This document shows, in pieces, positions 1 to 34,411 of a stretch of 34,411 nt of DNA (positions are counted from its first letter, which is position 1; every line of letters starts with the position of its first letter). The stretch is from the NCBI RefSeq assembly GCF_011421595.1, contig NZ_WTLH01000021.1, forward strand, positions 3,460-37,870, given 5' to 3'. The notes under the pieces are model-generated. The model searched no databases. It was not told the origin of the DNA and saw only the letters and a program-made list of their open reading frames with translations. Both the position numbers and the translations under genes were made by a program. The stretch is from Streptomyces sp. YIM 98790. GTDB taxonomy: Bacteria; Actinomycetota; Actinomycetes; Streptomycetales; Streptomycetaceae.

Positions 1-2421
1 TCCGGCATCAACTCCCGCGCCGGAGCACGCGCCAAGGTGGACAACAACTACTTCCAGGACTCCAAGGACGTCCTGGGCACCTTCTACACCGACGAGGCCG
101 GCTACTGGCAGGTCAGCGGCAACATCTTCGACAACGTGACCTGGTCCAGCGAGGGAAGCGAGAACTACCCCGCCGGCCCCGACCCGCAGTCCACCACATC
201 GGTGAGCATTCCGTACTCCTACGAGCTCGACGACGCCGGCTGCGTGCCGGAGGTGCTGAGCCAGACCGCGGGCGCGGGCAAGGGCAACCGGGTCTCCGAC
301 GGCAACTGCGAAGCGACGGGCTCCACCGGTTCGACGGGCTCGACGGGCTCCACCGGTTCGACGGGCTCGACCGGTACGACCGGTACGACCGGTACGACCG
401 ACCCCACCGACCCTCCCGGCGGGACCAACCTCAGCATCGGGGCGGGCGCCGACGGCTCCAGCAAGGCCAGCGGCACCAGCTACGGGAACGTCATCGACGG
501 TGACATGAGCACCTACTGGTCGCCGACCGGCTCAACGGGCCGCATCTCGGTCAAGTGGGGCTCCGCCACCACGGTGTCCACGATCAACATCCGCGAGGCG
601 GCCGGAGCCCAGGGCAACATCGGCTCCTGGCGGGTCGTCGACCACGACAGCGGCGCCGTCCTGACCACCGGCAGCGGGGCAGGTGTCATCACCTTCGCCC
701 CGACCACGCTGCGCAAGATCAACTTCGAGATCACCAGCTCGACCGGCACACCGCGCGTCGCCGAGTTCGAGACCTACGCCGGCTCCCCGGGCAGCACCAC
801 CACCGGTGGCGCGACCACCGGCACCACCACCACCGGCGGCACGACCGGCAGCAGCGGCGGCAGCGGCGGCACCAACCCGCCCACCCGCTACGAGGCCGAG
901 AACTCCCCCGCCACCTGCGACGGCACCATCGACTCCGACCACTCCGGCTACTCCGGCAGCGGATTCTGCAACACCTCCAACTCCTCGGGCGCCGCGGCGC
1001 AGTTCACCATCAACGCCGCCGCCTCCGGGACCGCGTCGCTGACCATCGGCTACGCCAACGGCAGCTCCTCCGGTCGCCCGGCCGACGTGACCGTCAACGG
1101 TTCCCCGGCCCAGAGCCTCTCCTTCAGCAGCACCGGGGCCTGGAACGCCTGGGCCACCACCACGCTCACCGTTCCGGTGAACTCCGGCAGCAACACCATC
1201 CGCCTCACCGCCACCGGCTCCGAGGGTCTGCCCAACATCGACTACCTCGATGCGACCACCGGCGACGGCGGCACCACCGGGTCGACCACCGAGGGTTCCA
1301 CCAGCGGCTCGACAAGCGGCAGCACCGGCGGCGGCGACCCGTCGGGCGCCCTGTACGCGGCACCGAACGGCAGCGCCGGCGCGCCCGGAACGGAGTCGCA
1401 GCCGACGACGCTGACCTCGGCGATCGACCGCGTCCAGCCCGGCGGGACGATCTACCTGCGCGGCGGAAGGTACAACCTTTCCGAGACGGTTCACATCAGG
1501 CCGGGCAACGACGGCACCTCCGGCGACCGCACGGAGCTGTTCGCCTACCCGGGGGAGACTCCGGTGCTGAACTTCTCGGCCCAGAGCGAGAACTCGGCCA
1601 ACCGCGGGCTCGCCATCGGCGGGGACTGGTGGCACATCTACGGCATCGTCGTGGAGCACGCCGGTGACAACGGGATTGTCGTGGGCGGCAGCAACAACAT
1701 CATCGAGCGCACGGTCACGCGCTACAACCGGGACACCGGGCTGCAGCTCTCGCGGTACACCGCCGGGGCCCCCAGGTCGGAGTGGCCGTCCAACAACCTC
1801 ATCCTGAGCGCGGTGTCGCACGACAACGTCGACTCCGACGGTGAGGACGCCGACGGCTTCGCCCCGAAGCTCACCGTCGGCCCCGGCAACGTCTTCCGCT
1901 ACACCGTGTCCCACAACAACATCGACGACGGCTACGACCTGTACACCAAGAGCGACACCGGGCCCATCGGCGCGGTGACGATCGAGCACTCCCTGGCCTA
2001 CGAGAACGGCACCCTCAGCAACGGCTCCCAGCACGGCAACGGCGACCGCAACGGCTACAAGCTCGGCGGCGAGGACATCGGGGTCGACCACGTCATCCGC
2101 GGCAACATCGCCTACGACAACGGCAAGCACGGGTTCACCTACAACCGGAACCTCGGCTCGATGACGGTCTCGGACAACCTGAGCATCGGCAACGAAGAGC
2201 GCAACTTCAACTTCGACGGCGGCTCCTCGGTGTTCCGCAACAACACCTCCTGCGACAGCGGATCCACCGACCGCATCATCGGCAACGCCGACGGCTCCAA
2301 CCAGTTCTGGTCCGGCTCCAACGGGTCCCGCTGCTCCGCCTACAGCGGCTCCCTGGACTGGCACTTCGCCTCCGACGGCCGCCTGGTCGTCACCATCGGC
2401 GGCAGGACGGTCACCCTGTAG
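1..2421 (+). CDS. Secreted multidomain pectate lyase, 3' part (PL1 end - F5/8-like - CBM35 - PL9)
   Basis: The reading frame is open from the first base, so the N-terminus (signal peptide and most of the first catalytic domain) lies outside the window; 806 residues are visible. Residues about 1-95 look like the C-terminal part of a PL1 pectate lyase (INSRAGARAKVDNNYF, then GYWQVSGNIFDN). A GST/GTT linker follows (about 103-133), then an F5/8-type discoidin-like module (about 140-258, with VIDGDMSTYWSP), a second linker, a CBM35/CBM6-like module (about 295-417, opening RYEAEN and ending NIDYLDA), a third linker and a PL9-type parallel beta-helix from about 447. The PL9 hallmarks DGFAPK and DDGYDLYTK are present; the Asp cluster would bind calcium and the Lys of DLYTK would be the catalytic base by analogy with Pel9A. 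It should cleave pectate outside the cell. The two-lyase architecture is inferred from motifs; the PL9 end is the safest call. Confidence 0.85.
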   Translation, partial: SGINSRAGARAKVDNNYFQDSKDVLGTFYTDEAGYWQVSGNIFDNVTWSSEGSENYPAGPDPQSTTSVSIPYSYELDDAGCVPEVLSQTAGAGKGNRVSDGNCEATGSTGSTGSTGSTGSTGSTGTTGTTGTTDPTDPPGGTNLSIGAGADGSSKASGTSYGNVIDGDMSTYWSPTGSTGRISVKWGSATTVSTINIREAAGAQGNIGSWRVVDHDSGAVLTTGSGAGVITFAPTTLRKINFEITSSTGTPRVAEFETYAGSPGSTTTGGATTGTTTTGGTTGSSGGSGGTNPPTRYEAENSPATCDGTIDSDHSGYSGSGFCNTSNSSGAAAQFTINAAASGTASLTIGYANGSSSGRPADVTVNGSPAQSLSFSSTGAWNAWATTTLTVPVNSGSNTIRLTATGSEGLPNIDYLDATTGDGGTTGSTTEGSTSGSTSGSTGGGDPSGALYAAPNGSAGAPGTESQPTTLTSAIDRVQPGGTIYLRGGRYNLSETVHIRPGNDGTSGDRTELFAYPGETPVLNFSAQSENSANRGLAIGGDWWHIYGIVVEHAGDNGIVVGGSNNIIERTVTRYNRDTGLQLSRYTAGAPRSEWPSNNLILSAVSHDNVDSDGEDADGFAPKLTVGPGNVFRYTVSHNNIDDGYDLYTKSDTGPIGAVTIEHSLAYENGTLSNGSQHGNGDRNGYKLGGEDIGVDHVIRGNIAYDNGKHGFTYNRNLGSMTVSDNLSIGNEERNFNFDGGSSVFRNNTSCDSGSTDRIIGNADGSNQFWSGSNGSRCSAYSGSLDWHFASDGRLVVTIGGRTVTL

Positions 2422-2454
2422 CCCATCCGGCCACAGCGCTGGAGCCGACTGCAT

Positions 2455-2491
2455 GCCGGCCGGCCCGTCAGAACAGACCGGGCCGGCCGGC
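2455..2491 (+). terminator. Rho-independent-type hairpin after the pectate lyase gene
   Basis: A perfect 13-bp GC-only stem (arms 2455-2467 and 2479-2491) with an 11-nt loop begins 33 bp after the lyase stop codon. There is no U-tract, which is common for Streptomyces terminators. Confidence 0.7.
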
Positions 2492-2539
2492 CGTACCGGG
2501 GCCGACGCCAGTTCCGGGCCATGGGCGACGGCCTCTGCC

Positions 2540-2760
2540 ACGGCTCACTCCTCCCACTCCGGGTACTCCGGCAGCGGGTTCTGCAACACCCACAACGTCA
2601 TCGGCGCGGCGGTGCAGTTCACCGTGGACGCCACCGACGCCGGTACCGCGACCCTCGCTGTCCGGTACGCCAATGGCAGCGCCGGCAACCGGCCGGCGGA
2701 CATCCTTGTCAACGGTGCCGTGGCACACGCGGACAGCGCAACGGGCACGGTCACGGCACG
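2540..2760 (+). pseudogene. CBM35 carbohydrate-binding module remnant
   Basis: The frame reads HSGYSGSGFCNT, then AVQFTVDATDAGTATLAVRY and NRPADILVNG. This closely parallels the CBM35 module of the upstream lyase (HSGYSGSGFCNT, RPADVTVNG). It has no signal peptide, no YEAEN start and no C-terminal strands. After about 2750 it dissolves into a CACGG-type repeat and meets the stop of the convergent acetyltransferase gene. It is most simply the leftover of a second lyase or of a duplicated module. It lies behind a strong terminator, so it is probably not expressed. Confidence 0.7.
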
Positions 2761-2772
2761 GCACGGGCACGG

Positions 2773-3363
2773 TCACGGAGATCGCGGGGGCAGCGGGGGG
2801 AGGGGGATCTCGTAGTGGACGGTGGCGACGCCGGGGCCGTGCTCGCCGGTGGTGCGGGCGTCGAAGATCTCCTTGGCGACGCTGTCCCAGAAGGGCTGGG
2901 CGCCGGGGATGTCGGCATTGGTGTGCAGGTAGAGGCTGGCGTAGCCGATGGTGGCGGCGAAGTCGGCGGCCATGGCGACCATGGCCCGGGCGAGTCCGTG
3001 GCGGCGGTGCTCGGGGCGGACGTAGACGCGCAGCAGTTGGGCGGTGGAGCCGGAGGGGTAGCGTTCGGCGATCCAGCGCGGGTGCGGGGGGTGTGCGGGG
3101 CCGCGGGAGTGCAGGCAGGTGGTGGCCACGACCTGCCGGTCCGGCTGGTCGCCGTGGAGGGCGACCAGCAGCAGGTGCCGCTGGTCCGTCAGGTAGGTGC
3201 CGTGCAGGTCCATGACGTCGGCATGCCAGGCGGGCACGTAGCCGTAGCCGAACTCACGGTAGAAGGTGTCCAGCATGACGCCGCGGGCGCCGTCGGCGTC
3301 CTCGGTGGTGGCCGGGCGGATCAGGTAGGGGCCGATCCGGCGGGGTGGGGGATAGTCGCTCAT
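2773..3363 (-). CDS. GNAT-family N-acetyltransferase
   Basis: A 196-residue protein that should transfer an acetyl group from acetyl-CoA to an amine on an unknown substrate. The core signature is visible: strand 4 LLRVYVRPEHRRHGLARAMV contains the R/Q-x-x-G-like acetyl-CoA loop (RRHGLA), followed by AATIGYASLYLHTN and a C-terminal FWDSVAKEIF. The ATG at 3363 (MSDYPPPRRIG) is chosen because the upstream extension is only the translated hexamer repeat. The gene lies 89 bp downstream of rpsR2 on the same strand, so it may be co-transcribed from the Zur-like promoter. A zinc link is inferred from position only. The end of the gene abuts the CBM35 remnant. Confidence 0.8.
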   Translation of the reverse strand: MSDYPPPRRIGPYLIRPATTEDADGARGVMLDTFYREFGYGYVPAWHADVMDLHGTYLTDQRHLLLVALHGDQPDRQVVATTCLHSRGPAHPPHPRWIAERYPSGSTAQLLRVYVRPEHRRHGLARAMVAMAADFAATIGYASLYLHTNADIPGAQPFWDSVAKEIFDARTTGEHGPGVATVHYEIPLPPLPPRSP

Positions 3364-3375
3364 CCGGATTCCGTG

Positions 3376-3429
3376 GGTGTCGGTGTCGGTGTCGGTGTCG
3401 GTATTGGTGTCGGTATTGGTGTCGGTGTT
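3376..3429. repeat. Nine-unit hexamer tandem repeat between rpsR2 and the acetyltransferase
   Basis: Nine 6-bp units, six GGTGTC, two GGTATT and one GGTGTT, fill most of the gap between the two minus-strand genes. The array lies just upstream of the acetyltransferase ATG. A multiple-of-three unit would lengthen or shorten any upstream start extension without shifting frame. It is a possible slippage-prone spacer. Confidence 0.85.
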
Positions 3430-3452
3430 CGGGTGGATGCGGGGCGGGACGG

Positions 3453-3689
3453 CTACCGGGTCGCGTAGGGCAGCAGTGCCATTTCGCGGGCGTTCTTGAT
3501 GGCGCGGGCGAGTTGGCGCTGCTGCTGGACGGTGACGCGGGTGACGCGGCGGCTGCGGATCTTGCCGCGGTCGGAGATGAACTTCCGCAGCAGGTCGGTG
3601 TCCTTGTAGTCGATGTAGGTGATTCCTGCGGCGTCCAGCGGATTGGGGCGCGGCTTGGCGCGCTTGCCGGTGTCGGGGCGGCGGGGCAC
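3453..3689 (-). CDS. rpsR2: 30S ribosomal protein S18, zinc-independent-type paralogue
   Basis: A 78-residue protein of normal S18 length. It carries the family core [17 protein letters not shown], then [35 protein letters not shown]18 binds 16S rRNA and S6 in the small-subunit platform. There is no Cys anywhere in the protein, so it lacks the N-terminal CxxC zinc-ribbon residues of the zinc-binding form. In actinobacteria such C-minus paralogues are made during zinc starvation under Zur, which releases zinc from ribosomes. A Zur-like dyad sits about 60 bp upstream, and the divergent neighbour belongs to a zinc-type ABC system, which fits. The usual companions (L28, L33, S14 paralogues) are not in this window. 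Confidence 0.93.
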
Positions 3690-3749
3690 GGCTTCTCCTT
3701 CGGCGGGAAAGACGGAGTCGGGCGGAGGGCGTCGCGCCCCGACGAGTAT

Positions 3750-3766
3750 ATGGCAATGGTTTCCAT
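3750..3766 (-). promoter_or_regulatory. Zur-like operator of rpsR2
   Basis: A 17-bp imperfect dyad, ATGGCAATGGTTTCCAT, lies 61 bp upstream of the rpsR2 start. The arms ATGGCAAT and GTTTCCAT pair at six of eight positions. It shares the skeleton ATGnnAnnGnTTnnCnT with the second dyad at 3909. Zur binding is inferred from this layout and the adjacent zinc-regulon-type genes. Confidence 0.6.
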
Positions 3767-3908
3767 TTCCAAACGTTCCCCGGGGTGGAAGGCTGGGGCT
3801 CTCGGGGTCGGCGGTGCGGACGCGTTGCCCCGTTGCCCCCGTCGGCCGGACTGCCGGTGATCTCGGTCACGTCGGTGCCGGAAGGGCGGCCGGGGCTTCC
3901 TAGAGAAA

Positions 3909-3925
3909 ATGAAAACGATTATCGT
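3909..3925 (+). promoter_or_regulatory. Zur-like operator of the anchored-repeat operon
   Basis: ATGAAAACGATTATCGT is a 17-bp AT-rich dyad in otherwise GC-rich DNA. It resembles actinobacterial Zur boxes (TGAAAA...TTTTCA type). It ends 43 bp before the ATG of the first surface-protein gene at 3969. Together with 3750-3766 it makes a divergent promoter region. Confidence 0.65.
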
Positions 3926-3968
3926 CTGATCGGTCCTCGGAACCCGTCCTCTTCTCTGAAGGGTCATC

Positions 3969-4610
3969 ATGCGCGTTCTGCCCAGGTTCCTCACGGTCGC
4001 CGGCGGTGTCGCCGCCGCCCTCTCGTGCGCCGCCCTCACCAACGCCTATGCCGCCACCCCGCTCTCCCAGGGCCATGTCGACGTCATCGCCGTCGAGGTG
4101 TCCGGCGGTGCGTTCGACGTCCACGTCCACGACGAGACCAACGAGGTGGAGTACGACCCGGCCGACGTCACGCTGGTCGCACTGCCCGGCTCCGCCTACA
4201 CCGTGCCCTCCAGCTCCTGCTACGGCTTCCTGGGCACGGGCGGCTCCACCGTCTACCGCCTGCCGCAGATCGAGAACACGAACCTGCTGTGGCCGGGCAT
4301 AGCCGCCGAGATCGAGGACGGTGTCCTGCAGAACGACGCCCTGACGATCGAGCTGACCTCCGTCTCCGGCCCCGGGAACGTCAGCATCTACACCAACAGC
4401 TTCTGCCCCGCCTTCACCCGGCTGGTCGACTCCGGCAACGGCATCTCCACCGCCGACCGGTTCACCCTCGACTCCCACGAACACCTGCACGCCAACTGGG
4501 CCTTCACCAAGGCCGGTGCGTACACGGTGGGCTTCACGGTCCGCGGCACCCTCGCCAACGGCACGCCGCTCGCCCCGGTGACCGAGGAGTTCACCTTCAG
4601 CGTCGGCTGA
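3969..4610 (+). CDS. Secreted protein with one anchored-repeat (choice-of-anchor M type) surface domain
   Basis: A 213-residue protein with a Sec signal peptide (MRVLPRFLTVAGG, cleavage near AYA-ATP). The rest is one domain of the type found in actinobacterial anchored-repeat ABC-transporter clusters (TIGR03769-like). It opens GHVDVIAVEV, continues FLGTGGSTVYRLPQ, NLLWPGIAAEI, TSVSGPGNVSIY, and closes HEHLHANWAFTKAGAYTVGF. Unlike its paralogues downstream it has no Gly-rich stalk, sorting signal or TM helix, so it is probably released or held non-covalently. Two Cys (SSSCYGF and NSFCPAF) may form a disulfide. It is the first gene after the Zur-like box, 136 bp before the next paralogue. The His-rich closing motif could bind metal; that is an inference. 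Confidence 0.82.
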   Translation: MRVLPRFLTVAGGVAAALSCAALTNAYAATPLSQGHVDVIAVEVSGGAFDVHVHDETNEVEYDPADVTLVALPGSAYTVPSSSCYGFLGTGGSTVYRLPQIENTNLLWPGIAAEIEDGVLQNDALTIELTSVSGPGNVSIYTNSFCPAFTRLVDSGNGISTADRFTLDSHEHLHANWAFTKAGAYTVGFTVRGTLANGTPLAPVTEEFTFSVG

Positions 4611-4746
4611 GCCCGGCTCATCCGCCGCACTGCTCCGTCATGAACCCCGCGCCGGGGCGCCGCGGTCCCTCCTCCTGCGGTGCCGATCACGGGCCCCGGC
4701 GCGGCCCGCTCCACCCCGAACGCTGAATCACAAAGGAAGTTGCCTC

Positions 4747-5886
4747 ATGACGAGGAGCCCTCACCGTTGTCTCCGGCCGGCCGTGCTGGCGGCCGTCGTC
4801 GGCGGCCTGCTGCTGACCGCCGCCGCGCCGGCCCTCTCCGCGGCGCCCGCGGAGGAGCCGCCGGCCCGGGACCGCGCGGTGCTGTCGGGCGGTCACCTCG
4901 ACCTGGCCGCCCGGCTGACCGACGGGCGGCTGACGTATGAGATCAAGGACGGCACCGTGCCGGGGACGACCGTGTGGTGCGAGCCCAACGACGTCATCCT
5001 GCACTTCGACGAACGCCATGCCTGGGAGATCCCCGAACTGCCGCCCGGCATGCTGCCCGAGCACCTCGGCGCAACCGGCGACACGGTCTGGACGGACCGC
5101 GACGTACTCGGTGACTCCTCGCTGCTGTGGCCCGGCTGGAACACCCAGGAGGTGCCGCCCGGCGCGATCCAGGGACCGGTGACCGCGACCTTCACCGAGG
5201 TCCAGGGCCCGGGAGGCTTCTTCCTCGGCCAGTGGGCGGACCACCCGGAGCTGGGTGTGGTCGTCGGGCTGGAGGTCGACGGCACCCGGGAGCAGCCCGG
5301 CACCGTCGAACTGCGCGCCGACACACATGCCCACCCGCTGTGGTTCTTCACCGAGGAAGGCGTCTACCGCATCCGCTTGGAGATGAGTGCCACACTCGCC
5401 TCGGGGGAGCGGGTATCCGACGCCGGCACGCTGACCGCCGTCGTCGGCGCCACCGATCCGGCAGGGGTCGAACTTCCGGACCCGGAAGGGCCCGCGGACC
5501 CCGGGGACAGCACCGGCGGCTCGGATGCCTCGGGCGGTTCCGGCGATGCGGGCGGCTCGGGCGATGCGGGTGGTTCCGGTGACTCCGGGAGTTCGGGCGA
5601 CCCGGGCGACCCGGGCGACCCGGGCGGTTCCGGCGGCCAGAGCGGCGCCGCGACCGGCGGTGCTTCGTCCACCGGCTCCGGCGGTTCCGCCGGAGCGCCG
5701 GGCGGCTCCGGCGGAACCGGCACAGGCACCGCCACCGGCGGCGTCAGCCCGCAGGGGGAACTGGCCGCGACCGGCGGCGGGACGGCTCTGCCCCTCGCCT
5801 GGACGGCACTCGTGCTGAGCGCCGGCGGTGTCCTTGCCCTGCGCCTGGCCCGCCGGGGCCGGTGGGCGCGAGGAGCGGGCCGATGA
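4747..5886 (+). CDS. Wall-anchored surface protein with anchored-repeat domain and LAATG sorting signal
   Basis: A 379-residue protein. The signal peptide ends near ALSAAPA. The anchored-repeat domain (about 40-230) carries GGHLDLAARLTDG, LLWPGWNTQEVP, EVQGPGGFFLG and THAHPLWFFTEEGVYRIRL. A long Gly/Ser/Asp stalk of short repeats (about 240-335) follows, then LAATGGGTALPL, a hydrophobic helix and a basic tail (RLARRGRW). LAxTG is the class E sortase recognition motif common in Streptomyces, so the protein should be covalently attached to peptidoglycan. No sortase gene is in the window. The ATG at 4747 follows AAAGGAAG at good spacing. The stop overlaps the next start (ATGA), implying tight co-translation with the substrate-binding protein. 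Confidence 0.87.
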   Translation: MTRSPHRCLRPAVLAAVVGGLLLTAAAPALSAAPAEEPPARDRAVLSGGHLDLAARLTDGRLTYEIKDGTVPGTTVWCEPNDVILHFDERHAWEIPELPPGMLPEHLGATGDTVWTDRDVLGDSSLLWPGWNTQEVPPGAIQGPVTATFTEVQGPGGFFLGQWADHPELGVVVGLEVDGTREQPGTVELRADTHAHPLWFFTEEGVYRIRLEMSATLASGERVSDAGTLTAVVGATDPAGVELPDPEGPADPGDSTGGSDASGGSGDAGGSGDAGGSGDSGSSGDPGDPGDPGGSGGQSGAATGGASSTGSGGSAGAPGGSGGTGTGTATGGVSPQGELAATGGGTALPLAWTALVLSAGGVLALRLARRGRWARGAGR

Positions 5887-7412
5887 CCGTGCGGCACCGT
5901 CTCGCCGTGATCCTGACCGCCGCCGGTGCCGTCCTGGCGGCCGGATGCAGCGGCGGCAGCACCGACGAAGGCGGCGGCCCGGATGCCGCGCTCACGGTGT
6001 CCACGACCACCCCCATCCTGGCCGACCTCGTCACCCAGGTCGGCGGTGAGCGGGTGCGGGTCTCCTCGATCGTGCCGCACCACGGCGACCCGCACTCCTA
6101 CGAACCCAGCCCCGCCGACACGGTGAAGGTCACCCAGGCGGACCTCGTCTTCGGCAACGGCCTGCTGCTGGAGGAGCCCGGGATCATGCGGATGGTCCAC
6201 TCCAACGCGGCGGACGGGGTGCCGGTCGTGGAGGTCACCGAGAACCTGGAGGAGTACGGGGGCACGGTCATCCCGCTCAGGGAGGACCTGGACCTGGACG
6301 TGCTGTGGCTGGGCCTGGCCGTCGAAGGTGCCGTCCCGGGAGAGGGCTCCCAGGTACGGCTGACCGCCACCGCCCTGGACGGCCCGGGCGAGATGTACAT
6401 GTATCTGACCGACACCTTCGGCACGCCGCAGGTGTTCGTCGACTCCTCCGACGGCTTCGACGGCACGGACACCACCACCCTGCCGCCCGAGGCACACACC
6501 CACCTCAACTGGGCCTTCACCGAACCGGGGACCTACCGGCTGGAGCTGACAGGCCAGACCGAGATGCTGGACGGCCGGACCGAACCCATCGACGGCGGCA
6601 CCCTGACCTTCACGGTCGGCCCGTCCGCTGCGCAGGGAACCGAGGGGCGCACCGTGCTCGACTCCGGCCACGCCGATGTCGCGCTCAACGCCGAGACCGG
6701 CACCCTCGCCGTGCGGGCGGACGACGAGAGCACCGGTGAACGCGTCCACCACGCCGCCGGGGACGTGGTGATCGCGGTCCCGGACGAGGCCCGGGAGACC
6801 GTACCCGCCGAGGAGCCCTACCGGTTCCTGGGCGAACCCGGAGCCGGTCTGTGGGTGCTGCCCCAGGCCGTGCTCGGACAGCACGTGCACGGCGAACTCG
6901 ACCCGCACGCCTGGGCGGACGTCAGCAACGCCGAGGCGTATGTGCGCCGCATCCAGGAGGCGCTCACCGCCGCCGACCCGGACGGCGCCGCCCACTACGC
7001 CGACCGCGCCGAGAGCTATCTGCGCGAACTGGCTGCGCTGGACGCGCACATCAGAGAGCGGATCGCGACCATTCCGCAGGAGAACCGCCAGCTCATCACC
7101 ACCCATGACGCCTTCGGCTACCTCGCCCGCGCCTACGGCATGGAGGTCGCGGGTTTCGTGGTGCCGGTGCCGGGCCAGGAGCCGAGCGCCGCGGACATCG
7201 AGGAACTCGGCGCCACCATCGCGGAGCGCGATGTCCCTGCCGTGTTCGTGGAGCCCAATCTCGCCTCACGGGCCGATGTGCTCCGGCAGGTGGCCTCCGA
7301 CCAGGGCGTGCAGGTGTGCGTGATCTACGGCGACGCCTTCGACGACGAGGTGGAGAACTACCTGGCGATGATGCGCCACAACGCCGACGAACTCGCCCGG
7401 TGCCTGGCATGA
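5883..7412 (+). CDS. Zinc/manganese-type ABC substrate-binding lipoprotein with inserted anchored-repeat domain
   Basis: A 509-residue lipoprotein of the ZnuA/cluster A-1 family, anchored-repeat subtype (TIGR03772-like). The lipobox is LAAGC near residue 20; the ATG at 5883 overlaps the previous stop and places the signal peptide correctly. The metal-site pieces are recognisable: VPHHGDPHSYEP (first His), DPHAWADV (second His), TTHDAFGYLARAYGM (third His), VFVEPN and YGDAF (acid). Between the first and second His, after EYGGTV, an extra domain of roughly 200 residues is inserted. It has the anchored-repeat hallmarks LWLGLAVEG, AHTHLNWAFTEPGTYRLEL and GHADVAL, so the protein is about 500 rather than 300 residues. 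It presumably captures zinc outside the membrane for the ATPase and permease downstream. Zinc as ligand is inferred from the Zur-like box. Confidence 0.9.
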   Translation: MTVRHRLAVILTAAGAVLAAGCSGGSTDEGGGPDAALTVSTTTPILADLVTQVGGERVRVSSIVPHHGDPHSYEPSPADTVKVTQADLVFGNGLLLEEPGIMRMVHSNAADGVPVVEVTENLEEYGGTVIPLREDLDLDVLWLGLAVEGAVPGEGSQVRLTATALDGPGEMYMYLTDTFGTPQVFVDSSDGFDGTDTTTLPPEAHTHLNWAFTEPGTYRLELTGQTEMLDGRTEPIDGGTLTFTVGPSAAQGTEGRTVLDSGHADVALNAETGTLAVRADDESTGERVHHAAGDVVIAVPDEARETVPAEEPYRFLGEPGAGLWVLPQAVLGQHVHGELDPHAWADVSNAEAYVRRIQEALTAADPDGAAHYADRAESYLRELAALDAHIRERIATIPQENRQLITTHDAFGYLARAYGMEVAGFVVPVPGQEPSAADIEELGATIAERDVPAVFVEPNLASRADVLRQVASDQGVQVCVIYGDAFDDEVENYLAMMRHNADELARCLA

Positions 7413-7474
7413 GCACCGGCGACAGCGTCGCGGACAGCACCGACATGGCACAGCAGAAGAGGAGACACGGTCTG

Positions 7475-8998
7475 ATGAGGACCGGACGCACCATCCGGGC
7501 CGGCGCCGTGGCCGCCGCCCTCACGTGGGGCATCACCGCCGCCACCCTGGCCGGCCCCGCCCGGGCCGAGGAAGGGCCGCCGGCCGCCGCCGGGGCGGCC
7601 GGGACGGCCGAGCCGATCGCACTGGACGACGACGACCTGACCACGGTGCCCGACGACGCCCGGTACGCGTTCCTCGGCACCCCCGGCACCCGGCTCTGGG
7701 AACTCTCCCTGGCCGCCCTCCCGGCGGACACGGCGGACACGGCGGACACCCCGGATACTTCGGATACCCCGGACACCCCGGAGGCGGCGGAGGCGGCGGA
7801 GGCCGGACCGGTCACCCTCACCGCCCTGGCCGGTCCCGCGCCGGTGGCCGTCTACGAAACCTCCGGGTCCGCGGCCCCCGAGGTGCTGCTCGCCGCCGGG
7901 CAGGAACTCCCGGCCGGCGGCGTCGAGCTGACCGGAGGGGCGACCGGGGACCTGAGCGGCGTGCGCTGGGCATTCACCGCCCCCGGGGAGTACGAACTGG
8001 CCCTGGCCGGCCCCGCCGGGACCGAGACCGCCTACGCCGTGCGCGTCGCCGCCCCCGCCGCGACCGACACCACCGGGGCCAGCCGGGAACGCACCGTCCT
8101 GGACGAGGGGCACATCGACATCGCGGCCCGCGTCCTCGACGGCGACCTGCACATCCACGTCAAGGACGGCACCGTCCCCGGCAGCTCCACCTGGCGGGAG
8201 CCCGGCGCCCTCGTCCTGCATGTGAAACCCGAGGCCGAGCAGCAAGTGCCGGACAACCCGCAGTTCGCCTTCCTGGGCGACCCGGGAGATCCCGTGTGGC
8301 TGCTGGACCAGGTGCAGCAGGAGGGCCTGCTGTGGCCCGGCTGGAGCACCGAGCACATACCGGCAGGCGCCACCACCGGGCCGGTGGAGTTCCGCCTGGA
8401 CAGCGTCTCCGGTCCCGGGGACCTGGCGCTGTGGACCTATGACGTGATGGACGGCGCCACCGTCCTGTTCAACAGCGGCGACGGCACCCCGGACGCCTTC
8501 GACGTGCCGCAGAACACCCACGCGCACGGCGGCTGGGCCTTCACCGAGGAGGGCACCTACCAGGTCACGCTCAGCATGACGGCCACCCTGTCCGGCGGCG
8601 GGAAGATCAGCGACACCGAGACCTTCGCCTTCGCCGTCGGCGCGACCGACCCCGGCACCGTGACACCGCCCGGCGACAGCGGGAGCGGCGGCGGTTCCGC
8701 CACCGGCGGCCCGGGCGGTTCCGGCGGCTCGGCAGGCCCGGGCGCGTCCGGCGGCTCCGGTGCCTCGGGCGGCACGGGCGGCACGGGCGGCACGGCGGCC
8801 CAGGGCGCATCCGGCGACGCACAGGGCAACACACAGGGCAGCGCACAGGGCGGCGGCAGCCGGGACGCCCTCCCCGACACCGGGGCCTCCGACGCCCTGG
8901 CCCCCGCCGCCACCGCGCTGGCCCTGCTCGGCCTGGGCACGGCAGCCCTCCTGCTGACCGCCCGCATCCGGCGCGGCCACCGGGAAGCGGCGCGATGA
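7475..8998 (+). CDS. Wall-anchored anchored-repeat protein with LPDTG sorting signal
   Basis: 507 residues from the ATG at 7475 (MRTGRTIRAG), chosen because it gives a compact signal peptide (cleavage near ARAEE) and has AGGAG 10 nt upstream. In-frame ATGs at 7409 (overlapping the previous stop) and 7445 remain possible. It has a degenerate first anchored-repeat unit (DDARYAFLGTPGTRLWEL to GEYELALAGP), interrupted by an Asp/Thr/Pro repeat (DTADTPDTSDT). A full second unit follows (GHIDIAARVLDGDLHIHVKD, LLWPGWSTEHIP, SVSGPGDLALWTYD, THAHGGWAFTEEGTYQVTL), then a Gly/Ser-rich stalk, LPDTG, a TM helix and a basic tail. The classical LPxTG-type signal differs from the LAATG of the paralogue at 4747. 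It resembles TIGR03773-type proteins. Confidence 0.87.
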   Translation: MRTGRTIRAGAVAAALTWGITAATLAGPARAEEGPPAAAGAAGTAEPIALDDDDLTTVPDDARYAFLGTPGTRLWELSLAALPADTADTADTPDTSDTPDTPEAAEAAEAGPVTLTALAGPAPVAVYETSGSAAPEVLLAAGQELPAGGVELTGGATGDLSGVRWAFTAPGEYELALAGPAGTETAYAVRVAAPAATDTTGASRERTVLDEGHIDIAARVLDGDLHIHVKDGTVPGSSTWREPGALVLHVKPEAEQQVPDNPQFAFLGDPGDPVWLLDQVQQEGLLWPGWSTEHIPAGATTGPVEFRLDSVSGPGDLALWTYDVMDGATVLFNSGDGTPDAFDVPQNTHAHGGWAFTEEGTYQVTLSMTATLSGGGKISDTETFAFAVGATDPGTVTPPGDSGSGGGSATGGPGGSGGSAGPGASGGSGASGGTGGTGGTAAQGASGDAQGNTQGSAQGGGSRDALPDTGASDALAPAATALALLGLGTAALLLTARIRRGHREAAR

Positions 8999-9732
8999 CC
9001 ACCGGAGAACCCCTGCTCACCGTCGACGCGGCCACCGTGCTGCTGGGCGGCCGGGAAGTGCTGCGCGACGCCTCCCTCACCCTGCACGGCGGCGAACTCG
9101 TCGGCCTCATCGGCCCCAACGGCGCCGGGAAGACCACACTGCTGCGCGCCGTACTGGGCCTGGTGCCGCTGGCCGGAGGGGAGGTCCGGATCGCCGGGCT
9201 GCCCGTCGGCCGCGCCCGCCACCTGATCGGCTACGTCCCCCAGCGGCACGAATTCGCCTGGGACTTCCCCATCGACATCGCGGGAGCGGTCCTGGCCGCA
9301 CGCACCCGGTCCGCGGGCTGGCTGCGCCCGGCACGGGCCGCCGACCGGGCCGCCGCCGAGCAGGCCATCGAACGCGTGGGCCTGACGGACCTGCGCGGGC
9401 GCCCGGTCGGTGAACTCTCCGGCGGCCAGCGGCAGCGCGTGCTCGTCGCGCGGGCCCTGGCCACCGGCCCCCGGCTGCTGCTGCTCGACGAGCCCTTCAC
9501 CGGCGTGGACACCCCCACCCAGGAGACGCTGGGGGAGCTGCTGGCCGAGCTGCGCGATGCCGGCACCGGGCTGCTGATGGCCACCCACGACCTGCCCACC
9601 GCCGCCAAGACCTGCGACCGGGTGGCGCTGGTCGACGGCACGGTGGTCGCCGAGGGCGGACCCGAGCTGCTGACCGAGACCGGCAGCCTGCTGCGCGCCT
9701 TCGGCCTCACGGCGACCGGCACGGCGTCATGA
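8995..9732 (+). CDS. Anchored repeat-type ABC transporter ATP-binding subunit (ZnuC-like)
   Basis: A 245-residue ATPase of a metal importer, acting at the inner membrane face. Walker A is GPNGAGKTT (about residues 38-46), the signature is LSGGQRQRV, Walker B is LLLLDEPF, and the H-loop is MATHD. It starts at an ATGA overlap with the preceding surface-protein gene. It overlaps the permease in the same way, so stoichiometric translation of the last genes is likely. Family and position match TIGR03771-like subunits. Confidence 0.93.
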   Translation: MTTGEPLLTVDAATVLLGGREVLRDASLTLHGGELVGLIGPNGAGKTTLLRAVLGLVPLAGGEVRIAGLPVGRARHLIGYVPQRHEFAWDFPIDIAGAVLAARTRSAGWLRPARAADRAAAEQAIERVGLTDLRGRPVGELSGGQRQRVLVARALATGPRLLLLDEPFTGVDTPTQETLGELLAELRDAGTGLLMATHDLPTAAKTCDRVALVDGTVVAEGGPELLTETGSLLRAFGLTATGTAS

Positions 9733-10664
9733 CCGGGCTGTGGGGGCTGCTCGCCGACCCCTGGCACCTGCCCTTCATGCAGCGGGCCTTCACCGCCGCC
9801 CTGGTCATCGGGGCGGCCTGCGGGGTGATCGGCGTGTTCGTGGTGCTGCGCGGCATGGCCTTCATCGGCGACGCCGTGGCGCACGCCGCCTTTCCCGGTG
9901 TGGCGCTGGCCTACGCCTTCCAGGGCTCCCTGGTACTGGGCGGCGCGGCGGCCGGGGTGACGACGGCGGTGCTGATCGCGGTGGTGTCGCAGAACCGGCG
10001 GCTGCGCGAGGACACGGTGATCGGCGTGTTCTTCGCGTTCGCCTTCGGCCTGGGCATCGTCCTGGTCAGCACCCGCGACACCTGGAGCACCGACCTGGCC
10101 TCGTTCCTCTTCGGACAGATCCTGGCCGTCGGCACGGCCGATGTGTGGGCGGTGTGCGGCATGGCGGCCGTGCTGGTCGCCGTCACGCTCGCACTGCGCA
10201 AGGAACTCGTGGCGGTGGCCCTGGACCGGGAGACCGCACGCGCCGCCGGACTGCCGGTGTTCCGCCTCGACCTGCTGCTGTATGTGCTGGTGACACTGGT
10301 CATCGTGATGTCGCTGCAGGCCATCGGCAATGTCCTGGTGCTGGCCCTGCTGATCACCCCGGCCGCGACCGCGCGGCTGCTGACCGACCGGCTCTGGCCC
10401 ATGACCGTGCTCTCCGCGGTGCTCGGCGCCGGCGGCGGCCTGCTCGGCCTGTACGTCTCCTACCACCACGATCTGGCGGCCGGCGGCACCATCGTGATCG
10501 TCCTCACCGCCTTCTTCACGGTGGCCTGGCTGCTGGCGCCCCGGCACGGCCTGGCGTCCCGGCTGCGGGCCTCGGCCGCTGTCCGCGGGCGACGGCGGCC
10601 GGGGGCGCGGCGGCCCGCCGGGGGCACCGTGGTGCAGCCCGAGGGGAGCCCCTCTCCCGGCTGA
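9729..10664 (+). CDS. Anchored repeat-type ABC transporter permease (ZnuB/ABC-3 family)
   Basis: A 311-residue polytopic protein with about eight hydrophobic segments. It has the ABC-3 family features RGMAFIGDAVAHAAFPGVALAY near the N-terminus and LLYVLVTLVIVMSLQAIGNVLVLALLITPAATA in the second half. The C-terminus is a basic, Arg/Gly/Pro-rich cytosolic tail. It overlaps the ATPase gene by ATGA and ends the operon. It forms the translocation path for the metal delivered by the lipoprotein at 5883. Confidence 0.92.
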   Translation: MTGLWGLLADPWHLPFMQRAFTAALVIGAACGVIGVFVVLRGMAFIGDAVAHAAFPGVALAYAFQGSLVLGGAAAGVTTAVLIAVVSQNRRLREDTVIGVFFAFAFGLGIVLVSTRDTWSTDLASFLFGQILAVGTADVWAVCGMAAVLVAVTLALRKELVAVALDRETARAAGLPVFRLDLLLYVLVTLVIVMSLQAIGNVLVLALLITPAATARLLTDRLWPMTVLSAVLGAGGGLLGLYVSYHHDLAAGGTIVIVLTAFFTVAWLLAPRHGLASRLRASAAVRGRRRPGARRPAGGTVVQPEGSPSPG

Positions 10665-10702
10665 CCGGCCCGCCCCGCCGCCGCCCCTCCGGCCCGCGTC
10701 CG

Positions 10703-10721
10703 TCCCCTCCCCGGGAGGGGA
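10703..10721. terminator. Candidate bidirectional hairpin between convergent genes
   Basis: TCCCCTCC-CCG-GGAGGGGA forms an 8-bp stem with a 3-nt loop. It lies in the 222-bp gap where the permease operon and the TetR operon converge. There is no U-tract. Confidence 0.45.
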
Positions 10722-10886
10722 AGGACACGGACCGGAGCCCCCGTATCCTGCCCGCCACACCACCCACCGCCCCCCGGGCCGCGACCGCGGCCGCGACCCG
10801 CATGCCGTGCTCGCCCACCACGCCCGCCGAGCGCGGCGGCGGGTCCGCCGCTCCGCGCGCACCCACCGGCGACCCCACGCCGGCGG

Positions 10887-11537
10887 TCAGGACGTGCGGG
10901 CCGGGGCGATACCGTGCAGCACGGTGGTGACGATGCCGTCCGCGAAACCCGGGGGCACCTCCAGCACCTCCGGCACCTGTGGCGCGTCCGGGAAGAAGAG
11001 CCGGGGGAGGATGAGTTCGTGGCAGGCGCCCATGATCATGGTGGCGGCGGCCTCCGGGTCCGCCTCGGCGGCGATCCGGCCCAGCTCCCGCTCCGCGCGC
11101 AGATAGCCGATCAGCTGGTCCCGGAAACCGTCCCGGCCGGGGTGAGCACCGGGCCGGTGGAAGTGGGTCAGCACCTTCGGCTGGCCCAGCAGCCCGGCGA
11201 AGGCGGGCAGCAGCCTGCCCAGCACGCCCAGACCGCGCTCGACGAAGGAACGCAGGTTGTCCTCCACCGTGCCCTGCCCGGCCACCGGGGCGCTCCCGGC
11301 CTGCTCCATCACCTCGTGGACGTGGGCGTGCAGGGCCAGGGCGAGAAGCTCCTCCTTGCCGGCGAAGTGGTTGTAGAGCACTCCGTCGGCAACCCGGGCC
11401 TCGCGGGCGATGTCACGGACCGTCAGGGCGGCCGTGCCGCGCTCCGCGATGAGGCGGGCGGCGGCGGTGACCAGGTATTCGCGCAGTGACTGCTCGCCGC
11501 CGCCGTCCCTCAGCACGGCGGGTTTTCTAGGTGACAT
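10887..11537 (-). CDS. TetR-family repressor of the adjacent ABC exporter
   Basis: 216 residues from the ATG at 11537 ([12 protein letters not shown]). The N-terminal HTH spans [37 protein letters not shown], the standard TetR fold. The C-terminal half is an alpha-helical ligand domain ([28 protein letters not shown]). The start lies 11 bp inside the end of the permease gene, so repressor and exporter form one transcript. The triple dyad ahead of the ATPase gene is the probable autoregulatory operator. The ligand is likely the exporter substrate, which is unknown. Confidence 0.88.
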
Positions 11538-12264
11538 CACGCCTGAGCGTAACCGAGGCGGCCAGCACGCCGAGCACCGCCGCGTATCCGGCGAGCAGCA
11601 GCCCTGCCCCCGACTGGGGCAGCGTGTCCTCGCCGATCCGGGCCAGCGCCCGGCCGCTCGCCAGCGGCAGCCAGCGGGCCACCGAATCGCCGACGAGCTG
11701 GGCGATGACGCCCTCCACCACGGCCACCCACGCCAGGGCCGCGGCGATTGCCCCGGCGAGATTGCGCACCAGCGCGCCGACACCCACGCCGATCGCCGCG
11801 AAGGCGGTGTTCCACACCACGCCCCCGGCCAGCGTGCGCCACAGCTCCCCGTCCGAGGCGTCGAAGGCGCCGCCCCAAGCGTTGACCGCGACGGCCGTGA
11901 CGGCGAACGCCACCGCCGCCGTCACCAGGCCGAACACCAATCCGGCGACGGTGCAGAGCACCAGCTTGGCAGTGATCACCCGGTCCCGCCGCGGGGTGGC
12001 CAGATAGGTGTCGGTGACGGTCTTGTGCCGGTGCTCGCCGGCCACCGCCAGCACCCCGAGCACCAGGGAGAACAGCGAGGCCAGGCCGGCGTGCGCGGCG
12101 GCCCGGCTCCAGGTCGCGGCGTGGCCGGGATCGTCGCCGGCGAGGAACGGCCCGGCCGTGCCGGCGGCCGTGAACAGCGCGGCGGCGAGCAGCAGCAGCC
12201 ACGGGCTGCGCACCGTACGGAACTTGAGCAGTTCCGCGCGGATCAGATCGGTCCAGACGGTCAC
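11527..12264 (-). CDS. ABC-2-type transporter permease
   Basis: 245 residues from the GTG at 12264, with AAGGAGAAC six nt upstream. It opens [26 protein letters not shown], typical of ABC-2 permeases paired with drug-type ATPases. About six TM segments follow; an intracellular loop reads [21 protein letters not shown], a recurrent motif of this subfamily. It is the membrane partner of the ATPase at 12279, from which it is separated by 14 bp. Substrate unknown; efflux of a lipophilic or antibiotic-like molecule is the usual role. Confidence 0.88.
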
Positions 12265-12278
12265 GGTGCTGTTCTCCT

Positions 12279-13223
12279 TCAACGGGTCGCCGCCGAGGCG
12301 GACGCGGACTCGGTGGCGGCGGGCGGGCGGTCCTCGGAAGGGCCGGATCCGGTCAGGCGCAGGAACGCCTCCTCCAGCGAGGCGCCCTCCTCGCTCAGCC
12401 GGAACAGCGGTATGCCCGCCCCGGCCGCCAGGCGGCCGATCTCCTCGGCGCCCGCGGAGCGGACCCGCAGGGTGCCGGCATCGAGATCGCTGTCGCCGGT
12501 CTCGTGCCCCTGTTCGGCCAGCGCACGGCGCAGCCGCTCGGGCTCCGGAGTGCGCACCACGACCGCGCGGTCGCCCAGCTCGCCCAGCGCCCCCTCGAAC
12601 CGGGTCCGCCCCCGGCTGATGATCACCACGTGGTCCACGGTCTGCGCCACCTCGCTCAGCACGTGGCTGGAGACCAGGACGCAGCGGCCCGCCGCCGCCT
12701 GCTCGCGCAGCAGCCCGCGCAGCCACGCCATCCCGGCCGGGTCCAGGCCGTTGGCGGGCTCGTCCAGCACCAGCACGTCCGGATCACCCAGCAGTGCGGC
12801 GGCCAGCCCCAGCCGCTGGCGCATCCCCAGCGAATAGCCCCCGACCCGGCGCCGGGCGTCCCCGGACAGCTCCACCCGCGCCAGCACCTCCTCCACCCGC
12901 GCCGCCCCCACCCCGGTGAGACGGGCCAGAATCCGCAGATGGTCCCGGGCGCTGCGGCCCGGATGGAAACCGGTGGCCTCCAGCAGCGCGCCGACCGTCC
13001 GCCGCGGAGCCGCCAGCTGCCCGTAGTGGCGGCCCCCGATCAGCGCCTCCCCGCCGGTGGGCCGCAGCAGCCCCAGTGCCATCCGCAGCGTGGTCGTCTT
13101 CCCGGCCCCATTGGGCCCCAGAAACCCGGTGACCCGCCCGGCGGGCGCGGTGAACGTCACGGCGTCGACCACCCGCCGACCGCCGTAGGACTTCGTCAGC
13201 CCTCTGACCTCGATAGCCGTCAT
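12279..13223 (-). CDS. ABC exporter ATP-binding protein (drug-resistance/DrrA-like)
   Basis: 314 residues from the ATG at 13223 ([15 protein letters not shown]), with GGGGAG upstream. Walker A is [10 protein letters not shown], the signature [12 protein letters not shown], Walker [17 protein letters not shown], and the H-loop VSSHVLSE. The YSLGMRQR form and the C-terminal extension (about 220-314) are typical of DrrA-like ATPases of ABC-2 exporters. It is the first gene of a three-gene operon (ATPase, permease, TetR) preceded by three overlapping operators. Confidence 0.92.
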
Positions 13224-13239
13224 GCCACTCCCCAAAGAA

Positions 13240-13283
13240 ATGAGCACCCGTTCATGAACATCTGTTCATGAACACGTGTTCAT
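13240..13283 (-). promoter_or_regulatory. Three overlapping 16-bp dyads, probable TetR operator array
   Basis: Units at 13240-13255 (ATGAGCACCCGTTCAT), 13254-13269 (ATGAACATCTGTTCAT) and 13268-13283 (ATGAACACGTGTTCAT). Neighbours share the two bases AT, giving an exact 14-bp period. The third is a perfect palindrome, the second has perfect 7-bp arms, and the first is degenerate. They begin 17 bp upstream of the ATPase ATG. The TetR protein encoded by the operon is the obvious candidate ligand. Confidence 0.75.
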
Positions 13284-13637
13284 TCTAAGCACATGCCGAT
13301 CCCGCCCGACGACTCCGGTTCCCGGCTCCGGCCGCCCCCGCCCCTCCGCAGCCCGCCTGCCGCGGCCCGGACCGGGGACAGGCATGGCCCACGACGCCAC
13401 GACCGCGTCCGCGGTCACCCGGACGGAGACCGCCGGCCATCGCGCCGCCGCCTTCTCCCAGGACGGCGGGGGGAAGCCGGGGGCGGCCGGTGATGTCCCG
13501 GTTCCGGGGCTCGCCGGGCCCGCCCCCGCAGAGTGCTGAGCATCACCCGGCCAGAGCAGCAGGCGCGGACAACGGGCCCCGGCCGTGCGGCCGGTGCCCG
13601 AGGCCCCGCGGGCGGTGTCCGCGGCCCAGGGGGCGGT
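13284..13637. other. Non-coding gap between the exporter operator array and the response-regulator gene
   Basis: A very GC-rich stretch. Short frames exist on the plus strand, but they have repetitive Pro/Arg/Gly composition and no recognisable domain, so none is called. Around 13570-13630 there are imperfect short GC-rich repeats (CCGCGGGCGG-like). Confidence 0.5.
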
Positions 13638-14330
13638 TCACTGCCCCGGTGTCACCAGACCCGATTCGTACGCCAGCACCACGGCCTGGGCCCGGCTGCT
13701 CAGACGAAGTTTCGCCATGGCGCGGTTGAGGTGCGTTTTCACGGTCGCCTCGGAGACCACCAGCCGCCCCGCGATCTCGCGGTTGGACATCCCGGTGCCC
13801 GTCAGCTTCAGCACCTCGGTCTCGCGGACGGTGAGCTGCTCCAGCCGACGCGGCGGCTGGTGGCCGGGGGACCCTTCGCCGGGCGTGGCCGCCGCCCCGG
13901 GGGCGAGGGTGAACGCCTCCACCAGCCGCCGCGTCACACTGGGTGCGAACAGCGAGTCACCGCCGGCCACCGCCGCCACCGCCGCGAACAGGCGTTCCGG
14001 GCCGGTGTCCTTGAGGAGAAATCCGGCGGCGCCCGCGCGCAACGCCCGGTAGACGTACTCGTCGAGGTCGAAGGTGGTCAGCATCAGAATCCGGGGCAGC
14101 GGATCCGCTCCGCCGGCCAGGATCCGCTGCGTCGCCTCGATGCCGTTCATCCGGGGCATCCGGATGTCCATCAGGATCACATCGGGGCGGCAGCGCGCCG
14201 CCTCGGCGACGGCCTCCGCGCCGTCCGCCGCCTCGCCCGCGACCTCCATGCCCTCCGCCGCGCGGAGCAGCCCCACGATTCCGGCGCGGACGAGGTACTG
14301 ATCGTCGACCACCAGGACCCGGGTCGTCAT
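13638..14330 (-). CDS. NarL/LuxR-type response regulator
   Basis: A 230-residue protein. The receiver domain (1-120) opens MTTRVLVVDDQ with the acidic pair, the phospho-acceptor Asp lies in DVILMDIRMP, the conserved Thr in LMLTTFD and the Lys in FLLKDTGPE. The C-terminal LuxR HTH is LTVRETEVLKLTGTGMSNREIAGRLVVSEATVKTHLNRAMAKL. It lies 19 bp downstream of the histidine kinase and has an AGGAGG before its ATG, so the two form a two-component pair. The stimulus is not evident. The exporter operon lies immediately downstream and could be a target; that is a guess. Confidence 0.93.
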   Translation of the reverse strand: MTTRVLVVDDQYLVRAGIVGLLRAAEGMEVAGEAADGAEAVAEAARCRPDVILMDIRMPRMNGIEATQRILAGGADPLPRILMLTTFDLDEYVYRALRAGAAGFLLKDTGPERLFAAVAAVAGGDSLFAPSVTRRLVEAFTLAPGAAATPGEGSPGHQPPRRLEQLTVRETEVLKLTGTGMSNREIAGRLVVSEATVKTHLNRAMAKLRLSSRAQAVVLAYESGLVTPGQ

Positions 14331-14349
14331 GTGAGCATCCCCCTCCTGC

Positions 14350-15549
14350 TCAGCTGGCGGGCCCCACCCCCGGCCCGGCCGCGTCGGAGGCCGGCAGCGA
14401 GAGCCGTATCTGAAAGCCGCCTTCCGGACGCGGGCCGCTGATCACGTCACCTCCGTAGAGCTTGGCGCGTTCCCGCATGCCGATCAACCCGTGCCCGCCC
14501 CCGGTTGTGCCGATGCCCGGTTCCGCACCCCTGCCGTCGTCCGTGATCCTCACCAGGAGACGATGCCGCTCGTACCGCACACGCACCTCGGCACGGGACG
14601 GCCCGGCGTGCTTGAGGACATTGGTCAGAGCCTCCTGCACCACGCGGTAGGCACACAGCTCCACCCCGGGCGGCAATGCCCGCGCCTCGCCCTCCACGAC
14701 CAGATCGACGGGAACACCGCTGGCGCGTACCCGGTCCGCCATCTCCGGCAGACCCGCGAGCGTGGGCATCGGTGTGTACGATGCGTCGGCGCCGCCGCTC
14801 GCGTGGCGCAGCAGGGTCAGCATCCGCCGCATCTCCTCAAGCGCCTGTGCGGCGGTGTCGGCGACGGTGCCCAGCGCCCCCCGGGCGGTCGCGGGGTCGG
14901 TGTCGAAGACATAGCCGGCCAGCCGCGACTGCAGGGAGATCACCGACATGTGGTGGGCGATCACGTCGTGCAGCTCGCGGGCGATCCGCGTCTGCTCCTC
15001 GGCCACCGCCCGGCGGGCCTTCTCGTCGCGCTCCGCCTGCAGCTGGGCGGCGAGTTCCCTCAGCCGCTCGCCGCGCTGCTCGGACTCCCGCACGTGCCGG
15101 CCGTAGTGCACCAGGACCACCGGGACGACGACGCCCAGCGCCGCGGCGGCGGCCACCGAACCGCCGTCGGGGGAGATGACACCGGAGTACACCCAGGTCC
15201 CGCCCAGCGCCGCGCCCGTGGCGGCGGCCGTGCGCAGCGGGCGGGCGGCGGCCACCGTGTAGAGGGCCAGCTGGGCGGCGAGACTGTTGACCACCGGCCA
15301 GTGGCCGAGCGCGATGTACCCCGTCCACAGCGCCAGGATCCCCGCCGCCACCGCGACCGGCCACCGGCGCCGCAGGCACAGCAGCAGGCAGATCATGGAT
15401 GTCAGCGCGTACCCCTCGGCGTCCAGCGGCGGGTAGCCCTCGCCGGTGTCCTGGCGGCCCAGCAGCAGGGAGCAGATCAGACAGCCCAGGGCGATGCCCG
15501 TATCCAGAACCAGGGGGTGCCTGCGCAACGACAGGGGCGGCGGTCGCAT
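14350..15549 (-). CDS. Sensor histidine kinase, HisKA_3 (NarL/DesK-associated) family
   Basis: 399 residues from the ATG at 15549 (MRPPPLSLRRHP). A TTG 39 bp upstream is an alternative. The N-terminal half has about five TM segments with very short loops, so the sensing site is probably within the membrane. The dimerisation/phosphoacceptor motif is EQTRIARELHDVIAHHMSVISLQ, with His in ELHD. The HATPase_c domain shows the N-box region ALTNVLKHAG and the glycine boxes DDGRGAE and GGHGLIGMRER. It pairs with the response regulator immediately downstream. Confidence 0.93.
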   Translation of the reverse strand: MRPPPLSLRRHPLVLDTGIALGCLICSLLLGRQDTGEGYPPLDAEGYALTSMICLLLCLRRRWPVAVAAGILALWTGYIALGHWPVVNSLAAQLALYTVAAARPLRTAAATGAALGGTWVYSGVISPDGGSVAAAAALGVVVPVVLVHYGRHVRESEQRGERLRELAAQLQAERDEKARRAVAEEQTRIARELHDVIAHHMSVISLQSRLAGYVFDTDPATARGALGTVADTAAQALEEMRRMLTLLRHASGGADASYTPMPTLAGLPEMADRVRASGVPVDLVVEGEARALPPGVELCAYRVVQEALTNVLKHAGPSRAEVRVRYERHRLLVRITDDGRGAEPGIGTTGGGHGLIGMRERAKLYGGDVISGPRPEGGFQIRLSLPASDAAGPGVGPAS

Positions 15550-15654
15550 CGCCGCACCGTACCGCTGACGCGGCCGGCGGGGCGTCAAACCACCGCGGTA
15601 TTCCGGGGGCCGCCGCCGCCCCGGGGCGGTCAGGCCACCGGGGCGGCGGGGCGG

Positions 15655-17067
15655 TCAGGACGGGATGCGCTGAAGGGTGTTGGCGATGACGTACGAGGCC
15701 ACGTCATCACCCACCCGGAGACCGTCCGTGGAGTCCCACGGGTAGTGGACGCCCAGCCAGACGCGGCTGTCGGCATTCTCCCGGGCAGCCGCGCTGAAGG
15801 AGGAGAAGGTCCTCCGCTTCACCGGAGCGTGCGGGTCCTCGCTGGTCAGGGTGATCTGGATGGTGTCGGTGCCGAAGTACCGCTTCATGATCCCGGCCCA
15901 CGCGCCCGCGAAGGTGGCGTGACCGGAGGTCCACGCCGGGAAGCACGGGTTGACGGCATTGCCGTCCCGGTCGGCGGACAGCGGCTGCCACGCCGGGTCG
16001 AGGCCGCCCTCGCGGATCGCCGAGACCGGGCGCCACAGGTCGATGGGGGTCCGGTACTTCACATCCCACGCGGCGATGGAGGCGTCGGCCAGGGCCAGCG
16101 AGACGAGGGCGAAGAGACGGGCGTTGCCGTAGGTGCTCAGCCCTTCCTGCTGGGCCACCTCCTTGGTGTGCTGCAGCAGCTGCCCCGGCGGCTTGTAGGT
16201 GCCGTCCAGGTCATGGGCCCAGAACCAGGCCGCGGCGGTCTGGTCCGTGGTCCGCTCGGTCGAGTCCTTCGCGCCGAGGCGGCGCACGACCTCCACCTGC
16301 TCCGCGTAGGCGTCGCTGGCCAGCAGCGTCGCGTAGTCCCCGTAGAGGCCGGGTGTCGCCGGCCGGAACGCGGAGCCGCCGGGGATCGCGAACGGCCGCA
16401 CCTGTCCCCATGCCGGGGTCACCGCCTGGCTGTCCTGCCGGCAGCCGGGGTCGGGCATGTCCGGATAGCTGGTGGCCCGCCAGGCACCGGGCACTCCGTC
16501 GGCGGAGTAGCGCTGGTCGGCGTCCGAGCCGTCGCCGCTGCGGGCGCTCTCGATCTGCCTGACCATGTCGCCGACCACGGTGATGTCGAGGAGGTCGAAG
16601 TCGGTGGGCTGGGTGCCGAAGCGCTCGGTGAACTTGTTGTCGAGGTAGTACGCCTGGTCCGGGAAGAGGTGCAGCAGGACGTTGTACGCCGTCCTGCCGA
16701 TGATCCGCTCCTCCTCACCGGGCCCCTCGCTCCAGGCGTCGTAGTACGTGGCGTTGATGTACGGCCGGTAGCGCATGGTGTGCCAGCGCTTCCGGTACGA
16801 GCTCTCGCCGTCCCAGATCGCGGCGTTCATCATCGCCGCGGCGCGGGCAAGCCGGCCCGGGGCGCCGTCCGCACCCTCCTGCTGGCGGAAGACATCCAGC
16901 AGGACGTCGTTCCAGTAGTGCACCGGATCGCCGGTGTAGTCGGGCGGTGCGGCGGCAGCGGTCTGCGGTGCGACGGTCAGCGAGCCCCCGAACAGGGCGA
17001 CGACCGCGAGTAACAAGCCCATGATCCGCCCGCGACGCCGTCGCGGCGGCCTTTTTGCGTCCAACAC
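15655..17067 (-). CDS. Secreted vanadium-dependent haloperoxidase-like / PAP2-superfamily enzyme
   Basis: 470 residues from the GTG at 17067, with GGAG six nt upstream; an internal ATG 45 bp later would remove the Arg-rich n-region. The signal peptide (RRRRGRIMGLLLAVVALFGG, cleavage near AAAAPPD) directs export. The vanadate/phosphate-binding triad is present: KYRTPIDLWRP, TSGHATFAGA and SRVWLGVHYPWD (Arg and the axial His). The spacing in the first motif, K-x8-RP, is longer than the usual K-x6-RP of vanadium haloperoxidases. Members oxidise halides with peroxide or act as acid phosphatases; sequence alone cannot decide. It is monocistronic, 105 bp from the kinase gene. Confidence 0.8.
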   Translation of the reverse strand: MLDAKRPPRRRRGRIMGLLLAVVALFGGSLTVAPQTAAAAPPDYTGDPVHYWNDVLLDVFRQQEGADGAPGRLARAAAMMNAAIWDGESSYRKRWHTMRYRPYINATYYDAWSEGPGEEERIIGRTAYNVLLHLFPDQAYYLDNKFTERFGTQPTDFDLLDITVVGDMVRQIESARSGDGSDADQRYSADGVPGAWRATSYPDMPDPGCRQDSQAVTPAWGQVRPFAIPGGSAFRPATPGLYGDYATLLASDAYAEQVEVVRRLGAKDSTERTTDQTAAAWFWAHDLDGTYKPPGQLLQHTKEVAQQEGLSTYGNARLFALVSLALADASIAAWDVKYRTPIDLWRPVSAIREGGLDPAWQPLSADRDGNAVNPCFPAWTSGHATFAGAWAGIMKRYFGTDTIQITLTSEDPHAPVKRRTFSSFSAAARENADSRVWLGVHYPWDSTDGLRVGDDVASYVIANTLQRIPS

Positions 17068-17547
17068 GTGCCTCTCCTGCGGCTGCCGGGAAGAAGAACG
17101 CGTGCTCGTCGGCGAACACGCGTGGAACACGCGGGCCCGGACCGGGTCCTGACACCGAGACCTGCGTACTCCGGTGCACGACGCTACGAAGGGGCCGCAA
17201 GCGGTGCGTCCCGCAGCAGATGGAACTTCACGTGACCATCGCGGTACAGCGGCCCGCTGCCTGCAACTTGTGGGGTACCACGCCTGTTCGGCGACGCCCG
17301 GCCACCATGCCCCGCACCGGGCGGAGCCGTCCCGCGAGCCGCTCCGGCGGGCGGGTGGTGCGGTCGGCCGGCCCGCCCGGTCCCGCCGGCCCATGACCGG
17401 CCGGCCGGTCATGGGCCGGCCACCCCACTGCCGCGGGTCAGTCACCGACGCCGCGTAGCGGTCGCATGAGCGCGGGCGACGGCGACGGGCCGCGTGGTGG
17501 ACCGACCCGGGGGAAGTCCACGACCGGCGCGGGCTGAAGCAACGCGC
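17068..17547. other. Non-coding region upstream of the haloperoxidase gene
   Basis: Frames on both strands here have random composition and no domain. The region must hold the haloperoxidase promoter. It also contains the 36-bp palindrome at 17385-17420. From about 17500 it runs into the integrase remnant. Confidence 0.5.
17385..17420. repeat. 36-bp perfect palindrome
   Basis: Two 18-bp arms (left arm GCCGGCCCATGACCGGCC) meet without a loop at 17402/17403. Such a structure is unlikely by chance outside a functional hairpin or recombination site. It lies about 320 bp upstream of the haloperoxidase start and 128 bp before the integrase remnant. Confidence 0.9.
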
Positions 17548-17667
17548 GCTCGCGCCGGCCACCCCGTGGAGGTCCTGCTCAAGATCTACGCCAAATGCAT
17601 CGACGGTCAAGAAGCAGAAGTGAACGACCGGATCATGAAAGGGCTGGGGGAGGGTCTGGACGACTGA
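17548..17667 (+). pseudogene. C-terminal stub of a tyrosine-recombinase integrase
   Basis: The frame reads ARAGHPVEVLLKIYAKCIDG then QEAEVNDRIMKGLG and a stop at 17665. This matches the C-terminal end of actinobacterial phage/AICE integrases: xGHSVxVLLxxYAKCIDGQ, containing the catalytic Tyr in IYAKC. Nothing upstream in frame resembles the rest of the recombinase. A strong hairpin follows at 17704. It marks a decayed integrated element in this gap. Confidence 0.75.
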
Positions 17668-17703
17668 ACCGCCGGCAGAGCTGGGACCGACGTCGCCCCC
17701 GAT

Positions 17704-17728
17704 GAGCCCCGGAGCACCTCCGGGGCTC
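17704..17728 (+). terminator. Rho-independent-type terminator behind the integrase stub
   Basis: A perfect 10-bp stem GAGCCCCGGA/TCCGGGGCTC with a 5-nt loop, followed by TTGCC, starts 37 bp after the integrase stub stop. Confidence 0.75.
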
Positions 17729-17800
17729 TTGCCATGCCCGGGAAACCCGCAGACGTCTGCGACCGCAGCCCGCTAAGGCCGGCTCGGCGGGGAGGTGGGG

Positions 17801-18106
17801 ATGGCGCTGGTGCGCAAGGGATCACGGCGGATCGTGGTGGACGGTGTGGCCTACCGCTGGCGCCTGCGCCGCAAGCCAGCCCATGGCCAAGGGCTCGGCT
17901 CCTCTCCCTGCGTCTTCGCGGTCGAGCACGCCGATAACCCCGGCACCGCCCTCGTCGTCACCACCAGCCACCCACACCCGGGCAACTGGGTGGGCAGGAT
18001 CTCCCGCCCGGTGCTGCCCTCCGATGTGGCACGCGGCTGGGCTCCTCAGGCTTACGGCTCGCCGTTCCACCTCGATCTGTCAGACGGCTTCGCGCCCTGG
18101 GGCTGA
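17801..18106 (+). CDS. Small orphan protein of the SRRIVVDG type (hypothetical)
   Basis: 101 residues from the ATG at 17801, with GGAGG five nt upstream. It begins MALVRKGSRRIVVDG and ends SPFHLDLSDGFAPWG. It resembles short uncharacterised proteins found repeatedly in Streptomyces genomes near mobile-element scars; no function can be assigned. There is no signal peptide or TM helix. It is basic at the N-terminus with Trp/Arg-rich strands (YRWRLRRKP). The segment between VLPSDVAR and GWAPQAY may have lost residues relative to relatives; this is from memory of the family. A nearly identical 103-bp piece recurs at 31054-31156. Confidence 0.65.
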   Translation: MALVRKGSRRIVVDGVAYRWRLRRKPAHGQGLGSSPCVFAVEHADNPGTALVVTTSHPHPGNWVGRISRPVLPSDVARGWAPQAYGSPFHLDLSDGFAPWG

Positions 18107-18469
18107 TCGCGAACCGGCTCTGCCGGAGAGAGGTCTCAGCTTTCCCGGGGAGCGGGGCCGACCGGCGGAAACACCATCAAGATCAATCCAGCTCAGGGCG
18201 TTGCCGACACTACATCAGCCCTGCGAGCCCGCAAATGGCCCACGCGGATGAAAAGCCACTATATGCCTGCTATTGCGCGATACCGGCGGCAGGGGATGGC
18301 CAGGACTGGGGTACCACCCGCTGAAGATCGGCATGGGCTCGGAAGAGGTGAGGCGCTGGCTGAGGCAAGGAACGGAGGGCGCTGGGCAGGACGGCGGAGT
18401 CCGTCTCCGCCCCCGGCGCTTGGGACGTGTCCTGTGCGGTGTCCAGGGGGTGCGGGGCGGGTATGCCGG
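18107..18469. other. Intergenic scar without a recognisable gene
   Basis: Between the orphan gene and the convergent TlpA gene. An inverted repeat CAGGGCGTTG...CAGCCCTG at about 18195-18225 resembles a terminator. GC dips around 18240-18290. No frame has recognisable protein character. It may be mobile-element debris linked to the integrase stub. Confidence 0.4.
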
Positions 18470-19111
18470 TCACCGGCCTTCCGCAATGACCGGCTGGAGC
18501 ATGGCGAGGATCTCTTCCTCGTCAAGCGCCTTGAGTGCCCGGGCCGCGATCCGGCCCCGGCGGTCGATCACCACGGTGGACGGGATCGCCTGCGGCAGCA
18601 GGTGGCCGTCGAAGCGCAGCACCAGCCGTCCCTCGGGGTCGTAGAAGCTGGGGTAGGTGATGCCGTAGCGCCGCTCGAACTCCCGGGCCGGGCCCGGGGA
18701 CAGGTCGCGGGTGTTGATGCCCAGGAACTGCACTCCCTTGTCGCGGGTCCGGTCGAAGGCACGCTGGAGGTGCGGCGCCTCGGCCTTGCACGGCTCGCAC
18801 CACGACCCCCACACGTTGAGCAGCACCACGCTCCCGCGGTGGTCGGACAGCGCCAGCGGCTCGCCGTCCAGGCTCTCGCCGGAGATGTCCGGGGCCGGAA
18901 CGCGTTGCTCAGCGGGGATCGCGGTGATCTCCCCGGTGCCCGCCGGGAAGCTGTCCCCGTCACTGCGGGAGCGGTCCGTGCCGGATCCCGTCGTCCCTGA
19001 GGTGCACCCGGTGAACAGCAGCGCCGCACCGGCCGCGAGGACGTGCCGGCGGGAGGGCAGGCCCGTGTCCGGCGGCCACCGGACGTTACTCCGAAGCTTC
19101 TTAGGCGACAT
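18470..19111 (-). CDS. TlpA/ResA-like thiol-disulfide lipoprotein (Tat-type signal)
   Basis: A 213-residue extracytoplasmic thioredoxin-fold protein. The signal is SRRHVLAAGAALLFTGC, twin-Arg followed by a lipobox, so a membrane-tethered lipoprotein. The redox site is WGSWCEPCK in VVLLNVWGSWCEPC; then FLGINTRDLS, YGITYPSFYDPEGR and the cis-Pro region IPSTVVIDRRGR. It probably reduces apo-cytochrome c or copper-site thiols with electrons from the CcdA encoded upstream at 19189. It is a paralogue of the protein at 22757. The only plausible start is the ATG at 19111, which has no Shine-Dalgarno (CCCCCC precedes), suggesting a leaderless mRNA. A putative operator overlaps codons 3-7. Confidence 0.88.
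   Translation of the reverse strand: MSPKKLRSNVRWPPDTGLPSRRHVLAAGAALLFTGCTSGTTGSGTDRSRSDGDSFPAGTGEITAIPAEQRVPAPDISGESLDGEPLALSDHRGSVVLLNVWGSWCEPCKAEAPHLQRAFDRTRDKGVQFLGINTRDLSPGPAREFERRYGITYPSFYDPEGRLVLRFDGHLLPQAIPSTVVIDRRGRIAARALKALDEEEILAMLQPVIAEGR
19091..19105 (-). promoter_or_regulatory. BlaI-type candidate operator at the TlpA start
   Basis: CCGAAGCTTCTTAGG matches the local 15-bp dyad CCTAwGnnnCwTAGG with one mismatch (T to G at position 3). It overlaps codons 3 to 7 of the TlpA gene on the minus strand. If the transcript is leaderless, a repressor here would sit on the transcription start. Confidence 0.55.
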
Positions 19112-19188
19112 GGGGGGAGTGTGGCACGTCCGTCCGGCCCGGCCCGTCACGGCCCCTGCGGCGTCTGCCGCCCGTCTTCCCGATGGGA

Positions 19189-20052
19189 TCACAGGGGGAG
19201 TTCGTATCCGCTGATCCAGGTCTGCATGTGGTAGATCATCAGGCTCCACAGGCCGGTGACCTGTGCGATGCCGACGGCCAGGAGCAGCACGCCCCCCATG
19301 CGCAGAAGCGTGCGGGTGTGGCGGCGGGCGGCCTCGAAGGCGCGCAGCGACTTGCCGAGCGCGAGGGTGAACAGCAGGAAGGGCGCGCCGACCCCGACCG
19401 CGTAGAGGAAGGCGAGGAGGGCGCCGCGTCCGGCGGATCCGGTGGTCAGGGACAGGGAGAGCACGGCGGCCAGGGTCGGGCCGATGCACGGCGTCCAGCC
19501 GATGCCGAACATCACGCCCAGCAGCGGTGCCCCGGCGAGTCCGGCGCGCGGGGTGAAGCGCGGCTTGATGGTGCGCGAGAGCACCGGAACGCGTTCCAGG
19601 ACCCCCGCGAACATCAGGCCCAGCACGATGGTGACGGCGCCGAGGATGCGCAGGACGGTGTCCTGGTGGGCGAGCAGCAGGGTGCTGACGGAACCGAACA
19701 GCGCGCCGTAGGCGGTGAACACGGCGGCGAACCCCAGGACGAACAGAGCCGTGCCCAGCAGTGCCCGGGATCTGGCCCGGCCGCCGGGAGACCGCTGGGC
19801 CTCGTGGGCGTCGGCGGCGGTCATGCCGGTGGTGTACGACAGGTAGCCCGGCACCAGGGGCAGGCAGCAGGGAGAGGCGACGGTGATCGCTCCCGCGGCC
19901 ACCGCGATGGGGGCGGCCAGCAGCAGGGAGCCGGAGCCGACCACCTGGCCGATGTCGACGGACACGAAGGAACCTTTCGGCGATTGCGGTCCCGCAGCGC
20001 CGGGCCGGCCGGATGCCGCAGCCGGGACGCCGTCGGGGGAGTGGATCGACAC
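19189..20052 (-). CDS. CcdA/DsbD-type transmembrane thiol-disulfide transporter
   Basis: 287 residues from the GTG at 20052 (AGGAG nine nt upstream) or 258 from the GTG at 19965 (AAAGG upstream). The longer form adds a Ser/Pro/Gly-rich cytosolic leader. Six TM helices are expected; the redox Cys lie in [18 protein letters not shown] and [17 protein letters not shown], both classic CcdA positions. It passes electrons from cytoplasmic thioredoxin across the membrane to TlpA-like partners, here the gene 77 bp downstream. The operator half at 20064-20078 overlaps the Shine-Dalgarno of the longer form. A second ccdA-like gene is divergent. Confidence 0.9.
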
Positions 20053-20063
20053 GCACTCTATCT

Positions 20064-20094
20064 CCTATGTATCTTAGGTCCTAAGCTGCATAGG
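20064..20094. promoter_or_regulatory. Double BlaI-type candidate operator between divergent ccdA-like genes
   Basis: Two 15-bp sites, CCTATGTATCTTAGG (20064-20078) and CCTAAGCTGCATAGG (20080-20094), flank a single T. Together they form a 31-bp symmetric dyad centred on 20079: CCTATG/CTTAGG/CCTAAG/CATAGG. Each site faces one of the divergent promoters. Confidence 0.8.
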
Positions 20095-20140
20095 TCTTCG
20101 CGGGCGGAACGGCCCGTGACCCGCCGGAAAGGGCTGGTGG

Positions 20141-21172
20141 ATGAGCGAACTGCTCTTCGGGACGACGCTGCTGGCGTCGTTCCTCGGCGGAATGGTCGCC
20201 TTGCTGGCACCGTGCTGCATCTCGGTGATGCTGCCCGCCTACTTCGCCACCGGCTTCCGCTCCCGCGGGCGCGTGGTGGCGGCGACCCTGGCGTTCGGCG
20301 GCGGGGTCGCCACCGTCATCGTCCCGGTCGGACTGGGTGCCGCGGCGCTGTCCGCCGCACTCCAGCAGTACCACGTGTGGGTGTATCTGACCGGCGGGGT
20401 GCTGATGCTGGCCGGCGGCCTGGCGGTGCTGGCCGGGTGGAAGCCGAAGCTGCCGATGCCGTCCGGGGGCGCTCCGCGCCGGGGCGGCGGATTCGGCGCC
20501 GCCTACGGGCTGGGGGCGTTCTCCGGGATCGCCAGTGCCTGCTGCGCCCCGGTGCTGGCCGGGGTCGCCGTGCTGTCAGGGGCCAGCGGCTCCTTCCCGG
20601 CCGCGCTGAGCGTGGGCCTGATCTACGTGCTGGGCATGGTCGCCCCGCTGGTGGTGATCGCCCTGGCCTGGGAACGCGGTCACCGTGGACCGGCGCGGGT
20701 GCTGCAGAACCGCCGGGTCCGGCTGCGGGCCGGAGCATGGCGGCGCAGCCTGCCACTGGGCGACCTGCTGGCCGGAGTTCTGCTGGTGGCCATGGGCATC
20801 CTGACCATGGTGCTGGCCCTGAAGGGACCGGACATGGCCCGCTCTGGCTGGCGGGTGCGGCTCGCGGCCGATCTCGACCACCTCGCCTCGCGGATCACCG
20901 ACGCACTCGCCTGGGCGCCCGGCTGGGCAGTGGCCCTGACCGCCGCCGCCACCCTGGCCCTGCTGATCCGCCGCGCCCTGCGGAGCTCTCCGGCCCCCGC
21001 CGGCCCCGCTGAACCCGCCGACCACGGCAGCGAAGGCTCCGCCACCGCGGACGCCGCCGCGTGCTGTGCCGAGCCCGGGACGGCAGCCCGCTCCTTTCAC
21101 CCGACAGCGGCGACGGCCGCCGCCACACCCGCCCGCACCACCAAGGAGGAGACCGCCACCGATGGCCACTGA
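20141..21172 (+). CDS. CcdA/DsbD-like membrane protein with cysteine-rich variant sites
   Basis: 343 residues. The N-terminal core has six TM helices with LLAPCCISVMLPAYFA and GIASACCAPVLAGVAV: both redox positions are Cys-Cys, unlike the single Cys of classical CcdA. Two more TM segments follow (DLLAGVLLVAMGILTMVLAL and AVALTAAATLALLIRRAL), then a low-complexity tail with another CC (DAAACCAEPG). The doubled Cys could indicate metal binding or transfer as well as thiol exchange; that is inference. It begins the plus-strand operon that continues to the TlpA at 22757 and lies 46 bp after the operator. Confidence 0.82.
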   Translation: MSELLFGTTLLASFLGGMVALLAPCCISVMLPAYFATGFRSRGRVVAATLAFGGGVATVIVPVGLGAAALSAALQQYHVWVYLTGGVLMLAGGLAVLAGWKPKLPMPSGGAPRRGGGFGAAYGLGAFSGIASACCAPVLAGVAVLSGASGSFPAALSVGLIYVLGMVAPLVVIALAWERGHRGPARVLQNRRVRLRAGAWRRSLPLGDLLAGVLLVAMGILTMVLALKGPDMARSGWRVRLAADLDHLASRITDALAWAPGWAVALTAAATLALLIRRALRSSPAPAGPAEPADHGSEGSATADAAACCAEPGTAARSFHPTAATAAATPARTTKEETATDGH

Positions 21173-21869
21173 CACCGCCACCGGCGCCGGCCGCAGGCCC
21201 GGAACCAAGGCAGCCCGGCTGGCCAGGGCCAGGGCACTGCGCGCGCAGGAGCGTCAGCATGAGCGGCGCAACCAGCGGCTGCGCAGCACCGCCCTGGTCA
21301 CCGCTCTGGTGATCGTTGTCACCGCCGCCCTGTACGTGATCTTCCGCCAGGGCGAGGAGAACGCCCGGAACATCAGCTACGACGTCGGGGAGCCCGGCAT
21401 CGGCGAGACCGCCCCGGACTTCACCCTCGCCTCCAGCGCGGGCGGTGAGGAGACCCTCTCCGGTCATCGCGGCGAGACCGTGCTGCTGTACTTCCACGAA
21501 GGGGGAGGCTGCCAGCCGTGCTGGGACCAGATCACCGACCTGGAAGCGGAATGGCACAAGGCCGAGGTCCTCGGGATCGACACCATGCTCTCCCTCACCA
21601 CCGACCCGGCCGATCTGACCCGGCGCAAGGCCGGTGACGAGGGCATCACCTCCCCGGTGCTCTCCGACCCCGGCCTGAAGGTCTCCAAGGAGTACACGAC
21701 CAACGAGTACGGGATGATGGGCGGTTCGACGAACGGCCACAGCTTCATCCTGGTCGGCCCCGACGGGAAGATCCAGTGGCGCGCCGACTACGGCGGGGCC
21801 CCCGACTACACCATGTACGTCCCTGTCGACAAGCTGCTGGCCGATCTGACGGAAGGACGCACGGCATGA
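21162..21869 (+). CDS. Membrane-anchored AhpC/TSA (peroxiredoxin-like) protein
   Basis: 235 residues from the ATG at 21162 (AAGGAGGA upstream), overlapping the preceding gene by 11 bp. A basic, Arg-rich cytosolic N-terminus (ARLARARALRAQERQHE) precedes one TM helix (ALVTALVIVVTAALYVIF). The outside part is a thioredoxin-fold AhpC/TSA domain: IGETAPDFTLASSAGG, VLLYFHEGGGCQPCWDQ and GHSFILVGPDGKIQWRADYGG. The CQPC pair is a redox or metal-binding candidate. It probably acts with the CcdA-like protein upstream. A similar set is common in actinobacteria, but its exact function is not established to my knowledge. Confidence 0.8.
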   Translation: MATDTATGAGRRPGTKAARLARARALRAQERQHERRNQRLRSTALVTALVIVVTAALYVIFRQGEENARNISYDVGEPGIGETAPDFTLASSAGGEETLSGHRGETVLLYFHEGGGCQPCWDQITDLEAEWHKAEVLGIDTMLSLTTDPADLTRRKAGDEGITSPVLSDPGLKVSKEYTTNEYGMMGGSTNGHSFILVGPDGKIQWRADYGGAPDYTMYVPVDKLLADLTEGRTA

Positions 21870-22177
21870 CCGGGCCGCGCCCTGCCCACCGCGTCACCCT
21901 GCTCACCCAGGCCGACTGCAGCCTGTGCGAGCACGCCAAGCAGGTCCTGGCCACCGTGGGCAAGGACCACCCGCTGGAGGTCACCGAGACCGACCTGACC
22001 AGCGACGAAGGGCAGCGGCTCGGTGCCGCCGCCGGAGTCCTGTTCGCCCCGGGCGTCCTGCTCGACGGGAAGCCCTTCTCGTACGGCCGGCTCTCCGAAC
22101 GGCGTCTGCGCCGCGCCCTCCGCGCCGCCACGGACTCCCCTTCCACCGCTTCCGCAACCCCGAGCCAAGCCTCGTAA
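21866..22177 (+). CDS. Glutaredoxin-like protein
   Basis: 103 residues from the ATG at 21866, overlapping the previous stop (ATGA). Thioredoxin/glutaredoxin fold: VTLLTQADCSLCEHAKQVL carries the CxxC motif at the N-terminus of helix 1, and APGVLLDGKPFSYGRLSE the equivalent of the cis-Pro and C-terminal strand. There is no signal peptide, so it is cytoplasmic. It may relay electrons or a metal to the CcdA-like protein of the same operon. Confidence 0.82.
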   Translation: MTGPRPAHRVTLLTQADCSLCEHAKQVLATVGKDHPLEVTETDLTSDEGQRLGAAAGVLFAPGVLLDGKPFSYGRLSERRLRRALRAATDSPSTASATPSQAS

Positions 22178-22188
22178 AGGAGACTCCC

Positions 22189-22443
22189 GTGGACGCCTTC
22201 TACGCACTGGCCGTACTCGCCTGCCCCCTCGGCATGGGCCTGATGATGTGGTTCATGATGAAGGGCAACCGCCCGCAGGGCGGTACCCCGGCTCCCCACG
22301 CCGGGGCCGCCGGCCACGCGGGCTTCACCACCGACCCCCGGCGGAAGGAGGTCGAGGCCCTGCGCGCCGAGGTCGACTCCCTGCGCGCCCGGCTCGACGA
22401 CCGGCCCGCCGCGGGGCGCCAGGAGCAGGAGCGGGCACGGTGA
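22189..22443 (+). CDS. Small membrane protein with coiled-coil tail (hypothetical)
   Basis: 84 residues from the GTG at 22189 (AAAGGAG upstream). One TM helix (YALAVLACPLGMGLMMWFMM) is rich in Met with one Cys. A Gly/Ala/Pro linker with His follows, then a short heptad-like helix (RKEVEALRAEVDSLRARLDD). The Met-rich, Cys-containing helix would suit copper passage, but no family is recognised. It is 11 bp after the glutaredoxin-like gene and overlaps the next gene by GTGA. Confidence 0.65.
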   Translation: MDAFYALAVLACPLGMGLMMWFMMKGNRPQGGTPAPHAGAAGHAGFTTDPRRKEVEALRAEVDSLRARLDDRPAAGRQEQERAR

Positions 22444-22754
22444 TCGACACCGTTCTGCCGCCCCTGTCCGCCGCGGCCGCGATCGCCCTGACCTACGTCT
22501 TCTGCGTCCGGCCCATGCGCCGGGGCCGCGGCTGCCCCACGGCGCCGCGGCAATCCGGGGAGAACCGGAGCCAGGACTGCTGCCGCGCCACCCATGACGG
22601 CCGGAAACCCGCACCACCGCCGGCGGCGGCGGGCGCAGACGGCACGGAGGCGGAGACCGCGCGGCTCCGCGAGGAGGTCCGGCTGATCCGCCGCCACCCG
22701 GACCTCCGCTCCCGGGAGGACGCGGTACAGCTCCGGAAAGACGAGTCACGCTGA
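22440..22754 (+). CDS. Small single-TM protein, Cys-containing (hypothetical)
   Basis: 104 residues from the GTG at 22440, sharing GTGA with the stop of the previous gene. One N-terminal TM helix (VLPPLSAAAAIALTYVFCVRPM) precedes a hydrophilic cytosolic part with GCPTAP and DCCRATHDGRKP, then a charged helix (EAETARLREEVRLIRRHP). It is probably a partner of the 84-residue neighbour: both pair a TM segment with a short coiled coil. No family recognised. The next gene starts 3 bp after its stop. Confidence 0.6.
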   Translation: MIDTVLPPLSAAAAIALTYVFCVRPMRRGRGCPTAPRQSGENRSQDCCRATHDGRKPAPPPAAAGADGTEAETARLREEVRLIRRHPDLRSREDAVQLRKDESR

Positions 22755-22756
22755 GT

Positions 22757-23383
22757 ATGTCCCACATATCCCTGCGGCGGACCGCTGCCCGCTCCCGCCC
22801 GGCGGAGCCGTCCCGGCGCACAGTGTTCACGGGGCTGTTCGCCCTTACCGCCGCCACCCTCACCGCCTGCGGCAGCGTCCAGGAGGACAGCGGCGGGTCG
22901 GCGGGGCTGGGAGCGGCGCAGGGCAGTTCCTCGCAGTACTTCGCCCCGGCGGAACGCACCGTGGTCCCCACGGTGCAGGGAACCACCCTGGAGGGTGCGG
23001 AAGCCGACATCGCGTCGCTGCGCGGAGACGTCGTCGTGATCAACATCTGGGGATCGTGGTGTGCGCCGTGCCGCAAGGAAGCCCCCGAGCTCAAGGAGCT
23101 CGCCGAGCAGACCGAACCCCTGGGGGTGACGTTCCTCGGCATCAACGTCCGCGACAACCGGACCGCGGCGAAGGGTTTCGAACGCACCTATGGCATCACC
23201 TACCCCAGCATCTACGACCCCTCCGGCCGCACCATGGCCGGCTTCCAGAGCCTGGCCCCGCGGGCCGTGCCCACCACCTACGTCCTGGACCGGGAGGGCC
23301 GGGTGGCCGCTGTGTCCATCGGCCCTCTCACCTACCGGGACTTCCTCCCCATCATCGAGGACATCGCCGCCGAGACCGCCTGA
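22757..23383 (+). CDS. TlpA/ResA-like thiol-disulfide lipoprotein (second copy)
   Basis: 208 residues from the ATG at 22757. The signal is SRRTVFTGLFALTAATLTAC, again twin-Arg plus lipobox. The redox site is NIWGSWCAPCRKEAPEL; FLGINVRDNRTAAKGFERTY and GITYPSIYDPSGR closely follow the paralogue at 18470, and VPTTYVLDREGR holds the cis-Pro. It closes the plus-strand operon (CcdA-like, AhpC/TSA, glutaredoxin-like, two small membrane proteins), so it is the probable outer recipient of electrons from the CcdA-like protein at 20141. Confidence 0.9.
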   Translation: MSHISLRRTAARSRPAEPSRRTVFTGLFALTAATLTACGSVQEDSGGSAGLGAAQGSSSQYFAPAERTVVPTVQGTTLEGAEADIASLRGDVVVINIWGSWCAPCRKEAPELKELAEQTEPLGVTFLGINVRDNRTAAKGFERTYGITYPSIYDPSGRTMAGFQSLAPRAVPTTYVLDREGRVAAVSIGPLTYRDFLPIIEDIAAETA

Positions 23384-23417
23384 CCGCCCACCCCCTGCGC
23401 AAGGGCCGGGTGCGGCG

Positions 23418-24284
23418 TCACTCCGTGGTGGCGATGCGTTCGGTGAAGGACTCACCGGCGTCGGTGGATTCGTAGACGCCGCCTCCGGTGGCGGCGAGCA
23501 GGCGCCCGTCGGCCAGGGCGGTCAGCGCCTGCGGGCCGCCGCCGGGCACCTGTCCGGCGCGGGTCCAGGTGGCCCCGCCGTCCTCGCTGCGCAGCACGGT
23601 GCTGTCCGGGTCCAGGCCGTACAGGGTGCCGTCGGGGGCCCAGGAGAGGAAGGCGGCGACGGTGTCGCCGCCGTCGTCGAAGGTCGCACCGCCGTCGGTG
23701 GAGGTGGCGATGCCCCGCTGAGTGGTGGCCAGGACCAGGGCGGGGTCGTCGGGGCTGACGGCGAGGTCGACGGCGGCGATCTCGGCGCCGGTGTCCCAGG
23801 TGCGGCCGTCCGGGCTGGTCATGATCCGGCCGTGGGTGTGGCCGTAGAGGGTGTCGTGGGCGTATTCCAGGGCGTGGAAGTCGGCTTCTCCGGCCAGGGA
23901 GAGGGCGGTCCAGGTGCGGCCGCCGTCGGTGGATTCCAGCAGGCCGCGGTCGGCGGGCTCGTCGCTGCCGGGTTCGGGGTGGCCGCTGCCGTAGAAGTGG
24001 TCCGGCCCGGCGACGGTGAAGCCCATGTAGTCGGCTCTGTCCTCGCTGACGAGTTCGGCGGAGCCGTCGTCCCGCACGGTGATCACACCGTGGTGGGTGG
24101 CGACGTAGAGCAGACCGTCCGCGGGGTTGATGCCCAGTCCGTGGATGTGGGCCAGGTCCACGTCCTGTGGTGCGGCGGTCTCCTCGCCGTCTCCGGAATC
24201 GTCGGAACCGCAGGCGGTCAGGGCGAGGACCAGCGCCGCTGTGGCGGCGGTCAGGACGCGCCGGATACGGGTGTGCAGAAACAT
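23418..24284 (-). CDS. Beta-propeller lipoprotein (F510_1955/sialidase-like glycosylhydrolase family)
   Basis: 288 residues. The signal peptide ends in the lipobox LALTAC. The rest is a repeat protein with Asp-box motifs typical of BNR/sialidase-type propellers: STDGGRTWTAL, SPDGRTWDTG, STDGGATFDDG, SEDGGATWTRAG and STDAGESF. It opens LAHIHGLGINPADGLLYVATHHGV, the signature of the family annotated as F510_1955 glycosylhydrolase. Hydrolase activity is not evident from the sequence. It lies downstream of the DUF305 and DUF3105 genes in what looks like one minus-strand operon, though a 228-bp gap separates it. His pairs near the N-terminus (HIHG, THHG) are candidate metal ligands. Confidence 0.82.
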   Translation of the reverse strand: MFLHTRIRRVLTAATAALVLALTACGSDDSGDGEETAAPQDVDLAHIHGLGINPADGLLYVATHHGVITVRDDGSAELVSEDRADYMGFTVAGPDHFYGSGHPEPGSDEPADRGLLESTDGGRTWTALSLAGEADFHALEYAHDTLYGHTHGRIMTSPDGRTWDTGAEIAAVDLAVSPDDPALVLATTQRGIATSTDGGATFDDGGDTVAAFLSWAPDGTLYGLDPDSTVLRSEDGGATWTRAGQVPGGGPQALTALADGRLLAATGGGVYESTDAGESFTERIATTE

Positions 24285-24512
24285 GAGACTCCTCTTGGGG
24301 CGATGGGTGCGGAGCGGTGGGCGCCGCCCGTCCTCGGGGCATCAGCCCTCGTACGGCCGAGTGCCGGGAGCGGTGTCGGGCCGTCGGCGGCGGTCGGCAG
24401 CCGCGCGCCCGGGCGTCACGCAGCGTCCGCACCAGACGGCCGGTGCCGGCGGGGAGGTGAGGGCCTGCCGGGCAGACCCCCACCGTAGTGTCGTCTCACC
24501 CGGTCGCCGTGT

Positions 24513-25157
24513 TCATCCGGACGGGGCGGCGCCGCGGTCGGTGAGCATCGCGGCCATCAGCGTGATCTCCGATTCCTGGCCGCGTACCATGCCCTCGGCC
24601 AGACCGGTGATCTGCTCCTCCTGTGCCTGATCGGCCGCGGCCTGTGCCATGTGCACTCCGGCGCGGTGGTGCTCGGTGAGGAGTTGCAGGTAGCGGATCT
24701 CGGCGTCGGTGCCCTCGGCCCGGCGCAGGGCGTCGATCTTCTCCTCGGTGGCCATCCCGGGCATCAGCGCACCGCCGTCCCGGCCGGACATGCCGCCGTC
24801 CATGGTGTGGTCCATCCAGGCCATGGGCGGGTCGGCGGAGACCACCGGCAGGTCCCAGGACTCCAGCAGCGCCAGCAGCATGCCGCGCTGGTTGGCCTGG
24901 GTGTTGATGATGTCGTAGGCCAGGCGGCGGACTTCCGGGTCGTCGGTGCGGTCGCGGACGATGAAGGACAGCTCCACGGCCTGCTGGTGGTGGACCGCCA
25001 TGTCCCGGGCGAAACCGGCGTCCGCCGAGTCCTGCCCGGGTGGCCGGTCGCCGCTGCCCGGAAGCCGGGCCGCCGCGAGCAGTACGGCGGCCAGCACGAC
25101 CAGCGCCACCGCGCCACCGGCGGCGATCAGCCGCCCGCGCGGGCCGGGCCGGGTCAT
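24513..25157 (-). CDS. DUF305 protein, Met/His-rich, candidate copper-binding
   Basis: 214 residues; an N-terminal signal-anchor (LIAAGGAVALVVLAAVLLAA) puts the rest outside the membrane. The four-helix DUF305 core is clear: FARDMAVHHQQAVELSFIV, IINTQANQRGML and YLQLLTEHHRAGVHMAQAA, each with paired His/Met. The mid-loop MAWMDHTMDGGMSG then LMPGMATEEK is a methionine-rich segment. Synechocystis CopM, a DUF305 protein, binds copper, which supports a copper role here by family. The ATG overlaps the stop of the DUF3105 gene (ATGA). Confidence 0.88.
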   Translation of the reverse strand: MTRPGPRGRLIAAGGAVALVVLAAVLLAAARLPGSGDRPPGQDSADAGFARDMAVHHQQAVELSFIVRDRTDDPEVRRLAYDIINTQANQRGMLLALLESWDLPVVSADPPMAWMDHTMDGGMSGRDGGALMPGMATEEKIDALRRAEGTDAEIRYLQLLTEHHRAGVHMAQAAADQAQEEQITGLAEGMVRGQESEITLMAAMLTDRGAAPSG

Positions 25158-25801
25158 GGCATGCTCCCGGACGCGCAGGTGGCGCCGGGCTCGGGGGTCT
25201 GCTCGCCCTGCACGTACTTGAGGAGGAACTGCTCCACGCGCGGGTCGTCGGCGTCGTCGACGGCGAGCTGGTGCCCCCAGGCGGTCAGCACCACCGGGTC
25301 CTCCTGGTCGGCGTACGGGCTCAGAAAGGTGTAGGGGGTGGCCGCGACCCGGTCGGTCAGGGCCTTGATGTCGCCGTCCGCGGCCTGGTCGTTGTAGGTG
25401 ATCCATACCGCGCCGTGCTCCAGGGAGTGCACGGCCTGCTCCTCGCTGACCTCTTCCTCGTAGACCTTGGCGTCGCACGCGAGCCAGGCCGGGTGGTGAT
25501 CGCCGCCGGCGGCTGGGCTCATGGCGTAGTCCACCGGCTCGGTGGTGTGCGTCTGCGAGAGGTCCGCCCAGGTCTCCACCCCCTCGACGGTGGCCTTGCG
25601 GGCGGCTGCGGCGGCCTGTTCGTCCTGCTCGGTGGAGTACCACAGGTACCAGCCGCCGCCCAGGGTGGCGGCGGATATGACGGCGACGGCGCCCCAGGTG
25701 ATGATCTTGCTGCGGCGTTCACGGGCCTGGTCGGCGCGGCGCATCGCCTCGATACGGGCGCGGCGCTCGGCCGCCTGCGCCTTTCGGTTGGCGGAACTCA
25801 T
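25154..25801 (-). CDS. DUF3105 membrane-anchored protein
   Basis: 215 residues from the ATG at 25801 (MSSANRKAQAAERRARIEAM). A basic cytosolic N-terminus precedes one TM helix (IITWGAVAVISAATLGGGWYLWY) and an external DUF3105 domain. That domain includes GGDHHPAWLACDAKVYEEEV, VHSLEHGAVWITY and VVLTAWGHQLAVDD, all with conserved His; two Cys (WLACD and ATCAS) could pair. DUF3105 genes recur beside DUF305 genes in actinobacteria; biochemical function is not known to me. His clusters suggest metal binding. Confidence 0.87.
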   Translation of the reverse strand: MSSANRKAQAAERRARIEAMRRADQARERRSKIITWGAVAVISAATLGGGWYLWYSTEQDEQAAAAARKATVEGVETWADLSQTHTTEPVDYAMSPAAGGDHHPAWLACDAKVYEEEVSEEQAVHSLEHGAVWITYNDQAADGDIKALTDRVAATPYTFLSPYADQEDPVVLTAWGHQLAVDDADDPRVEQFLLKYVQGEQTPEPGATCASGSMP

Positions 25802-25887
25802 GGTCGGTATGCGTCCTTGTGCTGCGGTGTGGGTGGGCGGACAGCGGCGGACCCGGGGCGCGCGGGGCACGCCCGGGCCGGGGCGCG

Positions 25888-26328
25888 CTACACCCGCAGC
25901 AGCTGCAGCACGTGCAGGCCGGGCGGCCGGGGCTCGGCCGGGCTGCGGCAGCCCGGCTCCGATGCCGGCGGGCCCGGCGCCGGAGCCGGCGGGACGGCGG
26001 CGGGAGGCAGCCCGTCCGCGGTGGCCGGGAACGTGGCCTGCCGCGCCTCCGGTGCGACAGCCGGTTCCGCGCAGCGTTCACCGCCGCCGTCCCCGGCGCA
26101 CTCCGCACAGGGCTCACCGCCCGTCGCCGGCTCCGCGGCCGGGAAGGCCGCCGGCGCCGGGTGGTGATCCGTGCCGGCGGAGGGCTGCCGGGCGTCGGCC
26201 GCCGCACACGCGAAGAGCACGGAGACGACGGCCAGGAGGACCGCGGTGAGCAGACGAGCAACGGCCCGCCCTCGACGGCCGGATGACCGGACGGCAGGAC
26301 GCGGCTCCCTCCGCAGCAGCGGGATCAT
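25888..26328 (-). CDS. Cys-containing exported or membrane hypothetical protein
   Basis: 146 residues from the ATG at 26328 (MIPLLRREPRPAVR); an ATG at 26469 would add 47 Arg/Pro-rich residues and is less likely. One hydrophobic segment (ARLLTAVLLAVVSVLFACAAADA) is followed by a Pro/Ala-rich region with the Cys motif GEPCAECAGDGGGERCAEP and a conserved-looking end, GLHVLQLLRV. Short Streptomyces proteins ending in a similar LQxLRV peptide occur, but I cannot name the family. It is the first gene after the operator at 26549 and 86 bp before the DUF3105 gene. Real coding is probable but not certain. Confidence 0.5.
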   Translation of the reverse strand: MIPLLRREPRPAVRSSGRRGRAVARLLTAVLLAVVSVLFACAAADARQPSAGTDHHPAPAAFPAAEPATGGEPCAECAGDGGGERCAEPAVAPEARQATFPATADGLPPAAVPPAPAPGPPASEPGCRSPAEPRPPGLHVLQLLRV

Positions 26329-26671
26329 TCTCACCGCACGGATCCCGGCCAGGCCGGGGCCGGCCCGGCGAACCTGCCCCGACCGCAGGCGGGGCCGGAG
26401 GCGACCCCGGCCATACCGGCCCGTTCGCCGGCCGGGAAGCGTCCACGGAAAGGAGCGGGCGCCTGCCATGGCGCGTACCGGTTCCCGCGGCCGGACGAGG
26501 GCGCGGTCCCGTTCCCGGTGGCTGTGGGCACAGCCGCCACCTCCAAAACCTAAGACGCATAGGTGACAGCGAATGTACCAGGCGCCCGCCGCCGGCGCCC
26601 AGGGGCGTACCGGGCCCCTGGCCGGCGGCGCGGAGAGGTGGCGGCGCGGTGTCCGACGTGCGCCCGGGGTG
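26329..26671. other. Promoter region of the DUF3105-DUF305 operon
   Basis: A 343-bp gap between the SHOCT gene and the Cys-containing gene. It holds the operator at 26549-26563. No convincing gene was found; frames on either strand are Arg/Pro/Gly-rich. Confidence 0.5.
26549..26563 (-). promoter_or_regulatory. BlaI-type candidate operator of the DUF3105-DUF305 operon
   Basis: CCTAAGACGCATAGG fits the 15-bp consensus CCTAwGnnnCwTAGG exactly. Read on the minus strand the site continues TTAGGTTTT, so TAGGTT could be the -10 of the promoter facing the Cys-containing, DUF3105 and DUF305 genes. Confidence 0.75.
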
Positions 26672-26941
26672 CTACGGCTCCGGCCGGTGGCGCGCCAGGT
26701 GCCCGCGTGCCTGCGTGTATTCCTCTGCGTCGATCTCCCCGCGGGCGAACCGGCGGTCGAGGATCTCCTCCGCGCTCTCCCGGCCAGGCATGCCGTGGTC
26801 GCGGCTTCCGGCTTCCCCGCCGGTCCGGGAGGTGTTCTGCGACAGGCGGATCACGGCCCAGACCACCAGGCCGATCAGAGCGATCCACACCAGGGGCGCG
26901 ATGGCCATCATCCACATCCAGCCACCGCCGTCCCAGTACAT
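26672..26941 (-). CDS. SHOCT-domain small membrane protein
   Basis: 89 residues from the ATG at 26941, with GGAGG 11 nt upstream; GTG 26953 or ATG 26950 would add four or three residues. The N-terminus is MYWDGGGWMWMMAIAP, then one TM helix (VWIALIGLVVWAVIRL). The C-terminal SHOCT motif is SAEEILDRRFARGEIDAEEYTQAR. It is the third gene of the Sco1-DUF2752 unit (88 bp after DUF2752). The family is linked to oligomerisation or membrane regulation; the exact role is unknown. Met/Trp-rich starts of this kind are common beside copper genes. Confidence 0.85.
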   Translation of the reverse strand: MYWDGGGWMWMMAIAPLVWIALIGLVVWAVIRLSQNTSRTGGEAGSRDHGMPGRESAEEILDRRFARGEIDAEEYTQARGHLARHRPEP

Positions 26942-27029
26942 CACCACCATCACCTCCGCCCTGAATGCACCTTTTTCTACCTTAAGCGGGATTCTGCGGC
27001 TCGGCGCCGGGCAGGTACGCCGGGGGCGG

Positions 27030-27593
27030 TCAGCGGTGCCGGTGCCGCCGCAGCAGGAGCACCACCACGAGTGCCGCCACCAGCGGAACGGCCGCCGCGT
27101 ACAGCAGCAGCCCGGCTGCCATCCCGCCGTCCGGCTCCGGGCCCAGCAGGTCCGCCCGGGTCTGCTGCCGGACGGTCAGGGCGGCGGTCAGCACCGCTGC
27201 GGCGGCGATCGCGGCACGGCGGTGGGTGATCCGCACATTGGGCCAGCGGCCGGTCAGCCGTCCGGCCGCCTCCCGGACCAGTGCCGCGACCGCGCCCGGC
27301 ACCAGAAGCACAGCGAGCGGGTTGAAGCGCAGCGCGTCGCCGAGATCCCCCAGCGCCGCCGCGTGCACCGCGCGGGTGCCGCCGCACAGCGGCCCCATCA
27401 CTCCGGCGTAGTGCAGCGGGCCGTGCAGATCCACCGGGGGCAGGCCGAAGAGCGCCATGGCCGCCCCCGCCGCCAGCCCGACGGCCGCCAGCGGGCCCGC
27501 CCATCGGTGACCGTCCCGCTCTTCCCAGGCCAGACGGAACGGCATCGCGTACTGCCACGCCGTACTTCTCACCCACGCTCCCGGCTTCTTCAC
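27030..27593 (-). CDS. DUF2752 membrane protein
   Basis: A 187-residue protein with about four TM helices. The family motif is MGPLCGGTRAVHAAALGDLGDALRFNPLAVLLVP; most members have CPxCGxTRA, and here the first Cys is absent (only LCGGTRA). The ATG overlaps the Sco1 stop (ATGA), so the two are co-translated. The C-terminus is basic (LLLRRHRHR). The function of DUF2752 is unknown; linkage to Sco1 suggests a role with copper or cytochrome oxidase maturation. Confidence 0.82.
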   Translation of the reverse strand: MKKPGAWVRSTAWQYAMPFRLAWEERDGHRWAGPLAAVGLAAGAAMALFGLPPVDLHGPLHYAGVMGPLCGGTRAVHAAALGDLGDALRFNPLAVLLVPGAVAALVREAAGRLTGRWPNVRITHRRAAIAAAAVLTAALTVRQQTRADLLGPEPDGGMAAGLLLYAAAVPLVAALVVVLLLRRHRHR

Positions 27594-28255
27594 GGGGTCC
27601 GGCCCCTCAGCAGCTTGGGCAGATCCCTCGCGTAGTCCTCGGCTGTGGCCTCCTCACCGCTGTAGATCACATGCGCCTTGTCATCTTCGGCGAAGAAGGC
27701 CAGAACGGTCTTGCCGTGGGTGGCGGTCACCGTGCCGTCCTCGTCGACCGTGGGCGGCGCCATGCCCACCCCCACGGAGCGGGCCGCGGCCTCCACGGTC
27801 CGGTAGTCGCCGCTGAGCCCGATGAAGTCCGGGCTCCCGGCACCGCGCAGCCATCTGCCCAGCTCTTCCGGGGTGTCGCGCTCGGGATCGGTGGTGACGA
27901 AGACGAACCGCAGCTGCTCGCGCTGCGCCGGTGACAGATCCTGATAGGCCAGTGCGAGGTTGCTCACGGTCAGCGGACAGGCGTCGGGGCAGTGGGTGTA
28001 GCCGAAATAGAGCAGAGTGAGCTTTCCCTCGGTGTCCTCGCGCAGGTCGAACGGCTCACCGCGGGTGTCGGTCAGGACCAGGTCCGGCTTGCGGAAAGGC
28101 TGGTCCAGCACGGTCGCGGCCCGGGTCGGGCCCGTGGAGACCTCGCTGAAGACGGCGCCCGGCGGTTCCTCGGAACCGCCACCGCCGCCGCAGGCCGACA
28201 GGGCCAGCGCGGCGATCACGGCCAGGACAACGGCCGGCACGGAGGGCTTGCGCAT
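27590..28255 (-). CDS. SCO1/SenC-type copper chaperone lipoprotein
   Basis: 221 residues from the ATG at 28255 (GGAG about 11 nt upstream). The lipobox LALSAC is followed by a Gly/Ser linker. The thioredoxin fold carries the copper motif GYTHCPDACPLT (CxxxC) and the distal His in TATHGKTVLAFF, the three ligands for Cu(I)/Cu(II) in Sco proteins. VFVTTDPERDTPEELGRWL and FIGLSGDYRTVEAAARSVG are typical. It delivers copper to CuA of cytochrome c oxidase or acts as a thiol reductase. The operator at 28308 sits 53 bp upstream. It heads the Sco1-DUF2752-SHOCT operon. Confidence 0.95.
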   Translation of the reverse strand: MRKPSVPAVVLAVIAALALSACGGGGGSEEPPGAVFSEVSTGPTRAATVLDQPFRKPDLVLTDTRGEPFDLREDTEGKLTLLYFGYTHCPDACPLTVSNLALAYQDLSPAQREQLRFVFVTTDPERDTPEELGRWLRGAGSPDFIGLSGDYRTVEAAARSVGVGMAPPTVDEDGTVTATHGKTVLAFFAEDDKAHVIYSGEEATAEDYARDLPKLLRGRTP

Positions 28256-28307
28256 GATGAACGGCTCCAGGAATCGGCGAGCGGATGCCGCACACCCGCA
28301 CCATAAA

Positions 28308-28322
28308 CCTAAGCTCCTTAGG
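28308..28322 (-). promoter_or_regulatory. BlaI-type candidate operator of the Sco1 operon
   Basis: CCTAAGCTCCTTAGG is the most symmetric member of the set (perfect 6-bp arms, 3-bp spacer). On the minus strand it continues into TTAGGTTTA, so TAGGTT may be the -10. It lies 53 bp upstream of the Sco1 ATG. Confidence 0.8.
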
Positions 28323-28471
28323 TATTGGTGGGAGTCTACGGCAGACCGATCCCGGCCAGACGTCACCCCCGGCTGCGACGCGAACGCCGCGGAAGGCTGC
28401 GGTGCGGGCAGGACCGCGACAGCGGGGACCAACTCACCAGTCCCCTGAACCGCCGGTCCCCGGCGGAAAAC

Positions 28472-29452
28472 TCACACCACGGGCTCCGCGGCGGCGACCG
28501 GATCGTCCGGCAGCGGGCAGGTGCTCATCCCCGTCGCCGCGACCGCGGGCTGGGCGGCCAGAACGAACGGCACAGCCAGCAGGACCCCCGCCGTCAGCGC
28601 CCCGCCCCAGGCCACCGCACGGCGCACCGGCCGGCGCGGGCCCAGCAGCCGGTGCACCCGGCCGGCCACGTGACCGCCGGACGCCGCGAGGGACGCGGCG
28701 GGTGCCCCGGCGCCGGCCAGCCCCACCAGAGCACCGGCCAGGGTGAGGGAGCCGGTGCGGGCCGTTGCCGCATCGTCGGCGGCCAGCTCCACCAGCCGCC
28801 GCGTCTCCTGCGCCGCCAGGCGGAACAGCGGCAGGCCCGGGAAGGCCCGCTCCATGGCCTCCACATAGGCCAGGACCAGGTGGTGCCGCTGCCGGATGTG
28901 GGCCCGCTCATGCGCGATCACCGCCCCCAGCTCCCGCGGGTCCAGCGCGGCCAGGGCCGCCGTGGTCAGCACGATGCGGTGGCCGTGACCGGGAAGACAG
29001 TAAGCGGCCGGGCGGTCGTCGTCCAGCACGGTGACACCCAGGTCGGGCCGGGCGCGACCGACCATGGCCAGCACGGCGGCGTGCCGCACGCGCTCCCGGC
29101 GTGCCCGCCACACGGCCGCCCCCAGACACCACCCGGTACGGCCCGCCACGGCAACGGCCAGTGCCGTCCCGGAAGCCGCTGCCGCCGCACCGCCGGGGAC
29201 CGCGTACTGAGCGCGCAGCGCCATGACACAGGCGTGCAGCATCTCGGCGAGACTGCCGCTGACCGGCACCGTCGGCACGGCCAGGGCCAGCCCGGCCAGT
29301 GCGACGGAGGCGATGACGGTGGCCGTGACCGCCTGCCAGGCCCAGATGCCCAGCTTGGGCGCCCGCGCCGTCCAGCCCGGCCGCGCCAGCAGCATCGGCG
29401 CCAGCACCGCCAGCACCGTGGCATAGCCCAGCAACAGGACAGCGATCCTCAC
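28472..29452 (-). CDS. M56-family (BlaR1/MecR1-like) membrane metallopeptidase
   Basis: A 326-residue protein. About four TM segments flank a cytosolic gluzincin domain with HExxH (AVIAHERAHIRQRHHLVLAYVEAM) and downstream RRLVELAADDAATA, which provides the third zinc ligand region. It lacks the C-terminal penicillin sensor domain of BlaR1 and ends shortly after the last helix with TCPLPDDPVAAAEPVV. The ATG overlaps the repressor stop (ATGA). By analogy it cleaves or triggers cleavage of the BlaI-type repressor on receiving a signal; here the signal could be copper or a redox state rather than a beta-lactam. Confidence 0.92.
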   Translation of the reverse strand: MRIAVLLLGYATVLAVLAPMLLARPGWTARAPKLGIWAWQAVTATVIASVALAGLALAVPTVPVSGSLAEMLHACVMALRAQYAVPGGAAAAASGTALAVAVAGRTGWCLGAAVWRARRERVRHAAVLAMVGRARPDLGVTVLDDDRPAAYCLPGHGHRIVLTTAALAALDPRELGAVIAHERAHIRQRHHLVLAYVEAMERAFPGLPLFRLAAQETRRLVELAADDAATARTGSLTLAGALVGLAGAGAPAASLAASGGHVAGRVHRLLGPRRPVRRAVAWGGALTAGVLLAVPFVLAAQPAVAATGMSTCPLPDDPVAAAEPVV

Positions 29453-29823
29453 GACTCACCCTCCGCGCGCCGCGCCATGAGCGCCGCCCGCAGCTCGGCG
29501 ACCTCCGCGTCGTCCAACTTCTCGAACAGCCGCACCAGGGTCGCGGCGCGGTCCGCGCCGCTCTCCCAGACCTGGTCGATGAGGGAGGCGGCGTACTCCT
29601 CACGGCTCTTGGTCACCTGATACCGAAAGGCTCTGCCGTCCTTCGACCGCGTCAGCCAGCCCTTGCGGTGCAGGACCTCCATCACCGTCTGCACCGTGTT
29701 GTACGCCAGCGGCTGCGGCCGCCCGCCGTTGAGACAGGCCAGAACCTCGCGCACCGTCGGCGGCTCCTTGGCAGACCACACCACATCCATGATCGCCTGC
29801 TCCAGCTCGCCGAAGCCCCGCAT
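29449..29823 (-). CDS. BlaI/MecI/CopY-family transcriptional repressor
   Basis: A 124-residue winged-helix protein. MRGFGELEQAIMDVVWSAKEPPTVREVL is the canonical start; the recognition region is YNTVQTVMEVLHRKGWLTRSKDGRAFRYQVTKSREEY, and the C-terminal helices form the dimer and cleavage region. Its operon with an M56 peptidase is the BlaI-BlaR arrangement. GGGAGGA precedes the ATG, and a 15-bp dyad lies 25 bp upstream, consistent with autoregulation. It lacks the CxCx4CxC copper site of Enterococcus CopY, so any metal response would come through the peptidase. It is the best candidate to bind the six dyads in this island. Confidence 0.93.
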   Translation of the reverse strand: MRGFGELEQAIMDVVWSAKEPPTVREVLACLNGGRPQPLAYNTVQTVMEVLHRKGWLTRSKDGRAFRYQVTKSREEYAASLIDQVWESGADRAATLVRLFEKLDDAEVAELRAALMARRAEGES

Positions 29824-29847
29824 CCGGCCGTCCTCCCTTCACGAAAA

Positions 29848-29862
29848 CCTAAACGCCATAGT
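29848..29862 (-). promoter_or_regulatory. BlaI-type candidate operator (autoregulatory)
   Basis: CCTAAACGCCATAGT matches the 15-bp consensus at all but two arm positions. Minus-strand reading gives TTTAGGTTTTCG ahead of the repressor start, again with TAGGTT as possible -10. Confidence 0.7.
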
Positions 29863-30204
29863 ACGTGCCTGCCTCTCTCGGGCAGCGTGTCCAGAGTTGC
29901 AGCTCCAGGCATCGGCGCCAGGCCCACCCGGCGAGCATCACGTCGGCGGCCAGGCGCAGCGCGCCGCAGCCGGAGACGGGTCGCTCGCGGCTTCCGCCGG
30001 CACGGGAACGAGGACCGGTGCCCTCATCCCCGGAACACCCCGGCAGGATTCGAACCTGCGCACACGGCTCCGGACCCCGGATGCGCACCGACCGCCGCCC
30101 GTCCCGACCAGCCACGGAATGGGCTGCTCGGCCGCTTTCCAAGATCATTACGAGCCCTTGGTTCTGTCGTGAAGTCGGCCGGCTCCGCTGTGGAGAACAT
30201 CTGC
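29863..30204. other. Intergenic region holding the left partial tRNA-Arg copy
   Basis: No gene is seen. The tRNA-like segment at 30038-30074 is the main content. Flanking DNA up to the PIN gene is ordinary GC-rich sequence. It probably marks the left boundary of the integration hotspot. Confidence 0.5.
30038..30074 (-). repeat. Partial tRNA-Arg 3' copy (att-like), left
   Basis: 37 bp identical to the 3' half of the tRNA-Arg at 34327-34398 (T-arm, variable loop and part of the anticodon arm). The match stops at GGCTCCGGA, inside the anticodon loop, as expected for a tyrosine-recombinase crossover scar. No terminator hairpin accompanies this copy. Confidence 0.8.
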
Positions 30205-30618
30205 TCAGACCTTGATCACGGTGACGCGTCCGCCGGCCAGCGCGGTCAGGTCGTCGGGGTCGGAGGAGAGGACCGTGACAGGGCCGGTGGCGGCGAGGGC
30301 GGTGGCGGTGAGCATGGCGTCGATGGCGTGTTTGTGGCCGTGCAGTCCGGCGTCGGCGAGCAGGGCCGCTGCGTGCCGGGCGACGGTCTCGGTGATGGGT
30401 TCGATGACGAGGCGGGAGAGGGTCCACTCCAGAGCCGGCCGCTTGATGCGCGGGTGCATGACTTCGACAAGCGTTGCCGCGGAGGTGATCACGCGCAGGT
30501 CGTCGGCACGGGCCAGGGCGAGCCAGGTGGTGATGGTGCGGTCGCGCAGGACCGCCTTGGCCAGTCCTTCGCTGTCGAGGACGAGGGTGCCGCCGGGGGT
30601 GGCGGTGGGGCGGGTCAT
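30205..30618 (-). CDS. PIN-domain toxin (VapC-like ribonuclease)
   Basis: A 137-residue protein. The PIN acidic residues are in place: LVLDSEGLAK near the N-terminus, TLVEVMHPR, HAIDAMLTATAL and VLSSDPDDLTAL. Such proteins cleave RNA using Mg2+. The ATG at 30618 overlaps the stop of the antitoxin gene (ATGA), the usual VapBC order. Located between two tRNA-Arg copies, so probably cargo of an integrated element. Confidence 0.88.
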   Translation of the reverse strand: MTRPTATPGGTLVLDSEGLAKAVLRDRTITTWLALARADDLRVITSAATLVEVMHPRIKRPALEWTLSRLVIEPITETVARHAAALLADAGLHGHKHAIDAMLTATALAATGPVTVLSSDPDDLTALAGGRVTVIKV

Positions 30619-30878
30619 GCGGCGTGGGCCTCGCCGGTGTGCTGCTCGGTGCGGGCGCGGTGGAGCTGGTCGCGCAGGGCCTGGATCTCTTCTTCGGTGA
30701 TGGGGCCGTGTTCGGCTTCGGCGACGGTGATGAGCTCGTTGAGGTTGTCGCGTTCGATCTGCCGGGCGACGGCGGCGGCTACGTAGGCGGACAGGCCGGA
30801 GGGGCCGCTGCGGGCGCGGGCGGCCTCGGCGATGTCCCGGGGCATGGTGATCGAGTACTTCTGGGTGGGCTCGCTCAT
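30615..30878 (-). CDS. CopG/ribbon-helix-helix-like antitoxin of the PIN toxin
   Basis: 87 residues from the ATG at 30878 (MSEPTQKYSITMPRDIAEAA). The start has the form of a ribbon-helix-helix DNA-binding strand (KYSITMP), followed by helices SGLSAYVAAAVARQIERDNLNELI. The C-terminal tail (EEEIQALRDQLHRART) would wrap the toxin. AGGAG sits unusually close to the ATG (one base). It likely autoregulates the pair. Confidence 0.83.
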   Translation of the reverse strand: MSEPTQKYSITMPRDIAEAARARSGPSGLSAYVAAAVARQIERDNLNELITVAEAEHGPITEEEIQALRDQLHRARTEQHTGEAHAA

Positions 30879-31052
30879 GCTCCTTATGCTACCGCCAATG
30901 CTCCGGTGCAGACCGGTTTGCCCAGGTCCAGAGGGCTGCTGGTGGTATGAAGGGTGGTGAGCTGGGCGTTCACCCGGGGAGATGGCGGTGGACGTCATGC
31001 GGAGGGTGACAGTTTCCGGTGACAGGTCCGGCCGGGCCTGGACCGACTCGAC

Positions 31053-31200
31053 GTCGTGGTGGACGGTGTGACCTACCGCTGGCGCCTGCGCCGCAAGCCA
31101 GCCCATGGCCAAGGGCTCGGCTCCTCTCCCTGCGTCTTCGCGCTCGAGCACGCCGAGCACCCCGCACCACCCTCGTCGTCAGCACCAACCAGTTCACAGC
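31053..31200 (+). pseudogene. Frameshifted fragment of the SRRIVVDG-type orphan gene
   Basis: 31054-31156 is identical to 17832-17934 at 101 of 103 positions (VVDGVTYRWRLRRKP and onward). The start of the gene is missing. Just after, CCCCGGCACC of the first copy has become CCCCGCACC: a one-base loss shifts the frame before the conserved LVVTT segment. Similarity fades after about 31190. A dead copy, probably carried by the integrated element. Confidence 0.85.
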
Positions 31201-31355
31201 AGGTGCCCTCCGGGGGCGGCACCGCCTCGCGGCATTTCCGTCCCACGACCGGACATTTGGGACCTTACCCGTCTGGCGCCATAAAGTCGCAGGTCGAAGA
31301 CATGCCGGGCGAGCGGCCACGGCCGATGCGCGTGTGCGTTTCGGCATGCACAAGA

Positions 31356-31391
31356 AAGGCCCCAAACCGCGTTTCCGCAGTTCAGGGCCTT
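31356..31391 (-). terminator. tRNA-type terminator next to the middle partial tRNA copy
   Basis: Arms AAGGCCC and GGGCCTT with an imperfect inner stem (AACCGCG/CGCAGTT). It resembles the terminator behind the intact tRNA at 34283-34316, so the element carried terminator plus tRNA 3' end as a unit. Confidence 0.65.
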
Positions 31392-31394
31392 GAT

Positions 31395-31444
31395 TTCCGG
31401 TGCCCCCGGCAGGATTCGAACCTGCGCACACGGCTCCGGAGGCC
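31395..31444 (-). repeat. Partial tRNA-Arg 3' copy (att-like), middle
   Basis: 50 bp identical to 34321-34370: from beyond the tRNA 3' end through the T-arm, variable loop and anticodon loop to GGAGGCC. The 5' half of the tRNA is missing. With the intact tRNA it flanks a segment of about 2.9 kb. Confidence 0.9.
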
Positions 31445-31601
31445 CCGTGCACAACCGGCGTCTGCGCTGGTCAAGCTCCCGCGCAACGGCTGCACGGCCG
31501 AGACGAGCCAAGAATGCGCCACAATACCGTTCCTCCGGCTCCGGCCCGGGGGAGGTGTGGAAGGGTGGCTTCGGGTTCTCGTGATCGGGGAGGTACCGGG
31601 C

Positions 31602-31871
31602 ATGGCGGCGGAGTTCACCGCAGAGCTGGCGGGGAACGTGCTCGCACAGACCTGCCGCGCGGCGGGCCTCGACCCCTCCGGCGCCGAGCTGCTCCGCCTC
31701 GGCTCCAACGCGGTCTACCGCCTCGCCTCGGCCCCGGTCATCGTCCGCATCGCCCGGGACCCCGGCAGCCTGGAACCGATGTCCCGCAGTGAAGCCAAGG
31801 CCGTTACAGCTCCGATCTGCGTGGTATTCAGCCCACCCGCTAGCCGACGCCTGTATTACGGAAAACGTTAG
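31602..31871 (+). pseudogene. Truncated aminoglycoside/choline-type phosphotransferase
   Basis: The ATG at 31602 (GGGGAGG upstream) starts MAAEFTAELAGNVLAQTC, then LLRLGSNAVYRLASAPVIVRIARD, the N-lobe of the APH fold with VIVRIARD as the ATP-binding strand. Homology ends near SEAKAVTA at about 31803, where base composition also changes. The frame then runs 20 odd residues to a stop at 31871. The full family is about 300 residues; only the first 70 remain. Confidence 0.75.
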
Positions 31872-31940
31872 CTGTTCAGCCGGTATGTCCACGATGAAGG
31901 TCTTCCAGTGCCTTGCGTGCTTGATTGGTGCTGTGTGAAC

Positions 31941-32120
31941 CTAGCTCCAAAAATCAGAAAGCGTGTAACCGGTCAAGACCTCGGGAATTTTGAGGTACGA
32001 GTTGGCTCGATTAGTCGAAACTCTTTGCACTTCCTGCGTAAAGGTTGATGTGACGTTTTCAAGGCCTTCCACGTATATTGGTTGGCCAGTACTGGCGTTA
32101 CTTGGCTGAGCATAGCCCAT
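31941..32120 (-). CDS. Small low-GC ORF or C-terminal remnant (unrecognised)
   Basis: 59 residues from the ATG at 32120 (MGYAQPSNASTGQPIYVEGL) to a TAG at 31941. The frame is open upstream to a TAG at 32220 (92 codons in all: DRSIIVSTDKVSPDAKRVFS), with natural amino-acid composition and no start codon in that part. It could be the C-terminal end of a longer lost gene. It ends EVLTGYTLSDFWS. GC is clearly lower than in all neighbours, which marks recent foreign origin. No family recognised. Confidence 0.5.
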   Translation of the reverse strand: MGYAQPSNASTGQPIYVEGLENVTSTFTQEVQRVSTNRANSYLKIPEVLTGYTLSDFWS

Positions 32121-32338
32121 GCGGCGAGTCCGAGGGGTTCTGTTCAGTTCAGAGAAGACTCTCTTGGCGTCGGGTGAGACCTTGTCTGTTGAAACAATGA
32201 TCGAGCGATCCGAGACATCCTAGAGGTGCCTTCTTCGGCCTGACTCTCTACCCGTCCTATGGAGTGGAGTATTCGTCGTGGGTGTCCCAGCGCGGGCCGG
32301 TGGGTCGGCGGGCCGGGGCGCTGCGGGGCGAAGACAGG

Positions 32339-32362
32339 AGCGGCGGCCCCGGGGCCGCCGCT
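32339..32362 (-). terminator. 24-bp perfect palindrome, likely terminator of the GntR remnant
   Basis: AGCGGCGGCCCC followed directly by its reverse complement; it lies 46 bp after the GntR stop. A very strong hairpin, no U-tract. Confidence 0.6.
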
Positions 32363-32408
32363 TGCGCGGCGACTTGATGATGTAGAGAAAGTCTGAACCG
32401 GGCGATGG

Positions 32409-32930
32409 TCAGAGCTGGTAGGACAGCTCCAGGTCGTCGCCGGGGGTTGGAACTCCTCTAGGGCTAGGGGCTTGTCCGCGTCGGTGAGGGCGACGCGGAG
32501 GATGTGGAGCAGGGGGACGCCATCAGGAGGGCGTAGGGCCTGGGCCTGGTCGGGAAGTGGCATCCGGGTGCGCAGGTACTCGGTGACGTGGAGTTGGTGG
32601 CCCAGTTCGGCCAGGGCTTCGTACAGTGTGGGGCTGGCGGCGGGGCCTGTGCTCCTCGTACTTGGAACCGATGAGTGCGTAGAACGGCACGTAGGTGCTG
32701 TGGAGCTGGCGCAGGCGGCCACGGTCGGCGGTCTGGAGCCCTTGGTTGGGTGTACATCGGCTCGCCCGGCGGGATGCGCAGCAAGTCGGCGAGTGGGAGC
32801 GGGGCGTCGGTGCGGGTGGCTACCGGCTCCTCCGCGTCGGTCCAGCGCAGGCCATTGGCCTCGGCGTAGCGGCCGTCCGGTGAGAGGCGCAGGCCGTGGG
32901 GGCGGGTGAGGCTCGAGCGATAGGGAAACC
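32409..32930 (-). pseudogene. GntR-family regulator, UTRA domain remnant with multiple frameshifts
   Basis: Four successive pieces in different frames rebuild a UTRA domain: LRLSPDGRYAEANGLRW to PPGEPMYTQ (about 32930-32748); then QGLQTADRGRLRQLHSTYVP to LIGSKYEEHRPR; then LYEALAELGHQLHVTEYL to TDADKPLALEEF; then PTPGDDLELSYQL and a TGA at 32409. At least three frameshifts are needed and the N-terminal winged-helix DNA-binding domain is absent. The sequence resembles the KorSA-type regulators of Streptomyces integrative elements, fitting the tRNA-linked context. Confidence 0.85.
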
Positions 32931-33047
32931 TGGAACGCCTTGGCGCTCGGGGTGGGTGGGCCGCACCGAGGCTGTTGAGCGGGCCGACAACAGCGTCGAG
33001 CTCCTGCCTACTCGCTACGCCGAGTGCCGGGTGAGCAGCCACGCGTT

Positions 33048-33716
33048 TCAGAAGCGATGAGGATGCTCTGCGGTGAGCTGGTGTTGCCAGTCGGCGAACC
33101 GCTCACGCAGTGCCGACGCTTCGGCAGCGTCGAGACCGTAGGCGGCGAACTGCTTGTCGGTGTAGCGCTGGATCCGGGCGAGTGAATCCGCGAACATGTG
33201 CGGGTCGAAGCCGCTGTCCGTCTGCTGGGCCAGCTCGATCAGGCGTCTCCGGGTGTAGCCGGCCTTGAGGAGACCATCGACGTCGATGGCGTCACGGACC
33301 TCAGCCCGGCTGTCCAGTGCGCTGGTCTTGCCCGCGGCAACATCGTCAGGGTGCAGAACCGGACCCAGCTCGCAGGACACGGGAAGGTGATGGAGGAACT
33401 CGGCGACGAGCTCCACTTTGTTCTGGACGCCATTGGCGGGGTCGATCACGTTCAGCCGCGTGTACGTGTGCTGCGGGCTCTGGTGGACGACCTCCACGGT
33501 GAAGCCCGCGGCCTGGTAGGCGGCGACGATACGTTCGGTGGCGGCGGGCATCTCCGTGGTGGCCCGGCTGATCGGAGCGAAGAGGTCGACGTCGTCGCTG
33601 ATCCGGCTCACGATCTGGTGGGCCTGGACGGCGTAGCCGCCTGCCAGGGCATACCCGAAGTCGTCGGCGAGTGCGTCAAGCCCGATACGGATGAGTCGGC
33701 GGTGCAGCTCGTCCAC
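33048..33716 (-). CDS. AbiEii/AbiGii-like nucleotidyltransferase (candidate toxin)
   Basis: 222 residues from the GTG at 33716, which overlaps the partner's TAG by one base; a GTG at 33764 is an alternative. The nucleotidyltransferase signature is GYALAGGYAVQAHQI, then SDDVDLFAP with the paired Asp for metal. The family's downstream Lys lies in DDVAAGKTSALDSRAEVRDAIDVDGLL. The C-terminal half is helical. The family includes AbiEii toxins and standalone DUF1814 proteins. Position in the tRNA hotspot fits a defence or stabilisation role. Confidence 0.85.
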   Translation of the reverse strand: MDELHRRLIRIGLDALADDFGYALAGGYAVQAHQIVSRISDDVDLFAPISRATTEMPAATERIVAAYQAAGFTVEVVHQSPQHTYTRLNVIDPANGVQNKVELVAEFLHHLPVSCELGPVLHPDDVAAGKTSALDSRAEVRDAIDVDGLLKAGYTRRRLIELAQQTDSGFDPHMFADSLARIQRYTDKQFAAYGLDAAEASALRERFADWQHQLTAEHPHRF

Positions 33717-34036
33717 TATGCGGCGGCCACCCTCGGGGTGAGTTCGGGGAAGCGGGTCTGCCACGCCGTGCAGGCGCGGACGGGGAGGAAGAGGTGCATC
33801 CAGTGCCGACGCAGCAGATCGGCGTTCAGATACGCCCGCAGGTCGTCAGGGCTCTGGGCTTCCCGGATGACTCGTTCGTACATGAGCAGCACATCGGCCT
33901 CGTCGGCGAGGTCGTACTCATAGTGAGGGCCCCAGTCGATGTGCCTGGGCAGTATCACGGTGCCCGAAGTCGGCCCGACCAGGTCGTCGAGTGACTCCGG
34001 CAGTGTGTAGAACCGCGCGGCGGCGTACCTGCTCAT
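33716..34036 (-). CDS. Partner of the AbiEii-like protein (hypothetical, candidate antitoxin)
   Basis: 106 residues from the ATG at 34036 (MSRYAAARFYTLPESLDDLVG); an ATG at 34060 adds eight residues. It reads GTVILPRHIDWGPHYEYDLADEADVLLMYERVIREAQSPDDLRAYLNADLLRRHWMHLFLPVRACTAWQ. Small proteins of this type sit directly upstream of DUF1814/AbiEii genes in actinobacteria. I recognise no DNA-binding fold, so the antitoxin role is inferred from coupling (TAGTG overlap). Confidence 0.75.
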   Translation of the reverse strand: MSRYAAARFYTLPESLDDLVGPTSGTVILPRHIDWGPHYEYDLADEADVLLMYERVIREAQSPDDLRAYLNADLLRRHWMHLFLPVRACTAWQTRFPELTPRVAAA

Positions 34037-34282
34037 AGGTCCAGCATGCCGCAGACTCATGCCGTTGTGGTACCGAACTATCCGACCGAGCCGGAGGCAT
34101 CGAGCCCGATGAGAACCCCTCCGGGCGGCCTGCTTGTCCCGTGTGCATCCCGCGCGTGAGGCAACTTCCAGGATCGGACATTTCACATTCCCAGCACGCG
34201 AGAGGGCGAATGCTCAGGTCGGGCAGGAGCGGATGGAGGACCCACTGTTGGGATGACCGTTGGTGATCGACGCATGCAAATA

Positions 34283-34316
34283 AGGCCCTGGCCAACGTTT
34301 CCGCTGGTCAGGGCCT
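34283..34316 (-). terminator. Terminator of tRNA-Arg
   Basis: 12-bp stem (AGGCCCTGGCCA against TGGTCAGGGCCT, one mismatch) with a 10-nt loop, followed on the minus strand by TTATTTG. It lies 10 bp after the tRNA 3' end. Confidence 0.75.
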
Positions 34317-34326
34317 CGTTTTCCGG

Positions 34327-34398
34327 TGCCCCCGGCAGGATTCGAACCTGCGCACACGGCTCCGGAGGCCGTTGCTCTATCCCCTGAGCTACGGGGGC
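34327..34398 (-). tRNA. tRNA-Arg (anticodon CCG)
   Basis: Complete 72-nt cloverleaf: acceptor GCCCCCG/CGGGGGC, D-stem GCTC/GAGC, anticodon stem ACGGC/GCCGT with loop CTCCGGA (anticodon CCG, reading CGG), T-arm GCAGG-TTCGAAT-CCTGC, discriminator A. CCA is not encoded. Its 3' half recurs at 31395-31444 and 30038-30074, so this gene is the attachment site of past integrations. Confidence 0.96.
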
Positions 34399-34411
34399 GG
34401 TGTCGTCGCGG

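What the first reader, a model, noticed from the sequence alone, without database searches (positions are those of the whole stretch)
19091..29862. A 15-bp dyad, CCTAwGnnnCwTAGG, at six places defines a local BlaI/M56 regulon for copper and thiol proteins
Sites at 19091, 20064, 20080, 26549, 28308 and 29848 share 6-bp arms and a 3-bp spacer. Each sits at a gene or operon start: TlpA, CcdA, the divergent CcdA-like operon, the DUF3105-DUF305 operon, Sco1, and the BlaI-M56 operon itself. Such AT-containing dyads stand out in this GC-rich DNA. Known BlaI/CopY operators use TACA/TGTA cores, so this would be a different operator class. The set suggests a protease-relieved repressor that senses an extracytoplasmic copper or redox signal. 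The BlaI-site pairing is inferred.
Basis: partly seen in the sequence, partly recalled or inferred. Interest (0 to 1): 0.85.

Follow-up and report, generated by a model that had tools for sequence, protein, structure and literature searches.

The report
BlaI-type operator for copper-redox genes
A short mirror-image DNA signal sits in front of a set of copper- and sulfur-handling genes and very probably is the docking site of their own repressor, a relative of the switch that controls penicillin resistance; the same arrangement recurs in other soil bacteria.

Summary
The dyads are real and far from chance. In the 6.48-Mb genome the bare core CCTA-N7-TAGG occurs four times, all here; all five matches to the 15-mer with at most one mismatch are here. 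Site 29848 (two mismatches) is backed by its kept place before blaI in relatives; 19091 (one mismatch) is backed only weakly. In 101 genus genomes, dyads beside orthologues of these genes occur in 4 of 5 carriers of this BlaI/M56 pair (3 of 4 without the window's own genome) and in 0 of 96 others. Eighty actinobacterial BlaI loci hold 83 cores, in 46 loci, against a mean of 2.5 for other spacings; 60 of 83 lie near homologues of the window genes. In plasmids two cores directly precede copC.

The regulon is supported. BlaI binding, M56 proteolysis and a copper or thiol signal are inferred. A wholly different operator class is only partly right: a printed Clostridium BlaI motif (GTCTAT-N5-ATAGAC) has the same CTA-N7-TAG geometry. 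Verdict: new variant of a known kind, an actinobacterial BlaI/M56 regulon with a C/G-flanked operator tied to copper and extracytoplasmic thiol chemistry.

The parts
19091..19105 (.). dyad, 1 mismatch (CCGAAGCTTCTTAGG), at the start of the TlpA gene; weakly supported
   Evidence: PWM 14.7; a CCGAA-type site (CCGAAACCCCTTAGG, 11.4) precedes a TlpA relative in G089; but only 1 of 6 TlpA_18473 relatives has a site over 10
20064..20078 (.). exact dyad, first of a pair in the ccdA / ccdA-like divergent promoter
   Evidence: PWM 23.0; site at -76/-77 of ccdA-like in 5 of 6 relatives, the sixth at -47 (two of the six are identical in sequence, two share a plasmid)
20080..20094 (.). exact dyad, second of the pair (1 bp after the first)
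   Evidence: PWM 23.9; same 16-bp step, the outer dyad sometimes imperfect, in G089, G090, S. coelicoflavus and the NBC_00637 plasmid
26549..26563 (.). exact dyad before the DUF3105-DUF305 operon
   Evidence: PWM 19.8; like-placed dyads in G089, G090 and S. cellulosae
28308..28322 (.). exact dyad before sco1
   Evidence: PWM 24.6; Sco sites in 6 of 8 relatives
29848..29862 (.). imperfect dyad (2 mismatches) in the blaI promoter, over a TACTAT box (by eye)
   Evidence: PWM 12.6; best site at -38/-39 of blaI in 12 of 16 close orthologues, but only 5 of those 12 score 10 or more
29449..29823 (-). BlaI-family repressor (PF03965)
28472..29452 (-). M56/M48-type membrane metalloprotease, HERAH motif, no penicillin-sensor domain matched
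27590..28255 (-). SCO1/SenC lipoprotein
27030..27593 (-). DUF2752 membrane protein, overlaps sco1
26672..26953 (-). SHOCT-domain small protein
25154..25801 (-). DUF3105 protein
   Evidence: scanned as the longer frame 25154-25870
24513..25157 (-). DUF305 protein (CopM-family match of 65.5 bits, below the cut-off of 90)
23418..24284 (-). F510_1955-family (BNR) lipoprotein
22757..23383 (+). TlpA-like thioredoxin, exported by look of its start
21866..22177 (+). glutaredoxin-like protein (PF05768)
21162..21869 (+). redoxin (AhpC/TSA)
   Evidence: longer frame 21066-21869
20141..21172 (+). CcdA-like membrane protein with CC motifs, no Pfam match
   Evidence: the gene in the same place on plasmids is annotated as CcdA
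19189..20052 (-). CcdA (DsbD_TM)
18470..19111 (-). TlpA-like thioredoxin lipoprotein

Best explanation
The dyads are operators of the BlaI protein encoded at 29449-29823. A BlaI dimer binds CCTAWG-N3-CWTAGG over or just behind the -10 box and represses its own operon and a set of envelope genes for copper handling and thiol-disulfide exchange (sco1, ccdA, ccdA-like-redoxin-glutaredoxin, DUF3105-DUF305, perhaps tlpA; in relatives also copC/copD). The paired dyads between ccdA and ccdA-like probably hold two dimers side by side. The partner M56 membrane protease probably feels an extracytoplasmic copper or thiol-redox stress and cleaves BlaI, which frees the promoters. Shown: operator conservation, specificity, co-occurrence, gene content. 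Inferred: BlaI binding (likely), repression (likely), cleavage by M56 (by family), copper or thiol as the signal (from gene content).
For: Own genome: 5 of 5 places with 0-1 mismatch and 4 of 4 bare cores are in this cluster (the pattern was drawn from these sites, so the point is their absence elsewhere). Genus sample: exact dyads in 5 of 5 genomes with a clade M56 and 1 of 96 without; only dyads beside regulon genes, 4 of 5 and 0 of 96. Without the window's own genome: 4 of 4 and 1 of 96 (1.3e-6), or 3 of 4 and 0 of 96 (2.5e-5). Eighty BlaI loci: 83 cores in 46 loci, against a mean of 2.5 for six other spacings. 60 of the 83 have a homologue of a window gene starting close by, 36 of them blaI, 24 another gene without blaI or M56. 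Upstream of blaI CTA-N7-TAG is seen 69 times, other spacings 1-14, except N10 with 40. Sites head operons and are absent before most inner genes: ccdA-like 6 of 6, Sco 6 of 8, ccdA 8 of 12; M56 0 of 17, DUF2752 0 of 11, redoxin 0 of 5, DUF305 1 of 15, glutaredoxin 1 of 7. On the plasmid of Streptomyces sp. NBC_00637 9 of 9 cores are outside listed genes, two directly before copC. BlaI with Q/H/L in the recognition helix: 37 of 70 have a site near blaI; other residues 0 of 58. Published BlaI motif with the same geometry.
Against: No binding or expression data. G007 has the BlaI/M56 pair without the gene set and no site over 8 in 20 kb around it; its one exact dyad lies 7 Mb away with no relative of these genes within some 10 kb. 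The second pair in G090 (L161) has only a weak blaI site (3.7). Among 16 close blaI orthologues 4 lack the -38/-39 site and 7 of the 12 that have it score under 10. TlpA relatives: 1 of 6 with a site. 33 of 70 Q/H/L BlaI genes have no site over threshold, and on the tree only 3 well-supported independent pairs exist, so the helix link is not significant after kinship; also the 80 loci were fetched with two peptide patterns, one of which is a helix pattern that demands Q or H, and most of the M/T/K/N rows come from another search. Loci with and without dyads differ in gene content clearly only for DUF3105 (25 of 62 against 1 of 18, p=0.0045, uncorrected, 10 families). In a class-wide sample 5 other genomes hold 6 exact dyads, none within 1.5 kb of relatives of these genes: the background is about 3% of genomes. 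34 of the 80 BlaI loci hold no core.
Confidence: 0.82

Rival explanations
1. The dyads are bound by another regulator (for instance a CsoR, MerR or ArsR-type metal regulator encoded elsewhere), and BlaI/M56 is merely one more target gene.
For: No binding data; metal regulators of other families lie near relatives of the cluster on plasmids.
Against: The dyad tracks the presence of this BlaI/M56 clade and marks the blaI promoter in distant genera; a BlaI motif in print uses the same spacing; among the cluster proteins scanned no other regulator family was matched.
Confidence: 0.1
2. BlaI binds the dyads but the signal is a cell-wall or beta-lactam signal, as in BlaR1/MecR1.
For: Same protein families; M. 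[quoted passage not shown]
Against: The M56 here is 326 aa and matched no penicillin-binding sensor domain; no beta-lactamase or PBP family was matched among the cluster proteins scanned; the targets are copper and thiol proteins.
Confidence: 0.08
3. The dyads are RNA hairpins or other promoter-linked repeats and no repressor site.
For: They are palindromes with 6-bp arms.
Against: They also lie between divergent genes; by eye they overlap or adjoin -10-like boxes; the core is fixed while the centre varies (on dyads chosen for that core). The two terminator-like sites found do not coincide with them.
Confidence: 0.03

Closest known systems
BlaI/BlaR1 and MecI/MecR1 of staphylococci and bacilli
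   Same: Winged-helix BlaI-family repressor co-encoded with an M56 membrane protease; autoregulation (recalled, and a passage)
   Different: Operator of TACA/TGTA type (passages of PMC7253601); beta-lactam sensor domain on BlaR1, not matched here; beta-lactamase or PBP targets
CopY/CopR copper repressors (TcrY, TIGR02698)
   Same: Same repressor superfamily, copper-related targets
   Different: CopY binds metal itself through Cys-X-Cys and uses RNYKACANNYGTMRNY (passages of PMC7253601); this BlaI scores 34.7 bits against a cut-off of 122 and has an M56 partner
BlaI_0696 and BlaI_1845 of Clostridium thermocellum (DAP-seq)
   Same: BlaI_0696: inverted repeats of GTCTAT 5 nt apart, that is TCTA-N7-TAGA, same half-site spacing; sites for four protomers; co-encoded BlaR1 (passages of PMC8457756)
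   Different: TCTA (or, for BlaI_1845, ACTA) arms instead of CCTA; regulons of sensor and cell-wall genes
M. tuberculosis BlaI (Rv1846c; PDB 2g9w by recall, listed only as a hypothetical protein)
   Same: 2g9w is the best solved sequence match, E 1.2e-15
   Different: Recognition segment AYTTVMAV in 2g9w instead of AYNTVQTV; blaC, atpH and sigC named with it in print (passage); its operator letters were not seen in any call
CYT modules of Arthrobacter plasmids
   Same: COG3682 regulator with two CcdA proteins (passage of PMC6305408)
   Different: Described as cytochrome or sulfur module; no operator or regulon in the passages seen

Membership tests
BlaI-family repressor (PF03965) | Penicillinase_R domain over the curated cut-off | tested here: met
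   84.2 bits against 22.6
BlaI-family repressor (PF03965) | binds the dyad operator as a dimer | not testable with these tools
   only comparative evidence
BlaR1/MecR1 system | co-encoded membrane protease of family M56 with HEXXH | tested here: met
   HERAH present, both His in 41 of 41 rows, the window counted twice; PF05569 (M56) 24.4 bits is below its cut-off of 31, PF01435 (M48) is above its own; relatives are annotated M56; Foldseek hits to M48/Ste24 and BlaR1 are weak, none under E 0.001
BlaR1/MecR1 system | C-terminal penicillin-binding sensor domain | tested here: not met
   326 aa, only protease families matched
BlaR1/MecR1 system | cleavage of BlaI by the protease | not testable with these tools
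   -
CopY/TcrY copper repressor | TIGR02698 over cut-off | tested here: not met
   34.7 bits against 121.95
CopY/TcrY copper repressor | C-terminal Cys-X-Cys metal motifs | tested here: not met
   the only Cys of the 124-aa protein is residue 30 (sequence)
CopY/TcrY copper repressor | TACANNTGTA-type operator | tested here: not met
   the shared sites are CCTA-N7-TAGG

The most novel reading that the evidence does not exclude
A widespread actinobacterial stress switch in which a membrane protease without a penicillin domain reads copper or disulfide stress outside the membrane, perhaps through two conserved cysteines (loop Cys75 and tail Cys312), and destroys a BlaI repressor to switch on a copper-thiol regulon, in some genomes scattered, with its own operator code: transmembrane copper/redox sensing by regulated proteolysis rather than by a cytoplasmic metal sensor or a two-component system.
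Probability: 0.35. Interest if true: 0.75.

Novelty: new variant of a known kind. Interest (0 to 1): 0.6.

Why it matters
It gives a testable operator and target list for a BlaI/M56 branch without a beta-lactam sensor, found from Streptomyces to Arthrobacter, Cryobacterium and Nonomuraea and on plasmids beside metal-resistance genes. It places little-known families (DUF3105, DUF305, F510_1955, the CcdA-like protein) in one copper-thiol regulon, and it asks what such short M56 proteases sense.

Tried and rejected
Considered and rejected: the 27605 match (inside the sco1 frame, PWM 6.6). Dyads around the other two BlaI genes of this genome: none within 2 mismatches in the 3.3 kb held around each (L016, L018). 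A clade-specific cysteine sensor in M56: loop Cys75 (40 of 41 rows) and tail Cys312 (38 of 41; 3 gaps) are conserved in the clade (the window counted twice), but comparable loop and tail cysteines also occur in many other M56 proteins, and the tail of the predicted model is under pLDDT 50, so no disulfide could be judged. Phylogenetic independence of the recognition-helix link: too few independent pairs.

Literature: five searches on BlaI with copper, M56, CcdA, CopC or DUF names (one search found none) and three on BlaI operators or the M. tuberculosis BlaI. Among the rows listed (10-20 each, of up to 2,041) I saw no title or abstract start on this operator or regulon. Passages only were seen of PMC12565901, PMC8265638, PMC7253601, PMC8457756 and PMC6305408. 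The library is open-licence PMC, so this is weak evidence of absence.

Errors and limits of mine: the first TlpA query (18568 frame) was out of frame; the DUF3105 query was frame-shifted, so I leave DUF3105 out of the promoter counts. The PWM was trained on CCTA-N7-TAGG dyads of the relatives (window left out), so its scores there are circular; the spacing control and the pattern searches are not. Plasmid gene tables are incomplete by the tool's own note, so 'outside listed genes' is not quite 'intergenic'. I viewed 3 of the 4 plasmid records found.
Full report
Observation. Four match the 15-mer exactly, one has one mismatch and one has two. A seventh, at 27605, is inside the sco1 frame and weak. 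At two mismatches the pattern has 61 places in the 6.48-Mb genome, so that level alone says little. At zero or one mismatch there are five places and all are in this window. The bare eight-base core CCTA-N7-TAGG has four places, again all here, while the pattern read backwards has 70. That answers the refutation test 'equally common elsewhere'.

Gene anatomy. By Pfam or NCBIfam the cluster reads: TlpA (18470-19111), CcdA (19189-20052), a CcdA-like protein without a Pfam match, a redoxin, a glutaredoxin-like protein, a second TlpA, an F510_1955-family lipoprotein, DUF305, DUF3105, SHOCT, DUF2752, SCO1/SenC, an M56/M48 protease and BlaI. A frame at 25888-26469 matched nothing. The protease is 326 aa with HERAH and no penicillin-binding domain; its AlphaFold model (mean pLDDT 79) has weak Foldseek similarity to M48/Ste24 proteases and BlaR1, none under E 0.001.

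Test within the genus. An exact 15-mer search of 101 genomes, the window's own included, found six with a match. The same 101 were searched with the window M56: five hold a clade member (56% identity or more, 321 bits or more), the rest at most 173 bits. All five have an exact dyad, against one of 96 others (7.6e-8). The stricter count, dyads beside regulon orthologues, is 4 of 5 against 0 of 96 (1.2e-6). Leaving out the window's own genome, from which the pattern came: 4 of 4 and 1 of 96 (1.3e-6), or 3 of 4 and 0 of 96 (2.5e-5). The exception is G007: the pair stands there without the gene set, and its single exact dyad is 7 Mb away. In G033 the exact dyad is about 0.75 kb before blaI, at a methyltransferase gene, with near-matches at blaI and ccdA-like. 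In G089 the exact dyads lie at three distant chromosomal places, beside ccdA-glutaredoxin, behind BlaI-M56, and between the DUF3105-DUF305 operon and the F510_1955 gene, with weaker ones before two sco1 genes and tlpA. A class-wide sample of 197 genomes gave five further genomes with six exact dyads, none within 1.5 kb of relatives of these genes; this is the background.

Named relatives. Eighty BlaI loci (the best 80 of 225, fetched by two conserved peptide patterns, one of them in the recognition helix) hold 83 CCTA-N7-TAGG cores in 1.40 Mb; spacings 4, 5, 6, 8, 9 and 10 give 2.5 on average. The cores lie in 46 of the 80 loci; 60 of 83 have a homologue of a window gene starting nearby (-60 to 450 bp), 36 of them blaI and 24 another gene without blaI or M56; 23 have none. 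Of the 23, eight stand just behind M56 in the closest relatives, and some precede other plausible targets, such as a CopC-CopD protein (CopC E 1e-17) and, divergently, a protein with a weak cupredoxin match. Upstream of blaI the shorter core CTA-N7-TAG is seen 69 times; spacing 10 is also raised (40), partly through extended CTACTAT/ATAGTAG repeats and a Blastococcus variant. The 34 loci without a core include those of Blastococcus, Amycolatopsis and Jiangella, so the operator letters vary over the family.

Plasmids. The window M56 has relatives on four plasmids, all of Streptomyces; I viewed three. S. mirabilis P16B-1 and S. liliifuscus carry blaI-M56-ccdA-peroxiredoxin-...-copC-...-DUF3105-DUF305 close to a heavy-metal P-type ATPase gene, and Streptomyces sp. 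NBC_00637 two sets. All 3 cores on the S. liliifuscus plasmid and 3 of 4 on the S. mirabilis plasmid are in the cluster; two of these six overlap the end of the preceding methyltransferase gene by 5 bases, and the fourth S. mirabilis core was not viewed. All 9 cores on the NBC_00637 plasmid are outside listed genes: two directly before copC, three between divergent ccdA genes, one behind M56, one at tlpA, two before unnamed genes.

Footprint. Sites keep their place while flanks diverge: -76/-77 of ccdA-like in 5 of 6 and -47 in one; -68 to -76 of sco1 in 5 of the 6 that have one (8 examined); best site at -38/-39 of blaI in 12 of 16 close orthologues, with a strong right arm (CTTAGG in most) and a weaker left arm that coincides with a TACTAT or TACGAT box, so that only 5 of the 12 score 10 or more. 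Most genes inside operons lack sites (M56 0 of 17, DUF2752 0 of 11, redoxin 0 of 5, DUF305 1 of 15, glutaredoxin 1 of 7), and so do most TlpA (1 of 6) and F510_1955 genes (2 of 7). By eye, Sco promoters share TAGACT and DUF3105-operon promoters a TAnnTT box some 13 bases before the dyad; the consensus scan found one promoter-like site, whose -10 hexamer lies in the 20064 dyad. So the sites sit on or just behind likely -10 boxes, where a repressor would act. The ccdA pair, two dyads 1 bp apart, recurs in G089, G090, S. coelicoflavus and the NBC_00637 plasmid, some with an imperfect outer dyad, which recalls the four-protomer sites described for C. thermocellum BlaI (PMC8457756, passages).

Who binds. 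The dyad follows this BlaI clade, marks blaI itself in distant genera, and has the half-site spacing of a DAP-seq BlaI motif. BlaI proteins with Q, H or L at the variable residue of A(Y/F)xTVxTV have a site near blaI in 37 of 70 cases, those with M, T, K or N in 0 of 58. Kinship explains much of this, since only three supported independent pairs exist, and the two groups were largely fetched by different searches. That BlaI is the ligand is therefore likely, not shown.

Signal. CopC/CopD, SCO1 and DUF305 genes point to copper; CcdA, TlpA, redoxin and glutaredoxin point to thiol exchange outside the membrane. Which of the two is sensed is open. Two cysteines of M56 that should lie outside the membrane are conserved in the clade (40 and 38 of 41), but similar ones occur in other M56 proteins, so they are candidates only.

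Known or new. Family membership as a BlaI repressor is met; CopY and the BlaR1 sensor are not met. The CTA-N7-TAG geometry is in print for C. thermocellum; the CCTA/TAGG variant and this regulon were not seen among the rows listed by eight searches of an open-licence library. I rate it a new variant of a known kind.

Noticed in passing
window 5862-10664: Genes that read like a metal ABC transporter (substrate-binding protein, ATPase, permease), a separate metal locus by look of the translations; no family search was made.
   Followed up: no
window 30205-31160: A PIN-like gene with a small overlapping partner on the minus strand, upstream of blaI, looks like a toxin-antitoxin pair by eye; no family search was made.
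   Followed up: no
L163 (G007) and L161 (G090): Lone BlaI-M56 pairs 74-79% identical to the window's but without the copper-thiol genes and without strong dyads; their purpose is unclear.
   Followed up: partly
L126, L128, L133 upstream of blaI: CTACTAT-N5-ATAGTAG repeats, an ACTA-N7-TAGT version of the same spacing, in Jiangella and Glycomyces.
   Followed up: partly
L129, L130, L132, L134, L136, L137 (Blastococcus) upstream of blaI: Two conserved repeats of the kind (T/C)CTAAG-N6-CGTAGA instead of the CCTA core.
   Followed up: no
window 22100-22443: Small membrane protein with CPLGMGLMMWFMMKG behind the glutaredoxin gene; relatives with a like motif stand behind dyads in Arthrobacter (L099, L115).
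   Followed up: no
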